This document shows, piece by piece, positions 1 through 64,000 of a stretch of DNA of 64,000 bases. Made by a program: the position numbers and the translations under genes. A model generated the notes under the pieces. That model ran no database searches. It worked only from the letters and a program-made list of their open reading frames with translations, and was not told the DNA's origin. The stretch's first letter is position 1. Every line of letters starts with the position of its first letter. Source of the DNA: Candidatus Hydrogenedentota bacterium (GTDB taxonomy: Bacteria; Hydrogenedentota; Hydrogenedentia; Hydrogenedentales; JAEUWI01); NCBI GenBank assembly GCA_016182605.1, contig JACPGE010000074.1, positions 65,694 to 129,693 of the forward strand, read 5' to 3'.

Positions 1-1854
1 CAGGCGCGCCATGCCGGAGAGATCGATGATCGCAGTGAAGGTGCGCGGCGCAAGTTTGTTCGCCATCAACGACACATTGCCGCCGCCCGATCCGCCGCTC
101 GCATAGATCCGTCCCGCATCAAACGCTATTGAGGCCCGTTGCAACCCGCTGTAAACAAAGTGGAGCGCCCGCAGCGCGTCAAGCGCCTGCAAGTACCCGT
201 GATCATAGGGGGCGTCGTGACCGCTATCGTAGGGGCCGCTTTGAAGATAGTCCACGGTAATCGCGACGAGATTGTAGGCGTCTGCCAGGACCTGTGGATC
301 GGGCGCGCCGATGCTCCCGGTCCCGCCCCAATTGTGCAACGTGAGGATCAGGCCGGTCTGCGCGTTTACCGCGCTTCGTTCTCCGCCAGGATAGTACACG
401 TGGGCCTCGATGGTGCGTGATCCCGGGCGATGATCCCAAGACTGTGCGGGCAAGCTCACAGCGGCATTCTCCTCCGGGAGCGGCGCCCAGGCCTCTGGCG
501 TTCCGAGGGCCTCGTGCAGGGCATCGCGCATGGCTTCGGGCGCGGGCGGCGCCACCCAGCACCAGTCGTGCACGGGAATGAAGTTCTCGTCCACGGCGTG
601 CCTGCTGGGGATATAGCCCGGCGCACTTTCGCCGTAACCCGCAACGAAGACCATCCGATCCGGGCGCATTCGTTGCGCCATGATCTGATACTCCACGAAA
701 CTCTCCGCGGGCATCAGGACAAAGATGCCCTGCCCGAAGTCTATCGCGGGCGCCTCGATCTCGGGGCGTTCCGCATGGTGTTTGCGCCAGCTCAGGCCCA
801 TGGCGGCCAAATTGCGTTGAAAGGGTTTCGCCGCCGCATCGTTTAAGACCTGTTCCTGCGAGGCCCGATCGAATGCCTCCGTCTCGCGCAGGGGCAGTGT
901 CAACCGCGCGATATTCACGGAGATGGTCTCCAAGGGGTAGCGCACCGTGGTATTCCACGCCGCCGTCATGGCCGCGTGAAGCCGCAACGCCAATTCCATC
1001 CGGCGCGCGGGCGCGGCGTCGTTGTACTTGCCCGCCACCAGATCGCCGCTGCAACCGGAGAAGTAGATCTGCTTCACATCGGGAAGGTCCGCCTGGCGCA
1101 TGGCGCGCGCCATGCCGGGAAAGTCCGCGGAGACACCGCCCTTGCCGTAGTAGCTCATGGGATGCACCGCATAAAAACTCATGGCGGCCACGGGCTTGCG
1201 CCCATTCCAGAAGGAGAGCGTTTTCAACATCGGATCGTGGAGGCCCGCGGGCGTATTGCGCACGACGGGATCGGGGGTGGAACTGGTGCGTGAAAAGTTC
1301 ACGCTACCATCGGAAGCCACCACGCGCCGGTTAGAGGCGACGCCCAGGACCTCCGCCTCGCCCAGCCCGTAGTCCGTCACGGTGACCGTGCGCTGCAGGG
1401 CCTCCTTCGCCGCGGCGGCGGTACGGGCGATGCAATCGCGCACAAACGCCACATCGCAAAGGCTCTTCTCCAGGCCCGCCGCATCGAGCATGGCCTGCGC
1501 CGTGAAATCGGCCACCGGCGTATCGTGCTGGTGAATGGCCGCGAGCATCACATGGGTTGGATCCGTGCCCACGGCATCGGCCAGCGCCTGCCGCCATTCG
1601 GCGTAGGCGTCGTTGCGGATCTCGCACCAATCGACGCTGCACCACACGAGCGGCTTTGCGCCACCGAGCAGAATGATCCCCTTGGCAAAGAGTGGATCTA
1701 CCACTTCCTTGGCCGGCTCGATGCCGCCGCCCATAAGGGCATGCCCCATCGGCACGGTAACGTCCACCTCGAAGGTGGCCAGATCGAAGGCCTGCGCGCC
1801 GCCACAGAAGATGGTGGCGAGCGCAATCAGCAGAAGGTGTCCGAAACGTTGCAC
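1..1854 (-). CDS. Exported ceramidase-like/alpha-beta hydrolase two-domain protein, 3' end outside window
   Basis: The frame is open for 618 codons from a GTG at 1854 to the window edge, so the C-terminus is missing. The GTG has an AAGAAGGAA ribosome site about eight bases upstream, and the first 20 residues form a signal peptide. Residues ~20-400 look like the N-terminal domain of neutral/alkaline non-lysosomal ceramidases: a D-V-T-V-P start, VVDPLFAKG, AAIHQHDTP with H109/H111, and a later AVHPMSYYGKGG segment. After about residue 480 a second domain resembles alpha/beta hydrolases, with a nucleophile elbow GGS589GGG. Family knowledge suggests hydrolysis of an amide or ester in the periplasm; the substrate is unknown. 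The overlapping minus-strand ATG at 1861 lies in a different frame whose product has no such motifs, so I rejected it. Confidence 0.7.
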   Translation of the reverse strand, partial: MQRFGHLLLIALATIFCGGAQAFDLATFEVDVTVPMGHALMGGGIEPAKEVVDPLFAKGIILLGGAKPLVWCSVDWCEIRNDAYAEWRQALADAVGTDPTHVMLAAIHQHDTPVADFTAQAMLDAAGLEKSLCDVAFVRDCIARTAAAAKEALQRTVTVTDYGLGEAEVLGVASNRRVVASDGSVNFSRTSSTPDPVVRNTPAGLHDPMLKTLSFWNGRKPVAAMSFYAVHPMSYYGKGGVSADFPGMARAMRQADLPDVKQIYFSGCSGDLVAGKYNDAAPARRMELALRLHAAMTAAWNTTVRYPLETISVNIARLTLPLRETEAFDRASQEQVLNDAAAKPFQRNLAAMGLSWRKHHAERPEIEAPAIDFGQGIFVLMPAESFVEYQIMAQRMRPDRMVFVAGYGESAPGYIPSRHAVDENFIPVHDWCWVAPPAPEAMRDALHEALGTPEAWAPLPEENAAVSLPAQSWDHRPGSRTIEAHVYYPGGERSAVNAQTGLILTLHNWGGTGSIGAPDPQVLADAYNLVAITVDYLQSGPYDSGHDAPYDHGYLQALDALRALHFVYSGLQRASIAFDAGRIYASGGSGGGNVSLMANKLAPRTFTAIIDLSGMARL

Positions 1855-1867
1855 AGCCCATTCCTTC

Positions 1868-1896
1868 TTGAATCGCGGCGCCCGCTTTGCTCTAAT
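1868..1896 (+). promoter_or_regulatory. Predicted sigma70-type promoter for the NIPSNAP gene
   Basis: TTGAAT and TCTAAT are separated by exactly 17 bases. The predicted start of transcription (~1903) lies about 23 bases before the ATG at 1926, leaving room for the AAAGGAG ribosome site. Confidence 0.5.
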
Positions 1897-1925
1897 CACA
1901 GCTTAACCCAAAAGGAGAATACACC

Positions 1926-2369
1926 ATGCGCCACGTGAGAATCCCCCTGATTGCCCTGTTGCTTGCCGGTATTTTTGCCGCAGGCATATTCGCGGGCATC
2001 CGGATGCAGGCGGTTGCCGCCGCGCCGGCTGCGGGCGAACGCGTGTACGAGTTGCGGACGTACACGACGCATGAGGGCCGCCTGGACGCCCTGCACAAGC
2101 GCTTTACCGATCACACCTGCGCGCTGTTTGAGAAGCATGGGATGACCCTCGTGGGCTTCTGGACGCCCACGGACGGCGACGCCGCGAAGAACACGCTTGT
2201 GTACATCGTCAGCCACGAGAGCCGGGAAAAAGCGGCGGAGAGCTGGAAGGCCTTCAGCGCGGATCCGGCCTGGCAGAAGGCGAAGGAAGACTCGGAAAAG
2301 GACGGCAAGATTGTCGAGAAGGCGGAGTCCGTGTACATGGCCGCGACGGACTACTCGCCCATAAAGTAG
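1926..2369 (+). CDS. NIPSNAP-family protein with N-terminal membrane anchor
   Basis: 147 residues. The first ~32 residues are a hydrophobic signal/anchor segment. The rest contains YELRTYTTHEGRLDALHKRF and a downstream GFWTP segment, the hallmark of NIPSNAP (ferredoxin-like dimeric alpha-beta barrel) proteins. An AAAGGAG ribosome site precedes the ATG. The molecular role of bacterial NIPSNAP proteins is not established; many sit in genomes rich in exported hydrolases. It is convergent with the DUF885 gene, with three bases between the stop codons. Confidence 0.8.
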   Translation: MRHVRIPLIALLLAGIFAAGIFAGIRMQAVAAAPAAGERVYELRTYTTHEGRLDALHKRFTDHTCALFEKHGMTLVGFWTPTDGDAAKNTLVYIVSHESREKAAESWKAFSADPAWQKAKEDSEKDGKIVEKAESVYMAATDYSPIK

Positions 2370-2372
2370 CAA

Positions 2373-4070
2373 TTACAGCGGCGGGCCGGCATCCGGGCCG
2401 AGCATCGCCTTGCGCACCAGGACCAGCGGCGGGCCGCCGTAAGACAGCAAGGTGTCGTGAAACTCCTTCCACGCCTTCCTTCCGCCACGGCTCGCCGTCC
2501 AGTCTTCGCGCAACTTCAGGATCATGAGCTTGCCCACGGTGTAGCTGTAGTACTGCGGGTCGAAGGTGCCGCGCGCCGCCTGTTGCCGCGCGTTCCCGGC
2601 ATCCTGCCACGCTTTCTCGCGAAACATGGTTTCGGATTCCTCCACCGTCATGCCTTCCGTGTGCAACCCGATAGAGGACAGATAGCGCACGTCACGCAAG
2701 AGCGCATCGAGGATTTGGGCGATGCGCAATGCGGGATTCTTCTCTGCCAGTCCCGCCTCCACCATCATCTCTTCGGTGTAGTGCGCCCAGCCTTCGGAAA
2801 AGGCATAGCCCACAAAGAGACGGTTGAACATGGACTCCGCACGCTGCGCGTGGAGGAAATGCAGGAAGTGGCCGGGCCACACTTCATGCACTGTGGTGTT
2901 GAGCAGGCCGGCCTCGCCGGGGATATAGTCAAGCTGCTCCTGCGGGCTCCACTTCGGATCGGGCGGCGCGATGTAGTAGACGGAGGGCAGGTTCTTTTCA
3001 TAGGGCCCCGGAATCTCGATGTACGCAGAGTTCCAGCGTTTGTAGGGCGGCGCCTCGCCCACGAGTGCCTCCTGCGTTCCCGGAATGGACACAATCTCAT
3101 TGTCCAGCAGAAATTTCTTCAGCCCGGGCAATTGCGCCGTGGCCGTGGCAACCGGCCCGCCGTCCGCTTTGGCGGCATTCACCTCGGCCACGCATGCGGC
3201 AATCGATTTGCCCGGATCGTAGGCCTTGCAGGCCGCTTCCAGGTCCTTCAGGTTGCGGTTGAGGTCCGCATCGGCAATCTCCTTGAAGCGGGCCAGCGGC
3301 AAATCGATGCGTTCCGTAACCCAAAGCATCTTCTGGTAGCGTTCCGCGCCCATGGCAAAATCTTCGTTTGCCTTCGGCTCTTCCCCGGCCAGCCACGTAT
3401 CCGCCTCTTTCAGTGCGGCCACCGCCGTGGCATTCGCCTCCTTCAACTGGGCCTGCAAGGCATCATCCTTCACCGGCGCAAAGATGCCCGGCACATCGGC
3501 CTCGATGAACTCCACCAGCCCGCCGGCCATCATGCGCGCCAGATTGAGAAAGGGCCGCGGAATGGGCGTGCGCACATTCGCTTTCATGTGGGGCACGGCC
3601 GCGGCCACGGCGTGCATATGTTTGATATAGGCCGCCAAGCGCTGCTCGAGGGGGGCGTATTCGCGGGTGAGGTATACGTCTGGTCCGAAGGCGCCCGTGT
3701 AATACGCGGGATTCTTGAACGGCGCTTCCACCTCCTCGTAATAGAAGATCTCCCGCTCGCAACGCGCAAGCAACGATTCGTGCTCTATCTGCCGCGGTGT
3801 GTCCAATTGCGCGGGATCGAACTTGAGCGCCGCGGCATGGGTGGACCTGTAAAAGGCGAGCGGCTTTTCCAGGCCCGCCCGGGAAAAGTTTGGCAACTGG
3901 CCGTCGAATTCGTGGCGCCCTTCATACACGGCGGAATCTGGATTGAGCCGGATGTGCTCTTCGATGAACTGCGCCGTGAACGCATCCCACGCCTTTGCCG
4001 CGTCCTGAGCTTGCGCCGCCATCCCAAACAGCACACACGCCAGGAAGAGCACACCTTTGAAGCGCCACAT
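2373..4070 (-). CDS. DUF885 family exported putative metallopeptidase
   Basis: 565 residues from the ATG at 4070, which is preceded by GGAAAGGA and begins a clear signal peptide (ending near AQA, residue 21). A longer frame to 4481 would run through the divergent promoter region and the next gene, so it was not used. The motif H395-E-V-W-P-G-H401 followed by S425-E-G-W-A-H matches the HE-x-x-P-G-H / E signature of DUF885 proteins, which are thought to be zinc-dependent carboxypeptidase-like enzymes. The signal peptide places it outside the cytoplasm. Divergently transcribed from the DUF1080 gene. Confidence 0.8.
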   Translation of the reverse strand: MWRFKGVLFLACVLFGMAAQAQDAAKAWDAFTAQFIEEHIRLNPDSAVYEGRHEFDGQLPNFSRAGLEKPLAFYRSTHAAALKFDPAQLDTPRQIEHESLLARCEREIFYYEEVEAPFKNPAYYTGAFGPDVYLTREYAPLEQRLAAYIKHMHAVAAAVPHMKANVRTPIPRPFLNLARMMAGGLVEFIEADVPGIFAPVKDDALQAQLKEANATAVAALKEADTWLAGEEPKANEDFAMGAERYQKMLWVTERIDLPLARFKEIADADLNRNLKDLEAACKAYDPGKSIAACVAEVNAAKADGGPVATATAQLPGLKKFLLDNEIVSIPGTQEALVGEAPPYKRWNSAYIEIPGPYEKNLPSVYYIAPPDPKWSPQEQLDYIPGEAGLLNTTVHEVWPGHFLHFLHAQRAESMFNRLFVGYAFSEGWAHYTEEMMVEAGLAEKNPALRIAQILDALLRDVRYLSSIGLHTEGMTVEESETMFREKAWQDAGNARQQAARGTFDPQYYSYTVGKLMILKLREDWTASRGGRKAWKEFHDTLLSYGGPPLVLVRKAMLGPDAGPPL

Positions 4071-4125
4071 AGGCCCGTATCCTTTCCGGTTTCGTCCAAC
4101 CCGCACAGGGAACGTACTGGACGCC

Positions 4126-4154
4126 AAGATACTAGATTCCCGCGGCGGACACAA
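4126..4154 (-). promoter_or_regulatory. Predicted promoter of the DUF885 gene
   Basis: On the minus strand TTGTGT and TATCTT are spaced by 17 bases; the predicted transcript starts about 49 bases before the ATG at 4070. The -35 is weak. The TATCTT -10 recurs upstream of 55159, and TATCCT upstream of 41811. Confidence 0.35.
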
Positions 4155-4169
4155 CCGGCACACGCCCGG

Positions 4170-4198
4170 TTGAAACGGCCCCGTTCTTGGAGTACATT
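4170..4198 (+). promoter_or_regulatory. Predicted promoter of the DUF1080-DinB-sulfatase cluster
   Basis: TTGAAA and TACATT are separated by 17 bases, with a predicted start ~62 bases before the ATG at 4267. Its -35 box lies only 15 bases from the -35 box of the opposing DUF885 promoter. Confidence 0.45.
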
Positions 4199-4266
4199 GC
4201 AGGGCGAACGCAAGCCAACCGCCGGGGGACAAGTCGTCCCGGGCGCCATTACAAGGTGCAGATGAT

Positions 4267-4959
4267 ATGACCACGAGAACCATTGTACGCGCGCTGCTGG
4301 GCCTCAGCCTGATGTCCGGCGCGGCCTTCGCCGCCGGACTTCCCCCGCTGACCCAGGATGACGTGAGTGGCTGGGAAGATCTCTTCACACCGGACCTCTC
4401 GAATGCGAACAAGCCCAAAAAGGTGTGGACCGTGGAGGATGGGGTGCTGACCGCGAGCGAGGACCAGGCGCTCTGGACCAAGAAGGACTACAACAACTTC
4501 ATCCTCGATCTGGAATTCAAGACGGCGGACGGCACCAATAGCGGCGTGATCGTCTATTGCAGCAAGACCTCCGACTGGATTCCGAACTCGGTCGAAGTGC
4601 AGATAGCGGACGACTTCAACGAGAAATGGGCGAATTCGGACAAGACCTGGCAATGCGGCGCGATCTTTGGCCACTTGGCGCCAACCAAGAGCGCCGTGAA
4701 GAAGCCGGGCGAGTGGAACCGTTTCACCATTCGCTGTGTCGAGCAGCAGATCGACGTCATGCTGAATGGCGAACTCGTGACCTCGATGGACATGAGCAAA
4801 TGGACCTCCGCGAAGACGAACCCCGACGGTTCTGCCATCCCCGAATGGCTGAGCACGCCCTTTGCGAAGCTGCCGGCCCACGGGAAGATCGGGCTGCAGG
4901 GCAAGCATGCCGGCGCGCCGATCTGGTTCCGGAATATCAAGATCAAAGAATTGGAATAG
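4267..4959 (+). CDS. DUF1080 (3-keto-disaccharide hydrolase-like) exported protein
   Basis: 230 residues with a signal peptide ending near AFAAG (~residue 24). The core has the concanavalin-like lectin/glucanase pattern of DUF1080: GWEDLF, the segment DLEFKTADGTNSGV, EVQIADD, GEWNRFTIRC, and a final KIGLQGKHAGAPIWFRNIKI. Members in related families act on 3-keto-glycosides or bind sugars; the substrate here is unknown. The DinB gene starts 28 bases downstream and the sulfatase follows, so the three are probably co-transcribed. Confidence 0.85.
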   Translation: MTTRTIVRALLGLSLMSGAAFAAGLPPLTQDDVSGWEDLFTPDLSNANKPKKVWTVEDGVLTASEDQALWTKKDYNNFILDLEFKTADGTNSGVIVYCSKTSDWIPNSVEVQIADDFNEKWANSDKTWQCGAIFGHLAPTKSAVKKPGEWNRFTIRCVEQQIDVMLNGELVTSMDMSKWTSAKTNPDGSAIPEWLSTPFAKLPAHGKIGLQGKHAGAPIWFRNIKIKELE

Positions 4960-4987
4960 CGCTTGCCGCAAGAGGGAAATCCAAACC

Positions 4988-5467
4988 ATGAGTGACGCTT
5001 CCACGGCAAAAGGTGTCGTGCATTCCCTGTTGATCGGCCATCCCAAAATGGGCGGATCCTGGCACGGGCCGTCTGTAAAGACCCTCCTGGAGGGGATCAC
5101 GGCGGAGCAGGCCGCCGCCCACCCGGTGTCCGGCGTGCGATCGATCTGGGAATACCTGCTGCACATCCTCGTCTGGCAGGACGAAGTCCGGAAGATGGCC
5201 GCCTTGCGCAGATACACGCCCCCGGAACAGGTCGAGAGCTGGCCGGACGTGACCGATACCAGCGATGCCGCCTGGCTGCAAACACTCGACCGTTTCCATG
5301 CTTCCTGCGACGCGTTGGTTGAAGTGCTTCAGGCGCTCACCGACGAGGATCTTTCCCGGCCCGTGGAGGGCGCGCCCTTTCCCCTGAAGGTGGCCGTGCA
5401 CGGTGTCGCCCACCATTCCCTGTATCATGCCGCGCAGATTGCCGTTCTCCGAAAAGCAATCGGCTGA
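4988..5467 (+). CDS. DinB-family metal-binding four-helix protein
   Basis: 159 residues. DinB/YfiT folds use three histidines for a metal. Here they are probably the His of [13 protein letters not shown] and those in [13 protein letters not shown] near the C-terminus, which has the usual H-x3-H arrangement. The ATG at 4988 was chosen because upstream codons in the frame overlap the DUF1080 gene; the ribosome site (GAGGGAAA) is weak. Possible thiol transferase or stress protein; function not inferable. No signal peptide, so cytoplasmic. Confidence 0.75.
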
Positions 5468-5504
5468 CGCCGTTGCCGCCAACTTTCAGGAAGGAAACTC
5501 GCCG

Positions 5505-7070
5505 ATGGGACAAGCCCTTCGACGCATGATTGCGGGCGCCGTAAACATGCTGATTGCCTCGCTGCTGCACGCGGTTGCGGCACACGCGGCAACGCCACCC
5601 AACATCGTGTGGATCTACAGCGACGATCACGCGCAAAACGCGGTGAGCGCCTACGGCGGACGCCTCAAAGACGTGGCGCCCACGCCGAACATCGACCGGA
5701 TTGCGAAAGAGGGGATGATCTTCCGCAATTCGTTCGTGACGAATTCCATTTGCGGCCCATGCCGCGCGGTGATCCTCACGGGACTGCACAGCCACCTGAA
5801 TGGGTTCCGGGACAACTCGGACCGCTTCGACGGCAGTCAGCAGCACTTCGCAAAGCTGCTGCGCCAATCGGGCTACCAAACGGCGATCTACGGCAAGTGG
5901 CACCTGGAAAGTGAACCCACGGGCTTCGATGCGTGGGAGGTCTTGCCGGGACAGGGGCATTACTACAATCCCGATTTCCTGACGCCGGAAGGCAAGAAGA
6001 CCGAACACGGATATGTGACCGGCCTGATCACGGACAAGGCCCTGAACTGGCTTGAGGAGAAACGCGACCCGGACAAGCCCTTCATGATCATGATCCAGCA
6101 TAAGGCGCCCCACCGCGAATGGGAGCCGGGGCCGGAACATCTGACGGCGTTCGACAACGTCCATATTCCGGAGCCGGATACCCTGTTCGACGATTACGCC
6201 AATCGGGGTTCCGCCGCGAAATTGCAGGATATGTCCATCGACAAGACCATGCTGCTGAATTCCGACCTGAAAATGTGGGACAAGGCTAAAGCCTCGGACC
6301 AGAAAACGCCGGCGTGGCAACGGGGCTATGGACGCCTGGATGAAGAGCAGCGCAAGCAGTGGGACGCGGCCTACGATCCCAAGATAGCGGCATTTCGCGC
6401 GGCCAACCTGGAGGGCGAAGCCCTCGTGCGATGGAAGTACCAGCGCTACATGCAGGACTATCTTGCGTGCATCCGTGCCGTGGATGAAAACGTGGGGCGC
6501 GTGCTGGACTATCTGGCGGCACACGGGCTGGACAAGAACACGGTGGTTTTCTACTCCTCCGATCAGAGCTTCTATCTCGGAGAGCACGGCTGGTTCGACA
6601 AGCGGTTCATCTATGAGGAATCCCTTCGAACGCCGCTCTTGGCGCGGTGGCCCGGTGTGATCGTGCCCGGCTCGGAGGCCCAGGCAATGGTGCAGAACCT
6701 CGACTGCGCGGAGACCTTTCTCGAGATCGCGGGCGTGCCGGCGCCGGAGAACATGCAGGGCCAGAGTTTCGTGCCCATTATGAAGGGCGAGAGACCCGGA
6801 GACTGGCGGAAGTCGCTCTATTACCACTACTACGAGGGCGAGGGGCAGGTGCACAATGTTTACCGTCATTACGGTGTGCGCACGGAGCGCTATAAGCTCG
6901 CGCACTTCTACACCCTGGGCGAGTGGGAGTTCTACGATCTGGAGAAGGATCCCCAGGAGATGAAGAACGAATATGCCAATCCGGACTATTCGGAGCAGGT
7001 GGCGGAGTTGAAGGTGGAGCTGGATCGGCTGCGAGCACTCTATCGATTACCAGAAATGGATGCTCCCTGA
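5505..7070 (+). CDS. Exported formylglycine-dependent sulfatase
   Basis: 521 residues. The ATG at 5505 follows an AGGAAGGA ribosome site and starts a signal peptide of ~28 residues. The sulfatase signature is C83-G-P-C-R87-A-V-I-L-T-G: C83 is the residue converted to formylglycine, and P85/R87 are the conserved neighbours. Metal-binding residues are visible in IYSDDHAQN (N-terminal) and STDQ-like [18 protein letters not shown]. Length and organisation fit the arylsulfatase/iduronate-sulfatase group; the sulfated substrate cannot be told. Maturation needs a formylglycine-generating enzyme, not present in this window. Likely in one transcript with DUF1080 and DinB (37-base gap). Confidence 0.9.
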
Positions 7071-7112
7071 CCGGGCGCTGGAGCGTGGGCGGAGCTTTGC
7101 GGAATAATCCAC

Positions 7113-7142
7113 TTGCAACCCGGGGTTTCCAGTAGTGATAAT
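7113..7142 (+). promoter_or_regulatory. Predicted promoter of the superoxide dismutase gene
   Basis: TTGCAA and GATAAT are 18 bases apart, ~94 bases before the GTG at 7236, giving a leader of about 85 bases. Confidence 0.4.
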
Positions 7143-7235
7143 CAACGATCTGGCAGATCTCAAATTCCGGGTTGCGCACTTCGGCCCCTAACTGCGCCCG
7201 TGCATTCCCGGGGACAACCAAAGGACGGTACCACT

Positions 7236-7961
7236 GTGAGCACGACACGACGCGAATTCCTGGTTTCTACGGGTGGAACGGCGGCCGCTGCCGCCATCGG
7301 CAGTGCGATTCTGGCGGCAGACGCCCACGCGGCGGATGCGGCAGCGCCAGCGGAGCACACCTTGCCCGAATTGCCCTATGCGTATGACGCGCTGGAGCCC
7401 GTGATCTCCGCGAAGATCATGGAACTGCACCACAGCAAGCACCATGCGGCCTACGTGAAGGGTCTGAATGGCGCGGAGAAGGCCCTGGCCGAAGCCCAGG
7501 CCAAAGGCGATTACGCGCTGGTGGATTACTGGTCGAAGAAGGCGGCCTTCAATGGCGGCGGCCACTACCTGCACAGCATGTTCTGGACGGTCATGGCGCC
7601 GGCCGGCAAGGGCGGCGGCGGTGAAGCGACGGGGAAGGTGGGCGAGTTGATCGCGCGCGACTTCGGCAGCTTCGCCCAGTTCCAGGCCTATTTCTCCGCG
7701 GTGGCCGGCAGCGTGGAAGGCAGCGGCTGGGGGCTGCTCCATTTCCGTCCGGCAGACGGCAAGCTGGTGGTGCTGCAAGCGGAAAACCAGCAGAAGCTGA
7801 CGCAATGGGGCGCGTACCCCATCCTCGGCATCGACGTGTGGGAACACGCGTATTACCTGCAATACGAAAACCGCCGCCCGGACTACGTGAAAGCGTGGTG
7901 GGACGTGGTGAACTGGGAAGCGGTGAACGCGCGTCTTGAAAGCGCGATGAAGCTCGCGTAA
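7236..7961 (+). CDS. Tat-exported Fe/Mn superoxide dismutase
   Basis: 241 residues from a GTG preceded by AAAGGA. The start is set by a twin-arginine signal (STTRREFLVSTGG) and a cleavage region near ADAHA (residue ~32). The mature part is a full Fe/Mn superoxide dismutase: metal ligands H65 (ELHHSKHH), H113 (GGGHYLHSMFW), and the Asp and His of GIDVWEHAYY, plus the NRRPDYVKAWWDVVNW segment. It converts superoxide to hydrogen peroxide and oxygen. The Tat signal implies export of a pre-folded, metal-loaded enzyme, so it would protect the periplasm or cell surface. Which metal it uses cannot be decided by eye. It has its own promoter and is followed by a long hairpin. Confidence 0.9.
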   Translation: MSTTRREFLVSTGGTAAAAAIGSAILAADAHAADAAAPAEHTLPELPYAYDALEPVISAKIMELHHSKHHAAYVKGLNGAEKALAEAQAKGDYALVDYWSKKAAFNGGGHYLHSMFWTVMAPAGKGGGGEATGKVGELIARDFGSFAQFQAYFSAVAGSVEGSGWGLLHFRPADGKLVVLQAENQQKLTQWGAYPILGIDVWEHAYYLQYENRRPDYVKAWWDVVNWEAVNARLESAMKLA

Positions 7962-7984
7962 CCGCGACGCACTGAGAAATCGTA

Positions 7985-8027
7985 ACGGCCCCCTTCACGA
8001 TCGCATGCGCGTTGTGTAGGGGGCCGT
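7985..8027. terminator. Hairpin between convergent genes
   Basis: A perfect 10-base inverted repeat, ACGGCCCCCT and AGGGGGCCGT, with a 23-base loop, sits between the stop of the dismutase gene and the stop of the lyase gene. No U-run follows on either strand, so it may be a bidirectional terminator or just an RNA end stabiliser. Confidence 0.45.
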
Positions 8028-8048
8028 CTGCTGTCCAAAAATGCAGGT

Positions 8049-10154
8049 TTATTTGCCGCGATAGACCGCCTGGCGGAAGTCGATCTGACGCATGGGCTGC
8101 TGGGTACGGATTTCTTCGATATAATGCGCCGCGAGCCCGGCGGAACGGCCCAGGACGAAAAGGGCGCTTGCAGTGATGGGCGGCAGCCCGCAGTCTGCGA
8201 TGATTGCACCAATGACGCCGTCGACGTTGATGGGCAGGCGCATGCCGCGAACTGTTGTGGCAATCTCTTCCAGGTCGCGGGACAGCGCTACGGCCGGTCC
8301 GGAGCGGTGAAGCTTGTCTGCAAGGCGCCACAGGGGATCGCGCCGGGGATCTTCCGTGTGCACGCGATGACCGAGCCCTTCGATACGGCGCCCCTCGGCC
8401 ATGCGCTCGCGCAGGATGAGTTCTGCGGCCTCGCGCGGCGGGATTGCATCGCGTCGGCTGCGCTCCAGGCACGCCAGAAAAAACTCCGCGGCTTCGCGGC
8501 CCGCACCACCGTGCACGTGGGTTATGGCGCACGTGCCGTTGGCGACGGCGGCCTGCATCGTGGCGCGCACGGATGCCGCGAGGATGGTGGCCTGCGCGCT
8601 CGGGGGCGTCACGCCATGATCGATGCTGGCGGCCAAGATGGCTTCCAGGAGTTTCCTGAGCGCGGGATCCCGCGCGGGCTTGCCCACGAGGGCCGTGGCG
8701 CAGAGTGCGCCGAAATCGCCGCTGTCCGGCAGGGTGTGGCCCAGGCTCTTGGCCACACAGGCGCACATGCGCGCGACACAGGCTATCCCCCACTCCGCGT
8801 CTGTGCCGGTGAATGCGGCAAACGGGGCATCGGCGAGGAAGAGCGTGGCAGCGCGCTGGGAAATGGGCGCGTCCTTGGGCAGGGTCATGCGTGCGGCGGG
8901 AAGCAATGCAAGTTCGCAGCCCAAAGCTTCCAATTTACTGCACGCGCGTTTATCCGGGATGGCGCCTTCGATCATCAGGGCCGTGCACGCGACGAGCGAA
9001 GCGCCATTGATGAGATCCTGCAAGGGCACACCACGCACCATGAGCACGTTGGGTTCCACGCGGGTGATGGATGTGGTCCAGCCGGTTTTGCGGGGCGGCT
9101 CTTCCCACAGGGTCTTCATGTGCGCGCGGTAGCGGGCGGGATCGAAATAAGTGCGGCCGCCGAGGGCCTTTTTCACCGCCTTCACCAGATCGGTCTGGCT
9201 GTTCACCACCGTCACGCCCACCGATTCCAACGCCGTCTTCTTGGCGGCATAGGTGCCATAGTTTGCACCCGGGGCAATGATCGCGCCCGCGTGGCCCATG
9301 GTCTTGCCCGTGGGCGCGCACCGGCCGGAAAGGAGCGCCACGACCGGCTTCGGGAAGCGCTCCGGCTGGGCGCGCATGGCTTCGGCAAACAACTCTTCCT
9401 TGCAGCCGCCGATCTCGCCCGCGATGACCACGGCATGGGTGTTGGGATAGCTCATGACCCGGGGCACCACATCCACGAAGTCACTGCCCACCACGGCATC
9501 GCCGCCAATGCCCAGCACACCGTTCAACGCAATGCCCGACGCGGCCAGCGCATCGGAAAGATGATAGAGAATGGCGCCGGAGCGCGAGGTGATGGTGACG
9601 CCTTCACTCGTGAAGACACCGGGCTCCGGTTCCGCGGGATAGAAGACATCGGGCAGCATCCCCGCCTTGATGCGTTCCGGCGGAAAGATGATGCCGGGTG
9701 TGTTGGGCCCAAAGAGCAGCACGTTGCACCGGTGCGCCGCGGCGCGCAAACGCTGTGCGTCCTGGACGGGTATGCCCTCTGCAATGAGGACCACGATCGG
9801 AATACGCGCTTCGATGGCTTCAAGGGCCGCATCCGTCGCGGTGGCGAAGTGTTTCCAGATACTCACGACGGCAATGTGCGGATGGGCGCGCAGCATTTCG
9901 GCCATGGATGCGTAGACCGGAATCGACTCATGAAGCACCGCCGCGCCGTGCCCGGGATGAATCGCGGCGGCGACCGGTGCGCCGTATTCGCGCATCAGCA
10001 ATGCGTGCCGCCGCCCCTGCTGGCCCAGTCCGTAGACCGCGGTCTCGATGACGCCACCCTTCGTAAGGTATTTCGCGAGCGACGGGCGTAACTGTATGGC
10101 CAGATGGGCAAGCAGCCCGTCTTTCACATGCTCGCTGCCGGATGAAGTGCTCAT
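8049..10154 (-). CDS. CoA-ligase alpha/citrate-synthase-like fusion, ATP-citrate lyase large-subunit type
   Basis: 701 residues. Residues ~30-340 resemble succinyl-CoA synthetase alpha: nucleotide/CoA-binding [16 protein letters not shown], and the phospho-histidine loop PTGKTMGH288AGAI. Residues ~490-690 resemble citrate synthase/citryl-CoA lyase: HVHGGAG, GLGH596RVH, NVD645GVIGA. This order (ligase alpha then lyase) is that of the large subunit of two-subunit ATP-citrate lyase, which makes acetyl-CoA and oxaloacetate from citrate, ATP and CoA. The start was set at 10154 because it forms an ATGA overlap with the upstream gene and has GAGGGGG seven bases away; the ATG at 10160 has no room for a ribosome site. 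It is ~90 residues longer than the Chlorobium subunit as I recall it. A related acyl-CoA or methylcitrate reaction is possible. Confidence 0.75.
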
Positions 10155-11434
10155 CGCCATGCCCCCTCGGATTGCCGCAGACTCTCGGTCAGCCCCTCCC
10201 GGATCGCCTCCGCCATGATACGTTCATTCCCCACGGCAAGATGGAGTTGCGCGAGCGGCCCGGGCGTTTGCTGGCGCGCCTGCTCTAGAAAGGCGCGCGC
10301 GGCGGGAAGATCCGTGCCCACCATGCGCCCATGAATGGGAACAACGCGCGCCCCGGTCGCGGCACGTTCGCGCAAGCACGCGACCAGGCCTTGAATATAA
10401 ATGTCACAACTGGAAATGCCGCCGAAGCGCGACGTGACGATCACGTCCACGAGAGGGTGATCCAGTATGAGGGCGAACATCTCTTTGACGGCCTCGCGCG
10501 TGGGACCGCCACCCGAGTCCATGAAGTTTAGCGGCACGAAACAGTGTTTCCGGATACGGCCGCCAATGTTCTGCACCTCGTCGATGGAGAAAATCCCATA
10601 GCCGGCGCCTCCAGGCACCAGCCCCACATAGTGGCGCCCGGACTCGCGCTGGGCATCCTCTGGCAAGAGATCCACATAGGCGAAGCCCGCCTTCGACGCC
10701 CGCTGCTCGCGCGCCGTGGGCTCGGAAACATCATGGCGCTTCCCCGCGATGCCAAGCGCACTCAACAGTTCGCTCTGCCGGTAAAGGGCGTTGTTGTCCA
10801 GGACGGCCTTGGCGTCCGCCGCCATCAGGCCCGGCCCGCTTTGCACCAGGGGATTGATCTCCAGCAGCGTGCAATCGTACTTGACGAAGGCCTGAAACAA
10901 CTGCGCACACGCTTCCGCCAGTGCCGCACGCACCGGCTTCGATTCGACGCCGGCAGCCAGGAAGCGCTCCAGATCTCGCCGGAGCGCCGGCGGCAGCGTG
11001 CCGCCATCCAGGGGCAATTCCGCGCGGAACAGCGAATCCGGCCGTTTGCGCGCCGCCTCTTCAATGTCCACGCCGCCATCCAGGCCGACGATGAGCGTGT
11101 TGCCGCAGGTCACGGGATTCATGGCCACGCCAAGATAGAAGGCGCGCTCGATGGGCACCGCCGCTTCGAGCAGCACGCGCTCAACTGCATGCCCGGAAAT
11201 GCGCGCCGCGAGCACCTCTTTCACGGCGCCCCGAAGCGCGCTCTTGTTCTCCGCCTTGCGGATGCCGCCGGCCTTGCCGCGGCCGCCGATCAGCACCTGG
11301 GCCTTCACCATGACAGGGAATTGCAGCGGCAGCTTCTCCGCGGCCGCAATCCTGTCCGCCACACCATACTGCACGGGCAGGGAAAATCCCGCGCGTGCGA
11401 GCAGTTGCTTGGCCTCGTATTCGTAAAGCCGCAC
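10151..11434 (-). CDS. ATP-grasp CoA-ligase beta subunit, ATP-citrate lyase small-subunit type
   Basis: 427 residues. It begins VRLYEYEAKQLLARAG, the usual start of succinyl-CoA synthetase beta chains, then VMVKAQVLIGGRGKAGG (ATP-grasp), a CTLLEINPLV metal-binding motif, and NFMDSGGGP in the ligase domain. The GTG at 11434 has an ideal AGGAGG six bases upstream and lies ten bases after the carrier stop; the ATG at 11470 would overlap the carrier gene and adds residues unlike the family. It overlaps the next gene by four bases, which fits translational coupling of two subunits of one enzyme. With the fusion gene it could form citryl-CoA synthetase/lyase. A plain succinyl-CoA or malyl-CoA synthetase role is less likely because of the fused lyase domain. 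Confidence 0.8.
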   Translation of the reverse strand: MRLYEYEAKQLLARAGFSLPVQYGVADRIAAAEKLPLQFPVMVKAQVLIGGRGKAGGIRKAENKSALRGAVKEVLAARISGHAVERVLLEAAVPIERAFYLGVAMNPVTCGNTLIVGLDGGVDIEEAARKRPDSLFRAELPLDGGTLPPALRRDLERFLAAGVESKPVRAALAEACAQLFQAFVKYDCTLLEINPLVQSGPGLMAADAKAVLDNNALYRQSELLSALGIAGKRHDVSEPTAREQRASKAGFAYVDLLPEDAQRESGRHYVGLVPGGAGYGIFSIDEVQNIGGRIRKHCFVPLNFMDSGGGPTREAVKEMFALILDHPLVDVIVTSRFGGISSCDIYIQGLVACLRERAATGARVVPIHGRMVGTDLPAARAFLEQARQQTPGPLAQLHLAVGNERIMAEAIREGLTESLRQSEGAWR

Positions 11435-11444
11435 GGAGCCCCTC

Positions 11445-12950
11445 CTACTGTGCCCAGGCGGGCGTGCCACCGGAAAGCCCGAAGAGCGGGACGATTATCA
11501 AGTAAGCGACCAACACCATGACCGGGATGCTGATGAAGTTGAGGAAGAAGCCGTATCGAATCATCTGGCCAATGGTGAGTTTGCCGCTGGCAAAAACCGC
11601 GGCGTTGCCGCCCGTTCCCGAGGGAAGCATCCAGGCGTAGGAGCATGCGACCGTGCCGGGGATCATGAGGAGCAGGGGGTGCACGCCTCCCGCGACGGCC
11701 ATGGCGCCGAGGATGGGGAGGCAGACATTGGCAGTGGCGGTGTTGGAATTGATCTCGGTGATCAGAACGATCGCGAGTATGACGAAGAAGAGCATGAGAA
11801 TCGTGGGCAGGGAAACGACGAAGGCAAGTTCCTGGCCAAGCCAGACGACGAGCCCGGTGGCTTCGTAGGCGTCGGCGAGGGCATAGCCGCCCCCCACGAT
11901 AAACATAATGTCCCAGGGGATGGTCTTTGCGGCCTGCATCGTCAACAGCCGCCGCGGTGGCTCGTCTTTTCCTTTGGTCTTGCCCGCGGGCAGCGTGAAA
12001 AGGAGCAGCGCGGCGCACATGGCCACCGTGGCATCGTGCACCTGATCCTGCACGCCCAGCAACGACGCCCAGCCGGGAATCACAACGCTGTCCAGGTGAA
12101 TATCGGCCCGGAAGAGCCACGCGAGTGCCGTGAGTATGCCAATGACGAGTACGCGTTTCTCCGGCGTGGTCATGGGGCCCAACTCGGCGAGTTCATCCGC
12201 GATGACCGACTGCCCGCCGGAAATGGCCCCCTCCAACCGGCACATACGCTTAAGGTAATACCAGGTCACGGGGATCATGAGCAGGACCATGGGGATGCCG
12301 AAGGCCATCCAGGTGAGAAAGGTGATGGGCGGCGCTTCCGGGTAGAGATTCTTCAGCACGCCCACAAGGATGACATTGGTAGGCGTGCCCACGAGGGTGC
12401 CGCAGCCGCCAATGGTGGCCGCCCAGGCAATGCCGAGCATCAAAGCCGGGGCGAAGCCGTTGGAATCCGTGCCGGCAGCGTCATCCTTCGACACGATGGC
12501 GAGCGCGATAGGCAGCATCATGAGGGTCGTCGTCACATTGGCCATCCACAACGAAAGAAAAGCGGTGACCGCCATGAAGCTTAACAAGACCCGGGCTCGA
12601 TCCACGCCGCCACGATTGAGAATGACGAGCGCGATGCGGCGATGGAGATTGTTGGACTCGATGGACTTTGCGATGAAAAATCCACCGGTCAGCAGGAGGA
12701 CGCCATCTTCCCCATAGTTCGCGCCGGTCTCTTCCGAATTGAGGATGCCCAGCAGGGGAAACAACACGAGCGGCGCCAGGCCCGTGGCGGAAATGGGAAT
12801 GGCCTCGGTCATCCACCAGGCCGCCATGAGACAGGTCACGGCCGCCGTGCGTTGCGCAGACGGCGGCATACCTGCGGGCGCGGGCATGAGCAAGACGAGA
12901 AAAAATAACGCGAGGCCGCCACAAAGGCCGATGAGCTGGTAGCGTTTCAC
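11445..12950 (-). CDS. DASS/SLC13-family sodium-coupled di/tricarboxylate carrier
   Basis: 501 residues, hydrophobic throughout, with the DASS repeats: WWMTEAIPISATGLAPLVLFP, GGCGTLVGTPTNVI and the family signature EINSNTATANVCLPIL. Proteins of this family bring succinate, malate or citrate across the inner membrane with sodium. A GTG start at 12950 has AAGGAG five to six bases upstream. It lies 18 bases after the ABC permease and ten bases before the ATP-grasp gene, so uptake and cleavage of citrate or a related acid would be co-expressed. The exact substrate cannot be read from the sequence. Confidence 0.85.
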   Translation of the reverse strand: MKRYQLIGLCGGLALFFLVLLMPAPAGMPPSAQRTAAVTCLMAAWWMTEAIPISATGLAPLVLFPLLGILNSEETGANYGEDGVLLLTGGFFIAKSIESNNLHRRIALVILNRGGVDRARVLLSFMAVTAFLSLWMANVTTTLMMLPIALAIVSKDDAAGTDSNGFAPALMLGIAWAATIGGCGTLVGTPTNVILVGVLKNLYPEAPPITFLTWMAFGIPMVLLMIPVTWYYLKRMCRLEGAISGGQSVIADELAELGPMTTPEKRVLVIGILTALAWLFRADIHLDSVVIPGWASLLGVQDQVHDATVAMCAALLLFTLPAGKTKGKDEPPRRLLTMQAAKTIPWDIMFIVGGGYALADAYEATGLVVWLGQELAFVVSLPTILMLFFVILAIVLITEINSNTATANVCLPILGAMAVAGGVHPLLLMIPGTVACSYAWMLPSGTGGNAAVFASGKLTIGQMIRYGFFLNFISIPVMVLVAYLIIVPLFGLSGGTPAWAQ

Positions 12951-12968
12951 TGTGGCTCCTTCCAGGTT

Positions 12969-13925
12969 TTAGCGCGCGCGCCTGCGGAACTGATCCAGGA
13001 TCACGGCGGCCACAATAACAAGCCCGGTGACCAGCCGCTTGACCGGCTCCTGCGCGCCCGCCTGCGCGAGCCCGCTGCCCAACACCGCAATAAGCACCAC
13101 CCCAATGGCCGAGCGGACTATGGAGCCCCGCCCGCCGGACAGGCTCGTTCCGCCGATCACCACGGCGGCAATGGCGCGCAACTCCAAACCCAGCCCCGCA
13201 TTCGGGTCTACGGCGGAAAGCCGCGCACTGTGCAAGATCCCCGCGAGCCCCACGAGCAGGCCCGTGACTGCGAATACGATCCAGCGGATACGCTTCACGG
13301 GGATGCCCGAAAGCCGCGCGGCCTCTTCGTTTTGCCCCAGAGCCAACAGGCTGCGCCCGAATATCGTGTGCGTGAGCGCCACGTGCGCCAAGGCGACCAC
13401 CACAAGCGCAATCAGAATGGGCGCCGAAATTCCCCAGAACATCTCCGCGGCGACCCATTCAATCTTCGCGCCCAGATACTGCGTTTGCGAATTGGTCACG
13501 AGGAAGGTCGCGCCGCGCGCCGCCTCCAGCATGCCGAGCGTCACGATGAACGACGGCACGCCAAGATGCGCAATCAGTGAGGCGTTTGCCGCGCCCAGCG
13601 CCAGCCCCGTCGCGAGACAGGCAAGCGCAGCCACACCGAACGGGAGCCCGCTGGGCCCGAGCAAGACGCCCAGCACCGCAGCGGAAAGCGCCATCATGGA
13701 TCCGACGGACAGATCGATACCGCCGGAGATGAGCACGAAGGTCATGCCGGCGGCGATAACAAGATCCACCGGAATTTGATTCGCTATCGTTTTCAGGTTG
13801 GTAACCGAGAAAAAGTTCTCCGTGGTCATGGAAAAATACAGCACAAGCACGGCCAGGGCGAGGGCCAGACCCAGAAAGTCCGCCCACACCATCAGCGATC
13901 GGGATGTTTTCGTCGACGCTGCCAT
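12969..13925 (-). CDS. Sugar ABC transporter permease (RbsC-like)
   Basis: 318 residues with alternating hydrophobic segments. The signature ISGGIDLSVGSMMALSA is that of RbsC/BPD_transp_2 permeases for ribose-type sugars, followed by RLSGIPVKRIRW and GGTSLSGGRGS. The ATG at 13925 overlaps the stop of the binding-protein gene by one base (TAATG). No ATP-binding subunit accompanies it: the next gene is a carboxylate carrier. It must either borrow an ATPase, for example the one at 46824, or be non-functional. Confidence 0.85.
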   Translation of the reverse strand: MAASTKTSRSLMVWADFLGLALALAVLVLYFSMTTENFFSVTNLKTIANQIPVDLVIAAGMTFVLISGGIDLSVGSMMALSAAVLGVLLGPSGLPFGVAALACLATGLALGAANASLIAHLGVPSFIVTLGMLEAARGATFLVTNSQTQYLGAKIEWVAAEMFWGISAPILIALVVVALAHVALTHTIFGRSLLALGQNEEAARLSGIPVKRIRWIVFAVTGLLVGLAGILHSARLSAVDPNAGLGLELRAIAAVVIGGTSLSGGRGSIVRSAIGVVLIAVLGSGLAQAGAQEPVKRLVTGLVIVAAVILDQFRRRAR

Positions 13926-14908
13926 TACTGTTGCGCCGGGGCCGATTGAAGTGAATCGAGGGTCACGAGGTCCACCGGCGTCTGACGATCCTCCGGCGCG
14001 CCCTTCTTGGCAAGGATGTCCAGGGCGAACTCGATGCCGTAGACCGCAAGCTGATCGCCATGCTGATCCACCGTGCACAGGATCGCGCCGCTCTTGACCA
14101 ATTCGGCCACGGCGGCGATGTTGTCATAGCCCGTGATCAGGATCTGGCCCGCCTTGCCCGATTCACGCACGGCGGCGTGCGCGCCCAGGGCCATGCTGTC
14201 GTTGGCGCACAGGATCGCCTTCAGATCGACGTGCTCGTTCAAGATGCCGCTCGCGACTTCGTTCGCCTTCGCCATCTCCCAGTTGGCCGCCTGCGACGTC
14301 GCTATCTTCATCCCCGCGGCCTGCACCCCCTCTTCCAGACCCAACTTGCGCTGCTGCGCATTGAATGCGCTCGGAATCCCTTCCAGAATCGCGACGGCGT
14401 CTCCAGATTGAAGCTTCGTGGCGAGGTAGTCTGCGGCAAGCCGTGCGCCCGCCTTGTTGTCCGGACCGACAAAGGGAATCGTCAGCCCGCGCTCGGTAAG
14501 TACTTGGGCGTCGAGCTTGTTGTCGATGTTCACCACCACAATCCCCTGCTTCGTGGCCGTGTCGAGCACGCCAACAAGCGCCTTGGAATCCGCCGGCGCA
14601 ATAATGATCGCGTCCACGCCGCGGGCAATCATCTGCTCCACCAGCGCCACTTGCCCGGCCACGTCTTCCTCATTGGGTATGCCGTTCACGATAAGTTCAA
14701 AGCGATCGCCGTTCTTCGCATGAAAATCGTCCGCGCCCTGCGCCATGGTCTTGAAGAACTCGTTTGCGAGCGACTTCATGATCAATGCGATGCGTGGCTT
14801 CTCGCTGCCGGGCGCGCTCGGCGCTTCTTTGGCCTGACACCCCGCAAAGAGCGCCACGGCAAGAGCGCACAGCGCAACGCGGCCCAGCACCTGGGTAAAT
14901 TTGTACAT
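13925..14908 (-). CDS. Periplasmic sugar-binding lipoprotein (RbsB-like)
   Basis: 327 residues. The signal ends in a lipobox, LFAGC at residue ~24, so the protein should be membrane-tethered. The mature part has the periplasmic-binding-protein type I fold: ALIMKSLANEFFKTMAQGA, PADSKALVGVLDTA, FVGPDNKAGARLAADYLA, CANDSMALGAHAAV and ITGYDNI. It would capture a ribose-like sugar for the permease downstream. AGGAGGA lies ~9 bases before the ATG. It is the first gene of the operon and is divergent from the LacI-type regulator, the usual arrangement for sugar-inducible transport genes. Confidence 0.88.
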   Translation of the reverse strand: MYKFTQVLGRVALCALAVALFAGCQAKEAPSAPGSEKPRIALIMKSLANEFFKTMAQGADDFHAKNGDRFELIVNGIPNEEDVAGQVALVEQMIARGVDAIIIAPADSKALVGVLDTATKQGIVVVNIDNKLDAQVLTERGLTIPFVGPDNKAGARLAADYLATKLQSGDAVAILEGIPSAFNAQQRKLGLEEGVQAAGMKIATSQAANWEMAKANEVASGILNEHVDLKAILCANDSMALGAHAAVRESGKAGQILITGYDNIAAVAELVKSGAILCTVDQHGDQLAVYGIEFALDILAKKGAPEDRQTPVDLVTLDSLQSAPAQQ

Positions 14909-14996
14909 GGAAAATATCCTCCTGTTTCATACCTGCCGCAAGCCCGGCCGGGATGTATCGATTTTGGCCGCCGCTTGGGTTAGAATGGAATCTATC
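14909..14996. promoter_or_regulatory. Divergent control region between the sugar operon and its LacI-type regulator
   Basis: Only 88 bases separate the two start codons, so promoters and operators for both must be here. A perfect ten-base palindrome CCCGGCCGGG lies at 14943-14952 and an ATCGAT at 14957-14962. LacI-family operators are palindromes, often with a central CG, so the first is a candidate operator. I could not identify a convincing -35/-10 pair by eye. Confidence 0.4.
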
Positions 14997-16046
14997 ATGC
15001 AAAAGAACAAAATGACAATGAAGGACCTGGCCCAGGAATTGGGCCTGTCCATCTCCGTTGTGTCCCGGGTCCTGAGCGGCAAGGCCGGCCAATACCGGAT
15101 CAGCGACAAGACCCGCGTCGCCGTGCGTGCCGCCGCCAAGCGGCACGGCTTCACCCCGAACCAGCTTGCGCGGGGCCTGCGCCTGCGCAAATCGCATACC
15201 ATCGGGCTCTTGATTCCCGACATCTCCAACAATTTCTTCTCGGATGTGGCGCGCTCGGTCGAAATCTCCGCACGGCACCGGGGATACTCCATCATCCTGT
15301 GCAACACGGAAGAGAGCGAAGCAATAGAGCGCACTTCGCTGGAACTCCTGCTCGCCCGGAAGGTGGACGGGGTCATCGTGGCGCCCGTCGCCGAGTCCGG
15401 CGATTGCGGCCACCTCCTGGCGCTCTTGAACGACAATGTGCCCATTGTGCTCCTGGACCGCTTCTTCCCGGGCGCCGGTCTGCCCCACGTCACCTCGGAC
15501 AACGTGCGCGGGGGATATGACGGCGCGCAGCACCTGCTCAAGTGCGGCCACCGCCGCATCGGGTTTATCCAGGGCATTCCAAACGCGCAAACCAACATTG
15601 ACCGCCTCGCGGGATACCGCGCCGCACTCCAGGAATTTGGCGTTGAGTTCGACCCGCAACTCGTGGTCGGCCACGATTTCGGGGAGCAGAATGGCCACCA
15701 TTCCGCGCTCACCCTCCTGGGCCAGTCCCACCCGCCGACGGCCCTCTTCGTGACCAGCAGCGTCGGCGCGCTCGGCGCCATGCGCGCGTGCGTCGAAATC
15801 GGCCGCAAAATCCCGGACGAGGTCTCCATCATCGGCTTCGACGAGTACCCGTATGCCGCGTTGTTGTCGCCCCCATTGACGACCATCGCGCAACAGACCA
15901 CGCTCATGGGCCAGGCAGTCTGCGACCTGCTGATTACCTGGCTGGAATCCGGCGAAATTCCCGAACGCCGGGACGTGGTGCTGCCGACAAACCTCGTGCC
16001 GCGCGTCTCCGTCAAGAACCTCGCCGCGCAACCGCTCTCAGCGTAG
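14997..16046 (+). CDS. LacI/PurR-family transcriptional regulator
   Basis: 349 residues. Residues ~6-30 form the helix-turn-helix (MTMKDLAQELGLSISVVSRVL), with hinge NQLARGLRLRKSHTIG, then a periplasmic-binding-protein-like effector domain (LIPDISNNFFSDVARSVE; VSIIGFDEYPYAALLSPPLTTI). It probably binds a sugar or sugar phosphate and controls the divergent operon, and perhaps the ribokinase operon that converges on it. An ATG at 14985, four codons upstream, is also possible; 14997 was chosen because GGAA lies six bases before it. The stop is 13 bases from the ribokinase stop. Confidence 0.85.
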   Translation: MQKNKMTMKDLAQELGLSISVVSRVLSGKAGQYRISDKTRVAVRAAAKRHGFTPNQLARGLRLRKSHTIGLLIPDISNNFFSDVARSVEISARHRGYSIILCNTEESEAIERTSLELLLARKVDGVIVAPVAESGDCGHLLALLNDNVPIVLLDRFFPGAGLPHVTSDNVRGGYDGAQHLLKCGHRRIGFIQGIPNAQTNIDRLAGYRAALQEFGVEFDPQLVVGHDFGEQNGHHSALTLLGQSHPPTALFVTSSVGALGAMRACVEIGRKIPDEVSIIGFDEYPYAALLSPPLTTIAQQTTLMGQAVCDLLITWLESGEIPERRDVVLPTNLVPRVSVKNLAAQPLSA

Positions 16047-16059
16047 CGGAGATTCATGC

Positions 16060-17043
16060 TCATTGCACCGGCGCGGGATGCGGGCTTCCGGGAATCAGCC
16101 ATGCGCCGTTCAGCGTCACGGCATGTTCTTCCAGGAACCGGAGCACATCCGCCCGATACGGAATGGAGGGCTGCGCGCCGGGCAACGTCACCGCCATGGC
16201 TGCGGCGGCATTGCCATAGACGATCGCCGATTCCAGGTCTTGGCCCTCGGCAAGAGCCACCGCAATCGCACCATTAAAAACATCGCCCGCGGCGGTAACG
16301 TCTACCGCGTTGACCTTGAAACCCGGGAGGATACGGCTCAGCCGGGTGTCTGCATTGGAACAAAATGCGCCGCGCGCGCCCAGAGTGATAATGACCACAG
16401 GAACGCCGGCCGCATGGAGCTTTTCCGCGGCGAGGGCCGCGGAGGCTTCATCGCAAATGGAAATGCCGGTGAGCAGTTCCGCCTCGGATTCGTTCGGCGT
16501 GATGACCGACACATAGCGCAACAGTTCTGCGCTCAATGGCTGGGCCGGCGCCGGGTTCAAGATGACCGGAACCCCGGCGGCGTGCGCACGGGCTGCCGCG
16601 TACTCCACCGTGGCAATGGGAATCTCAAGCTGTATGACCACGGCGTCCGCGCCGAAGATGGCTTCACTCGCGGCATCGATGTCTGCCGGGCAAAGCTGCG
16701 CGTTGGCGCCAGGCGCCACACCGATGCAGTTCTCCCCGTTGTCGTCCACAAAGATAAACGCGACGCCGGAAGCGGCGTCTTTGCCAATATGCATCTGCCC
16801 GGCATTGATCCCCTCGTCGCGAAAACGCGCTATGGCCTGCTCGCCAAAGATGTCGCCACCGACGCGGGCCACAAAGACGGCCTTGCCGCCCAGCCGCGCC
16901 ACGGCAACGGCCTGGTTCGCCCCTTTGCCGCCGGCCGCGGTGGCAAAACTGCCGCCCAGCACGGTCTCTCCCGGCGCGGGAATCCGGCTCAGGCGCAAGA
17001 TCATGTCTGTATTTGAGCTGCCTATAACAACGATGCTGCTCAT
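16060..17043 (-). CDS. rbsK: Ribokinase (PfkB family)
   Basis: 327 residues. The two PfkB signatures are present: G38-G-K-G-A-N43 near the start and D248-V-T-A-A-G-D254-V-F-N-G, whose last Asp is the catalytic base. GSSNTDMILRLSRIPAPGET is the usual ribokinase N-terminus. It would phosphorylate ribose to ribose 5-phosphate in the cytoplasm. It is the last gene of the five-gene operon that starts at 23237, 36 bases after the first-listed glycohydrolase-family gene, which links ribose metabolism to those exported enzymes. A deoxyribokinase or another pentose kinase cannot be excluded. Confidence 0.88.
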   Translation of the reverse strand: MSSIVVIGSSNTDMILRLSRIPAPGETVLGGSFATAAGGKGANQAVAVARLGGKAVFVARVGGDIFGEQAIARFRDEGINAGQMHIGKDAASGVAFIFVDDNGENCIGVAPGANAQLCPADIDAASEAIFGADAVVIQLEIPIATVEYAAARAHAAGVPVILNPAPAQPLSAELLRYVSVITPNESEAELLTGISICDEASAALAAEKLHAAGVPVVIITLGARGAFCSNADTRLSRILPGFKVNAVDVTAAGDVFNGAIAVALAEGQDLESAIVYGNAAAAMAVTLPGAQPSIPYRADVLRFLEEHAVTLNGAWLIPGSPHPAPVQ

Positions 17044-17079
17044 CGTGAGGGCTCTCCCTAGTGCGTCAAGAACCGCGCC

Positions 17080-19119
17080 TCAATCAAGTGGCGGAAGCGG
17101 CCCATGAACCGTGAGTTCCGATATGGAAGTGAAAAACGTCAACACTTTGTACTTTGGCGTGGTCGCCCAATGCGGTATCCCCGCCGCATCGCCAATGATG
17201 CGAATGCCCCGGGTGCTTACAGGCTCAAAGGGCAGCAGGTACTCCACGAAATGCGCTTTGTTGTAGGGCTCTTCGCCCGGGAGCAATTGCGGATCGACCA
17301 CAAGCTTCTTCACCGGCTGCCATGCACCGCCCTCGTCCTGATACTCGACATTCAGGCTCGTGAACCAGCCCGCCATTTCTTCCATGGCGCCGGTATGAAA
17401 ACCCAACAGCCCTATCCGCTGTGGCGTTTCCCACGTGTACCCATAATAATCCTGCCGCGGCCCCTCGCTGCTGTCGATGCTGTAAAACGTCGACCCGTCT
17501 CCTGTCGTCTTGCCATCCCGGATGACCTCCACGCTCGGGGCATACAGGGAGGCGGGCACCGTCAGCCACAGCTTGTCGCGCCGGGCCGTGTTGGTTTCGC
17601 GCACGTTGGCCAAAATTTCCTTCGCCGAAGGCGCCAGGTTCGGGCCGCGCACCATCAACTGCACCGTTTGCGTCAGCGGCACACCGGCACTGTCCTGCGC
17701 CTCGACGACGATCGGGTAGACTCCCGCCTGTTCCGCCGTTCCGGAAAGCACGCCATTTTCGAAGTGCAAACCGGAGGGCAGCTCGCCGAGCAAGACTTGC
17801 ACCGCGTAGGGCGCTGTGCCGCCGAATAGCGGTATCGCCCATTCGAGCGCTTTGCCGGTCTCAATGAGCGGGCGCGGACCCGCCGGAAACTCAAAGGGCG
17901 GAACAAAAGCGGCATCTGCATTAATGAGAAACCCGTCTTCGCCGTTCACTTGGGCGCGTTTGCCACCGGTGGCGAGAATCAGCCGTTCCCCCTGCAACGC
18001 CATGCGGGCGGCCATATTCTTCAACGATGCATTCGGAATGTCGAAGCGGGTGTTGTTCAAATAGAAATCGTTGAAGGGCTCCGTCCAATGGCGATCGGGA
18101 AGGGGCTCCAGCAACGCGGCCGGTATGCCCTTCATGCCGAAGCGCACCGCCATGATGCCCGCTATGGTGGCCGCTTGGTTGTCCGCGTCGAATCCCATGG
18201 CACAGTTCAAATCCAGGGTGCGCTGGAAATCGCCCTCGCCATAGAGCATCGCGAGCACGCCGCACGCGGCATTCAGGTTCGCGTTCCAGATCGTCTTCGC
18301 TTCCAGGGGCTCGTCAATGTAGTACTCCTGGGCCATGACCTTGCGCGCGGCCTGCCAATCCGACGGATACTGCGCATGCAATTCGCGCATCCGGGCGACG
18401 GTGTTAATGAAGCGCCCGTCCTTGGGCAGTTGGGCCGTGCCGATCTCTATCAACGTGTTCATGTCGGTCTCGAAAAAGGCCGCCGCGAACATCGCACCGT
18501 AGAATATGGTCGGTTCGATCCCCCAACTGTCGTCCATAATGCGCGCCGCCCAGCCGGACTTGGCTGCGGCGTACTCGATCATGCCGGGCGCGGTGACGCC
18601 CCAAATCTCGTTAATCAACTGCGGATCGATCTGGAACCAGTGTGGATTGTTCTCGCGGTAGCCCGTTACAGGCGGCGTATATCCGAAATTGAGCGCCGCC
18701 AGGCCCGCCCGGTTCGCCAGCCACACGCGGTCGCGCACATGGTGCTTCCACATCTCCCCCAATTGACGGAGCGTGGGCTCCGGACCAAACTTCTCCATGG
18801 TGAGCAGGTACACATACTCGATGTCCGTATCGTCGTCCGCGTAGACACCATTGGCCTCGCGCATGCGCTCCAGATGCACCCCCTCCTGGTAGCCATAGGG
18901 AAACTTGTCAGGCCCGGGCGCATCGATGTAGTCATTTTCATGCGGCAGGCCGTACATGTTGCCCACGCACTGGCCAATCCAGGAAGCGTAAACTTTCTCC
19001 CGGTAATCGCTCGCGGCGATCTCTTTCTCCGCAGCCATGGCGAATGCAGCCGGAAGCAGGGCCAATACAACCCCAAGGCCTGCTCGCATCAAACCCTTTT
19101 CTGTGACGGACAACTTCAT
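17080..19119 (-). CDS. Exported ADP-ribosylglycohydrolase-family protein with Ig-like and discoidin-like domains
   Basis: 679 residues with a signal peptide to ~residue 30. Residues ~36-370 resemble ADP-ribosylglycohydrolases, all-alpha enzymes with two metal ions. The acidic sites are D95-D-D-T-D99 and D311-A-D313-N followed by QAATIAGIMAVRFG, in place of the usual SDDT and GGDTDT. Next comes a short putative-Ig domain (LPSGLHFENGVLSGTAEQAGVYPI), then a beta-sandwich region (~510-675) with TFYSIDSSEGP and WETPQRIGLLGFH that looks like a sugar-binding or F5/8-type domain. The family removes ADP-ribose or related ribosyl groups in the cytoplasm; a signal peptide suggests a different, extracellular ribosylated substrate. 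It lies four bases after the esterase. Confidence 0.8.
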   Translation of the reverse strand: MKLSVTEKGLMRAGLGVVLALLPAAFAMAAEKEIAASDYREKVYASWIGQCVGNMYGLPHENDYIDAPGPDKFPYGYQEGVHLERMREANGVYADDDTDIEYVYLLTMEKFGPEPTLRQLGEMWKHHVRDRVWLANRAGLAALNFGYTPPVTGYRENNPHWFQIDPQLINEIWGVTAPGMIEYAAAKSGWAARIMDDSWGIEPTIFYGAMFAAAFFETDMNTLIEIGTAQLPKDGRFINTVARMRELHAQYPSDWQAARKVMAQEYYIDEPLEAKTIWNANLNAACGVLAMLYGEGDFQRTLDLNCAMGFDADNQAATIAGIMAVRFGMKGIPAALLEPLPDRHWTEPFNDFYLNNTRFDIPNASLKNMAARMALQGERLILATGGKRAQVNGEDGFLINADAAFVPPFEFPAGPRPLIETGKALEWAIPLFGGTAPYAVQVLLGELPSGLHFENGVLSGTAEQAGVYPIVVEAQDSAGVPLTQTVQLMVRGPNLAPSAKEILANVRETNTARRDKLWLTVPASLYAPSVEVIRDGKTTGDGSTFYSIDSSEGPRQDYYGYTWETPQRIGLLGFHTGAMEEMAGWFTSLNVEYQDEGGAWQPVKKLVVDPQLLPGEEPYNKAHFVEYLLPFEPVSTRGIRIIGDAAGIPHWATTPKYKVLTFFTSISELTVHGPLPPLD

Positions 19120-19123
19120 GAAT

Positions 19124-19903
19124 CTATTCCTGCTTTCCAGGCGCTTCGCTCTTCTTGCGCTGTTTCACAAGCCAGGTCCAAAGCTCTTCCATCTTCATGG
19201 CGGGCGCGCAGGCGCCATGGCCCACGCCCTCGAATATGGTCATCTGCACGTCGGCATCGACACTCTTCAATTCCTGATACATGTTGCGCGATTCGTCCGT
19301 GGGCACGCCGGTGTCCAGTTCGCCCGCAAAAATCCAGATGCCTGCATGCCGGATTCGCTCGATGGCGACCATCGCGCGCGCGCTAATCGCCACAACGGCG
19401 GAAAAGGTGTCCGGATAGCTGCATGCCACTTCCCACGTGCCGAAGCCGCCGCGGCTGTAGCCCATGATCCACACGCGATCCCGATCCACGCGGTGGCGGG
19501 AAATAACGTCCTGCAACAGCAGGTGCACGCTGTCTGGATCCCAGTGCACGTCCGCGGGCAGTTGCGGCGCCAGAAGGATAAACGGAAAGTTCCGGCCCTT
19601 GAGTTTCATCTCGGGCGGACCATACTCAAAAATCTCTTCCATGTCATCGTGCGCGCCGGCGCCATGAAGCCACAACAAGAGCGGCCAGTTCTCTTGAGAA
19701 GTCTCATACCCGTCCGGCAGCATCACCCAGTAATTCATCTTCACGGGCTTCTTGGCTTCGGCTGTGAACACCGTGGGCGGGGGAAAAGCGGGCGCTTCCT
19801 CCGCGACGGCGCCGCCATGGAGGAACAGAAGTGCCGCCAATCCCAATACGCCTGTGACAAGGCATCGAACTTGGCAACTTATTGTGCCGCGGAAATTCTT
19901 CAC
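19124..19903 (-). CDS. Exported alpha/beta-hydrolase, phospholipase/carboxylesterase type
   Basis: 259 residues from a GTG with GAGGGA seven bases upstream. Residues ~10-35 are a signal peptide. The oxyanion region WLHGAGA (~79-85), nucleophile elbow GYS150RGGFG, acid in FAGELDTGVP and His in GVGHGACAP give a complete serine hydrolase triad. The layout matches the small extracellular esterases often annotated as feruloyl/acetyl esterases or phospholipase-carboxylesterases. It lies 12 bases after one glycohydrolase-family gene and four before another, so it likely removes an acyl group from the same substrate. Confidence 0.82.
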   Translation of the reverse strand: MKNFRGTISCQVRCLVTGVLGLAALLFLHGGAVAEEAPAFPPPTVFTAEAKKPVKMNYWVMLPDGYETSQENWPLLLWLHGAGAHDDMEEIFEYGPPEMKLKGRNFPFILLAPQLPADVHWDPDSVHLLLQDVISRHRVDRDRVWIMGYSRGGFGTWEVACSYPDTFSAVVAISARAMVAIERIRHAGIWIFAGELDTGVPTDESRNMYQELKSVDADVQMTIFEGVGHGACAPAMKMEELWTWLVKQRKKSEAPGKQE

Positions 19904-19915
19904 CGTATCTATCCC

Positions 19916-21523
19916 TCACTCTTCCGGACGAAAGGTCTTCGCGTATTCTACACGCACGTGACTGCCCCTGGATCGCGGATCCGCGTCGGGCACGGTCAAT
20001 AAGCGCACCGTATGCTTCGTGTTCTCCAGACCGTACGCATGCCAGATGTCCCGGTCGTAGGTGTCCTTGCCGATGTAGCAGTTCACCCGGCTCACCTTGT
20101 TGCCATCCAGGAAGATGTCCACCATCCCGCCCTGCTCCGGCTCGATCATACCCACGATGGCCACGCCGCTGCCCGTGAATGCAAACTCCGCCTCGTTGCC
20201 CGCTGCCGTGCTTACTTTGGCCGCAGGGTCGTAGTAATTCGCGTAGGGCCGCGTCTCCCAGGCGCCCCGCCAGGTCCACGCCGGATCGTCATGCAAAAAC
20301 TGCTTCTCCGGCAGCCCCATGCTCCATTGTTCCAGCGCGGGCGGCGCGGGAAGCTGCCGCGGCACGATCAGGGTGTTGCCCTCCACGCGTCCTCCGGCGG
20401 TCTCGGCCGCGGCAATGGCGCGCTTCAGGGTAGACTGGCTAATCTCGTTGAAGGTGTAATTCGTGAAGTTGAATTTCGTGTCGGCTATCGCGGGTATGCC
20501 GCCCACCCACGCGGGGTCCAGCGCCTTGTAGCCATAAAGCACGCCAAGCACCCCGGCTGCGCTGGAGGGATTGCAGTCGGAATCCTGGCCGCAGCGCGTC
20601 GATATATCGATGGTCCGCGTCAAATCGCCCGCGCCGTAGAGCATGCCGATCGCGATATAGGCGCCATTGAGACGCGCATCGATGTTGAACGGGGCCAGCG
20701 CGCCTTCGGGGCACGCGTCGTCTTTGTCCCATTTCTCGTTGATCAGGCGCCAGCACTCGGTCCAGCTATCGGGGTGCGCTTCGTACAACGCTACTGTATC
20801 TTCCAGGATCTGCCGGTAGCCGCTGCCCTCGGGCATGCAGGCGATGCCCGCCTCCACGATCTTTTGGATGTCGGTTTCGAAATAGGCCGCGGCGTACATG
20901 CCCGCAACGAACATCCCGCCGTATACGCCGTCCCCATAATTCACCACCCGCCCTATCCGATCACACAGTTCGATCGCCTGTTGCGGCATGCCGGGAGCCA
21001 TCATGCCGATGAAATCGGCCTCGATCTGAAAGTCGATGTCGTTGGAATGCATGTTGTACAGCGGATGACCGGAGAGCGGCGCATCGATATGGTTGTTGAG
21101 ATGCCGCCGCGCCGCCGCGTTCGCGTGCCAAAGCTTGTACTTCGAGTCGCGAAACGCCGCCGCATGGTCCGCCATCGTGGCGTCCAGTCCCACCCTGTCC
21201 AAGACTTCCGCAAAGGTCATCTCCACATAGAGGTCGTCCTGGTCCAGCGCGCCGTTCACCATCTCGGGCGACCATTTCAGATCGGCATCCACGATCCGGC
21301 CGCGCCAGCGGAACTCCGTGGGATCGCCGTAACACACGCCCGCCATCTGGCCCGCCCAGCCTCCCCGGATTTTGTCTTCAAACACGGCCAGGTCAATGCG
21401 CAACTCCTCCCCCGCAACCGCCTGCGCGCCCTCTTCTGTCTGCGTGGTGACACACCCCGCCGCACACACCAGCGCCAGGGCAGCGCACGCGCCCGGGATC
21501 GAACGCTGAAAGCATCTGGACAC
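19916..21523 (-). CDS. ADP-ribosylglycohydrolase-family lipoprotein
   Basis: 535 residues from a GTG at 21523, ten bases after the upstream stop. The signal ends in a lipobox A-A-G-C24, so it should be lipid-anchored outside the cytoplasm. Residues ~40-350 are glycohydrolase-like (FEDKIRGGWAGQMAGVCYGD), with acidic sites D94-Q-D-D97 and GQDSDCNPSSAAG. The C-terminal ~130 residues (from WTWRGAWETRPYANYY) form a likely beta-sandwich. An ATG in another frame at 21525 was rejected because its product lacks these motifs. Close relative of the gene upstream and a more distant relative of the one at 17080. Confidence 0.8.
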   Translation of the reverse strand: MSRCFQRSIPGACAALALVCAAGCVTTQTEEGAQAVAGEELRIDLAVFEDKIRGGWAGQMAGVCYGDPTEFRWRGRIVDADLKWSPEMVNGALDQDDLYVEMTFAEVLDRVGLDATMADHAAAFRDSKYKLWHANAAARRHLNNHIDAPLSGHPLYNMHSNDIDFQIEADFIGMMAPGMPQQAIELCDRIGRVVNYGDGVYGGMFVAGMYAAAYFETDIQKIVEAGIACMPEGSGYRQILEDTVALYEAHPDSWTECWRLINEKWDKDDACPEGALAPFNIDARLNGAYIAIGMLYGAGDLTRTIDISTRCGQDSDCNPSSAAGVLGVLYGYKALDPAWVGGIPAIADTKFNFTNYTFNEISQSTLKRAIAAAETAGGRVEGNTLIVPRQLPAPPALEQWSMGLPEKQFLHDDPAWTWRGAWETRPYANYYDPAAKVSTAAGNEAEFAFTGSGVAIVGMIEPEQGGMVDIFLDGNKVSRVNCYIGKDTYDRDIWHAYGLENTKHTVRLLTVPDADPRSRGSHVRVEYAKTFRPEE

Positions 21524-21533
21524 ATGAAAATGC

Positions 21534-23237
21534 CTATTCACTGACGATCTCCAGGTCGTCCCAGAATGCCGCTTCCCAGGTGATTGTGCCACTGGTGTTG
21601 TAAGCGTTCGTGAGTTCAACCAGTACTTCTTTGCCGGCATACGCGCTCAGATCGAGTTCCACCTTGAGCCAGTTGTCCGTCGCCGTCTCTTTGCCCACGT
21701 TCGTGTCGAGCAAGACGCCGCCATCCACCTTCACGCCGAGCTGCCAATCGCCCGGGTGGTCATGACCCGCCATGAAGCGCAGGGTGGTCTTCTTGCCCTC
21801 CGGAACCAGCACCTTCTGAAAAATTACACAGGGCGTTTTCTCATCCAGCGGATGCGTGCCCAGCACGGAGTCCCGCCCCAGAAACGTATCGTGGTAGCCC
21901 GGATTGCGGTAGCTCCCGCAATGATCTATTTCCCACGCCGGCGCGAACTTCTCGAGCGCGTCCGTCAGATCGATCTTCGGCCCTTCCGGCGGCACGATCG
22001 TGCGCATCTCGCCTTCCGCGTACCGGCTGTTCGCGATGGGGCCCGGATCCCAGCACACCGTAAGCTCGGGCGGCTCCGGCTGCTGCACCGGGATAACGAA
22101 GACCTCGCGGCCCTGCTCGTCGATCTCGATGCGCCCGCCCTCGCGGACAATCGTCTGGCGCGCCAGCATCTCGCTTACCCGAATGACGTCGTCGAAGGTG
22201 TACGGGCTGAAACTGAACTTCGTTTCCTTTTCCAGTCCGGAAGTGTAGCGTTCGGGAAGGTTCTTGTAGCCCACGGTCTGAAACAACACGCCGGCCGCCG
22301 TGGAGGAGGTGCAATCGGAGTCCTGGCCGCAACGCATCGCGGTAGTTATCGTGTTGTCCAGATCGCCTTTCCCGTAGAGCAGGCCAATGACGACGAAGCA
22401 GCCGTTAAGCTTGGCGTTGATATTGCCCTGGCCTTTCGGAAAACAGGCACAGCGGCGGTAGTCATCATTCTTGGCGTACTTGTCCGTCAGCTTCTTCCAC
22501 GCCGCCTGCCAGTCGTCCGGAAACTCGTCTTTCGCCGCCAGCGTGTCCGTGATCGCTTCGTGGTATTGGCTGCCCTCGGGCACGCACCGCAGCCCGGCTT
22601 CCACAATTTCCCGCAGGTCGTCCGTAAAGAACGCTTCCGTGATCATGCCGCCCACAAAGAGGCCGCCGTAGAGGCCGTCGCCATAGTTCATGAGCCGCCC
22701 GAAAATCTCGCCTAGGCGGATAATGCTGTTGGGCAATCCCGGCGAGATAAGGCCGGAATAGTCGGCCTGTATCTGATAATCAATATCGTCGGAATGCTTG
22801 TTGAATTGCGGGTGCCCGGAATCCGGCGGGGCAATGCCGTTGCGCAGATTTTCCCGCGCGTTCAAATTGGCATGCCACAGCTTGTATCCGGAATTGGCAA
22901 AATCGATGCCGGCCTGGCGGATGGACACGTCCAGGCCATAGACCTCCAGCGTGCGCAAGAAGGTCGTGTCCAGATAGAGATCGTCCTGGAAAAACTGGTT
23001 GACGATCCGCGGCTCCCACTTCGGCACCACCTCCATCGGCATGATCTCTTCCTGCCAGCGCGGAGACATCTGCCCCCATCCCACTGCGGCCATCTGCCCG
23101 ATCCAGGCAGCGCGCATTTTGTCGCGGTAGTCCTCCACCAGGAGCCGCCGCATGGGCGCCTCCTCCGCCATCGCCGCGCCCGCTTGAACCAACCAAATAC
23201 AGCCGACCGAAAATGCGGCGAGGTACTTCGTCGCCAT
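21534..23237 (-). CDS. Exported ADP-ribosylglycohydrolase-family protein, first gene of the operon
   Basis: 567 residues from the ATG at 23237 (AAAGG ~9 bases upstream), with a signal peptide ending near AAMAEE. The glycohydrolase-like core starts at YRDKMRAAWIGQMAAV; acidic sites are Q84-D-D86-L-Y and GQDSDCTSSTAAG. These replace the canonical SDDT/GGDTDT but keep the metal-coordinating Asp positions. Residues ~440-567 form a C-terminal beta-rich domain, ending WEAAFWDDLEIV, that could bind carbohydrate. The genes that follow are spaced 10, 12, 4 and 36 bases apart. Substrate unknown; the operon ends in ribokinase, pointing to a ribose-containing compound. Confidence 0.8.
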   Translation of the reverse strand: MATKYLAAFSVGCIWLVQAGAAMAEEAPMRRLLVEDYRDKMRAAWIGQMAAVGWGQMSPRWQEEIMPMEVVPKWEPRIVNQFFQDDLYLDTTFLRTLEVYGLDVSIRQAGIDFANSGYKLWHANLNARENLRNGIAPPDSGHPQFNKHSDDIDYQIQADYSGLISPGLPNSIIRLGEIFGRLMNYGDGLYGGLFVGGMITEAFFTDDLREIVEAGLRCVPEGSQYHEAITDTLAAKDEFPDDWQAAWKKLTDKYAKNDDYRRCACFPKGQGNINAKLNGCFVVIGLLYGKGDLDNTITTAMRCGQDSDCTSSTAAGVLFQTVGYKNLPERYTSGLEKETKFSFSPYTFDDVIRVSEMLARQTIVREGGRIEIDEQGREVFVIPVQQPEPPELTVCWDPGPIANSRYAEGEMRTIVPPEGPKIDLTDALEKFAPAWEIDHCGSYRNPGYHDTFLGRDSVLGTHPLDEKTPCVIFQKVLVPEGKKTTLRFMAGHDHPGDWQLGVKVDGGVLLDTNVGKETATDNWLKVELDLSAYAGKEVLVELTNAYNTSGTITWEAAFWDDLEIVSE

Positions 23238-23298
23238 GGGAATAGACCTTTCAAGTTGTGTTCCCGGCGGGCGCCGGGGTTGGCTTGCCCCCGGGGCG

Positions 23299-23329
23299 GG
23301 GCCGCCAGCTCGTGGGGAGCCGGCGGCCC
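23299..23329 (-). terminator. Strong GC-rich hairpin after the triplicated-module gene
   Basis: A 13-base-pair stem with one G-U pair and a five-base loop lies 21 bases past the stop at 23350 and 62 bases before the ATG at 23237. There is no U-run, so it could instead be a processing or stabilising hairpin. It marks a sensible boundary between the surface-protein gene and the glycohydrolase operon. Confidence 0.5.
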
Positions 23330-23349
23330 GTGCCGGGTGACAGAACGCG

Positions 23350-25470
23350 TTACTTCTGTTTACGGGTCTTGCGCGCCAGCACAAGGGCGATGGCGCCCGC
23401 GCCCGCCGCAAGGGCCGCGAAGCCCGCAACCGGTACTTCCGTGGCCACTTCCAACAAGGTATACAGGGTCACGATCGCTTTCGAACCATCGTCATACGTG
23501 ACCGAATACGTGCCGCTGTCCGATTCGATCGCGGGATCGATGGTCAGCGTCCGGGTATTTACCCCGGAGATCCGGCCCGCTGCCGAGCCGGGAAGCATGC
23601 CTTCGGCAGACGATTCCGTGAAGGTGATGTGATCGATGTACACCTGCGAGATGCCCGCATTGGAGACGAGCCGGAAATCCAGCTTGTCGATGTCGGTCGG
23701 ATCGAAGGGATCCCAACTGTCATCCGCAAAGGCTTCCACTTCCGCAAGCGAGAAGGAGACGTAGCCCCATTCGCCTGCCGCAGGCAGATCGCCCGTGAAT
23801 ACGCCGCCGCGCGCGCCGTTCCATTCCGTGTTGGCCAGCGTCACGCGCGCCAGCGTAAGCGGGCCCGTGTACTTGATGTAGAAGTTGAAGAAGCCCGTCG
23901 ACTGCAGATCGAGCGAACCCAGATCTTCAATCAAGTAACCCCCGCGCGTTGCGCCACTGTGATCGGGATCGATCTGGACGTGCACGGCATGCGCAGAGGC
24001 CGCATCCGGCGTGTCCGTCGTGTAGCCTTCCAGCGTGCCGTCATCGTAGGCTTCGCTGGTGCCACAGGCCGTTTCACCATCATAGTCGCAAGCGATGGTC
24101 ACGTCGACATCGATCGGGCCGCCGTCTTTTTCCCACAGGTAACCCGTGCCGCCTTCGGGCGCGGAAAGCGTGACGGCCTGTCCCGCTTCGATATAGCCCT
24201 TGGGAGACTGATCGATGCTCGGCCCAGCTTCGCCCTCTCCCTCGCCTTCGCCACTTTCCGCACCAATCTCTCCGTTCGCCGGAGAATTGCTCAACGTTAC
24301 GTGGTCGATGAATACCTGGGAAACGCCCGAGTTCGACACGAGCCGGAATTCCACGAACTCCAGATTTGCCGGATCGAATGTGCCGTAGGTATCGTCATCC
24401 CACAAAAGTGCTTCGGCAAGCGAATAGGACAGGTAACCCCATTCACCCTCTGCCGGCAGATCGTCCGTGATAACGCCACCCAGTGCCGCATCGTACTCTG
24501 GATTCGTGAGATTGACCCGCACCAGTTCCAGTGGTCCCGTGTACTTGATGTAGAAGTTCACATAGCCCGTGGACGTCAAGTCCAGTCCGCCAAGCTCTTG
24601 AATTTCCACGCCGCCACGAAGCGCCGCGTCGGTATTCGGATCAACGGTGAATTGCGCCGAATAGGCCGAGCCCGCAGCCGGGGTGTCGGTCGAGTAGGCC
24701 GTGAATACCGCATCCTGGTAAGGCGCAGTCGTGTGGCACTCAGCCTGATCTTCCCAATCGCAAATGAGGATCTGGTCGACCTCGCCTTCGCCTTCGCCTT
24801 CGCCTTCACCCTCGCCTTCACCCTCGCCACCGCCACCCGGATCCACCGGACCGCCAATCTCGCCGTTGACAGCGGTGTCGCTCACCGTGATGTGATCGAG
24901 AAACACCTGCGACGTGCCGCCGTTGGAGACCAGGCGGATATCCATGATCTCAAGATCGGTAACATCGAAGGTCTCCCAACTGTCGTCCATCCACGCCAGC
25001 ACTTCCGACATGGGTATGGAGACATAGCCCCACACGCCTTCCGCCGGAAGATCGGCCGTGAGGATGCCGCCCACAGCCGCGCCGTAGCCGGCGTTTGCAA
25101 GCGTCACCCGGAACATCGTCAGCGGTCCCGTGTATTTCACGTAGAAATTGAAGAATTGGTAGTCCTGAATATTCAGACTGCCAATATCCGTTATCTCCAC
25201 GCCGCCGCGTTCCGCCACGCTGGTCGTGGGATCCACCGTGAATTGTCCGGAGTTGTCCGATCCCGCAGCCGGCGTATCGGCGGGAAATCCCGCCGCGGCC
25301 CCATCGTCATACGGGGCGGTGGTGTGACAGGCCACGCCACCCTCCCAATCGCAAATGATGACTTGTCCTGCCCACGCCGCCGATGGCGAAAGCAGCAGCG
25401 CCAGGGCACATAGCATGCCTAATATCAGCGTTGCCCTCTGCCCTTGTTGTGCTCCAGTACGGTGCCTCAT
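23350..25470 (-). CDS. Surface protein with three 170-residue modules, Glu-Gly linkers and C-terminal anchor
   Basis: 706 residues from the ATG at 25470 (GGGAAGGAAC upstream), with a signal peptide to ~residue 35. Module 1 is residues 37-206, module 2 234-403 and module 3 458-627; all start with a CDWE/CDYD Cys motif and share FYxKYTGPL, GVWGYVS-type and RLVSN-DH segments. Linkers of alternating Glu-Gly lie at 215-230 and 407-414. Residues 417-457 and 632-677 look like the two halves of one Ig-like domain (AGQAVTLSAP ... YLWEKDG; RTLTIDPAIESDSGTYSVTY), with module 3 between them. The end, VPVAG, a hydrophobic stretch and RKTRKQK, is a sorting/anchor signal. I do not recognise the module; a sugar-binding role is a guess from the beta-rich pattern. 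Confidence 0.75.
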   Translation of the reverse strand: MRHRTGAQQGQRATLILGMLCALALLLSPSAAWAGQVIICDWEGGVACHTTAPYDDGAAAGFPADTPAAGSDNSGQFTVDPTTSVAERGGVEITDIGSLNIQDYQFFNFYVKYTGPLTMFRVTLANAGYGAAVGGILTADLPAEGVWGYVSIPMSEVLAWMDDSWETFDVTDLEIMDIRLVSNGGTSQVFLDHITVSDTAVNGEIGGPVDPGGGGEGEGEGEGEGEGEGEVDQILICDWEDQAECHTTAPYQDAVFTAYSTDTPAAGSAYSAQFTVDPNTDAALRGGVEIQELGGLDLTSTGYVNFYIKYTGPLELVRVNLTNPEYDAALGGVITDDLPAEGEWGYLSYSLAEALLWDDDTYGTFDPANLEFVEFRLVSNSGVSQVFIDHVTLSNSPANGEIGAESGEGEGEGEAGPSIDQSPKGYIEAGQAVTLSAPEGGTGYLWEKDGGPIDVDVTIACDYDGETACGTSEAYDDGTLEGYTTDTPDAASAHAVHVQIDPDHSGATRGGYLIEDLGSLDLQSTGFFNFYIKYTGPLTLARVTLANTEWNGARGGVFTGDLPAAGEWGYVSFSLAEVEAFADDSWDPFDPTDIDKLDFRLVSNAGISQVYIDHITFTESSAEGMLPGSAAGRISGVNTRTLTIDPAIESDSGTYSVTYDDGSKAIVTLYTLLEVATEVPVAGFAALAAGAGAIALVLARKTRKQK
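23590..24099 (-). repeat. Module copy 3 (coding repeat)
   Basis: Residues 458-627. Same length (170) as copies 1 and 2, but interrupting an Ig-like domain rather than following a Glu-Gly linker. Confidence 0.7.
24262..24771 (-). repeat. Module copy 2 (coding repeat)
   Basis: Residues 234-403, following the first Glu-Gly linker. Shares with copy 1 the segments CDWE, CHTTAPY and TDTPAAGS. Confidence 0.75.
24781..24828 (-). repeat. Short-period repeat coding alternating Glu-Gly
   Basis: A run of six-base units coding eight Glu-Gly pairs (residues 215-230) between modules 1 and 2. A shorter run lies near 24230-24255. The repeat length could vary between strains by slippage without changing frame. 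Confidence 0.85.
24853..25362 (-). repeat. Module copy 1 (coding repeat)
   Basis: Residues 37-206, directly after the signal peptide. Confidence 0.75.
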
Positions 25471-25530
25471 GTTCCTTCCCTTTCTGGTATTCAAACCCAA
25501 AATTCCTGGTTTGCTCGCGTGTTATGCCCA

Positions 25531-25548
25531 CCGTCCCCCAGGGGACGG
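25531..25548 (-). terminator. Short hairpin after the pseudopilin-like gene
   Basis: CCGTCCCC and GGGGACGG face each other around a two-base centre, seven bases past the stop at 25555. No U-run. It may partly separate the pseudopilin-like gene from the module protein 85 bases downstream. Confidence 0.4.
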
Positions 25549-25554
25549 ATCGGC

Positions 25555-26592
25555 TCAGTCAAAGTCGAACTCTATCGTGTTGGCCGGCGTGCAGGGATGC
25601 TGATCGCTCGGATACCGCACGTAGGATACGTGCCCGTCCATGTAGAGCACATTGGCCCCGCCAGGATAGTGCGAGAAGGTGCCCGACTGCTGCGCGTGCG
25701 CCGTGTCCGAATTGATCACCGTGTTGTCCCACATCACCGGAAGCGTGCTTTGCGCCTGCGCCGATCCCGCCGGATTGTTGATATCCGTGATCAGGAAGCG
25801 CTCGATCCCTTCGCGGAGCCGGTAGATCGTTCCAGCGGGCGAGCCGCCATTCCCCACCGCTTCCGTCGGCAGCGTGTAGCCCGCCGCCGCCGTATTGCTC
25901 AGCACATCCGCGATATTGCTCACGTGCGCCGTGAAATCGCCCGCGGTTATGTCGCCCAGATCGGCATCCCGATCGAAGGCCTCCGCTCCGGACACATCGT
26001 GCAGCGCCGCCTCGCGCCAGGCGCCAAACGAAATCCACACGTCGCGGCTTTCTCCCGCGGCCCAGCCGGTGTAGTAGTAGCCCGTGTGCGGCGTGAACCG
26101 GTTCGGATCCAGCGCCCCAAAGCCCGGGTCGCCCGCAACCCGGGTGTCCCAGTCCATCATGCCAAAGGTGGCCATGGGCTGGCCGCCGCCACACCACCGG
26201 CCCCGCGGCACGCCGCCGATCAGGGTGCCGCAATCCACCAAATCGTCGATGCTGCTGTAAAACTCGTCAAAGCCCACGGCCGCAATGGACGGACAGAAGA
26301 TAATCTTCGCATCGGTCCAGTACTCGGGATAGAGGGAGGGCGGATGGGGAATCTCCATCTGCCAATAGCCCCAGGACTCCCAATACCAGTTGGTCGGGAA
26401 CTTCTCGCCCTTCGCTTCGTTCGCATACATCTTGAAGATGATCCCGAACTGCTTGAGGTTGTTCTGGCACGAGGACCTTCGTGCAGCCTCCCGCGCCCGT
26501 GCCAGGGCCGGCAAGAGGATGGCCGCGAGGATGCCGATGATGGCAATCACGACCAGGAGTTCAATGAGTGTGAATCCGGATTTCTTCTTCAT
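25555..26592 (-). CDS. Pseudopilin-like protein with type IV prepilin N-terminus and H-X9-DG motif
   Basis: 345 residues. The start [20 protein letters not shown] is a textbook prepilin peptidase site: cleavage between G6 and F7, Glu at mature position 5, then a hydrophobic helix and [20 protein letters not shown]. The C-terminal part has [13 protein letters not shown], the H-X9-DG motif of the DUF1559-type family that is greatly expanded in Planctomycetes and relatives. It would be processed by a prepilin peptidase and inserted in a type II-secretion or pilus-like system; none of those partners are in the window. GGAGG lies seven bases before the ATG and a good promoter is upstream. Confidence 0.88.
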
Positions 26593-26735
26593 AACAAGAC
26601 CTCCACGTAATGCAGATAAGTGCGCAATCGATTGTGCAAAGTGGGGAAAGAAAACGGCAAACCCGTGTTGCCCTATCTAGCCCAATTCGATTCTCAACCG
26701 TGCCAACGGACCACCCAGCCCGCCGTGCATCTTGA

Positions 26736-26764
26736 GGTATAACAGACTTCCCGCCAATTGTCAA
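26736..26764 (-). promoter_or_regulatory. Strong sigma70-type promoter for the pseudopilin-like gene
   Basis: On the minus strand a perfect TTGACA and a TATACC are exactly 17 bases apart. The transcript would start near 26729, with a leader of ~137 bases before the ATG at 26592. The closest match to consensus I found in the window. Confidence 0.6.
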
Positions 26765-27023
26765 TACCCTTTTTCTGCGCCTCTGGGGGGGCGAAACCCC
26801 GCTTGACGGCAAACAAGGCGCTCCAGATCGGGACTCCCGGACCCCGCCCCCGGCGTGCCGAATCCCGGAAACCGGGCGGGCAAGCGCAACGGCGGCAAAT
26901 CGGACGCGCGCGGAACAGGGCCGTAATCATTGGGAATTTTCCGCTTTCTCCAGCGCCCGGGGCGGCCTTGCGCCTAATCGTTACTTCAGGGGTAGACAAA
27001 ATTTATTGTTTATTGGTTTTCTA

Positions 27024-27058
27024 GCCCGGTTAGCGCCAGCACCCTCGTCACGCTGATT
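27024..27058 (+). repeat. Dispersed repeat core, copy at 27024
   Basis: Begins GCCCGGT and contains GCGCCAGC and CTCGTCACGCTGA, aligning without gaps with the cores at 45641, 59097 and 61544. The most diverged of the four. Confidence 0.5.
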
Positions 27059-27143
27059 CGGCATAGGGTATCCAAATTGGACCGGCGCCCTCCGGGGGGC
27101 CTGCCGCAATCGTTGGCCATTGAGCATGAAGGTGGCTTGGGGA

Positions 27144-28946
27144 TTATTCCGCCGTCTCGAAGCGGTAGTTCCAGCGCCGGTTGGGCGCGCTGTCGCCATT
27201 CACGCCCAATTCGGCGACGCCGGTGAAGCCCTGGATGTTGTCCGCCCAGTGGAAATCGAAGGCGGGCGCGCCCGGGCCGTCACCCGCGAGCGCGCGCGGC
27301 AGGGCCAGTTCCAGGCCGTTGCCGTTCACGCGAAACTCGGCCTCGCCCGCGGCTGCCCATTGGCCCGCATTCCATCGCTTCACGGCGGTGGCCCCGGCGT
27401 TGAGCACGGTTTCATTCACCACGAGGTCATAGCCGAGCCAGCCGGTGGCGCCGTTCCGATCGGTGTCGATCAAGAGCAGCATCCACTTTGGATCGGTGTG
27501 GGGCGTAATGGGCGCGGCCGTCAGCACAAAGAAATACAGATGGTCTTTGTCGTAGGCCGCCTTTGCGATCACGAAATCGTTTCGTCCCGTCGTGTTGGTG
27601 TACACCAGATCCCCGTAGCCGCGATGGTCGCGGTGGGCCACGTCGCCGATGGTGTCGCGGAACTCGGGCGTCACTACGGCCCAATCGCCAAAGTTGCCGT
27701 CGATCCGAATCGCGGAAGGTCCCGCTGCCACTTCGCCGGGCCGCACGCCCTTGAAGCGGCGCACCCAGCCCGCAAGCTGGTAATAGTAGTTGTCGGTGTG
27801 GCCCGCCACCATGGGCTCGCAATCGCGGCTGTACTCGTGGTTGTACTGATCCACGAAGAGTCCGCCGGGGTAATAGCAGTCCGTGTCCTTGTAGTGGCTC
27901 CACTCGGTGTAGCGGCCGGCGATCCACTCGTTCCACCCTGTCACGAAGACGAACTTCGGATCCGCCTCGAAGACCCGCCCCCATTGTTCGTCAAAATTCA
28001 GGCCCAGCATGACCGCGTCTTCCCGGGGATCGATCTGCCCCTTATGCCAACTGCGGCCCATCGCGCCGCGCCGGTGCGACATGGCGGCGGGGCCCGGCGT
28101 GTTGGGCAGGGCGTTCTGCGCCACGCCCACGCTCATCTGTTCCACCGCGCCGGCGCTGTCCTTGAATTCGTGCTGGGGATAGACCTCGAGCCAGCTCCAT
28201 TGTTCCGGGCCGCTGGGGCCGTCCCAGTAGTCCGGCATGGGGCGCCGGAAGGTAAAGAAGTCGAGCTGGGCCGGATCCTTGATGAATTCCTTGTTGGCCA
28301 TCATCAGGGGCTTGCCGTCCCACTGGTACCACAGGTCTTGCCACAGGCCCGGCTGGTAAAGGTCGGTCCAGAGCCGGTTGAAAACTTCGGTGGGATCCCA
28401 GAAGGGGCACAGAAAGGCGATATAGGGGGTCTTGTTGCCCTCTTCGCGCATCTTCGTGTATTCGCGGCAGAGGGCTTCGTACTCGTCTTTCCAGGTGTGC
28501 GGCGGATTGGTGGTGTCGAAGAAGATCGCATCCACGCCGGCGTCCACGAGCATGCTGGCGTGCTTCCGGATCACGAAGGGGTCGGTCATCATGTAGTAGC
28601 CCAGTTCGGGCTCGCCCCAATGGTGCGGGGCGCCGTTCTCCGGCCAGGCCACTACGCCGTCTTTCGCGCCCGCGATGAGCTTGGTGTTGTCGTTCGGACC
28701 GCCGGCGCCGCGGGGCACGTGCCAGGTCCAGTAGAAGATGCCCACCTGCTTCCCAGGACGCAGGGCGCCGGCTTCGGCCAGGCCGGGCTGGGTGCGGCCC
28801 AGCGCATCGGTGGCCACCCAGGTGTCGGCGTGGAGATCGCCATCGGCATAGGGCTTCCCTGCGTAGACTTCTTCCGCGCCGGGCGATGGTGACAACGCCA
28901 GCATCGACCCGCCCAAGACACATCCAACGCCCAGCCATTGTTTCAT
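27144..28946 (-). CDS. Exported glycoside-hydrolase-like protein (GH71/GH99-like) with CBM9-like domain
   Basis: 600 residues from the ATG at 28946 (GGAGAAG seven bases upstream), with a signal peptide of ~25 residues. The N-terminal ~400 residues look like a TIM-barrel glycoside hydrolase: VGIFYWTWHVP, HHWGEPELGYYMMTD, VDAIFFDTTNPPHTW, FVTGWNEWIAGRY. The WNEW segment and its setting recall the GH71/GH99-type and related uncharacterised families. From ~residue 412 (IRIDGNFGDWAVV) a CBM9-like carbohydrate-binding domain follows. Probably acts on an extracellular polysaccharide; specificity unknown. It follows the serine-hydrolase fusion gene in the same direction. Confidence 0.7.
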   Translation of the reverse strand: MKQWLGVGCVLGGSMLALSPSPGAEEVYAGKPYADGDLHADTWVATDALGRTQPGLAEAGALRPGKQVGIFYWTWHVPRGAGGPNDNTKLIAGAKDGVVAWPENGAPHHWGEPELGYYMMTDPFVIRKHASMLVDAGVDAIFFDTTNPPHTWKDEYEALCREYTKMREEGNKTPYIAFLCPFWDPTEVFNRLWTDLYQPGLWQDLWYQWDGKPLMMANKEFIKDPAQLDFFTFRRPMPDYWDGPSGPEQWSWLEVYPQHEFKDSAGAVEQMSVGVAQNALPNTPGPAAMSHRRGAMGRSWHKGQIDPREDAVMLGLNFDEQWGRVFEADPKFVFVTGWNEWIAGRYTEWSHYKDTDCYYPGGLFVDQYNHEYSRDCEPMVAGHTDNYYYQLAGWVRRFKGVRPGEVAAGPSAIRIDGNFGDWAVVTPEFRDTIGDVAHRDHRGYGDLVYTNTTGRNDFVIAKAAYDKDHLYFFVLTAAPITPHTDPKWMLLLIDTDRNGATGWLGYDLVVNETVLNAGATAVKRWNAGQWAAAGEAEFRVNGNGLELALPRALAGDGPGAPAFDFHWADNIQGFTGVAELGVNGDSAPNRRWNYRFETAE

Positions 28947-29072
28947 CGCAACTTCTCCACTGCGCCTGCGCGCATACTGTTTCGCTAGATTGCGCCAGCG
29001 AGGCGCCTCGCGTTTATCCGGCTCCATCGAGGCCGCATCGATCATCTCCGCTTCACCAGCACGGCCCAGTCT

Positions 29073-31796
29073 TCATCCGCCTCCGCCGGGGGGGCGCCCA
29101 AATCCACCCTGCCCCCCCGCGGCGCGCTCCACGGCTTCACCCGCAAAGGCGCCCGTGCGCGGGTTGTACCACCGCTGTACAAAGACGCCTGTTGCGCTGC
29201 TTAAATCGAGCACCGCCTCACTCCCCCCCGCCGGCAGGTAGATCGCATAGCAGGCGTCCGCCTTCGCAAAGACCTGACCCGTCACCTGGTTGTTTTCACC
29301 GGCGAAGACCGGCGCGCCGCTCAAGAGTTCGTCGCTCGGTTCCATTTCCCAGAAGGGCAGATTTTCCTGCATGAAGCGGCGCGCATGGGCCATGTATTGC
29401 CACAGGGCTTCGTATCTGCGAAAGTCTTCCGCGTATTGGTTCTCTTCCAGTATGAACTCAATCTGCCCCCCGGAGAGGAGCATGGGCCAGAGGTATTCCC
29501 TGCGGTGGCGCGCGGTGTTTTCCGGCGTTGTGCGATCGGGAAAGAACTCGTCCATGCCAATGACCAGCGGGACGCCGGCCGCTTCCGATTGCTTCCAGAA
29601 GTCTTCCACCACGCGCACTTCGTTCATCTGAAAGGACGCCACGGGAAAGCGCTGGTCGCCCACGAAAGGCGCCCAGGCCTTTTCTGCCTTGCCCGCGTGG
29701 TGCACGGTGACGGGATGCTCGTAGGGATCCACGTCATGGATGTACTGGGCAAAGGCCTTCACCACTTCGGGCTCCAGCTTGAGATCGAGATTATACTCCT
29801 CGCAAAGGTTCCATTGCAGTGCGGGCAGATGGCCGAATCGCGCAATGAGTTCGCGGTAGTACAACTTTCTCTCCACACCCAGTTGGCCGTCATCGAGTTC
29901 CCGCTTGTTGGGCTCCTCCGCTTCATTCAACACAAAGTGCAGAAAGATGCCCTGGCGCTGTGCGTGGTCGAAAACCGCGCGCCACTGTTCCAGCCGCGCC
30001 AGATCGAAATGCAGATTGCCGTTCTCCGGACTGCCACCCCGATCGATGGGCTCCAGATAGGGGTGCACATTCTTGCCGTCGCCCCCAATGTTCATGGTGA
30101 GAAAGTAAATGCTGTTGACCGCATTCGCGCCGAGATAGTTGAGCGCGCCGATGATGCCCTTGCCCGCGCCGTCCCCCCAGTCCGGATCGCCCGGGCGCCA
30201 GTCCGCAACGTAGTCCGCGTAGGCATACTCGGCCTTTGGCATATTCGCGAAGCCCGTGTACGCCAGCAGATCTTCCGGGCTGTCCGTGCCGCCCTTGATC
30301 CAATAGCCACCGTCGCGAAACTTGAGGTAATGGCCGCCCACGTATTCCAGCCGCCCCAGGGCATAGAATCCGGGCGCGGGACGATCTTGCGCAACGACGG
30401 TGAAGCTTCCCTGCGCAGCATCGAAGTGGCACGGTGTACCCGCATCGGCTTCCAGTTGCACCGCAACCCCCGCGCCCTCCCGGAACGACACGGTGTACTG
30501 CCACGTCCCCGTCTCATCGGGCGCCACGATCGCGCGCCAAACGCCGCCCGCATTGCCGCCCTTGCCGTCCCCCGCGTAGAATCCGGGCACGTTGTGCGTC
30601 GCGCCCGAGGGCGCTGTCACGGTCACCTGAAGCCGGTAATCCAAAAATGGATTCGGCGCGGTGGCGTCTGCCTGCGCCGGCGGCCCCGCGAAATCGAGGT
30701 TTTGCGGCATCCACTTCGGCCACGGCCCAAGAGCGTCCGTACTCGCTCGCTGCGCGCTCACGGCCTGGGCGAAAAGTTTCAGGGTTTGGTTCATGCCGGA
30801 CTCCGGGTTGCCGCCCTCCACCTCGCCCCAGTTGCCCTCGGCACAGATCACGGCCGCGTTCAGGCTGGGTATGAAGGCCGAAGAATTTCCCCCCGCACCA
30901 ATCGACATGATGGTGTCCTTCGGCGCATCGGGCCAGGTCAACGTTTCGGGATGCAGCCGGCCGGTATCGTTGAACCACCAGTTGAAACCATAGATGCCCG
31001 AGCCCGCGGAACTGAAATGATCGGAGCCGCCGCCATACGACGCAATGCCGAGGTAATCGTCATCCATACCATTGTGCGCGGTCTCGGGCAGGTCTTTCGG
31101 AGTCTGGGGCCGCATGTACTCGTCGAAGTACTTCCTCGGAAGCACCTGCTGGCCATTCCAGTGCCCCTTCTGGCGCCAGAACCACACGACGCGCGCAAAG
31201 TCGCGCACGGAGGCCTTGAGCCGGTGCTTCCGATCGAACTTGAGACCCTCCTGAAACTGGAGCGCGCCCAACCGGGACGGCGCAGCGGCCACGTCATTGC
31301 CGTGCTGTTGAAAGACCTTCTCGAAGAGGGTCTTCTGATAGAGTTGAATCGCATAATCGTTGTAGGCCCACGCTTCCCCCGCGCCTTCAGGCCGCGCGTA
31401 GCCACTGCTCATCGCGCCGAGGTGGCGAAACGTAATCCCCCGGTGCCTCTCCTGCAGGGGCCAGCCGAAATCCGCAATGGGCTGATCGACGCTCGCGGCC
31501 TTCCCTTCCTCAATGGCAAAGAACAGCAGGGTGCTCAAGACCGGCTTCGCTGAAGAGAACCAATCGCCCACGAGGGCCTGATCCCCCCACGTCTTGATCG
31601 CGACGCCATCCTTCACCACGCAGCCCCGGCCACCCAGTCGTTGCGCCAACGCCTCCAGCGCGTCCCCATCCGCGCCGCACGCCTCCGGAGCGCGTTCCTC
31701 CCACGCCGCCCCTGGAAAAACATCGCCGGCCCGCGCCTGCCATGCCAGCCACAGAAAGAGACCCAATGTGAATGCAAAGGACGGCCAGAATTTCAT
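29073..31796 (-). CDS. Serine-hydrolase/DUF5060-DUF4038-like glycoside hydrolase fusion, C-terminal frameshift
   Basis: 907 residues as read. The start at 31796 begins a signal peptide (~residues 1-23). Residues ~30-360 are a beta-lactamase-type serine hydrolase: S81-S-A-K84 (SxxK), Y145-N-D and GIYGFNWWFND. From ~385 a DUF5060-like beta domain (YRLQVTVTAPSG, VPGFYAGDG), then ~472-830 a DUF4038/apiosidase-like barrel (GGYWIKGGTDSPEDLLAY, LQWNLCEEY). The frame as sequenced ends in low-complexity GGFGRPPGGGG. If one G of the run at 29112-29118 is removed, it continues as VDLGAPPAEADEDWAVLVKR and stops at 29042, the usual type of ending for this family (917 residues). So this is either a sequencing/assembly error or a real frameshift. 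The fusion joins two activities usually on separate proteins. Confidence 0.75.
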   Translation of the reverse strand: MKFWPSFAFTLGLFLWLAWQARAGDVFPGAAWEERAPEACGADGDALEALAQRLGGRGCVVKDGVAIKTWGDQALVGDWFSSAKPVLSTLLFFAIEEGKAASVDQPIADFGWPLQERHRGITFRHLGAMSSGYARPEGAGEAWAYNDYAIQLYQKTLFEKVFQQHGNDVAAAPSRLGALQFQEGLKFDRKHRLKASVRDFARVVWFWRQKGHWNGQQVLPRKYFDEYMRPQTPKDLPETAHNGMDDDYLGIASYGGGSDHFSSAGSGIYGFNWWFNDTGRLHPETLTWPDAPKDTIMSIGAGGNSSAFIPSLNAAVICAEGNWGEVEGGNPESGMNQTLKLFAQAVSAQRASTDALGPWPKWMPQNLDFAGPPAQADATAPNPFLDYRLQVTVTAPSGATHNVPGFYAGDGKGGNAGGVWRAIVAPDETGTWQYTVSFREGAGVAVQLEADAGTPCHFDAAQGSFTVVAQDRPAPGFYALGRLEYVGGHYLKFRDGGYWIKGGTDSPEDLLAYTGFANMPKAEYAYADYVADWRPGDPDWGDGAGKGIIGALNYLGANAVNSIYFLTMNIGGDGKNVHPYLEPIDRGGSPENGNLHFDLARLEQWRAVFDHAQRQGIFLHFVLNEAEEPNKRELDDGQLGVERKLYYRELIARFGHLPALQWNLCEEYNLDLKLEPEVVKAFAQYIHDVDPYEHPVTVHHAGKAEKAWAPFVGDQRFPVASFQMNEVRVVEDFWKQSEAAGVPLVIGMDEFFPDRTTPENTARHRREYLWPMLLSGGQIEFILEENQYAEDFRRYEALWQYMAHARRFMQENLPFWEMEPSDELLSGAPVFAGENNQVTGQVFAKADACYAIYLPAGGSEAVLDLSSATGVFVQRWYNPRTGAFAGEAVERAAGGQGGFGRPPGGGG

Positions 31797-31896
31797 GCAA
31801 GCTCTTCTCATCCCTGCGCCGCATGGCGCTGACGTTTGCCGCCTCACCCCCATCACGCCGCTCGGCGAGCAGCGTGCCATCATCAGGCACGCCTCC

Positions 31897-31934
31897 AAAG
31901 TAGGCCTTCGCTCGATGAGCGTAGGCATTCCGCG
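31897..31934 (+). repeat. REP-like repeat with CGCTC-GAT-GAGCG hairpin, copy 1
   Basis: Starts AAAGTAGGCCTTCGCTCGAT and matches the segment at 57152-57187 with few differences. The core CGCTC/GAGCG is a five-base-pair hairpin. Confidence 0.6.
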
Positions 31935-32083
31935 CCGAAGTACCCGCCTGCGCGCCAGGGTCTACTTCCACAGGGACCCGGGCATTCCGGCCTGATTCCC
32001 CCGCGCCTCTCGCAGTGATGTTCAGTTGCAAGCATAACGGCTGCACGTGCCCGATTCCAGCCGGCCACGGGCTATTCCAGCGC

Positions 32084-32113
32084 TTGACCTCCACGGCAGC
32101 GCTTTCGCATACT
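32084..32113 (+). promoter_or_regulatory. Predicted promoter of the helicase-associated gene
   Basis: TTGACC and CATACT are 18 bases apart; transcription would begin near 32120, 25 bases before the ATG at 32145. This argues against a TTG start at 32115. Confidence 0.45.
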
Positions 32114-32144
32114 CTTGTACCGGCCACCTGATATCAACCATTCA

Positions 32145-34019
32145 ATGCAGATGGAGCCCCCTTTGAACCTCGACTATTACGGACCATTTGAGCCCGCCAC
32201 GCTCCGGGACCTGCTCTGTATGCGAAAGGCGTCGGAGTTGGCCAAACTGGCCAAAATGCTGACCAACGCCCCCATTCCGGCAAAGGTAGATGATCGCATC
32301 CAGCTTTTGCTCGACCTCGTCGCCAAGTTCGGTCTGCGCGCCCTGTGGGACCGCTTCGATCCCGCGGCGCAGGCCATATTGACCGAGATTATTTACGGCG
32401 AATCGCGCTACTTCGATGAGGGCCGCTTCGCCGCCCGGTACGCCGATGTACTTCCCGAATGGGCAGAGCGATTTACAATCGATCCCGGAAAGCAAAGCAC
32501 GAGCCTCCTGGATCTCTTGTGCTGCCATGACACGGTGCCCGACGACATCCGCGAGGAATTACTCCAGTTTGTGCCGCCACCCCCCAAACCCAAACTCACC
32601 ATCCTCGAGGAAGTCCCCCACTTCATCCAATTCGAAGAGGTAGCCTCCAAGAATTTCCCTGATGGCGCCGAAGTGATTCCCGTTATCTCCGAAGCCGCCG
32701 CGCTGCACGACGTCCTGTCGGTACTGCACCTCATCGGCAACGGCAAAATCGCCGTTAACAGTCCGCCCAAGAAGAAATCCCGGGCCGCGAAGGAAGAGTT
32801 GCCCCAGACCAACAAGACGGGCGCGTCAGCCCTGCTCAAGGTCCTCCATGCCGGTGACTCCACCGATGCCCCCTTCAATCGCGTCGCCGACGCGATCCGT
32901 CCCTTCGCCTGGATCCGGCTCCTGCAGGCGGGCGGGCTGGTCACCGCCACAAAGACCCGATTTCAATTGACGCGCGCCGGACAACAGGCGCTGGCCAAGA
33001 CGCCCCAGGAAATCATTCTCGCCCTGTGGGAGGCCTGGCTTTCCACGCGCGACGCCGATGAGAGCCTTCGCATCGATCCCAGCTTGAACCAATCCCATGT
33101 GAAGCTTAGCCCGCCGCCACGCCGGCGCGAGGCCATACTGCGCGGCCTGAGCGAGTGCCCCCCAGGTGCGTGGATCACCATGAGCAGCTTTCTGAATTAC
33201 TTGCGCGCCTCCGGATACGGGTTCTCCATCCGAGTCTCCTACTTCTTCAACGAGGAGGACGACTACGACTACGACGAAAGCGAGTACGACGAATGGCCCG
33301 GCACTGGCCTGGGCGATCACCTGAATGAACGCTATGTCGCGGCGTTCTTGTGGGAGTATGCCGCGACACTGGGGCTTCTGGACATTCTCGCCCTCCCCAC
33401 CGCTTACGTGAAGGAAATGAACAGGCGCGAATGGAGCGTTGCCGGTGCAGAAAACATCCAACGCTTCGATGGACTCACGGCCTTCCGCATCACTCCGCTC
33501 GGCGCCTACTGCCTCGGTCTGAGCCCCGCCTACACCCCGCCGGCCCACGAGTGCTACGCCCTCTTCCACGTCCTCCCCAACGCGGACATTGTATTGCGCG
33601 ACCCGGAAGCCTGCACACCGGTTGACACGGCCACGCTCGGCCGCTTCGCCGTGCGCCACGGCGATCACTCCTGGCAGCTCAGCATCAAATCCGTGCTCGA
33701 CGCACTCGAAACCGGCTTCTCCAAAACGCAAATACTCGACTTCCTCACCGCGCGCAGCGACGCACCCCTGCCCGACACCGTGCTCCACCTCATCGAAGAC
33801 ACCGCACGCCGCGCCGCTTCCGTGGTCTGCACCGGCCTGGTAAGCCTCTACGAAGCGGTGGACGAGACCACGGCCCTTCTCATCGCCCACGACAAGGAAG
33901 GCAGGAAATACTGTTTCCACGCGGGCGCCAACCGCCTCGCCGTCCCCCACGGCCAGGTCCGGAAATTCCGGACCGCCCTGCGCAAGCTCGGCATACTGGT
34001 TAGCATCGCCCACGAGTGA
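32145..34019 (+). CDS. Helicase-associated (XPB/Ssl2-like, Helicase_C_3-like) protein
   Basis: 624 residues from the ATG at 32145. A second ATG at 32151 and a TTG at 32163 preceded by GGAG are alternatives. No signal peptide, Walker motifs or helicase core. The N-terminus (YYGPFEPATLRDLLCMRK...) and a winged-helix-like middle (RLLQAGGLVTATKTRFQLTRAG) precede a C-terminal region, ~460-570, with FHVLPNADIVLRDPEA, SWQLSIKSVLDALETGFS, LDFLTARSDAPLPDTVLHLI. That pattern matches the Helicase_C_3/XPB-Ssl2 N-terminal-like domain. A very acidic stretch (NEEDDYDYDESEYDEW) lies near residue 375. In other bacteria such proteins lie near or are fused to XPB-type helicases; none is seen here. It converges on the Mrr-NACHT gene. 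Confidence 0.65.
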   Translation: MQMEPPLNLDYYGPFEPATLRDLLCMRKASELAKLAKMLTNAPIPAKVDDRIQLLLDLVAKFGLRALWDRFDPAAQAILTEIIYGESRYFDEGRFAARYADVLPEWAERFTIDPGKQSTSLLDLLCCHDTVPDDIREELLQFVPPPPKPKLTILEEVPHFIQFEEVASKNFPDGAEVIPVISEAAALHDVLSVLHLIGNGKIAVNSPPKKKSRAAKEELPQTNKTGASALLKVLHAGDSTDAPFNRVADAIRPFAWIRLLQAGGLVTATKTRFQLTRAGQQALAKTPQEIILALWEAWLSTRDADESLRIDPSLNQSHVKLSPPPRRREAILRGLSECPPGAWITMSSFLNYLRASGYGFSIRVSYFFNEEDDYDYDESEYDEWPGTGLGDHLNERYVAAFLWEYAATLGLLDILALPTAYVKEMNRREWSVAGAENIQRFDGLTAFRITPLGAYCLGLSPAYTPPAHECYALFHVLPNADIVLRDPEACTPVDTATLGRFAVRHGDHSWQLSIKSVLDALETGFSKTQILDFLTARSDAPLPDTVLHLIEDTARRAASVVCTGLVSLYEAVDETTALLIAHDKEGRKYCFHAGANRLAVPHGQVRKFRTALRKLGILVSIAHE

Positions 34020-34032
34020 TGATCGGGCCAGG

Positions 34033-34182
34033 CTATTCGTCCTCTTCCACGGTAACGGCCAGGGTACGGCCCACCGCGGACCCCGGCAGCGCCACAGCCC
34101 AATACCAGCTCGACAGATCCGGCCAGGACCGCGCACCGGCGATCAGTTCGTGTAAAATGGGTTCAATCCACTTCAGCGTCAC
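34033..34182 (-). CDS. Small open frame, possible 3' remnant of a displaced gene
   Basis: 49 codons from a GTG at 34182 to a TAG at 34033. The first seven codons overlap the 3' end of the Mrr-NACHT gene in another frame. The product (KWIEPILHELIAGARSW ... GRTLAVTVEEDE) looks like a protein C-terminus, and most codons end in G or C, like the host genes and unlike the neighbouring nuclease gene. No ribosome site precedes the GTG. I read it as the tail of an older gene cut by arrival of the nuclease gene; it may also be chance. Confidence 0.3.
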   Translation of the reverse strand: MTLKWIEPILHELIAGARSWPDLSSWYWAVALPGSAVGRTLAVTVEEDE

Positions 34183-35977
34183 TCACTTGAGGCGGCTCAG
34201 CCATCTCACGATAGAATCTCGTCACTTCATCCGGGAAATCTGTGCATGACAATTTCTCTTCGAGCAAGTATTCTGCAATTAGGTATTCATGCACGGGCCG
34301 TAGAGCGAATCCAATTCGAAACGACCTGTCCGATGAAGAGCGATAGCCAAGCGGCGCCATGAGCGTGTGAAGCAATAGTGGCATGAGGCTTATTCGTCCC
34401 ACAGAAAAGACTCGTGTTGCAATCTTTTCAATCTCCTGCTCGTCTATACTCTCATCAAGACCAATGCGGTGCGCCACCCTAGAACACATCGCCCACGCCA
34501 CCTCCCTCATCACCCGATTCAGCTTAACTATCATTGCATTCGCATCAAGAGCAGGGTCCACTTTGGGCCGGCCGGTAATACTGAGGTCTCGTCTCAATTT
34601 GCGTTCAATCCACGAACTTATCAGACCTGTTCGACCGATCTTTCGTATACCATGCTCAACAATATCCTCGACAATGAAACTCAAGAAAAGCGGGTGCCTT
34701 ACAAGATCGCCGTAAGGCGCAAGATTTCCACTCAATATCCGAAGCCGTAATTCCTGCACAATTTGAGAAGCCGCCTCCCCCAGGACATATTCAACTCCCT
34801 GCAGGTACTCGCACACTTGCGGAATTTTCCAATTGCACAAAGTCACAAGTCTGGCTGGCCTTTCAGGAGCATTCTTTGCGGAGAACTCGGAGAACGCTAT
34901 TTCAAAATTGCCGAACATTGACATCAAATACTCGGAGCGCGCTGTGAGCACAATGGGGCACCTGAAGTCGGAAAGCGCGTTGCTGAGACGTTGCATTCCA
35001 ATCAAGTCCGCGAAGACGCGATTCTCATCCAATCCATCGATCACGATAAGGTGGCTCAAATTCTCATTGGCAAGTGCCACGCCCAAAACGGGTCCGGCTA
35101 AATCCTCAAATATCCTGCGCTCCGTTTCGTCAAAATCTGAAAAAGCGCCCAATGACTGCGTCACATCTACCAACAGAGAATTCGTGCCGCTGAATGCATT
35201 GGGAGTGAGGTTGGGCGCCCATATGTATAGTGGCGTGCCGGCAAAGCCCTTGACCGCCAGATTCAATACCATGGTGGTCTTTCCGGAACCGAAAATACCG
35301 GTTACTATGGTCCATCGAATTCGCTCCCACCCAGTACGTATCGCGCAAATGTTGAATCTGTCTGTGGGAGGCTCCTCTTCTCTTGTGCATGGCTTGTCAC
35401 GCGCGAACCTCAGAATCGTCTCCTGCGCTGGCACGTCCTCCACAATACACTCCGAAAACTGGAAGAGGCTCTCGTGCCTCCTCTGCAATTCCGCTGCATT
35501 CTCTTGAAGCCTTTTCTTGAGCCTATCTTCTATTGCCTCTCCCATTTTCAAACGAAGGTCATCAAGACTCCAAAGCAAAGCCGTTTGCGCCTGGCCATCT
35601 GCAACAATCTCCTCCAATAGAGGCTCTAATTTCTCCCGCATAGCCTTGCTTCTTGAATCGCGATTGTAAATCAGAACGTAGCTATTGCACCGGACATTCG
35701 ATGCCCTGAACTTCTCAATGCTGTTCACCATCTGCCTGATCTGCTCCGGACCTATCGATTCAACTTCAAATCCTTTGCACTGAACAACACATTCGAGCCG
35801 CCCGCTTGCTATCGCCTGAAGATCTATACCCATTTGGTCTCTGGCGCCTCGAGCCGGTACCCGCACAAGCGTGGGCCACAAGAGACGAAGATAGTTTATT
35901 ACGCTTCGCTCAAACTCGCTCCCCACAGAGGCCCATAGCTTGCCCTTGTGCTTCTTCCACTTGGCAGAAGCCTTCAT
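34163..35977 (-). CDS. Mrr-type nuclease fused to NACHT NTPase, putative antiphage protein
   Basis: 604 residues. The ATG at 35977 has AAGGA seven bases upstream; a GTG at 35983 is also open. Residues ~15-130 match an Mrr/PD-(D/E)xK nuclease: E21 (GSEFE), D52 (MGIDLQA) and Q66-C-K68. Residues ~220-360 are a NACHT-type P-loop NTPase: Walker A GIFGSGK233TT, Walker B LIVID314GLDE, then TARSEY. HPLFLSF (428-434) and VHEYLIAEYL (562-571) are the helical/winged-helix motifs that close a NACHT module. Only ~30 residues follow, so there is no TPR or LRR sensor as in large Avs proteins. Base composition is clearly lower in G+C than its neighbours (for example 26 and 31 G/C per 60 at 34861 and 34741, against 44 at 33121). 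By analogy it would cleave DNA on phage detection. Confidence 0.75.
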   Translation of the reverse strand: MKASAKWKKHKGKLWASVGSEFERSVINYLRLLWPTLVRVPARGARDQMGIDLQAIASGRLECVVQCKGFEVESIGPEQIRQMVNSIEKFRASNVRCNSYVLIYNRDSRSKAMREKLEPLLEEIVADGQAQTALLWSLDDLRLKMGEAIEDRLKKRLQENAAELQRRHESLFQFSECIVEDVPAQETILRFARDKPCTREEEPPTDRFNICAIRTGWERIRWTIVTGIFGSGKTTMVLNLAVKGFAGTPLYIWAPNLTPNAFSGTNSLLVDVTQSLGAFSDFDETERRIFEDLAGPVLGVALANENLSHLIVIDGLDENRVFADLIGMQRLSNALSDFRCPIVLTARSEYLMSMFGNFEIAFSEFSAKNAPERPARLVTLCNWKIPQVCEYLQGVEYVLGEAASQIVQELRLRILSGNLAPYGDLVRHPLFLSFIVEDIVEHGIRKIGRTGLISSWIERKLRRDLSITGRPKVDPALDANAMIVKLNRVMREVAWAMCSRVAHRIGLDESIDEQEIEKIATRVFSVGRISLMPLLLHTLMAPLGYRSSSDRSFRIGFALRPVHEYLIAEYLLEEKLSCTDFPDEVTRFYREMAEPPQVSDAEVD

Positions 35978-36010
35978 ATCCACTTCCTTTTCGTTGTGCC
36001 GTTTACTAGC

Positions 36011-36040
36011 ACTTTAGTGCCACCTGACTCATATTTTCAA
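36011..36040 (-). promoter_or_regulatory. Predicted promoter of the Mrr-NACHT gene, overlapping an inverted repeat
   Basis: On the minus strand TTGAAA and TAAAGT are 18 bases apart, giving a ~27-base leader before 35977. The -10 lies inside GCACT-AA-AGTGC (36009-36020), a possible operator. Confidence 0.4.
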
Positions 36041-36120
36041 GTCCGATGTTCACAATGTGCCCGCGAAGAACGTTCTCGTGTATCATCCCCCTGGATTCCA
36101 CACGAGGGAGGACGCACCCC

Positions 36121-37359
36121 ATGAAACGCCGTGAATTCCTGTTGAGCAGCGCCGTGGCCGGAACCGCGGCCACCCTGCCCGCAAGCGCGCCAGCCGCTGA
36201 AAGCACCCTGCCGGACAACCAATGGAAGCCCCTGCCCGACCTCGGCACGCACTGGGAACTCCTGGAAAAACTCTCCGCCCGGTGTGTGCCGTCCATGAGT
36301 TTTCTGAACACGGCTTACACCGATCCCGCCACGTGGGTGGAGGAGGCGCGGGCGGCGTTGCGGGAGTGTTTCCAGTTTCCGTCCACCCCGGAGGACTTGG
36401 CACCGGAGGTGCTGGCCTCCGTGGATTGCGGGGACTTCACACGGGAGTATGTGCGCATCCGCGGCACCGTGGGCATTCCTGTGCCGCTCTATCTGCTCGT
36501 GCCCAAGGGCCTCAGCGCTCCGGCGCCCGCCCTGGTGGCCTTGCACGATCACGGCGGCTTCTATTTCTGGGGCAAGGAGAAACTCGTGCGGGTGGATCCG
36601 GTCCATCCGGAATTGCGGCACTACACGGACACCTATTATGGCGGCCGCTACATCGCGGAGGAACTGGCGCGCCGGGGTTATGTGGTCGCCGTGCCGGACA
36701 TGCTCCATTGGGGCGAGCGCGGCATGTATTTCGAGGCCGACCCCGATCGTATCAAGCAACGCACGCTGGACGTGACCGAGGAGGACATCAAGCAGTTCAA
36801 TGCCCGCTCCAGTGCCCACGAGGAAATGCTCGGACGATCGATCCTGGTGGCGGGAACGACGGAATCGGGCGTCATCGCAGGGGACGACTGCCGCGCGGCA
36901 GATTATCTGTGCAGCCGGCCGGAGGTGGACGCGGATCGCGTGGGCTGCCTGGGGCTGAGCGTGGGTTCCGTGCGCAGTATCTTCCTGGGCGCCTTGCACC
37001 CGAAGGTGCGGGCTTCCGTGGCCGTGTGCTGGATGGCCGAGTACCAGCAGATGATGCGCAACAATGTGCGCTGGGCCATCGGTTTTACAAAGCTCGTGCC
37101 GGGACTCTACAACAAGCTCGACTGGCCCGATCTTGGCGGGCTTCATTACCCCGGGGCCCTCATGACCATCAACGGCCTGAAGGACGAATTGTATCCGCTG
37201 CAGGCCGCGCAGGATGCCGTGGCGAAGCTGGAAAAGATCTACGCCAAAATGGGCGTGCCGGAGAAGTACGAGGGCGTGTTTTTCGATGGCCCCCATGAGT
37301 TTAATCTGGAAATGCAGGAACGCGCCTTTGCCTGGCTGGACGAACAACTGAAGGGATGA
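36121..37359 (+). CDS. Tat-exported alpha/beta hydrolase (acetylxylan-esterase/dienelactone-hydrolase-like)
   Basis: 412 residues. The ATG follows GGGAGGA. A twin-arginine signal (KRREFLLSSAVAG) is followed by an alpha/beta hydrolase: PALVALHDHGGFYFWGKEK (strand and oxyanion loop), nucleophile elbow GLS280VGS, an Asp near INGLKDELYPL and a His in DGPHEFNLEM. The long insertion between the first strand and the elbow is common in the dienelactone-hydrolase/abhydrolase_7 group found next to sugar-cleaving enzymes in these phyla. The next gene overlaps or abuts its stop, so the two are co-translated. Confidence 0.82.
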   Translation: MKRREFLLSSAVAGTAATLPASAPAAESTLPDNQWKPLPDLGTHWELLEKLSARCVPSMSFLNTAYTDPATWVEEARAALRECFQFPSTPEDLAPEVLASVDCGDFTREYVRIRGTVGIPVPLYLLVPKGLSAPAPALVALHDHGGFYFWGKEKLVRVDPVHPELRHYTDTYYGGRYIAEELARRGYVVAVPDMLHWGERGMYFEADPDRIKQRTLDVTEEDIKQFNARSSAHEEMLGRSILVAGTTESGVIAGDDCRAADYLCSRPEVDADRVGCLGLSVGSVRSIFLGALHPKVRASVAVCWMAEYQQMMRNNVRWAIGFTKLVPGLYNKLDWPDLGGLHYPGALMTINGLKDELYPLQAAQDAVAKLEKIYAKMGVPEKYEGVFFDGPHEFNLEMQERAFAWLDEQLKG

Positions 37360-37364
37360 TCTGG

Positions 37365-38612
37365 ATGAAGCAAGCATATGCATTCCAACGGAGGACCGTG
37401 GGAACGAGACCCAGGGGCGTGCTCCTGTTTTTGACCCTGTTGACGATCCCATCGTACCTCGCCCACGCGCAGGAGGCCCCGAAGTATTCGGTCGAACTGC
37501 GCACGGTGATGGAGCACGACGACAGGGAGTTCCTCTGGTTTCATCCCCGGGCCTGCGCCATTCCCGGGCCGCAACCCTTCCAGTTGATGACGATTCAGAA
37601 GCACCTGCATCTCTCCGACTTCTATTCCGGGCTTCACACGATGACGAGCCACGACGGTGGCGCGACGTGGACGCCCCCCGAGGCCCAGGCGCCCCTCGCG
37701 TGGAGAGACGAGGGCGATGGCGCGATCGAGGCCGTGTGCGACGTGACCCCGGCTTGGCACGCGCCGTCCGGTAAGGCGATCGCCATCGGCATCAAGGTGC
37801 GCTACCGCGATGGCGTGCAGGTCTATGACAAGCCCCAGTCCCATGGCGCGGCCTATGCAGTCTATGATCCCAAGTCCGCCCAGTGGTCCGCGTGGCAATT
37901 TGTGGAGATGCCCGATCCCGCGGGCAAGTTCTACCTCACCGGCCCCGGCTGCGCGCAATGGCACGTGGAAGAGAACGGCGATCTGCTCCTGCCCTTCTAC
38001 TACCGCGCGGCGGACACGGAACAGTTTTCCTCAACCGTCATGCGCTGCAGCTTCGACGGCAAGACGCTGCGCTATCTGGAGCACGGCACGGAGATGACGG
38101 TGGACGTGGAGCGCGGCCTCGTGGAGCCCTCCCTCACCCGCTGGCAGGGGCGCTACTATCTCACGATTCGCAACGACGTGAAAGGCTACGTCACCACGAG
38201 CATGGACGGGCTGCACTACGATCCGATTCGGCCCTGGCTCTTCGACGACGGCGGCGAACTGGGCAGCTACAACACCCAGCAGCACTGGATTGCCCACAGT
38301 GGCGGCCTCTTCCTCTCCTACACGCGGCGCGGCGCGAACAACGATCATGTTTTCCGCAACCGCGCGCCGCTCTTCATGGCGCAGGTGGACCCGAAGACGC
38401 TGCGGGTGCTGCGCGCCACGGAGAAGGCCTTGATCCCGGAACGCGGAGCCACGCTGGGCAACTCCGGCGTTGCGAACATCAGCCCCACGGAGACCTGGGT
38501 TACGGTGTCCGAGGGCGTGTGGGACGACGCGATCCGCGCCCGGGGCGCGAAAGGTGCGACGTATATTGCACACATCCTTTGGGAAACGCCCAACCTGCTG
38601 GTGAAAGAGTAG
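37365..38612 (+). CDS. Exported sialidase-fold (BNR-like) glycosidase-like protein
   Basis: 415 residues from the ATG at 37365, which has AAGGG nine bases upstream; an ATG at 37356 overlaps the previous stop as ATGA but leaves no room for a ribosome site. The signal peptide ends near AHAQ. The body has a six-bladed propeller pattern: a BNR/Asp-box SHDGGATWTPPE, plus STMDGLHYD-type turns, and an Arg in FHPRACAIPGP. It resembles exo-sialidase-fold hydrolases, but the full catalytic set of a sialidase is not evident by eye. Partner of the esterase upstream and converges on the GH106-like gene. Confidence 0.68.
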   Translation: MKQAYAFQRRTVGTRPRGVLLFLTLLTIPSYLAHAQEAPKYSVELRTVMEHDDREFLWFHPRACAIPGPQPFQLMTIQKHLHLSDFYSGLHTMTSHDGGATWTPPEAQAPLAWRDEGDGAIEAVCDVTPAWHAPSGKAIAIGIKVRYRDGVQVYDKPQSHGAAYAVYDPKSAQWSAWQFVEMPDPAGKFYLTGPGCAQWHVEENGDLLLPFYYRAADTEQFSSTVMRCSFDGKTLRYLEHGTEMTVDVERGLVEPSLTRWQGRYYLTIRNDVKGYVTTSMDGLHYDPIRPWLFDDGGELGSYNTQQHWIAHSGGLFLSYTRRGANNDHVFRNRAPLFMAQVDPKTLRVLRATEKALIPERGATLGNSGVANISPTETWVTVSEGVWDDAIRARGAKGATYIAHILWETPNLLVKE

Positions 38613-38675
38613 GCGCTGGGCAGCGGAAAAATTTCGGCCCGGTGCGCGGATGCATCCACTTCGCTTCCATACAGC

Positions 38676-38705
38676 GTGCCCGCCGCGCATCCTCACGGCG
38701 GGCAC
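38676..38705. terminator. Bidirectional hairpin between convergent genes
   Basis: A perfect ten-base stem GTGCCCGCCG/CGGCGGGCAC with a ten-base loop lies 64 bases after the sialidase-fold stop and 14 bases after the GH106-like stop, so it can serve both. No U-run. Confidence 0.55.
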
Positions 38706-38718
38706 TGGATGAAAAGGC

Positions 38719-41700
38719 TCAGCGAGCCTTCACGCTGCCAGCCAGCAGCGTGAACGGTTCAAAGAGGCCGTAGTCGATGGTGTCGTAACTATCGCCCGGC
38801 GGCGGACCGGGATTCGGCGCCTTCCGGAAGTGTTCCGGGCCGGACAATCCGCGCCCGGGATTGCCATGGTGCGGTCCCAGGGTGTTCTTCGGCGTGCCGA
38901 AAACCGTCACGCTAATCTCGTTGTCTCCGGCCTGGATCAGTCCGGATACGTCGCAACGCCAGGGCGCGTGCCAAATGTGGCCTGCCCCTTTTCCATTTAC
39001 GGAAACGTTCGCCACGGCGCCATACCATTCCGGCAGTTCGACCACATGGGCCGCCGCGCTTTCCGCAACGGTGAAGCGCTGGGTATAGGTCATTGCGGCG
39101 CCGTACATCGCGTGCCCCTGGGCCTTCCACGGCCCGACCGCAAGCGGCGCATCGGCAACGATTTCAAAGCCCCGAGCCACAGCTTCCAGGCGGAAATTCC
39201 CCAGCACGTAAGCCGGCTCCAACTCGTGGAACATGGTCATCGGACGGGCCGCAATCACGACCTCGTTCCCGCCCTGTACCGCGCACGCATGAATATCGAT
39301 CTTATGCGCCGCCCGATCCATCCACCACTGTTCCGGATCCACCGTCAAGGGCTTCCCGTTGCAGGTGATGCTGTAGAGATCGCCGCGCTCCACCACGAAC
39401 CAAAGTTCTGAGGGCGCCGCATCGCGAATGGTGAAGCGGTACGTGGCTTCAAAACCGCTCTCTTCGGGGAAGGTCTTCGTAATCAATTGATCGCGCAGTT
39501 GCACCGCGTGGTCCCACGGGTTCCGGTCGAGTCCATGCGCGCGGAAGATCTGCTCCGCGGCCTGATAAAAGTACATGTCCTGCTTCGTCTCGCCACCCGC
39601 CGTCACATCGACGTAGTCCAGCGTGAGCACATTGGGTCCCATACGCTCCACGACGGTTGCTGACGTGGCCGCCACTGCCGTGAATAGCGGCTCGTCGACG
39701 GCCACCGGATCGGCGCCCGCTTTCGCAAAGAACAACAACTGACTGCCACAGGGCGGCAGGTCGAAACCGCACTCGATCAAATCCCCCTTGCGCGAGAAGG
39801 ATACAGGCACATCGGTCTTCCCGGATTCCAGATCCCACGCGCGCACACCGCCGGCACGCGCCTCAATGCGGCCCATGGCGGGCTGCTCTATGCTCGTGTT
39901 CACCAACAACACAAGATCGCCGTCGTCAAACTGGCGGCGCTGGTGGTAAAGAATACCGCTGTCCGCGCCGGCGCGAAGCACCTGAAACGCATCCCCCGTG
40001 CGCGCCCGCAGCCGTTCGATCAAGCTGTCAGGCGAGACGGCATTCCAGCCCTTGGACATGGCCATCGTTGCCGCCAGATTGGCCTCGGCGCCATCGACTC
40101 GCGCGGGCGGAGACGCCGCGGCGCATAGTACCGTGCCCCCCTGTTCCAGGAAGGCCCCAAGCAGCTTCACCGTCGCCCCGTTCAGGTTCTCCGTCTCCGG
40201 CGGCAGCACGACCGTGTGGTAGGCGCGCTCGCCAACCACGAAGCGCGCATCGCGCACCGCGCCGCGATCCTCGATGATGTCTTCGGAGCCCAAGTCAAAT
40301 TCGATCTGCGCCTGGGCAAGTTCCGTTATCAGCCTCTGGAACGAATTGCCGAGCGTGTCGAGCTTTTCCCTGTCCCCCTGATACATCCAGCCCGTGGTCG
40401 TGGGTTCCAGCACCAGGATCTCGTTGATCTGCTTGCCGCTCGACATCGCTGCGGAAAGCCGCGTGAAGTACTGGGCGGACACGTGGTACGCCTCGAACCA
40501 CGGCGCGTGATACGAGAACGACGGCGGGTAGTCCGCCTTGCGCGCGCCCCGGTTCGTAATCTGCGAGAGGTGCTCGTTCAACGTGTTCACGCCCAGCACG
40601 AGCAGCCAATCGCCGATGCGCTTCAGGTCTTCAAAGCGCACGTCCCACCCTGCGCCGCCATAGGTCTCGCACAAGGTCCGGGTGCGCCCCGCCTGGTTCG
40701 CCGCGCTCGCGAGTTCGAGCACGGAACGCACATTGCCAAACTGCGCATGAACGTCTTCGCTATACTGGTTGAAGAGCGTGTCGATCGCGGGCCGCTGGTG
40801 CCAGGCGTACATCGCCATGTTGTCCGGAGCCGTGCGCGCTTCGGGCCAGCCATGCTCCCAATAGTGCCCCGTTAGTTCCAGCTTGTTGGCCTCGCACCAG
40901 GCGGAAAAAGGCTGCGCCCAGCGCTCGGTAAAAAGATCCAGCAGGGTCTGGTAATAATCATGCCGGACGCGCTTCCAGTCGCCGGCGGGATACCACAGGC
41001 TCAGCCGCTGCGGCATCAAATCGTAGCCCCGCCGTTGCAGGAATTGTTCCGCGAGATCGGGCGTCCAATGCAGCCCCGACGCAATGGCGAGATGCGGCTC
41101 GTCGGTAAACACGCCCGGAACCCGCCCGCCAAACTGCGCGCCAATCTGCGCCTTGTACGCGTCCATCGTGATCGAAAGAAACTTCTCCGTCACGCCGGGC
41201 CGGATCAAGTCCACATAGAAGGTGCCGCCATACCACGGCGAGTTCCCGCAATAATTCTCCACGAGCACGATGTAGGTCCCCGCGGGCAGGGAACCGTCGC
41301 GGTACGCTTCCGTCACCTCTTCCGGCGCCGAAAGATCCCTCGTATACACCGCCACCACCGGCTCCTGGATCTCTGCGGGAAGCGCCACTTCTTTGGCCTG
41401 AATGCTCATGGATCGCGACTCGGGCATCGCCTCCGGCACGAGCCCCCCGGCAAAACCCGACGGATACGAGTTCTCGTCGTAGATCCAGATGTTCATGTCG
41501 AGGCGCTCGGCCTCGTCCAGCGCCACCTTCCAAAGCCGGAACCAGTCGTCCGACAAATAAGGTGTCATCAGCCCCGGGCGCGGATGCACCCACGCCTGCT
41601 TCACCGACTGCCCGGCAAGATCGCGCAGTGTGGAGCGGATCTGATCCTCCGTGAGCAGGTCATTCCACACCCACAGCGGACCCGTGCTGTATTCGCGCGG

Positions 41701-41811
41701 CGGTTGCGGGAAAATCTTTTCCAGATCCCCGGCCGATTCCCCGATCGCGCCGCCGGCCATCCCCAAAACAAACGCCATGAACACACCCCTGAAAAATCGC
41801 CTGGTTCCCAC
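38719..41811 (-). CDS. Exported GH106-like glycoside hydrolase (alpha-L-rhamnosidase family)
   Basis: 1030 residues from a GTG at 41811 that has GAGGAG eight bases upstream and a signal peptide ending near GAIGE; an ATG at 41778 would cut the signal. A longer frame to 42138 is unlikely because the promoter lies inside it. The sequence follows the GH106 pattern: RPPREYSTGPLWVWND near the mature start, WIYDENSYPSG, VFTDEPHLA, a long barrel region with NTLNEHLSQ and LEPTTTGWMYQG, a Rossmann-like segment (VVLPPETENLNGATVKLL), and C-terminal beta-sandwiches ending HIWHAPWRCDVSG...NEISVTVFGTP. GH106 enzymes remove alpha-L-rhamnose from plant or microbial polysaccharides. The acidic pair in DENS and DEPH are possible catalytic residues. 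Confidence 0.78.
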   Translation of the reverse strand: MGTRRFFRGVFMAFVLGMAGGAIGESAGDLEKIFPQPPREYSTGPLWVWNDLLTEDQIRSTLRDLAGQSVKQAWVHPRPGLMTPYLSDDWFRLWKVALDEAERLDMNIWIYDENSYPSGFAGGLVPEAMPESRSMSIQAKEVALPAEIQEPVVAVYTRDLSAPEEVTEAYRDGSLPAGTYIVLVENYCGNSPWYGGTFYVDLIRPGVTEKFLSITMDAYKAQIGAQFGGRVPGVFTDEPHLAIASGLHWTPDLAEQFLQRRGYDLMPQRLSLWYPAGDWKRVRHDYYQTLLDLFTERWAQPFSAWCEANKLELTGHYWEHGWPEARTAPDNMAMYAWHQRPAIDTLFNQYSEDVHAQFGNVRSVLELASAANQAGRTRTLCETYGGAGWDVRFEDLKRIGDWLLVLGVNTLNEHLSQITNRGARKADYPPSFSYHAPWFEAYHVSAQYFTRLSAAMSSGKQINEILVLEPTTTGWMYQGDREKLDTLGNSFQRLITELAQAQIEFDLGSEDIIEDRGAVRDARFVVGERAYHTVVLPPETENLNGATVKLLGAFLEQGGTVLCAAASPPARVDGAEANLAATMAMSKGWNAVSPDSLIERLRARTGDAFQVLRAGADSGILYHQRRQFDDGDLVLLVNTSIEQPAMGRIEARAGGVRAWDLESGKTDVPVSFSRKGDLIECGFDLPPCGSQLLFFAKAGADPVAVDEPLFTAVAATSATVVERMGPNVLTLDYVDVTAGGETKQDMYFYQAAEQIFRAHGLDRNPWDHAVQLRDQLITKTFPEESGFEATYRFTIRDAAPSELWFVVERGDLYSITCNGKPLTVDPEQWWMDRAAHKIDIHACAVQGGNEVVIAARPMTMFHELEPAYVLGNFRLEAVARGFEIVADAPLAVGPWKAQGHAMYGAAMTYTQRFTVAESAAAHVVELPEWYGAVANVSVNGKGAGHIWHAPWRCDVSGLIQAGDNEISVTVFGTPKNTLGPHHGNPGRGLSGPEHFRKAPNPGPPPGDSYDTIDYGLFEPFTLLAGSVKAR

Positions 41812-42333
41812 GATGGCTACTCCTCGACTCTCCCCCGAGAGTCTCCTGCAAGGATACGCCTCCGCCGCCGCTTTGGCAATCTTTCTTTCATGCGCCCTCC
41901 GGGATGCCCCGGAATCACCCAAAATGGCGGCCTCCGGCTTCGCCCGGAAAACCCTCCAGGCGGCCCTCGCGGATGGCAGCGCGCCTCCATCCTCGTCGCC
42001 CGCGCGCCCTTGTTTTCGAGCACGCCGCGTGTTACGCTTTACGCTCCGGTGATTCGAAGCGGGGGATTCCGTCGCCTGGCAGCAGCCCGTTGCAAAAGCC
42101 GCGCGATGCCAAGAACGAACAATCTTGGCCGGAATCAAGGCGTGAGACCGCCGGAAATACGCCTATTTTCAAGGTCTCGCAACGCAGAGTTCGGTCAAGA
42201 GGGCCATTCGCAGCCCGCGTTCGAGTTTTACGGGCTGCTAGTCACTTCTCGCTTAATTGCTGGCGCTGGCGGGAAGTCGTCTTACGGCATTCGGGTCCTT
42301 TCGGCGGCGCCGGCGGATCTTAGGACAAAACCC
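41812..42333. other. Divergent intergenic region, no gene seen
   Basis: 522 bases between the GH106-like and U32 genes. Holds the minus-strand promoter at 41851-41879 and a 7-base-pair hairpin GACTCTC-CCCC-GAGAGTC at 41826-41843. I found no repeat copy and no good plus-strand promoter; AGGA precedes the U32 ATG. Confidence 0.6.
41851..41879 (-). promoter_or_regulatory. Predicted promoter of the GH106-like gene with a +1 palindrome
   Basis: TTGCCA and TATCCT are 17 bases apart on the minus strand. Transcription should begin near 41844, and the first 18 transcribed bases form a perfect seven-base-pair hairpin (41826-41843) followed at once by the ribosome site. A regulator bound there, or a structured 5' end, could control expression. 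Confidence 0.5.
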
Positions 42334-44361
42334 ATGTCTTGCAGTATGACGGAAGAAATCCGGAGCCTCGATCGCCGTGTGGAATTGCTGGTTCCCGCGG
42401 GCCGTTCGGACGTCCTCGAATCCGTCCTGGACGCGGGCGCCGACGCGGTATACCTCAGCGGCAAGCGCTTCCAAATGCGCGCCCATCGGAGCGATTTCCA
42501 TTTTACCGATGCCGAACTGCGCCAAGCGGTGGACTGCATCCACGCCAGGCGCCGCCGCGCCTATGTCACGGTGAATACCCTTGTTGGCACGGAGGAGATC
42601 GACGGACTGCAAAGTTTCCTCGCATTCCTTGGTGAAATCGGGATCGACGGCGCAATTGTCTGTGACCTGGCGGCGATCTCCCTTGCTCGTAAGCTAGACG
42701 TGCCCTATGAACTTCACGCAAGCACCATGATGAATGTCCACGATCCCGATCAAGCGCGCTTCCTCAAGGATCTCGGGCTTTCCCGCATCGTAACCTCCCG
42801 TGATATCAGCATTCGCGAAGCCGGCTTGCTCGGCGAATATTCCGGTCTTCCCATCGAGTACTTTCTCCATGGCGACATGTGTGTTGCACAATCGGGGCAA
42901 TGCGCCATGAGTGGCCTGCTCTTCGGGAAGAGCGCGAACCGCGGCGAATGCATGAAACCCTGCCGCTGGACCTACGAGCTTGTCAGCCTGCGGGACGGAC
43001 ACTCCTCCGGACCGCTCAAGGAGGGGCACCTCATGGCCATACGCGATCTGGCGCTCCTGCGCCAAGTGCCCGATCTGGTCGAAGCCGGGATTTGCGCCCT
43101 AAAGATCGAGGGCCGAATGCGCGACGCCGCCTATCTCGGGCAACTCACCCGCTTATACCGCGAAACCCTCGACAGCTACTATGCCATGCCCAGCGCCTTT
43201 TGCGTCGATGCCGGCGCCTTGCACACCCTATTCAAACAAAGGGTGCGCGATTTCTCCACACTCGGCTGTACCGGCGCCGCTTCGAACGCCTCCTTCTTCG
43301 ATATCAGCGGCAGGCGGGAGCCCCTCCGGCTGTCTGAAGGATTGCGGGAGCCGGAATTGGCCCCCGGCAACATCCCCTCGGCCGGGGCGGCCAATGCCCA
43401 GAGCGCTCCGCGCACGGCACCCAGCTTGGCCGTATGCGTAGCCTCCGCCGCCGCCGCCCGGGAAGCCCTCGCATCAGGGGCCAGCCGCCTCTATCTGGCC
43501 GCTGAAACTTCCCAGTTTGGCGGGGGAGGCTGGAGCCCGGAAACCCTGCATGAAACCATCTCCCTTGCGGCCGCCCACGGTGTGCCTGCCGGTTTGCGGA
43601 CGCCCCGTGTCTCCACTTCGCATGCGCGCGCGGAGTGGCGCCGGCTACAGGAACTTTGCGCTGGACAAAATGTGCGCTTCGTGCTCGTGCATCATCTTGG
43701 CGCGCTGAAACGCGCCTTGCAGGGACTGCCCGGAGCCGCCATCATTGCGGATTACGGTTTCAACGTACTCAACCCCCTGGCGGCAAACGAACTGCGCGAA
43801 CTGGGCGCGGCAGCCGTCACGCCGGCGCTGGAAGCAGGCTTCGACGACATTCGCGCCCTCGCGCTGGGCGGCGGGCCGCCCCTCGAACTACTCGTCCATG
43901 GCCCCATCGCGGGCATGCTCCTGAATCACTGTCTGATTGCCGCCAATCTGACCAAGGGCGCCTCGAAAGAAATCTGCCGCGGGCCATGCAAGCACAACGA
44001 ATTCGCGCTGCGCGATGCCAAAGGCGAGGAACGCTTGATCGTCACCGACCAATATTGCCGCAACCACCTCCTGACCGCGAAAGATCTTGGAACCCTCCCT
44101 GCATTGGACCAGCTCCTGCGCTTCGGCGCCGCTTCATGCCGCATCGAAGCGCAGTTCTACACCGCGGAACACACCGGGCGCATTACCCGCGCCTATCGTG
44201 ACGCTTTGGACCGTTGGGCGGCGGGTCAAGCCGCCGCGCCCGCGCCGGAGGCTTGGACCGAGCTGCAAAGCAGCGCTCCAAGACCATGGAATTTCGGCGG
44301 CTACGCCCAGCGTATTACCCACTCCGAATCCACCGCCGCCCTCATGAAACGCATGCGATGA
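42334..44361 (+). CDS. U32-family protein, probable Fe-S RNA/ubiquinone-type hydroxylase
   Basis: 675 residues from the ATG at 42334 (AGGA nine bases upstream); a longer frame runs back across the divergent gene and is rejected. N-terminal ELLVPAGRSDVLESVLDAGADAVYLSG and the family signature EYFLHGDMC183VAQSGQC190 followed by C206 and C210 identify peptidase family U32. These four Cys match the Fe-S ligands known in TrhP/RlhA/UbiU-type members, which hydroxylate tRNA, rRNA or quinone rather than cut proteins. The C-terminal half (from ~residue 350) again has LAVCVASAAAAREALASGASRLYL and LLVHGPIAGMLLNHC, suggesting a degenerate second U32 half. It overlaps the aminotransferase start by four bases. 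Confidence 0.8.
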   Translation: MSCSMTEEIRSLDRRVELLVPAGRSDVLESVLDAGADAVYLSGKRFQMRAHRSDFHFTDAELRQAVDCIHARRRRAYVTVNTLVGTEEIDGLQSFLAFLGEIGIDGAIVCDLAAISLARKLDVPYELHASTMMNVHDPDQARFLKDLGLSRIVTSRDISIREAGLLGEYSGLPIEYFLHGDMCVAQSGQCAMSGLLFGKSANRGECMKPCRWTYELVSLRDGHSSGPLKEGHLMAIRDLALLRQVPDLVEAGICALKIEGRMRDAAYLGQLTRLYRETLDSYYAMPSAFCVDAGALHTLFKQRVRDFSTLGCTGAASNASFFDISGRREPLRLSEGLREPELAPGNIPSAGAANAQSAPRTAPSLAVCVASAAAAREALASGASRLYLAAETSQFGGGGWSPETLHETISLAAAHGVPAGLRTPRVSTSHARAEWRRLQELCAGQNVRFVLVHHLGALKRALQGLPGAAIIADYGFNVLNPLAANELRELGAAAVTPALEAGFDDIRALALGGGPPLELLVHGPIAGMLLNHCLIAANLTKGASKEICRGPCKHNEFALRDAKGEERLIVTDQYCRNHLLTAKDLGTLPALDQLLRFGAASCRIEAQFYTAEHTGRITRAYRDALDRWAAGQAAAPAPEAWTELQSSAPRPWNFGGYAQRITHSESTAALMKRMR

Positions 44362-45632
44362 GCGTCGAAAGCCAGGCGCAAACCCTGCTGAAGCTCAAGG
44401 ACAAGTATCTTGTCCCCTGTGTCTGCCATTTCTACAAGGACCCGCCGGTAATCGCCAGGGGAGAAGGGGTCTATCTCTTTGATACCAAAGGCAAACGCTA
44501 CCTTGATTGCTACAGCGGCGTAACGGTCATGAGCGCCGGGCACGGAAACCCCCGGATCCTGCGCGCCGTCATCGATCAACTTCGGCGGCTCCAGCACACA
44601 ACAACCATTTACCTCACCGAGCCCGTCTTGCGCCTTGCCGAATCCCTCGCGGCCATCGCACCCGGAAACCTCGGAAAATCCTTCTTCTGCGCAAGCGGCT
44701 CCGAAGCCAACGAAGCCGCCATGCTCCTGGCAACCCTTTACACCGGACGCCACGGTTTCATCGCTCTCAGCGCTTCGCTCCATGGCCGCACCAAGTGGGC
44801 CATGAGCGCCACGGGCCTCGATCTCTGGCGCACCGATGCCCGCCTGTTGAATAATGTTTATCATGCGCCACACCCCTACTGCATGGAGTGTCCCATCGGA
44901 GAAACGTTCCCAGGGTGCGCATATGCCTGCGCCGCCAAGCTTGAGCGGCACATCCAGGACGCGGGCCCGGAAAACATCGCCGCGCTCATCGCTGAACCCA
45001 TTCAGGGCAATGGCGGCATTATCGTCCCTCCGGACGGCTATTGGCATCAGGTGCGAAACCTTTGCGACCGCTACAACATCCTCCTCATTCTGGACGAGGT
45101 GCAGACGGCAATGAACCGCACCGGCCGATGGTTCGCTTCCGAACACTGGGGGCTTGTTCCGGATATCGTCACCATGGCAAAGGCCCTCGGCAATGGCCTG
45201 CCCATTGCCGCCATGATTACAACAGATGACATCGCAGCCGCCTACACACGCCCCGGCGCCTCCACTTTTGGCGCAAATCCCGTCGCATGCAGCGGCGCCC
45301 TTGCCGTACTCGATTTCCACTCCAGCGAGCGCCTCGGTGAACGATCGGAAGCGCGTGGAGCCCAACTGCTCCAGGGCCTGCAGTCTATTGCCGCGGACCA
45401 TCCCCACCTGGCTAAAGTGCGCGGCAAGGGACTCATGATTGGCGTCAGCGTGATCGACGCCGGGGCTAACCCGGATGCCGCCCGGTGTGACGCCTATCTG
45501 GAGCGCCTCAAAGACGCCGGCTTCTTGGCCGGCAAAACAGGACAGCATCGGAACACGCTTACCTTCATGCCGCCGCTCACCATTTCAGAAACAGAAATCG
45601 CCACCCTTCTCGATTCGGTTGCGGAACTCTGA
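44358..45632 (+). CDS. Class III pyridoxal-phosphate aminotransferase
   Basis: 424 residues, starting in an ATGA overlap with the U32 stop. The class III pattern is clear: GVYLFDTKGKRYLDCYSG, FFCASGSEANEAA, LLILD246EVQTAMNRTG, and TMAK275ALGNGLP with the PLP-binding Lys. It belongs to the group of ornithine/4-aminobutyrate/alanine-glyoxylate-type enzymes; CxxC-like Cys in YCMECPIGETFPGC is unusual and could be a metal or redox site. Translational coupling to a U32 protein is notable, but the substrate is unknown. Followed by a dispersed-repeat copy. Confidence 0.85.
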   Translation: MSVESQAQTLLKLKDKYLVPCVCHFYKDPPVIARGEGVYLFDTKGKRYLDCYSGVTVMSAGHGNPRILRAVIDQLRRLQHTTTIYLTEPVLRLAESLAAIAPGNLGKSFFCASGSEANEAAMLLATLYTGRHGFIALSASLHGRTKWAMSATGLDLWRTDARLLNNVYHAPHPYCMECPIGETFPGCAYACAAKLERHIQDAGPENIAALIAEPIQGNGGIIVPPDGYWHQVRNLCDRYNILLILDEVQTAMNRTGRWFASEHWGLVPDIVTMAKALGNGLPIAAMITTDDIAAAYTRPGASTFGANPVACSGALAVLDFHSSERLGERSEARGAQLLQGLQSIAADHPHLAKVRGKGLMIGVSVIDAGANPDAARCDAYLERLKDAGFLAGKTGQHRNTLTFMPPLTISETEIATLLDSVAEL

Positions 45633-45640
45633 GGCTACCC

Positions 45641-45746
45641 GCCCGATGAACGCCGGCGCCATCGTCACGCCGGGCATAGTTCGCCACACCCCAAGAGGAG
45701 CTTCTTGCCGGAAAGTCTTTAAGGTGGTAAGACAGGCGGGTCAATC
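45641..45746 (+). repeat. Dispersed repeat, copy at 45641
   Basis: Begins GCCCGATGAACGCC and continues with AGGAGCTTCTTGCCGGAAAG and GGCGGGTCAATCG. Aligns with 61544-61650 over about 100 bases, with a short extra segment in common. Confidence 0.6.
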
Positions 45747-45827
45747 GCAAGAGATCGTTTCGCGCTGTCGGCTGGCAGGGAACGGGGAATCTTGGCGGGC
45801 GAGTTGCCGAGGGGCAGTTCCCTCTGA

Positions 45828-46805
45828 TTATTGCGCGGCGGCGCGGGCGGCGGCGCGCCGTTTCTCGACCCAGCGCTTGAGAAGTTCGTCCACGATGACG
45901 CCGGCGAGGATGACGGTGCCGATGATGGCGAATTCCATGTGGGTGGGGATCCGGAGGATGTTGATGGAGTTGTAGAGCACGCGCATGACGGCGGCGCCGA
46001 TGATCACGCCAAGGATGGAACCTTCTCCGCCGCGGAGGCTGCACCCGCCGAGAACGGCCGCGGCGATGGCGTAGAGTTCAAAGAATTCACCGAGCCCCGA
46101 GGGCTGGACGGAGTTAACGTCGAGGGCGAAGAGCATGCCGCCGAATCCCGCAAGCAGCGAGCACATGACGTAGGCGAGAATGACGATGCGATCGGTGTTG
46201 ATGCCGCTGTATCGGGCGGCGCTTTCGTTGCGGCCGAGCGCGAGCAGGTAGCGGCCGTAGACGGAGTAGTTGAGAACGATGCCGGCCACGATGGCGAGCG
46301 CGGCCATGAGGAAGAAGGGGACGGGAATGGCGAAGCCAGCAACGGTGAAGCTTCCCGTGGCGAGGGTGCGCAGGCCCTCGAAGTCGGCGCCGAAGCCGAG
46401 ATTCTGGTCGTCGGTGAGCAGCCGCGCCAGGCCGCGGTAGAGGAGGAGCCCGCAGAGGGTGACGACAAAGGGCTGCAAGCGGAGCTTGGTGATGAGGAGT
46501 CCGTGTGCGAGGCCGATCGCGAGCGAGGTGAGCAAGATGATGAACACGGCGAGGGGCACGGAGACGCCTTTTACGGTGAGCATCCAGGCGAGCATGGAGC
46601 CGATGAGACCGACAACGGAGCCGATGGAGAGGTCGATGCCGCCGGTCATGATGACGAAGGCGACGCCGATGCTGAGGATGCCGTAGAGGGCGGTCCATCG
46701 GACGGTGTTCTGGATGTTGTAGGCGGTCATGAAATTGGGGTTGGCGATGGCCGTAAAGGCGCAGATGACGGCCAGCAGGCCGAAGATACCGAGGGTCTTT
46801 TTCAT
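45828..46805 (-). CDS. Sugar ABC transporter permease (RbsC-like), second system
   Basis: 325 residues, hydrophobic, with the signature MTGGIDLSIGSVVGLIGSML, FVVTLCGLLLYRGLARLL, RYSGINTDRIVILAYVM and AVLGGCSLRGGEGSILG. Like the permease at 12969 it belongs to the ribose/xylose type. It starts 18 bases after the ATPase stop. Ribosome site before 46805 is weak. It should form the membrane channel with the ATPase upstream and use the binding lipoprotein at 48490. Confidence 0.88.
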   Translation of the reverse strand: MKKTLGIFGLLAVICAFTAIANPNFMTAYNIQNTVRWTALYGILSIGVAFVIMTGGIDLSIGSVVGLIGSMLAWMLTVKGVSVPLAVFIILLTSLAIGLAHGLLITKLRLQPFVVTLCGLLLYRGLARLLTDDQNLGFGADFEGLRTLATGSFTVAGFAIPVPFFLMAALAIVAGIVLNYSVYGRYLLALGRNESAARYSGINTDRIVILAYVMCSLLAGFGGMLFALDVNSVQPSGLGEFFELYAIAAAVLGGCSLRGGEGSILGVIIGAAVMRVLYNSINILRIPTHMEFAIIGTVILAGVIVDELLKRWVEKRRAAARAAAQ

Positions 46806-46823
46806 GGTCGATTCAATCCGTTC

Positions 46824-48344
46824 TTATACCGCGGCGGCCTGGCGGTGTCCGCCCGTGGCCAGGTGCATGACGGTTTCTTCCGTCAGTTCGTTATAGGGGA
46901 GAATGCCGGCGAGCGCGCCTTCGTGCACGACGAGGACGCGATCCGACATGGTGAGAATTTCTTCCATTTCGCTGGATACGAAGAGGATGGCCACGCCCTG
47001 GGAGGCCAATTCTTCCATGAGCCCGTAGACTTCGCGCTTTGCGCCGACGTCGATGCCGCGGGTGGGCTCGTCGAGCAGGAGCACTTTGGGTTTCATGGCG
47101 AGCCACTTTCCGAGGACGACCTTTTGCTGGTTGCCGCCGGAGAGGAGCATGGCGATCTGGCGGGGCGAGGGGGTCTTGATGTTCATCTGCGCGATGGCGC
47201 CGCCGCAAATCGCGGATTCCGCGCGGCGGTTGAGAAAGCCCCGGTGTTGATCGCGGCGCACGGAGGGCAGGCTGATGTTCTCGCGGACGGCCATCTCGAG
47301 GACGAGCCCGTGCTGTTTTCGATCCTCGGGCACGAGGGCGAGTCCGGCGTCGATGGCTTCGCGCGGGGTGCGCGGACGGAGGGTGTGGCCGCCGATGCAG
47401 ATTGCTCCGCGGAGCGCGGGCGTGACGCCGAAGAGGGCTTCAAGGATTTCGGTGCGGCCCGCGCCGACAAGGCCGGCCATGCCGACGATCTCGCCGGGGG
47501 CGATGGTGAAGTCTATCGTGTGCTTGGAGTAGGCCGGGGTGGCCAGTCCGCGCACTTCGAGGATGGGCTGTGCGCCGCCATGCTGCACGCGGAGCCGTTT
47601 GCGCGTCATCTCCCGGCCGACCATGAGGCGCACCATGGCGTCGTGGTGGATCTCTTCTTTGGCGAGTTCGCCCGCGTTCTTGCCGTCGCGCAGGACAGTG
47701 ACGCGATCGGCGATCTCCTTGACCTCGCCAAGGCGGTGGGAGATGTAGATGATGCTGACGCCGCGGGCCTTGAGATCGCGGATGACCGCGTAGAGGTGTT
47801 CCGTCTCGCGCTGGGAAAGACTGGAGGTGGGCTCGTCCATGATGAGAATGCGCGCGTCCACGGAGAGTGCCTTGGCGATCTCGACCATCTGCTGGTGGCC
47901 GATGGGCAGCCGGTTCACCAGGGTGCGCGTGGAGACGTCGAGGCCGATGCTGTCCACGAGCTTTTGTGCGGCGCGGTGGATGGCGCGCTTGTCGATAAAA
48001 CCGTAGCGGCGCGGCTCGCGGCCGAGAAAGATATTGGCGCCGACGTCCAGGTTGTCCGCGAGGTTGAGTTCCTGATGGATCAGTGCGATGCCCGCGGCGA
48101 GGGCGTCTTTGACGCGGGCGAAGTTTACGGGCGCGCCGTTAAGGAGGATGGCGCCGGAATCCGCGGTCTGGACACCGGCGAGGATCTTCATGAGGGTGCT
48201 TTTGCCCGCGCCGTTTTCACCGATGACGGCGAGGACTTCGCCTGTGGCGAGGGTGAGGTTGACGTGTTGCAGGGCGAGCACGCCGGGGAATTGTTTGGAC
48301 AAGTCCCGGACTTCGAGTAGTGTTGTGCCGTGTGCAGCCGTCAT
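46824..48344 (-). CDS. Sugar ABC transporter ATP-binding protein (RbsA-like, two nucleotide-binding domains)
   Basis: 506 residues from the ATG at 48344, whose product begins [21 protein letters not shown]. First domain: Walker [13 protein letters not shown] signature degenerate, LPIGHQQM; Walker [12 protein letters not shown]. Second domain: degenerate Walker A-like [12 protein letters not shown], good signature LSGGNQQK and Walker [15 protein letters not shown]. This asymmetry is normal for RbsA/MglA. It is the only sugar-ABC ATPase in the window and may also power the orphan permease at 12969. Confidence 0.92.
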
Positions 48345-48434
48345 TGTTCCGCCGTTGTGCGCAGTTGCGTGTCGTGTGGCGCCGGTGTGCTTGCCCGGGG
48401 CAATCGCCTTGCCCTCGACCCGTGGTACAGACGC

Positions 48435-48465
48435 AAAAAACCGGCCGAGCAAAGCGCCCGGCCGG
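48435..48465 (-). terminator. Intrinsic terminator between binding protein and ATPase genes
   Basis: On the minus strand a ten-base-pair stem CCGGCCGGGC/GCTCGGCCGG, five-base loop, is followed directly by TTTTTT. It sits 25 bases after the binding-protein stop and ~90 before the ATPase ATG, so the binding protein would be made in excess of the membrane complex. Confidence 0.75.
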
Positions 48466-48489
48466 GTCTGCTCATTCTACGAAATAGTA

Positions 48490-49548
48490 TCAACCGCCCT
48501 TGAGTTCGTTCAATTTTGTGTGGAACGCCTCGACGTTCTCTTTGGTGACGACGACGATGGGCACGTCGATGAACTTGCTCTCGGGGATGAGGGAGTTGTC
48601 GCCCTTGGCGAGCGCGGTGAGGACCTTGACGGATTGATAGCCGTATTCATAGGGCTGCTGGCTGATGGTGCCCTGCACGTGGCCGTCTTTAATGCCGTTC
48701 AGGGTGGGGTCCTGTTCGTCGAAGCTGACGAGTTTGATGGCCCCGATCTTGTTGGCGGACTTGACGGCTTCGAGGCAACTGGGGATGTTGTAGGCGAAGA
48801 GGCCGGCCATGCAGGCGAGATCGGGGTAGCTGGCGATAGCGTCTTCCGCGTTGGACTTCGCCTTGGCATAATCGAAGTTGTCGGTGCGCGTGCCGAGGAT
48901 CTTGTACTTGCCATCGAGCTGGGTGAATCCCGGGGGATCGTAGGCGGCCTGATCGCCGGAGCTGACATTCCGATCGAGGAGTTCATCGATGACGCCCTGG
49001 CGGCGCTGCTGGGCGTTGAGCTGTTCCAGGCGGCCGACAAAGATCATGATGCCGCCGCCGTCGGGCAGGGCCTCCTTGACGAGTTTGCCCGCGGCGCGGC
49101 CGGCCTTGTAGTTGTCCATGCCGATGAAGCAGAGGCGGTTCGAGCCCGGCGCGTCGGAATCCTGCGTGATGACGTTGGTGATTTTTGCGGCCTGGTTGAT
49201 GAGGTCGACCTGGTTTGCGGCGTCGATGGGGCTGATGGCGATGCCCTGGACGCCGTTGGAGAGGAGGGTTTCGACCATGCGTTTTTGATCGACGATGCCC
49301 TTGGGGGGCATGAGGGTTTCACACGACACACCAAGATCTTTCGCGGCGGCATTTACACCGGCTTCGGCGATGGTCCAGAAGGGGTCGATGCCATTGGTGA
49401 CATAGGCGAGACGAATCTCGCCGGTGGCGGGCGTTGCTGTGGGCGTTGCGCCGTCTGCGGGTGGGGTCGATGCGGCCTGTTCCGGTGCGCCGCCACAGCC
49501 GGCGAGGGCGGCAAGGGCCACGAGGATTGCTGCGAGATTGCGTTTCAT
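48490..49548 (-). CDS. Sugar-binding lipoprotein (RbsB-like), second system
   Basis: 352 residues from the ATG at 49548. Lipobox ALAGC at residue ~18, then a low-complexity linker (EQAASTPPADGATPT) and a type I periplasmic binding fold: GIDPFWTIAEAGVNAAAKDLG, LSNGVQGIAISPIDAANQ, CFIGMDNYKAGRAAGKLV, KLVSFDEQDPTLNGIKDG, TISQQPYEYGYQSVKVL. Catches a sugar for the transporter encoded downstream. A longer frame to 49851 runs into the dehydrogenase gene and lacks a signal. Substrate may relate to the adjacent dehydrogenase. Confidence 0.88.
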   Translation of the reverse strand: MKRNLAAILVALAALAGCGGAPEQAASTPPADGATPTATPATGEIRLAYVTNGIDPFWTIAEAGVNAAAKDLGVSCETLMPPKGIVDQKRMVETLLSNGVQGIAISPIDAANQVDLINQAAKITNVITQDSDAPGSNRLCFIGMDNYKAGRAAGKLVKEALPDGGGIMIFVGRLEQLNAQQRRQGVIDELLDRNVSSGDQAAYDPPGFTQLDGKYKILGTRTDNFDYAKAKSNAEDAIASYPDLACMAGLFAYNIPSCLEAVKSANKIGAIKLVSFDEQDPTLNGIKDGHVQGTISQQPYEYGYQSVKVLTALAKGDNSLIPESKFIDVPIVVVTKENVEAFHTKLNELKGG

Positions 49549-49567
49549 AAATGGGATCCCTTCGGGT

Positions 49568-50335
49568 TCAGGCGACGGTGTGGGCGCCGTTGACACAGAT
49601 GTTTTGACCGCTGACATACGAGGCTTCGTTGGTGGCGAGGAAGGTGACGGTATCGGCGACTTCCTTGGGCACGCCCCAGCGCTGCGAGGGGAGGTCGGCC
49701 AGGTAGCCGTCTTTGAGGGACTGGGGATCGTTCTCGTGGCGTTCGACGGGGATCCATCCCGGGGAGACCATGTTGACCGTGATCTCCCAGCGGGCGAGTT
49801 CCTTGGCGAGGCTGCGTGTGAAGCCGTTCTGCCCGCCCTTGGCCGCGACATAGGCGGTGAAGTTGGGCACGCCCTCCTGGAAGACTTCGGAGCCGATATT
49901 GATGATGCGGCCCCAGCGCTGCTGCTTCATGTGGGGCAGACATGCGCGCGCGAGGAGGAAGGGGCTCTTGATGAAAAAGTCGAGCATGGACTGGTAGAAG
50001 GCCCAATCGTAGTGCTCGATCGGCTTCTGGGGCTGATCGGGGGTGGCGTTGGGAATGAGGATGTCCACCGGGCCGAGGGCCTCCGCGATCTGGTGGACCA
50101 TGGCATTCACCTCGGCCTCATCGATGGCATTGCCGCGCACGAGGATACCCTGATAGCCCTTGCTCTGGAACTCGGCAAAGGTCTCCTCGGCTTTTTCTTT
50201 GCCGTGGCAATAGTTCAGGGCAACCTTGGCCCCGGCTTCCCCGAGTGACATGGCCATGGCCTTGCCCAGGCCCTTGGAAGAGCCGGTGACCAAGGCGACA
50301 CGGCCCTCCAGGGAAAACTGTCTCGTAGACGTCAT
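49568..50335 (-). CDS. Short-chain dehydrogenase/reductase
   Basis: 255 residues. Classical SDR motifs: NAD(P) site VTGSSKGLG (residues ~16-24), PNA in place of NNAG, S149 (INIGSE), Y162-V-A-A-K166 and the SPGWIPVERHE region. GGAG lies ~9 bases before the ATG. It is 19 bases upstream of the binding lipoprotein and starts the [14 protein letters not shown] transcript, so it may oxidise the imported sugar or polyol. Exact substrate unknown; the missing first N of NNAG is a mild deviation. Confidence 0.88.
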   Translation of the reverse strand: MTSTRQFSLEGRVALVTGSSKGLGKAMAMSLGEAGAKVALNYCHGKEKAEETFAEFQSKGYQGILVRGNAIDEAEVNAMVHQIAEALGPVDILIPNATPDQPQKPIEHYDWAFYQSMLDFFIKSPFLLARACLPHMKQQRWGRIINIGSEVFQEGVPNFTAYVAAKGGQNGFTRSLAKELARWEITVNMVSPGWIPVERHENDPQSLKDGYLADLPSQRWGVPKEVADTVTFLATNEASYVSGQNICVNGAHTVA

Positions 50336-50393
50336 GGAACGATTTCTCCTTCGTGACTCAATTCAAGGTGCTTCAGCGAATGCAGGCATGGGA

Positions 50394-51827
50394 TCATGCC
50401 AGAATATCGTGGAAGACGTTACCGTGGACGTCGGTGAGACGCATGTCTCTGCCGCTGTACCGGAACGTGAGTTTGGTGTGATCGAAGCCGAGCAGGTGAA
50501 GGATGGTGGCGTGGAGATCGTGCATCTCCATGCGGTTCTCCACGACCTTGTACCCGTATTCGTCGGTGGCGCCGTAAAGGGTGCCGGGCTTGACGCCGCC
50601 GCCCGCCATCCAGATGGTGTAGCCGAAGGGGTTGTGATCGCGGCCGGCGGAGCCCTGGGCGAAGGGGGTGCGGCCAAATTCGCCCGCCCAGAGCACGAGC
50701 GTTTCATCGAGGAGGCCGCGGGACTTCAGATCCTTGAGGAGGCCTGCGATGGGCTGATCGACAGCGACGGCATTTTTGCCATGATTGTCTTTCAGATCGC
50801 TGTGGGCGTCCCAGCGGTCGACGCCCTTGATTGCGGGGCAGGTGAGTTCGATGAAACGGACGCCGCGCTCGATGAGGCGGCGCGCGACGAGGCATTCGCG
50901 GGCGTAAGTGCGGGTGTGTTCATTGGGCGAATCGAATCCGTAGAGGCGTTTGGTGGCTTCGGATTCGCTGTCGATTTCCGTGAGTTCCGGCACGGACATC
51001 TGCATGCGGTAGGCGAGTTCGTAGTTTGCGATGGCGGATTCGAGGGCGTCGTGACGGCCGTTTGCGGCAATCGCGGCCTCGTCCAGGGCGCGCATGAGGT
51101 TGAGTTTGTTTTGCTGGAGGGGCGGGCGCTGCTCCAAGGGCATGACGTTGGCCAACGCGGGCACGTCGGGACGGAAGAAGGAGGCCTGGTAGGTGGCGGG
51201 GAGAAAACCCGAACTGAAATTGTCGACGCCTCCAGAGGGAATGAGACCGCCGTTGAGGACGACAAAGCCGGGGAGGTCTTGATTCTCGGAGCCGAGCCCG
51301 TAGGTGGCCCAGGCGCCCATGCTGGGGCGGCCCTGGAGTCCGTGGCCGGTGTGCAGGAAGTAATTTGCGGCGTTGTGTTCGGAAAAATCGGAAACCATGG
51401 AGCGGACGATGCAGAGGTCGTCGACGCATTGGCGCATGTACGGGAAAAGATCGCTTACGGGGTGGCCGGTCTCCCCTGTTTGCCGGAATTCCCACGGGCA
51501 GCCGAGGGTGTTGCCGTTGTTGTCGAACTGGGTGGGTTCCATGGTCATTTTGAAGGGCTGGCCGTGCTCTGCATTGAGGCGCGGCTTGGGATCGAAGGAG
51601 TCGACCGCGGAGACGCCGCCGTCCATGTAGAGGAAGATGACATTGCGGGCTTTCGGGGTGAATTGGGCGAGCTGCGCGGCGGCGTTGGGGCCGTGGGCCA
51701 CGGGCGCGCCATAGGCCTTGTCGCCGAGCAGGGCCGCGAGGGCGATCGCGCCGAATCCGTTGGCGCACTGCTGAAGCATGGTGCGCCGTGAGATAGGCTG
51801 CTGCAAGCACCGTCTACACGCTGGCAT
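50394..51827 (-). CDS. DUF1501 protein (Tat-exported sulfatase-fold partner of the cytochrome protein)
   Basis: 477 residues from the ATG at 51827 (AAAGGAG five to six bases upstream). The N-terminus, CRRCLQQPISRRTMLQQCA, carries a twin-arginine type signal. The body has the DUF1501 pattern: VIFLYMDGGVSAVDSFDPKP, RLIERGVRFIELT, WDAHSDLKDNHG, WAGEFGRTPFAQG, GRDHNPFGYTIWMAGGGVKPG. DUF1501 is an alkaline-phosphatase-like fold found almost always beside DUF1549/DUF1553 cytochrome proteins in Planctomycetes and relatives. Its role is not established. Confidence 0.88.
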   Translation of the reverse strand: MPACRRCLQQPISRRTMLQQCANGFGAIALAALLGDKAYGAPVAHGPNAAAQLAQFTPKARNVIFLYMDGGVSAVDSFDPKPRLNAEHGQPFKMTMEPTQFDNNGNTLGCPWEFRQTGETGHPVSDLFPYMRQCVDDLCIVRSMVSDFSEHNAANYFLHTGHGLQGRPSMGAWATYGLGSENQDLPGFVVLNGGLIPSGGVDNFSSGFLPATYQASFFRPDVPALANVMPLEQRPPLQQNKLNLMRALDEAAIAANGRHDALESAIANYELAYRMQMSVPELTEIDSESEATKRLYGFDSPNEHTRTYARECLVARRLIERGVRFIELTCPAIKGVDRWDAHSDLKDNHGKNAVAVDQPIAGLLKDLKSRGLLDETLVLWAGEFGRTPFAQGSAGRDHNPFGYTIWMAGGGVKPGTLYGATDEYGYKVVENRMEMHDLHATILHLLGFDHTKLTFRYSGRDMRLTDVHGNVFHDILA

Positions 51828-51859
51828 TACTACTCCTTTCGGGCGGTGGCCACGAGGCA

Positions 51860-54800
51860 TCACCCGATGTAGATGAATTCCTTCTTCATGAACAAGACGT
51901 GACAGAGGTCGGTCCACAGTTGCTCGTCGGTCCATTCCTTGGACATGCGAAGCCCGTATTCGCGCCGTTGATCGGCAAGAAAAGTCTGGAGTTGTCCGGC
52001 TTCTTCCGGGCGGGGATCGCGGGCGTAGGCCTGGCGGAAGAGGCGCGCGAGACGCTCTTCGATGGTGGCCGCATCGGACGCGATGATGGCGCGGCTCCAG
52101 GCCCGCGCGGTTTCCTCGACAAAGGGATCGTTCATCATGATCAGCGCCTGGGCGGGAATGTTGGTTTCGTTGCGCTTGCCCTGGGTCGTGTCCGGCAGGG
52201 GCAGGTCGAAGGCGAGTTGCATGGAGGAGAGGTAGTTGCGGCGCACTTCGAGATAAACCGTTCTGCGGCGGTTGCCATCCATGGGCCCGGATACGGGGGG
52301 ACGCCTGTTGTCGCCCATGAAGGGAGAGAGGTAGGTGGGCACGGAATCGCCATACATGGCGGAGTCCAGTGTGCCGGCAACGGCGAGCAGGGCATCGCGG
52401 ATGGCCTCGCCTTCGAGGCGGCGCAAGGGCATGCGGTGGAGCCAGGTATTGGCGGGGTCGCGCATCTCCGCGGCGGCGTCCGCGGGGGCGCTGTCCATGC
52501 GGTAGGTCTGGGTGAGTACGAGGCGCCGGATCATCTGCTTGATGGACCAGCCGCTATCGATCATGTCCTGGGCGAGATAGTCGAGAAGTTCGGGATGGGT
52601 GGGCGGCACGCCGAGCACGCCGAAATTGTCCGGCGTGGGGACGATGCCTTTGCCGAAGAGGTGGCGCCAGATACGGTTTACGATGACGCGCGACGTGAGC
52701 GGGTTTTGGGGATCGGTGATCTGTGCCGCCAGGGAGAGGCGGCCGCTGCCGGAAGGGATCTTGTCTGGATCGGGGCCGGCAATGGCATGAAGAAAACGGC
52801 GGGACGCGATGGGACCGGGGGTTTTGTGGTTGCCTCGCAGGAAGATGGCGTTGTCGGTGGGGGTGCCGTCGGTCATTGCGAGTACCCGAACTGGATCGGG
52901 CGTTGCGGCAGCCAGCGCGGTACAGTCCGCATCGATGAGTGAGAGTTTCGCTGCGTCCAAGGGCAGGGCAATAAGATCCCGTTCGATGAGGAACTGGAGC
53001 CATTCGGCGTGCGCCCCGGGTGCGCCAAAGTTCTCCAGGGCCGCAGCGGTGAGACGGGCATAGTTGTCGATAATGCCGTCGATGCCCGGTGCTTCCGCTT
53101 CCATGGCGAAGAGCGCATCGGCGATGTTGGTGCGGGCGGGCGGCGGCCCATTGGCAAAGCTGATCTCATCCACCGCGACCCAGCCATTGCTGTCGTCGAT
53201 GATCTCGAAATAGGCCTCGCGCCCCTTGAACTTGGCGATGCCCTTGTCGAGCGTGTGCCATACGAGGGCCCCGCCGGTGTTGACGTCGATCAGGGTTTCA
53301 TCGAAGAGGAGGGGATTGAATTCCCGAAGCTGGTATTCGCCGACGACGAGCCGGATGCGTCCCCCCTCCCCCGCCATGCGGATATGAATGCGATCCTTGT
53401 CGATGGTGAAGGATTTGGATCGCAGGGTGCCTTGAAGCCGCAATGCAATGCGCCCGCTGTGGGCGGCCTGGGCAATCACATGGCCGGCGGGATGGCCATT
53501 GCGTGGAAACCAGTCCCCGGGCTCTGCGGGCCCATCGCCGAACGCTGCGCCGTCGGCGATCCAATCGCCCCAGTCTTCGGCGCTAAAATCTTCAAACACC
53601 ACGGGCGCATCCGCACTTTCGTCCGCGGCGGGGTCCGGTACGGCTTCGACGGAGGCAAAGGCGCGCCCGATGGCAGCGAGGGGATGATCCGCGCCGGCCG
53701 AAGCGGCTTCGCGAAGTGCGTCCACCCAAGTTTGCAGACGCCCTGGAATCACATCGAAGGCGCGTGCTGTGGCTTCCAGTTTTGCGGAGGCGGGCGCCGG
53801 TGGCGCGGCAGGATCTTCCGGTGCGGTTGTGACCGCCGCCTCGGCAAAAATGAGATCGCGGGCCGCGCGCAAATAGCGATCCGTTTCCGCCGCGCCAGTG
53901 GCCTTCATTTGGGACATCGCGGAACGCAGTTCCCGATCGCCTTCGGCGCGCCTCTCCTGAATTTCCGCGGCGGTCTTTTCGATAGTCCCCTGCGGATCGA
54001 GATAGGCAAAGCGCTGGCGCGAACTGCGCAGATAGCCCGCGAGCGCGTAGTAGTCTTCGGTGGAGATGGCATCGAACTTGTGTTCGTGGCAGCGCGCGCA
54101 GGATACGGTCATGGCCTGGAAGGACTTGGTGAAGACATCGATCTGATTGTCGATACGATCGGCGTGGTCTTTGGCGACGTCCACGGGCGCGTGCGTGGAC
54201 TGGTGAAAAAACCAGAACCCTGTGGCCAGGATGGATTCGTTCATTCCTTGAGCATCGCGGCGGGGCGTGTCCAGCAGGTCGCCTGCGATATGTTCCCGGA
54301 TCATCTGGTCATAGGGCACGTCGTCGTTGAGCGCGCGGATTACATAGTCGCGGTATTTCCACGCGAAACGGATGGGATAGTCCTGCTCGTGGCCGTAGGT
54401 CTCGGCGAAGCGCACCAAGTCAAGCCAGTGTCTCCCCCAGCGTTCCCCGTAGGCAGGCGAAGCGAGCAGGCGATCGACCACCTTCTCGTAGGCGTCGGGG
54501 CTTTCGTCCGCCAGAAAGGCTTCCAGATCCCCGGGCCCGGGAGGCAGGCCGGTGATATCGAAATAGAGCCGCCTTAGCAGCGTGTTCTTCGCGGCGGGCG
54601 CGGCGGGCTGAAGGCCTTCTGCTTCGAGTTTGGCGAGGATAAATTCGTCGGCCTCGTCGCGCGGCCAAGCGGCGCCGGCCACCGGCGGCGGTGCCTGCGG
54701 CTGCACGGGTTGCCAGGCCCAGTGTTCTGCGCGGCGTTTCTCGAGGTCAAAGGCGGGTTCCGGGGCGTCCACTTGTGGCAGCGGCTCTTCAGGCCAGGGC

Positions 54801-55159
54801 GCGCCGAGCACGATCCACTGCTCCAGTATCTGAACCAGGGACTCGGGAAGCGGACCGCTGGGGGGCATCTGGAAATCGACATTCTGATAGCGCACGGCCT
54901 CCATCATGCGGCTGGCCCCAGGGTCGCCGGAGACCAGGGCCGGCGCAACCTCGCCGCCCTGGAGCATGAACTGGATGTGATCCAGGCGGAGGGAAGATTT
55001 TTGTTTTTCCGGCCCGTGGCAGCCATAGCAGTGCTCGGCGAGAACAGGCCGGACCTCGCGCTCGAAGAATTCGAGGGGGGCGGGATCCTCCTGCGCGAAG
55101 GCGGCGGAGGCGCAACCCACGCCCAGGCCGAGCGCAAATTTGAAAGTGGCACTGCCCAT
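51860..55159 (-). CDS. Exported cytochrome c/DUF1549/DUF1553 protein with inserted lectin-like region
   Basis: 1099 residues from the ATG at 55159, with a signal peptide (FALGLGVGCASAAFA). Order: planctomycete cytochrome domain with haem motif C44-Y-G-C47-H48 (~25-110), DUF1549 (~160-400) including a second CxxCH, SCARCHEHKFD, near residue 350, then a long insertion (~490-740) with a beta-sandwich-like part (FVRIHIRMAGE-type, GGALVWHTLDKG), and DUF1553 (from ~830; LAAQITDPQNPLTSRVIVNRIWRHLFG). This family is the usual partner of DUF1501, 32 bases downstream. It is thought to take part in extracytoplasmic redox or polysaccharide handling. Its promoter has a perfect palindrome in the spacer. 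Confidence 0.87.
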   Translation of the reverse strand: MGSATFKFALGLGVGCASAAFAQEDPAPLEFFEREVRPVLAEHCYGCHGPEKQKSSLRLDHIQFMLQGGEVAPALVSGDPGASRMMEAVRYQNVDFQMPPSGPLPESLVQILEQWIVLGAPWPEEPLPQVDAPEPAFDLEKRRAEHWAWQPVQPQAPPPVAGAAWPRDEADEFILAKLEAEGLQPAAPAAKNTLLRRLYFDITGLPPGPGDLEAFLADESPDAYEKVVDRLLASPAYGERWGRHWLDLVRFAETYGHEQDYPIRFAWKYRDYVIRALNDDVPYDQMIREHIAGDLLDTPRRDAQGMNESILATGFWFFHQSTHAPVDVAKDHADRIDNQIDVFTKSFQAMTVSCARCHEHKFDAISTEDYYALAGYLRSSRQRFAYLDPQGTIEKTAAEIQERRAEGDRELRSAMSQMKATGAAETDRYLRAARDLIFAEAAVTTAPEDPAAPPAPASAKLEATARAFDVIPGRLQTWVDALREAASAGADHPLAAIGRAFASVEAVPDPAADESADAPVVFEDFSAEDWGDWIADGAAFGDGPAEPGDWFPRNGHPAGHVIAQAAHSGRIALRLQGTLRSKSFTIDKDRIHIRMAGEGGRIRLVVGEYQLREFNPLLFDETLIDVNTGGALVWHTLDKGIAKFKGREAYFEIIDDSNGWVAVDEISFANGPPPARTNIADALFAMEAEAPGIDGIIDNYARLTAAALENFGAPGAHAEWLQFLIERDLIALPLDAAKLSLIDADCTALAAATPDPVRVLAMTDGTPTDNAIFLRGNHKTPGPIASRRFLHAIAGPDPDKIPSGSGRLSLAAQITDPQNPLTSRVIVNRIWRHLFGKGIVPTPDNFGVLGVPPTHPELLDYLAQDMIDSGWSIKQMIRRLVLTQTYRMDSAPADAAAEMRDPANTWLHRMPLRRLEGEAIRDALLAVAGTLDSAMYGDSVPTYLSPFMGDNRRPPVSGPMDGNRRRTVYLEVRRNYLSSMQLAFDLPLPDTTQGKRNETNIPAQALIMMNDPFVEETARAWSRAIIASDAATIEERLARLFRQAYARDPRPEEAGQLQTFLADQRREYGLRMSKEWTDEQLWTDLCHVLFMKKEFIYIG

Positions 55160-55199
55160 AAACCGGTCTCTCTGGAGTTCGACATTCTGCCCAATCACC

Positions 55200-55228
55200 A
55201 AGATACAGAATTCCGCGGAATTTTCCAA
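55200..55228 (-). promoter_or_regulatory. Promoter with a 14-base palindrome as spacer (DUF1549/1553-DUF1501 operon)
   Basis: TTGGAA and TATCTT are 17 bases apart on the minus strand; 55209-55222 between them is AATTCCGCGGAATT, a perfect palindrome. Predicted leader ~34 bases. A dimeric regulator bound here would block or reshape the promoter. Confidence 0.55.
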
Positions 55229-55369
55229 ATTTGGGCGGGGGGCATGCTTGGGTTGGATGCTCCAGCCGGGAGACACAGCCGGGCAGATTGAAGTTGCGCG
55301 GAAACTTGGGTAAGGTAGTTCCTTTACGGCTGGCACTGAAATTGCGGAAAAATCAAAAGGAATCGGGTT

Positions 55370-56482
55370 ATGACTAGACATTACGGCATGGGCTTGGTCT
55401 GGGGTCTTGCCCTGGCCCTGTTGGCGGCTACGGGAAGCGCCGCGCTGAAGGTTGAAAAACGGCCATTCGGAGAGACGGCATCCGGGCAGGCGGCAACGCT
55501 CTACACCCTAACCAACACCCACGGAATGACGGCGGCCGTAACGGACTTTGGCGCGACGCTGGTCTCGCTAAAGGTTCCGGACCGGGATGGCAAGTTCGCC
55601 GATGTGACGCTGGGCTATGACGATGCGGCAGCCTACGACGCGGGGACCTCGTATTTCGGATGTATTGCGGGGCGCTACGGGAACCGGATAGCCAAGGGCA
55701 AGTTCACGCTGGACGGCAAGGAATACAGCCTGGCAACGAACAATGCGCCGAACCATTTGCATGGCGGGGACGAAGGGTTTGGTCAGAAGCTGTGGCGCGG
55801 TAAAACGGTAACGTCGAGCGGCAGTGTGGGCGTGGCATTCACCTACACGAGTGTGGATGGCGAAGAGGGCTATCCCGGAACGCTGACGTGTACGATGACC
55901 TACACGCTGACCGACGCGAACGAATTGAAGTTCAGCTATGAGGCGGCCACGGACAAGCCGACGGTGCTGAACCTGACGCAGCATTCGTATTGGAATTTGC
56001 ACGGGCATGGCGAGGGCGCCATCCTCGATCATGAGCTGACGTTGAATTGCAGCCACTATACCCCCGTGGACGGCACGGCGATCACGACGGGCGAGATCGC
56101 GCCGGTGGAGGGCACGGACATGGATTTCCGGAAACCGGTGGCGATTGGGGCGCGGATCGAGAAGATTCAGGGCGGCGGTTACGATCACAATTACGTGATT
56201 GATTCGACCGGCGGGCTTACACTGGCGGCGACCGTGTACGAGCCGAAGTCGGGCCGGGTGATGGAGGTGCACACCACGGAGCCGGGGGTGCAGTTCTACG
56301 CGGGGATATTCCTCAACGGCGTCAAATGCAAAGAAGGGAAAAGCTACATAAAAAACGGCGGCTTGTGCCTGGAGACACAGAAGTTCCCCGATTCGCCGAA
56401 CAAGCCCAATTTCCCATCGTGCGTGTTGCGCCCCGGCGAGACCTATACGCACGAGACCGTGCACAAGTTCTACACGAAGTAG
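55370..56482 (+). CDS. galM: Exported aldose 1-epimerase (mutarotase)
   Basis: 370 residues with a signal peptide to ~residue 24, so it works outside the cytoplasm, unlike E. coli GalM. Motifs: GRYGNR105IAKG, NHLH131GGDEGFGQK, LTQH205SYWNLHG (catalytic His) and the catalytic Glu in GGLCLETQKFPDSPN near residue 336. It interconverts alpha and beta anomers of free sugars released by the exported hydrolases. AAAGGA lies ~9 bases before the ATG. Divergent from the cytochrome gene. Confidence 0.92.
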   Translation: MTRHYGMGLVWGLALALLAATGSAALKVEKRPFGETASGQAATLYTLTNTHGMTAAVTDFGATLVSLKVPDRDGKFADVTLGYDDAAAYDAGTSYFGCIAGRYGNRIAKGKFTLDGKEYSLATNNAPNHLHGGDEGFGQKLWRGKTVTSSGSVGVAFTYTSVDGEEGYPGTLTCTMTYTLTDANELKFSYEAATDKPTVLNLTQHSYWNLHGHGEGAILDHELTLNCSHYTPVDGTAITTGEIAPVEGTDMDFRKPVAIGARIEKIQGGGYDHNYVIDSTGGLTLAATVYEPKSGRVMEVHTTEPGVQFYAGIFLNGVKCKEGKSYIKNGGLCLETQKFPDSPNKPNFPSCVLRPGETYTHETVHKFYTK

Positions 56483-57716
56483 GCGGCGGCATCGCGCGCG
56501 TCTTGCGGCTCCTCCCTTGCGGGCAGGGGCCGTTTTTCGTTGGGGAGCCGGTGCGGGACGGTGCTGCGGCGTTGGGGAGATGCACGCCCGGCGGGGACAG
56601 CCCCCTGGGCCTCCCTTTTTTGTCTTTTTCCGTGTGCTCCGTGCTACGCGAAGCGCCCGAACAGCCCCCTTGCACGCCCGGTGTCTCGCATCGACAATTT
56701 CCTCAACCGTCAAATCCACTTTCCCCCAAGGCCGCTTCTGTTCGCAACACACCGTATGCGTTGACGCGCCAATCACGACGCTCGTCGAGCGACGTGCTAA
56801 TCTGGAAACGTCGATGCTTATGTCAACGAACCAAGGGGGCTGTCCCCGCTGGCCCCACAGACTTCCCGCCCGCGGTACCATCCCACACCGGCGAGGGGCT
56901 GTCCCCGGGCTTTTCGCTCCCCCTTCCCATCCGTGTCCATCGGTGTCCATCCGTGGTTGATTTTTCCCCCGGCCCCTTTCGCACGGTCCATCCCCATTCC
57001 GATCCAAAGGACGTACACGTTCCGGGGACGGCCCCGCGCCGGTAGCGGGACGGTGCTGCGGCGTTGGGGAGATGCACGCCCGGCGGGGACAGCCCCCTGG
57101 GCCTCCCTTTTTTTGTCTTTTTCCGTGTGCTCCGTGCTACGCGAAGCGCCCAAAGTAGCCCTTCGCTCGATGAGCGTAGGGATTGCCCGTCAAAACGCCC
57201 GAACAGCCCCCTTGCACGCCCGGTGTCTCGCATCGACAATTTCCTCAACCGTCAAATCCACTTTCCCCCAAGGCCGCTTCTGTTCGCAACACACCGTATG
57301 CGTTGACGCGCCAATCACGACGCTCGTCGAGCGACGTGCTACTTCGGAAACGTCGATGCTTATTTCAATGTACAAGGGGGCTGTCCCCGCCGGCCCCACT
57401 GACTTCCCGCCCGCAGCACCATCCCACACCGGCGAGGGGCTGCCCCCGGACTTTGCGCTCCCCCTCCCATCCGTGTCCATCGGTGTCCATCCGTGGTTGA
57501 TTTTTCCCCCGGCCCCTCGTTTCGCACGGTCCATCCCCGTCCATCGAGTCCATATCGTCCATCCCCCCGCACCTCTCGTTTGGACTGCGGTTCCAGGGGC
57601 CGAGTGCAACAAAAGGGCATAGTATTGGGCTTGGCGGCTTGGCGTGAATTCCCTCCCGGGGATCGCCGAGTTGCACCCGGCTTTGCTTTGCTTGCGGCCA
57701 TACCGCGCCAGGTGGA
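56483..57716. repeat. Non-coding region with an imperfect tandem duplication and inverted-repeat modules
   Basis: No gene supported. Copy A is 56553-56995, copy B 57045-57538, offset 492 bases. Copy B carries a 49-base segment (about 57152-57200) absent from A; it contains the REP-like repeat of 31897. Each copy has a 14-base inverted pair GGGGACAGCCCCCT / AGGGGGCTGTCCCC: 56593-56606 with 56834-56847, and 57085-57098 with 57375-57388. Open frames here code repetitive, proline/arginine-rich chains on both strands and differ between copies by frameshift, so they are not genes. Confidence 0.85.
57152..57187 (+). repeat. REP-like repeat with CGCTC-GAT-GAGCG hairpin, copy 2
   Basis: Matches 31897-31934 closely (AAAGTAGCCCTTCGCTCGAT start). 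Lies in the segment present only in tandem copy B, which suggests it inserted after the duplication, or was lost from copy A. Confidence 0.65.
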
Positions 57717-58973
57717 TCACTCCCCGTTTGCGCGGGCGGGACCGGAGGCGCTGTGCCGCGTCATGACATACGCAAACGCGAGGCACGCGGGCGCATAGGC
57801 GAGGATGCGCCCGGCATCGGAGAGACGCTCCGTTTCGAGATCCATCAAGAGCGTGCGGATGAGCGCGTTAAATACAACTCCCATCAAAGCGAGCGCGGCA
57901 ATGATCTGTTCGCTGCGGGAAGAAACCGCTTCGCCGGCGCGGCTCTCCCAGGCGGCCCAAACAGCCATGAAGGCGGCCACGGCGGGCAAGGTCCAGAAGC
58001 GGGAAGTGTCCCACGCGATGAGATGGAAGGACAAAGGCAGGAGGCTCAGCACGAGCCCGAAGAGCAGCAAGGGCCAGAAGTAGGCGCGGCCACGAAGCCC
58101 CTGGGCCAGAGCGGCCCACAGGAAGAGCAGCGTGACACCATTCTGGACGCTGTTTTCCAGGGAGAAAAGGCGCTCCCAAATATGGGGGCTCTGTGTTTTC
58201 AGGTAGAAGAAAAATGAGGTGGTGAAAGCCTTGGAGACGGTATTGTGACGGCTCCATTGTACGAACGGGTATTCGAGAATGTGGGCGCGCAGCGTGGGCC
58301 GGAGCGCAGCGTTGTCGACATAGTAATGCTGGTAGATGAAAATCGCCAGGAAGACCGCGATAGGGGCAGCCGCGACCAGAGTATAGCGGGCCAGGGTGCG
58401 CCAGGCGGCTGGTGGCGCTGGCACACCGCGCAGGGGCGGCGCAATGCGCAAGACTACGGCGAAGAGAACGCAGGGCAGTCCGATCACGAGGATGTTCTCA
58501 TGGACCAATACGCCGGCAGCCAGGAGCAATGCGGCAAGTTCCGGCTGGGCGCGAAGCACGCACCAACATGCGAACAGGGCAATGAGAATGACGATGTGAT
58601 CGTAGTAGCCGATGAGGTGGGCGCTCATGACAATATACGGCGAAGTCAGAAAAACGGCCACCGTGAACACCATCGCAGGGCGCCACTGCGCGCGCGAGCA
58701 CAGGCGGAAGCCCGCCCACACGAGGGCCAGGGCAAGCGCGGCCAGGAAGAAAACGCTGACGGACAAGATAGCGGTCTGCAGCCGGGCTTCGGGAACGGCG
58801 AGATTGAGGAGGGTCCCCGCGAGTCCGCGCTTGATGAACCCAAACTCATAGGTGATGAGCCAGTGCGCTTCTGCCCAGTCGTTGGGCCAGCGCAGGGCGC
58901 GATACAGGGTGACGCCGCAGGCCCACACCAAGCCAAACAATGCCACCCAAGGTACGAGCCGCCCTTTGCTCAT
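57717..58973 (-). CDS. Multi-pass membrane protein of unknown function
   Basis: 418 residues from the ATG at 58973; a longer frame to 59063 runs into the repeat at 58994. About ten hydrophobic segments. The conserved-looking stretch WLITYEFGFIKRGLAGTLL followed by hydrophilic loops, and HLIGYYDHIVILIAL and LLLAAGVLVHENILVIGLP, recall polyprenyl-linked glycosyltransferase-like (GT-C/EpsG-type) membrane proteins of unassigned function. I do not recognise the family. Its 3' side borders the tandem duplication. Confidence 0.65.
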   Translation of the reverse strand: MSKGRLVPWVALFGLVWACGVTLYRALRWPNDWAEAHWLITYEFGFIKRGLAGTLLNLAVPEARLQTAILSVSVFFLAALALALVWAGFRLCSRAQWRPAMVFTVAVFLTSPYIVMSAHLIGYYDHIVILIALFACWCVLRAQPELAALLLAAGVLVHENILVIGLPCVLFAVVLRIAPPLRGVPAPPAAWRTLARYTLVAAAPIAVFLAIFIYQHYYVDNAALRPTLRAHILEYPFVQWSRHNTVSKAFTTSFFFYLKTQSPHIWERLFSLENSVQNGVTLLFLWAALAQGLRGRAYFWPLLLFGLVLSLLPLSFHLIAWDTSRFWTLPAVAAFMAVWAAWESRAGEAVSSRSEQIIAALALMGVVFNALIRTLLMDLETERLSDAGRILAYAPACLAFAYVMTRHSASGPARANGE

Positions 58974-58993
58974 GCGCTTTTGCTCTGCCAATC

Positions 58994-59131
58994 CGGATAA
59001 ATCGCGGGCTTCGATTTTTGTCTCATAACCCCTTTTCCCGCATGTCATTGCCACAACATGCACAGTCGAATTGCCGGACAGCCCAGGATTTGGCCTGCCC
59101 AGTGAACGCCAGCGCCATCGTCACGCTGAGC
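58994..59131 (+). repeat. MITE-like inverted-repeat element, copy 1
   Basis: Ends TAAATCGCGGGCT (58998) and AGCCCAGGATTTG (59080) form imperfect inverted repeats; the internal part has GCCACAACATGCAC as in copy 2, and the 3' part (59097-59131) is the dispersed-repeat core. Same orientation as the copy at 61440. Confidence 0.65.
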
Positions 59132-59194
59132 GCCTTTCGGGACTGCCCCCGGCGATCCCAAGCACGGTCCCTGGCAACCCAAGGGCATCCATTC

Positions 59195-61294
59195 TCACGC
59201 CCGCCGATAGTCCGTAAACCGCTTCCCTGCTTCCGCCAGTTCCTTCAGTAGCGGCGCAGGCGCCCACAAGCCGCCATGCTGCTTGTGAAACTCACACACC
59301 CGCGCATAGACCTTGTCGAGCCCAATCGTGTCCGCATAAAACATCGGGCCGCCACGGAATACCGGGAAGCCATAACCGTAAATGTAAATGACATCGATAT
59401 CCGAGGAACGCAATGCGATGCCCTCTTCGAGAATCCGGGCGCCCTCGTTCACCAGCGCATATACGCAGCGCTCTACGATCTCCTCGTTCGAAAGAGAGCG
59501 CGCTTCGATGCTGTTCTCCCGGCGCACCGCCGCAATCAGCTCTGTCACCACCGGATCGGGCTGCGGCGCGCGGTTGCCCGGCTCATAGCGGTACCAGCCC
59601 GCGCCCGTCTTCTGGCCGTAGCGGCCCAGTTCGCAAATCTTGTCGGCGATATCGCAGTAGCGCTCATCCAGAGGCCGCGTAGCCGCCTGCCGTTTCCGGA
59701 TGCGCCAGCCCACGTCCAGACCCGCCAGATCGCTCATCGCGCACGGACCCATCGCAAACCCGAAATCATACAGCGCCTGGTCTACCTGCTCCGGCGCCGC
59801 GCCTTCCTCCACCAGAAACATCGATTCGCGCACGTACGGATGCACCATGCGGTTGCCCACGAAGCCATCGCAGACCCCAACCAGCACGCCCACCTTCTTG
59901 ATCGCCTTTGAAAGCTCGAACGCCGTCGCGATCAGTTCCTTGCTCGTCTTCGCGCCGCGCACGATCTCCAGCAGCTTCATCACGTTCGCCGGACTGAAAA
60001 AGTGCAGCCCTATCACCGATTCCGGGCGCTTCGTGCACGCCGCAATCTCGTTCACGTCCAGCGTCGACGTGTTCGTCGCCAGCACGCAGCCGGGCTTGCA
60101 GATCGCGTCCAGTTTCTCGAAGACCTGCTTCTTGATCTCCATCTCTTCAAACACCGCCTCAACCACGATGTCGGCGTTGGCAAAATCCTCATAGGCCAGC
60201 GTCGGCCGTATCAGACCCATCACCTGCTCAAACTGCACCTCCGTCATCCGGCCCTTCTTCACGCCGCTCTCGTAATTCTTGCGGACGATGCCCATCCCCT
60301 TCTCCAGCAGTTCCGGCGTCGAGTCCAGCAGATACACCGGGATGCCCGCGTTCGCGAAGTTCATCGCGATGCCGCCGCCCATCGTGCCCGCGCCCACCAC
60401 CGCCGCCGTCTTGATCGGCTGCGCCTGAATCTCCTTGCCCACATCGGGAATCTTCGACGCCGCGCGCTCGCTGAAGAAAATATGCCGCTGCGCCTTCGAC
60501 TGATCGCCGGTCACCGCCTCAAAAAAGATTTCCCGCTCGCGCTTCAATCCCGCGTCCATCGGAAGCTGCGTCGCGGCCTCCACGCAGTCGATCGCGCGCT
60601 GCGGCGAGTTGAAGCCCCGCTGCTTCTGCGCAAACTCCGCCCGCAGCCCCTCAAAAAGCCCCTCCGGCACGTTCTTTACCTTCTCCTCCAGGTCGCGCAC
60701 CTTGCGCAATGGCATCTTCTCGTCCACCACCCGCTCCGCAAACGCTATCGCGCCCGCAAGCAAATCGCCCTCGGCAATCGCGTCGACCAGCCCGAGATCG
60801 TGCGCCTTCTTCGCGTTCACCGGCACGCCGCTCGCAATGATCTGCGCCGCATCCGCGGGCCCGATCAAGCGCGGCAAGCGTTGCGTGCCGCCCGCGCCCG
60901 GCACCAGGCCCAGGCTCACTTCCGGCAGCCCGCACTTTGCCGAGGGCGCCGCAACGCGGTAATGACAACCCAGCGCCGTTTCCAGACCGCCACCCAGCGC
61001 CGTCCCGTGGATCGCGGCCACCACCGCCTTCGGGCTCGCCTCAAGATGTTCAATCACGATGTCGAGAAAAGGATCCATCGGCGGACGATCGAACTCCGTA
61101 ATGTCCGCCCCCGCAATAAACGTCCGTCCCTCGCAGATCAGCACCAGCGCCTCCGCGCCCGCGTCCGCGGCCCCTTCCGCCAGGCACGCAATAATGCCCT
61201 TGCGCAGCGCCAGACTCAGCGCGTTCACCGGGGGATTGTTCAACGCGATGACGCCAATGCGGCCTTCTCTGCGATACGTTGCGATCTCGCTCAT
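59195..61294 (-). CDS. Bifunctional enoyl-CoA hydratase/3-hydroxyacyl-CoA dehydrogenase (FadB/FadJ type)
   Basis: 699 residues. The ATG at 61294 has AGGAG upstream. Residues ~1-190 are crotonase-like: [10 protein letters not shown] (oxyanion site), [18 protein letters not shown] and [21 protein letters not shown] with both catalytic Glu. From ~305 an NAD-binding domain [44 protein letters not shown] (catalytic His) and the two C-terminal dehydrogenase domains ([24 protein letters not shown]). It carries out two steps of fatty-acid beta-oxidation in the cytoplasm. It stands alone, flanked by the two inverted-repeat elements; no thiolase or acyl-CoA dehydrogenase gene is adjacent. Confidence 0.92.
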
Positions 61295-61381
61295 GATTCC
61301 AAAGCTCCTCTTCCAAGTGCGGGGTGTTTGCCGGCACGCCCTGCCGCCACACTCCCGCCTTCCTTTGAATGTGCCATACCC

Positions 61382-61409
61382 GGAGGCCCCGGCCATAAAC
61401 GGGGCCTCC
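61382..61409 (-). terminator. Perfect hairpin upstream of the beta-oxidation gene
   Basis: GGAGGCCCCG and CGGGGCCTCC form a ten-base-pair stem with an eight-base loop. It could end transcripts from the lipoprotein gene or act in the leader of the beta-oxidation gene; no U-run follows. Confidence 0.4.
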
Positions 61410-61439
61410 CTGCTTCATTGCTTCGTGAGACCCTTGGCC

Positions 61440-61578
61440 CGGATAAATCACGGGCTCCAAGCGTCTGTTCCGTAACTCCTTCTTGCGCCAGCAATGGCCA
61501 CGGCATGCACGGCGGCATCGCCAGACGGCCCGTGATTTAGCTTGCCCGGTGAACGCCAGCGCCATCGTCGCGCTGAGC
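61440..61578 (+). repeat. MITE-like inverted-repeat element, copy 2
   Basis: Perfect 12-base inverted ends TAAATCACGGGC (61444-61455) and GCCCGTGATTTA (61528-61539), 72 bases apart, then the dispersed-repeat core (61544-61578). Aligns with 58994-59131 along its length. Confidence 0.7.
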
Positions 61579-61591
61579 ATAGTGCGCCACC

Positions 61592-61763
61592 TTCCCAGAG
61601 GAACTCCTTGCCAGAAAGCTTTGATGTCGTGAAATATACGGGATAGCTTACACGCAAGCACGGCTCCGGAACCAGTGCGCGAACCGGGCACATTTCACCA
61701 CGTTCCAAGAAGGGCTTGTTGCCGGCAGGTTTTGAAGTGGCAAAATATGCGGGTTGGCTCGTG
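61592..61763 (+). repeat. Two related units of the dispersed-repeat tail
   Basis: 61592-61650 and 61703-61763 resemble each other and 45690-45746: each has CTTGCCAGAAAG- or TTGCCGGCAGG-like sequence, TTTGA-GT-GT-AAATAT and a CGGG end. Both appear as similar nonsense peptides on the minus strand, so they are non-coding repeats. Confidence 0.55.
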
Positions 61764-61846
61764 TGAAAAACGCCCTGCCTGCGCTTGGCGGGCAAAAACT
61801 TGCTTGACAGTAGCTCCGGATGCAGCACACAACGCGCCGTGATGCG

Positions 61847-62476
61847 CTATGCCCCCTCGATCAGACTCCAATACCGGTACTCCACTTCGGTCCCGGAATT
61901 CTGGGTGTAGGCGCCGATAAACACCGAGCTTTCCTTCACGGGGGTGAAGGTGGCCGCATAAATCTTCGTCTGCCCCGCGTGCGGAACGATCTGGATCAGA
62001 TCGGTATTGAGCGGCACCGGGAGCCCTTTCGCAACGCGCTCCCACACGCCGATCTTTACAAATCCCCCGCCCCGGCTGGTCGCCATGACCTCGAAGCGGT
62101 AGGGCTGGCCCAACTCCAGCCCCTCCACCAGCACGCCAAAATAGCGGTTCGGATTGGCCTCTTCCGGCTTGGTCCAGCGCTGGCGGGCCTTGAAGGCGCC
62201 ACCGCCGCCTTCGTAGGGGACCCGGCTCATGACGTAGACACTGTCCCGCGCAATAGTGTAGCCCTCCGGACCGGGAGCCCCCGCCCACCATTGATCGAAC
62301 ATGGGGTTGGAAAGCAGGTTTTCCGATCTTCGCACCGAAGCCGGTGTCACCGAAAGCACTTCCATGCTTCCTGGCGCCGGATAGGCATCCCTGCCCTCTC
62401 CCGAGCAGCCCGGCAGAAGACAAGACGCCGCCAAAACGCTGAACAGTGCCAGAGCGTGGTGTGAGCGATGGGCCAT
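61847..62476 (-). CDS. Small exported lipoprotein, jelly-roll-like domain
   Basis: 209 residues from the ATG at 62476 (GAGGA four to five bases upstream), rather than a TTG further up. Signal with lipobox LLPGC near residue 23. The remainder (ENLLSNPMFDQWWAGAPGPEGY ... QIVPHAGQTKIYAATFTPV) looks like a beta-sandwich domain of the type that binds carbohydrate, often as a lone domain in these phyla. Function unknown. The two flanking genes run in the same direction. Confidence 0.7.
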   Translation of the reverse strand: MAHRSHHALALFSVLAASCLLPGCSGEGRDAYPAPGSMEVLSVTPASVRRSENLLSNPMFDQWWAGAPGPEGYTIARDSVYVMSRVPYEGGGGAFKARQRWTKPEEANPNRYFGVLVEGLELGQPYRFEVMATSRGGGFVKIGVWERVAKGLPVPLNTDLIQIVPHAGQTKIYAATFTPVKESSVFIGAYTQNSGTEVEYRYWSLIEGA

Positions 62477-62696
62477 GAATCCTCGTTTTCCCTGCAAGAA
62501 CGGCGAAACGCGGCACAGGGATTACACCGCGGCCCCGGAATGCGTTGGGGGGCGCCTGTCCGGGCTGCGCGGCGCACGGCGCGCCCGGGAAAAACCGGGA
62601 CCGTGATTTAACCAGATGGGCCGCCTCAGATCAACCTGGGGCGGCCCCGCGGCATGGGCTTCGGCGCATTCCGCGGCCGGCAGGGCGCCCAATCCG

Positions 62697-64000
62697 TCAG
62701 CGCGGAGCCACGTGGAAATCGCCGCTTTTCAGCACCAGGCCGCGGCCGTAGACTTTCCCGGGCCGGAAGAGTCCGACGCGAATCTCGCCCAGCGGCGCAC
62801 AGGGGGCCACCAGTTGGGTCAGCAGCACCTGGCCCTGCGTGTGCCACTGTGTCGTGGGAGGAAACGGCATGGGAAAATCCCAGTTCATGAATCCATGCGC
62901 CTGGCGATCCGCGGGCAGCATATGCTCATTCCCGGGGATCGCGCGTCCGTGAATGTAAATCGAATGCTCCAGGGCGATGGGGCGATCGCACTGAAAAAGA
63001 AGATAGATCCGCGACTGGGCCGGCGTGAGTTCTTCCACCCACAGATCCAGCAGCCACAAGGCATCCTTCACGATTTCCCGCTTCTTTGCCTCGCCACGGG
63101 CAACCCTATCGAGCATGGCGGCGCGCACTTCCCCGGCACGCGCCGGCGTGAACACCGCATGGCGCTGGCCAAGGAGCGCGGCCACCAGATTGCGCGGAAC
63201 ATGCAGGGCCGCGCGCAGACGATCGAAATCCTGGCAGCGCACGCTGCCGCAACCCATGATACTGAGGCCCAGGTTCGCCGCCACCGAATACACAAGCACC
63301 GCCAGGACACCTGCGCGGCTCGCGCGCCGCAAGCACCGCCTGCCCGCCAGCAACGCGTCCGCGTGAAACCAGATGCAGACGGCGGCGACGCACAGCACCG
63401 GCGTGAAATCGAGCAGATAACGCATGGTGACGATGTGATAGACCGCCACCAGAATCACCAGCAGCAGGCCCGCAACCGCGGTGGCCATGAGATAGGCGAT
63501 GAACCAAGCCGCGCTGTATTGTGGCCGCGGCGGCGCCCCGCTTGCATGCTGCGGCCGCGATAGAAAAAGCAACGGGGCGAGAAAGAGCAGCAGCAAAAAC
63601 GGCGAGATGCGAAAAAGCCCGGCCACGGGCTCGACATGGAGACCCCGCGGCACGGACAGACCATACTGCGTGTGGACGGCATAGAAGGGAAAATCCCGCG
63701 TCATTTTGAAAGGATGCCAGAGGTAAAGATAGAGGCTGGGCCAGAATGCGCCGAAAGAAAACTGAATGTGGCTCTGGCGCTCCAGGGTGAGTTGAAACGA
63801 AGTGCCAAACTCGAACGGCGAGTCGAAGCGCGCGTGGTTGTAGCCGGCAACAGCAAGGCCAAGCACACCGGCGGGCAGCCACGTGGCCGCGAAAGCGCCG
63901 ATCGCGAACCGGCGTGTACTGGCGGACGGCGCCTGCATCCGGTACCAGCGCCAGAGCAGGCACGTGGCCAGCACGAGCAGCGGCGCCCAGAGAATTTGTG
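62697..64000 (-). CDS. Membrane protein, GT-C glycosyltransferase-like, 5' end outside window
   Basis: Open through the window edge, so the N-terminus is missing; at least 434 residues are encoded. Hydrophobic segments dominate residues encoded by ~63300-64000, with GYNHARFDSPFEFGTSFQ and a WHPFKMTRDFPF loop that recall GT-C/ArnT-like or DUF membrane sugar transferases. The C-terminal ~190 residues (ending GRGLVLKSGDFHVAPR) are soluble. Function unproven. A GTG at 63974 could be taken for a start, but the frame continues upstream with hydrophobic codons. Confidence 0.6.
   Translation of the reverse strand, partial: QILWAPLLVLATCLLWRWYRMQAPSASTRRFAIGAFAATWLPAGVLGLAVAGYNHARFDSPFEFGTSFQLTLERQSHIQFSFGAFWPSLYLYLWHPFKMTRDFPFYAVHTQYGLSVPRGLHVEPVAGLFRISPFLLLLFLAPLLFLSRPQHASGAPPRPQYSAAWFIAYLMATAVAGLLLVILVAVYHIVTMRYLLDFTPVLCVAAVCIWFHADALLAGRRCLRRASRAGVLAVLVYSVAANLGLSIMGCGSVRCQDFDRLRAALHVPRNLVAALLGQRHAVFTPARAGEVRAAMLDRVARGEAKKREIVKDALWLLDLWVEELTPAQSRIYLLFQCDRPIALEHSIYIHGRAIPGNEHMLPADRQAHGFMNWDFPMPFPPTTQWHTQGQVLLTQLVAPCAPLGEIRVGLFRPGKVYGRGLVLKSGDFHVAPR

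What the first reader, a model, noticed from the sequence alone, without database searches (positions are those of the whole stretch)
34163..35977. Compact Mrr-nuclease-NACHT protein, a candidate antiphage gene
Seen: an Mrr-type nuclease site (E21, D52, Q66-C-K68), a complete NACHT module (Walker A K233, Walker B D314, HPLFLSF, VHEYLIAEYL) and no repeat sensor at the C-terminus, in 604 residues. Base composition is AT-richer than its neighbours and a GC-rich 49-codon stub follows it. Established knowledge: Mrr nucleases and NACHT/STAND ATPases form bacterial antiphage sensors (Avs, bNACHT). Inference: a minimal one-gene defence system, horizontally acquired, in which phage detection is done by the NACHT module itself.
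Basis: partly seen in the sequence, partly recalled or inferred. Interest (0 to 1): 0.82.

Follow-up and report, generated by a model that had tools for sequence, protein, structure and literature searches.

The report
Truncated-looking Mrr nuclease–NACHT defence gene
A bacterial gene for a DNA-cutting immune switch (nuclease plus NACHT ATPase) really is here and looks foreign, but it stops just where its relatives' sensing part begins, against a broken host gene, so it is more likely a cut-off copy of a known kind of antiphage protein than a new minimal defence system.

Summary
ORF 34163–35977 (−) encodes 604 aa with an Mrr-type PD-(D/E)xK domain and a NACHT/STAND module, in a segment of 51% GC set in about 62% GC. 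No close relative was found. Profile methods place it with Mrr_cat–NACHT(–pentapeptide) proteins of Rhizobium plasmids and one genome of the same phylum (hhalign 97.5%, E=5e-12). This nuclease–NACHT layout is known; bNACHT25/32 are tested examples.

The "minimal system" inference is not supported. First, the stub after the gene is the last ~38 residues of an exosortase-T-like gene that is intact in same-family genomes and has no intact orthologue here. Homology and base composition both place the junction within tens of bases of the NACHT stop codon. Second, only 38 residues follow the end-of-winged-helix motif; the seven intact family relatives have 304–385. Third, the winged-helix histidine that holds NACHT switches off is Leu559 here, whereas 15 of 15 other sampled NACHTs keep His; H506L makes bNACHT25 constitutively active.

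Best reading: a horizontally acquired Mrr–NACHT nuclease whose sensor half was lost at the junction; probably a relic or an unlocked fragment. A native compact protein is not excluded. Expression and activity cannot be tested here.

The parts
34163..35977 (-). Mrr-type nuclease–NACHT (STAND) ORF, 604 aa; alternative GTG start at 35983
   Evidence: profile match to Mrr–NACHT family
35678..35920 (-). Mrr-type PD-(D/E)xK nuclease core, residues about 20–100 (E23, D52, Q66-C-K68)
   Evidence: Mrr_cat 22.3 bits (cut-off 21) on residues 1–150; AlphaFold2 single-sequence model of residues 1–150, pLDDT 73, pTM 0.68, alpha-beta-beta-beta-alpha-beta order
34241..35329 (-). NACHT/STAND module, residues about 217–579: Walker A G230-S-G-K233, Walker B D314-G-L-D317-E318, R347, P429, R463, winged-helix end F557-A-L559-R-P-V-H-E564-Y-L
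   Evidence: invariant columns in alignment A1; hhalign over residues 309–582 at 97.5%, E=5e-12
34301..34303 (-). codon of L559, at the position of the conserved winged-helix histidine
   Evidence: His in 15 of 15 other distinct NACHT proteins; placement of the query residue
34033..34155 (-). 3'-terminal remnant (last ~38 residues) of an exosortase-T-like host gene
   Evidence: mostly 50–66% identical over 34–38 residues to the C-terminus of ~490–540-aa exosortases in eight other genomes; no intact orthologue in the own genome
34142..34211 (.). left junction between the foreign segment and host DNA, best estimate 34160
   Evidence: composition change point agrees with where exosortase homology begins, 34155
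36032..36101 (.). right junction of the foreign segment, best estimate 36038
   Evidence: composition change point

Best explanation
The gene is a horizontally acquired Mrr nuclease-NACHT STAND protein, a known kind of bacterial NLR-related antiphage protein. Its 3' end was lost when the foreign DNA joined, or the locus was later rearranged next to, an exosortase gene that was itself cut down to its last ~38 codons. What remains is the effector nuclease, the NTPase switch and the winged helix, without the sensor half. In intact relatives the inferred mechanism is this: the C-terminal half detects a phage cue, the NACHT module swaps ADP for ATP and oligomerises, and the Mrr domains come together and cut DNA, killing or arresting the infected cell. 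Here the sensor and the OFF-state histidine (L559) are missing, so the product is most likely a non-functional relic, or an unlocked fragment that is silent or misfolded in the cell. Shown by tools: domain identity, family placement, foreign composition, the exosortase remnant, the position of the junction, the missing C-terminal part and His-to-Leu. Inferred: truncation rather than a native end, loss of function, and the ancestral antiphage role.
For: Family: hmmsearch E=3.5e-7 and hhalign 97.5%, E=5e-12, against a Mrr-NACHT profile built without the query; Mrr_cat above its cut-off on the domain. The relatives L141, L142, L144 and L097 carry Mrr_cat and NACHT above Pfam cut-offs, with pentapeptide repeats well above cut-off in L097 and weak in the other three. 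Missing half: 38 residues after the winged-helix end motif, against 304-385 in seven intact Mrr-NACHT relatives, 351 in L148 and 221-557 in other NACHTs of the phylum. Junction: the stub is the C-terminus of an exosortase-T-like protein that is intact in other genomes including two of the same family, with no intact orthologue here; the composition break at 34160 (34142-34211) brackets the NACHT stop codon at 34163-34165. Regulatory residue: L559 replaces a His kept in 15 of 15 others; bNACHT25 H506L, predicted to destabilise the ADP-bound OFF state, is stimulus-independent and hyperactive (PMC12169576); mutation of NLRC4 H443, next to ADP, leads to oligomerisation (PMC8283967). Precedent: a frameshift-split copy of the L144 gene on the matching plasmid of R. 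gallicum R602 (L146).
Against: The 604-codon frame is open and the nuclease and Walker motifs are intact, which is odd for an old relic. No orthologue exists to show that the ancestor was longer, so the native end is unknown. The junction is bracketed only to about 70 bases, which includes the case in which the native stop lies exactly there. Some NACHT clades have short C-termini (SNaCT, NCH1; PMC12169576). The genome is in 130 contigs, so a chimeric assembly join cannot be excluded without reads.
Confidence: 0.6

Rival explanations
1. A native, compact, functional Mrr–NACHT defence protein. The foreign segment carried a complete gene and happened to join host DNA just past its stop codon. 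Detection is done by the NACHT module, its short tail or a host factor, and nuclease activation kills or arrests the infected cell.
For: Open frame with intact nuclease and Walker residues. Own upstream region with an RBS and a promoter-like site at 36040–36011 (little above the shuffle mean). Nuclease–NACHT proteins with a short helical C-terminal domain defend E. coli, and for bNACHT25 sensing runs through host DnaJ (PMC12169576).
Against: All sampled intact relatives have at least 220 residues after the winged helix. No NCH1 or other Pfam family is found in the last 145 residues. The OFF-state His is lost. No defence neighbours. The gene end coincides with a host-gene junction.
Confidence: 0.25
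2. An unlocked nuclease: loss of both the sensor and the OFF-state histidine leaves a constitutively primed Mrr nuclease that is tolerated because of weak expression or substrate choice (for example modified or foreign DNA), so it works as a stand-alone restriction-like or toxin-like factor.
For: L559 is the same kind of substitution as the engineered hyperactive H506L of bNACHT25 (PMC12169576), at the position that alignment assigns to the conserved His. Mrr-type catalytic residues are intact.
Against: A constitutive DNase would be toxic; there is no antitoxin-like or methylase neighbour in the genes examined. That H506 of bNACHT25 is the same column was not checked on its own sequence. A change of this kind is as expected from decay.
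Confidence: 0.08
3. Assembly chimera: the AT-rich gene was joined to this contig by error, so junction and truncation are artefacts.
For: The genome is in 130 contigs and the segment differs sharply in composition on both sides.
Against: The segment lies inside a contig of at least 129,693 bases. The gene on the right has 68–71% identical orthologues in the same family, and the stub's relatives include two genomes of the same family, so both flanks are this lineage's own DNA.
Confidence: 0.05

Closest known systems
Mrr_cat–NACHT–pentapeptide proteins on rhizobial plasmids (R. leguminosarum CP050516, R. acidisoli NZ_CP035001, R. gallicum NZ_CP017104) and L097 of the same phylum
   Same: order of nuclease, linker, NACHT and winged helix; 16 invariant columns in A1 (start Met included), with Walker A and B; significant profile match
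   Different: they are 852–928 aa with 355–385 residues after the winged helix and keep the F-x-H histidine; the query ends after 38 residues and has Leu; only 16–19% identity
bNACHT25 / bNACHT32 (bNACHT clade 6), PMC12169576
   Same: N-terminal PD-(D/E)XK DNase plus central NACHT module, tested as antiphage proteins
Avs4 (antiviral STAND with an Mrr-like nuclease; from general knowledge, not looked up)
   Same: nuclease–STAND ATPase logic, one large protein
   Different: Avs proteins are much larger with long C-terminal repeat sensors; PADLOC gave no Avs match and no solved structure matched by sequence

Membership tests
Mrr-type PD-(D/E)xK nuclease (Pfam Mrr_cat, PF04471) | profile match over the curated cut-off | tested here: met
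   22.3 bits against 21 on residues 1–150; 18.7 bits on the whole protein, below the cut-off
Mrr-type PD-(D/E)xK nuclease (Pfam Mrr_cat, PF04471) | catalytic residues and restriction-endonuclease-like topology | tested here: met
   F-E23, D52, Q66-x-K68 comparable with relatives; modelled alpha-beta-beta-beta-alpha-beta order at pLDDT 73. Foldseek hits (Can2, Cap4, EcoO109I) are weak, none at E<=0.001
NACHT / STAND NTPase | Pfam NACHT over the curated cut-off | tested here: not met
   E=0.25, 11.6 bits against 26.7
NACHT / STAND NTPase | profile homology to NACHT proteins over the NTPase, helical and winged-helix domains | tested here: met
   hhalign 97.5%, E=5e-12 over residues 309–582; hmmsearch E=3.5e-7, E=1.1e-6 among 2538 real ORFs
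NACHT / STAND NTPase | Walker A, Walker B with DGxDE, HD1 proline | tested here: met
   K233, D314/D317/E318, P429 invariant in A1
NACHT / STAND NTPase | winged-helix ADP-sensing histidine | tested here: not met
   L559; His in 15 of 15 others
bNACHT / Avs antiphage STAND | C-terminal sensing domain (tripartite layout, PMC12169576) | tested here: not met
   38 residues after the winged-helix motif; no domain match
bNACHT / Avs antiphage STAND | phage protection dependent on nuclease and NTPase | not testable with these tools
   needs a phage challenge assay
bNACHT / Avs antiphage STAND | location among defence genes (usual, not required) | tested here: not met
   no defence gene identified among about a dozen neighbouring ORFs scanned; the only strong PADLOC hits are to an ordinary sugar ABC ATPase

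The most novel reading that the evidence does not exclude
A naturally sensor-less, histidine-less Mrr-NACHT protein that is still functional: a STAND nuclease held off and triggered by something other than a C-terminal sensor and the ADP-contacting histidine, or one that acts constitutively on foreign DNA.
Probability: 0.15. Interest if true: 0.7.

Novelty: new member of a known kind. Interest (0 to 1): 0.33.

Why it matters
If functional, it would be among the smallest nuclease–NACHT switches and would test whether a NACHT protein can sense infection without a C-terminal domain. If a relic, it is a clear example of how foreign defence genes arrive, break a host gene and decay. It also warns that 'no sensor domain' in a single genome can mean a truncated gene.

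Tried and rejected
Close relatives: none in the 67 other genomes of the phylum, in two 8-mer scans of GTDB r220 contigs, in tblastn against plasmids and phages or in viral contigs. The weak plasmid hits at E 2–8 were looked at: the Burkholderia matches lie over short hypothetical genes annotated on the other strand, and the Nonomuraea match is a separate Mrr protein.

Mrr_cat hits in the phylum with 460–580-aa frames are mostly DNA methyltransferases with an Mrr tail, not NACHT proteins.

Motif scans of viral contigs gave none for HEYLxAEYL and ten unrelated places for GIFGxGKTT.

Full-length AlphaFold2 without an alignment was useless (pLDDT 40). Foldseek on the nuclease model gave plausible but non-significant hits.

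Empty-site test: the right-hand hydrolase has same-family orthologues, but their surroundings are not syntenic. The regions around the intact exosortases share only scattered distant hits with the window. So no clean pre-insertion locus was found.

Full report
WHAT IS THERE. On the minus strand, 34163–35977 is one open frame of 604 codons with an ATG start behind AGGAAG; a GTG two codons upstream is also possible. Two details need correcting. The conserved nuclease glutamate is E23 (the F-E pair shared with relatives), not E21. The string VHEYLIAEYL does not carry the diagnostic histidine of the winged helix: in register with relatives, that position is L559. A frame of this length without a stop has a chance of about 2.5e-13 at equal base use, so it is or was a gene.

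NUCLEASE. Pfam Mrr_cat is just under its cut-off on the whole protein (18.7 against 21 bits) and above it on residues 1–150 (22.3 bits, E=1.5e-4). AlphaFold2 on residues 1–150 without an alignment gave pLDDT 73 and pTM 0.68, with the alpha-beta-beta-beta-alpha-beta order of restriction-endonuclease folds. Foldseek against the PDB lists nucleases of that fold (Can2, Cap4, EcoO109I, EndoMS) among other folds, none at E<=0.001; this is consistent, not proof.

NACHT. Pfam NACHT is far below its cut-off (E=0.25). The evidence comes from relatives. A genome of the same phylum holds an 852-aa protein with Mrr_cat, NACHT and pentapeptide repeats all above cut-off (L097). It led to nuclease–NACHT proteins on plasmids of Rhizobium, Azospirillum, Paraburkholderia and Streptomyces. 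A profile of eight of these, built without the query, matches the query at E=3.5e-7, against 0.84 for the best of 999 shuffles, and by hhalign at 97.5%, E=5e-12, over residues 309–582. Among 2538 real ORFs the hits at least as strong as the query's are NACHT proteins, apart from one Mrr protein (L079). The alignment has 16 invariant columns, among them G230, G232, K233, D314, D317, E318, R347, P429, R463, F557, E564 and A568. The protein therefore has the Mrr–NACHT layout, at 16–19% identity to its best relatives.

FOREIGN. The gene has 51% GC and GC3 0.55; neighbouring genes have 62–64% and 0.77–0.85. A composition change-point analysis puts the ends of the foreign segment at 34160 (34142–34211) and 36038 (36032–36101). 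The protein is absent from the other 67 genomes of the phylum held here and from phage, plasmid and pattern-based scans. The genes around it are metabolic: glycoside hydrolases, ADP-ribosylglycohydrolases and a sugar ABC transporter. No defence gene was identified among those scanned.

THE STUB. The 49-codon frame after the gene is not a partner gene. From 34155 on, it is the last 38 or so residues of an exosortase-T-like protein that is complete (about 490–540 aa) in eight other genomes, two of them in the same family, at 50–66% identity for most. In this genome the only orthologous piece is the stub; the next hit is a different exosortase at 24%. The conserved QCxFS stretch that should lie about 15 residues upstream is not in the stub frame (read). 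The host gene therefore breaks between about 34155 and 34200, a span that contains the NACHT stop codon (34163–34165). Homology and base composition give the same junction independently.

WHERE THE PROTEIN ENDS. After the winged-helix end motif the query has 38 residues. Seven intact Mrr–NACHT relatives have 304–385 there, L148 has 351, and other NACHT proteins of the phylum have 221–557. In the closest relatives part of that stretch is pentapeptide repeats, strong in L097 and weak in L141, L142 and L144. No domain is recognised in the last 145 residues of the query. The simplest account is that the gene lost its sensor half at the junction and now uses a stop codon that lies at or near it. 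A frame running into unrelated DNA is expected to stop within a few tens of codons, which fits. A native stop that happens to lie at the junction is possible and is the main rival.

THE SWITCH RESIDUE. In 15 of 15 other distinct NACHT proteins sampled, the motif reads F-x-H; the query reads F557-A-L559. The same profile aligns that histidine to FFHKSFQEY of NLRC4. In NLRC4 the ADP-proximal H443 contributes to the closed state and its mutation leads to oligomerisation (PMC8283967). In bNACHT25 the H506L change is reported to give stimulus-independent DNA degradation (PMC12169576). Loss of this residue together with the sensor removes both known brakes, which is expected either of a decaying copy or of an unlocked nuclease.

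MECHANISM AND VERDICT. Intact members very probably sense an infection cue with the C-terminal half, exchange nucleotide, oligomerise and activate the nuclease, as for bNACHT25/32, whose D48A nuclease mutants lose protection (PMC12169576). For this copy I commit to a 3′-truncated, probably non-functional acquisition (0.60), ahead of a native compact defence protein (0.25), an unlocked nuclease (0.08) and an assembly artefact (0.05). It is a divergent member of a known kind; 'detection by the NACHT module itself' is not supported by anything found. The membership claim is limited: it is an Mrr–NACHT protein by homology, but it fails the tripartite definition of bNACHT/Avs defence proteins because a C-terminal sensing domain was looked for and not found.

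LIMITS. No orthologue was found, so selection cannot be measured. The genome is a 130-contig assembly and reads were not available. The synteny comparison gave no clean empty site.

Noticed in passing
34033-34155 (-): C-terminal remnant of an exosortase-T-like gene; this genome has no intact orthologue, though same-family genomes do, so its PEP-CTERM-type sorting may depend on another exosortase (G000:C2:152658-153221).
   Followed up: partly
34158-34171 and 34600-34613: A 13-of-14 direct repeat (TGGGTTCAATCCAC / TGCGTTCAATCCAC) links the left junction to a site inside the NACHT gene; in controls only 4 of 300 shuffles and 3 of 300 random places do as well. It may mark microhomology in the rearrangement.
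   Followed up: partly
L146 (R. gallicum R602 plasmid, 2094-4704): A frameshift-split copy of the Mrr–NACHT gene that is intact in R. gallicum IE4872 (L144): this family decays in nature. In L144 a second 'restriction endonuclease' with its own P-loop (762 aa) sits directly upstream.
   Followed up: no
L097:961-3516 (G049:C127): An 852-aa Mrr–NACHT–pentapeptide protein in the same phylum, with its C-terminal half present; a better candidate for a functional defence gene than the one in the window.
   Followed up: partly
L143:505-6047 (Azospirillum argentinense p5): A SIR2-family gene, a NACHT gene and a tyrosine recombinase in a row on a conjugative plasmid: a likely mobile defence unit.
   Followed up: no
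17080-23429 (-): Three ADP-ribosylglycohydrolase-family genes close together on one strand.
   Followed up: no
32115-34019 (+): A 634-aa protein with only a Helicase_C_3 domain and no recognised motor domain; relatives in just three other genomes of the phylum at about 30% identity.
   Followed up: no
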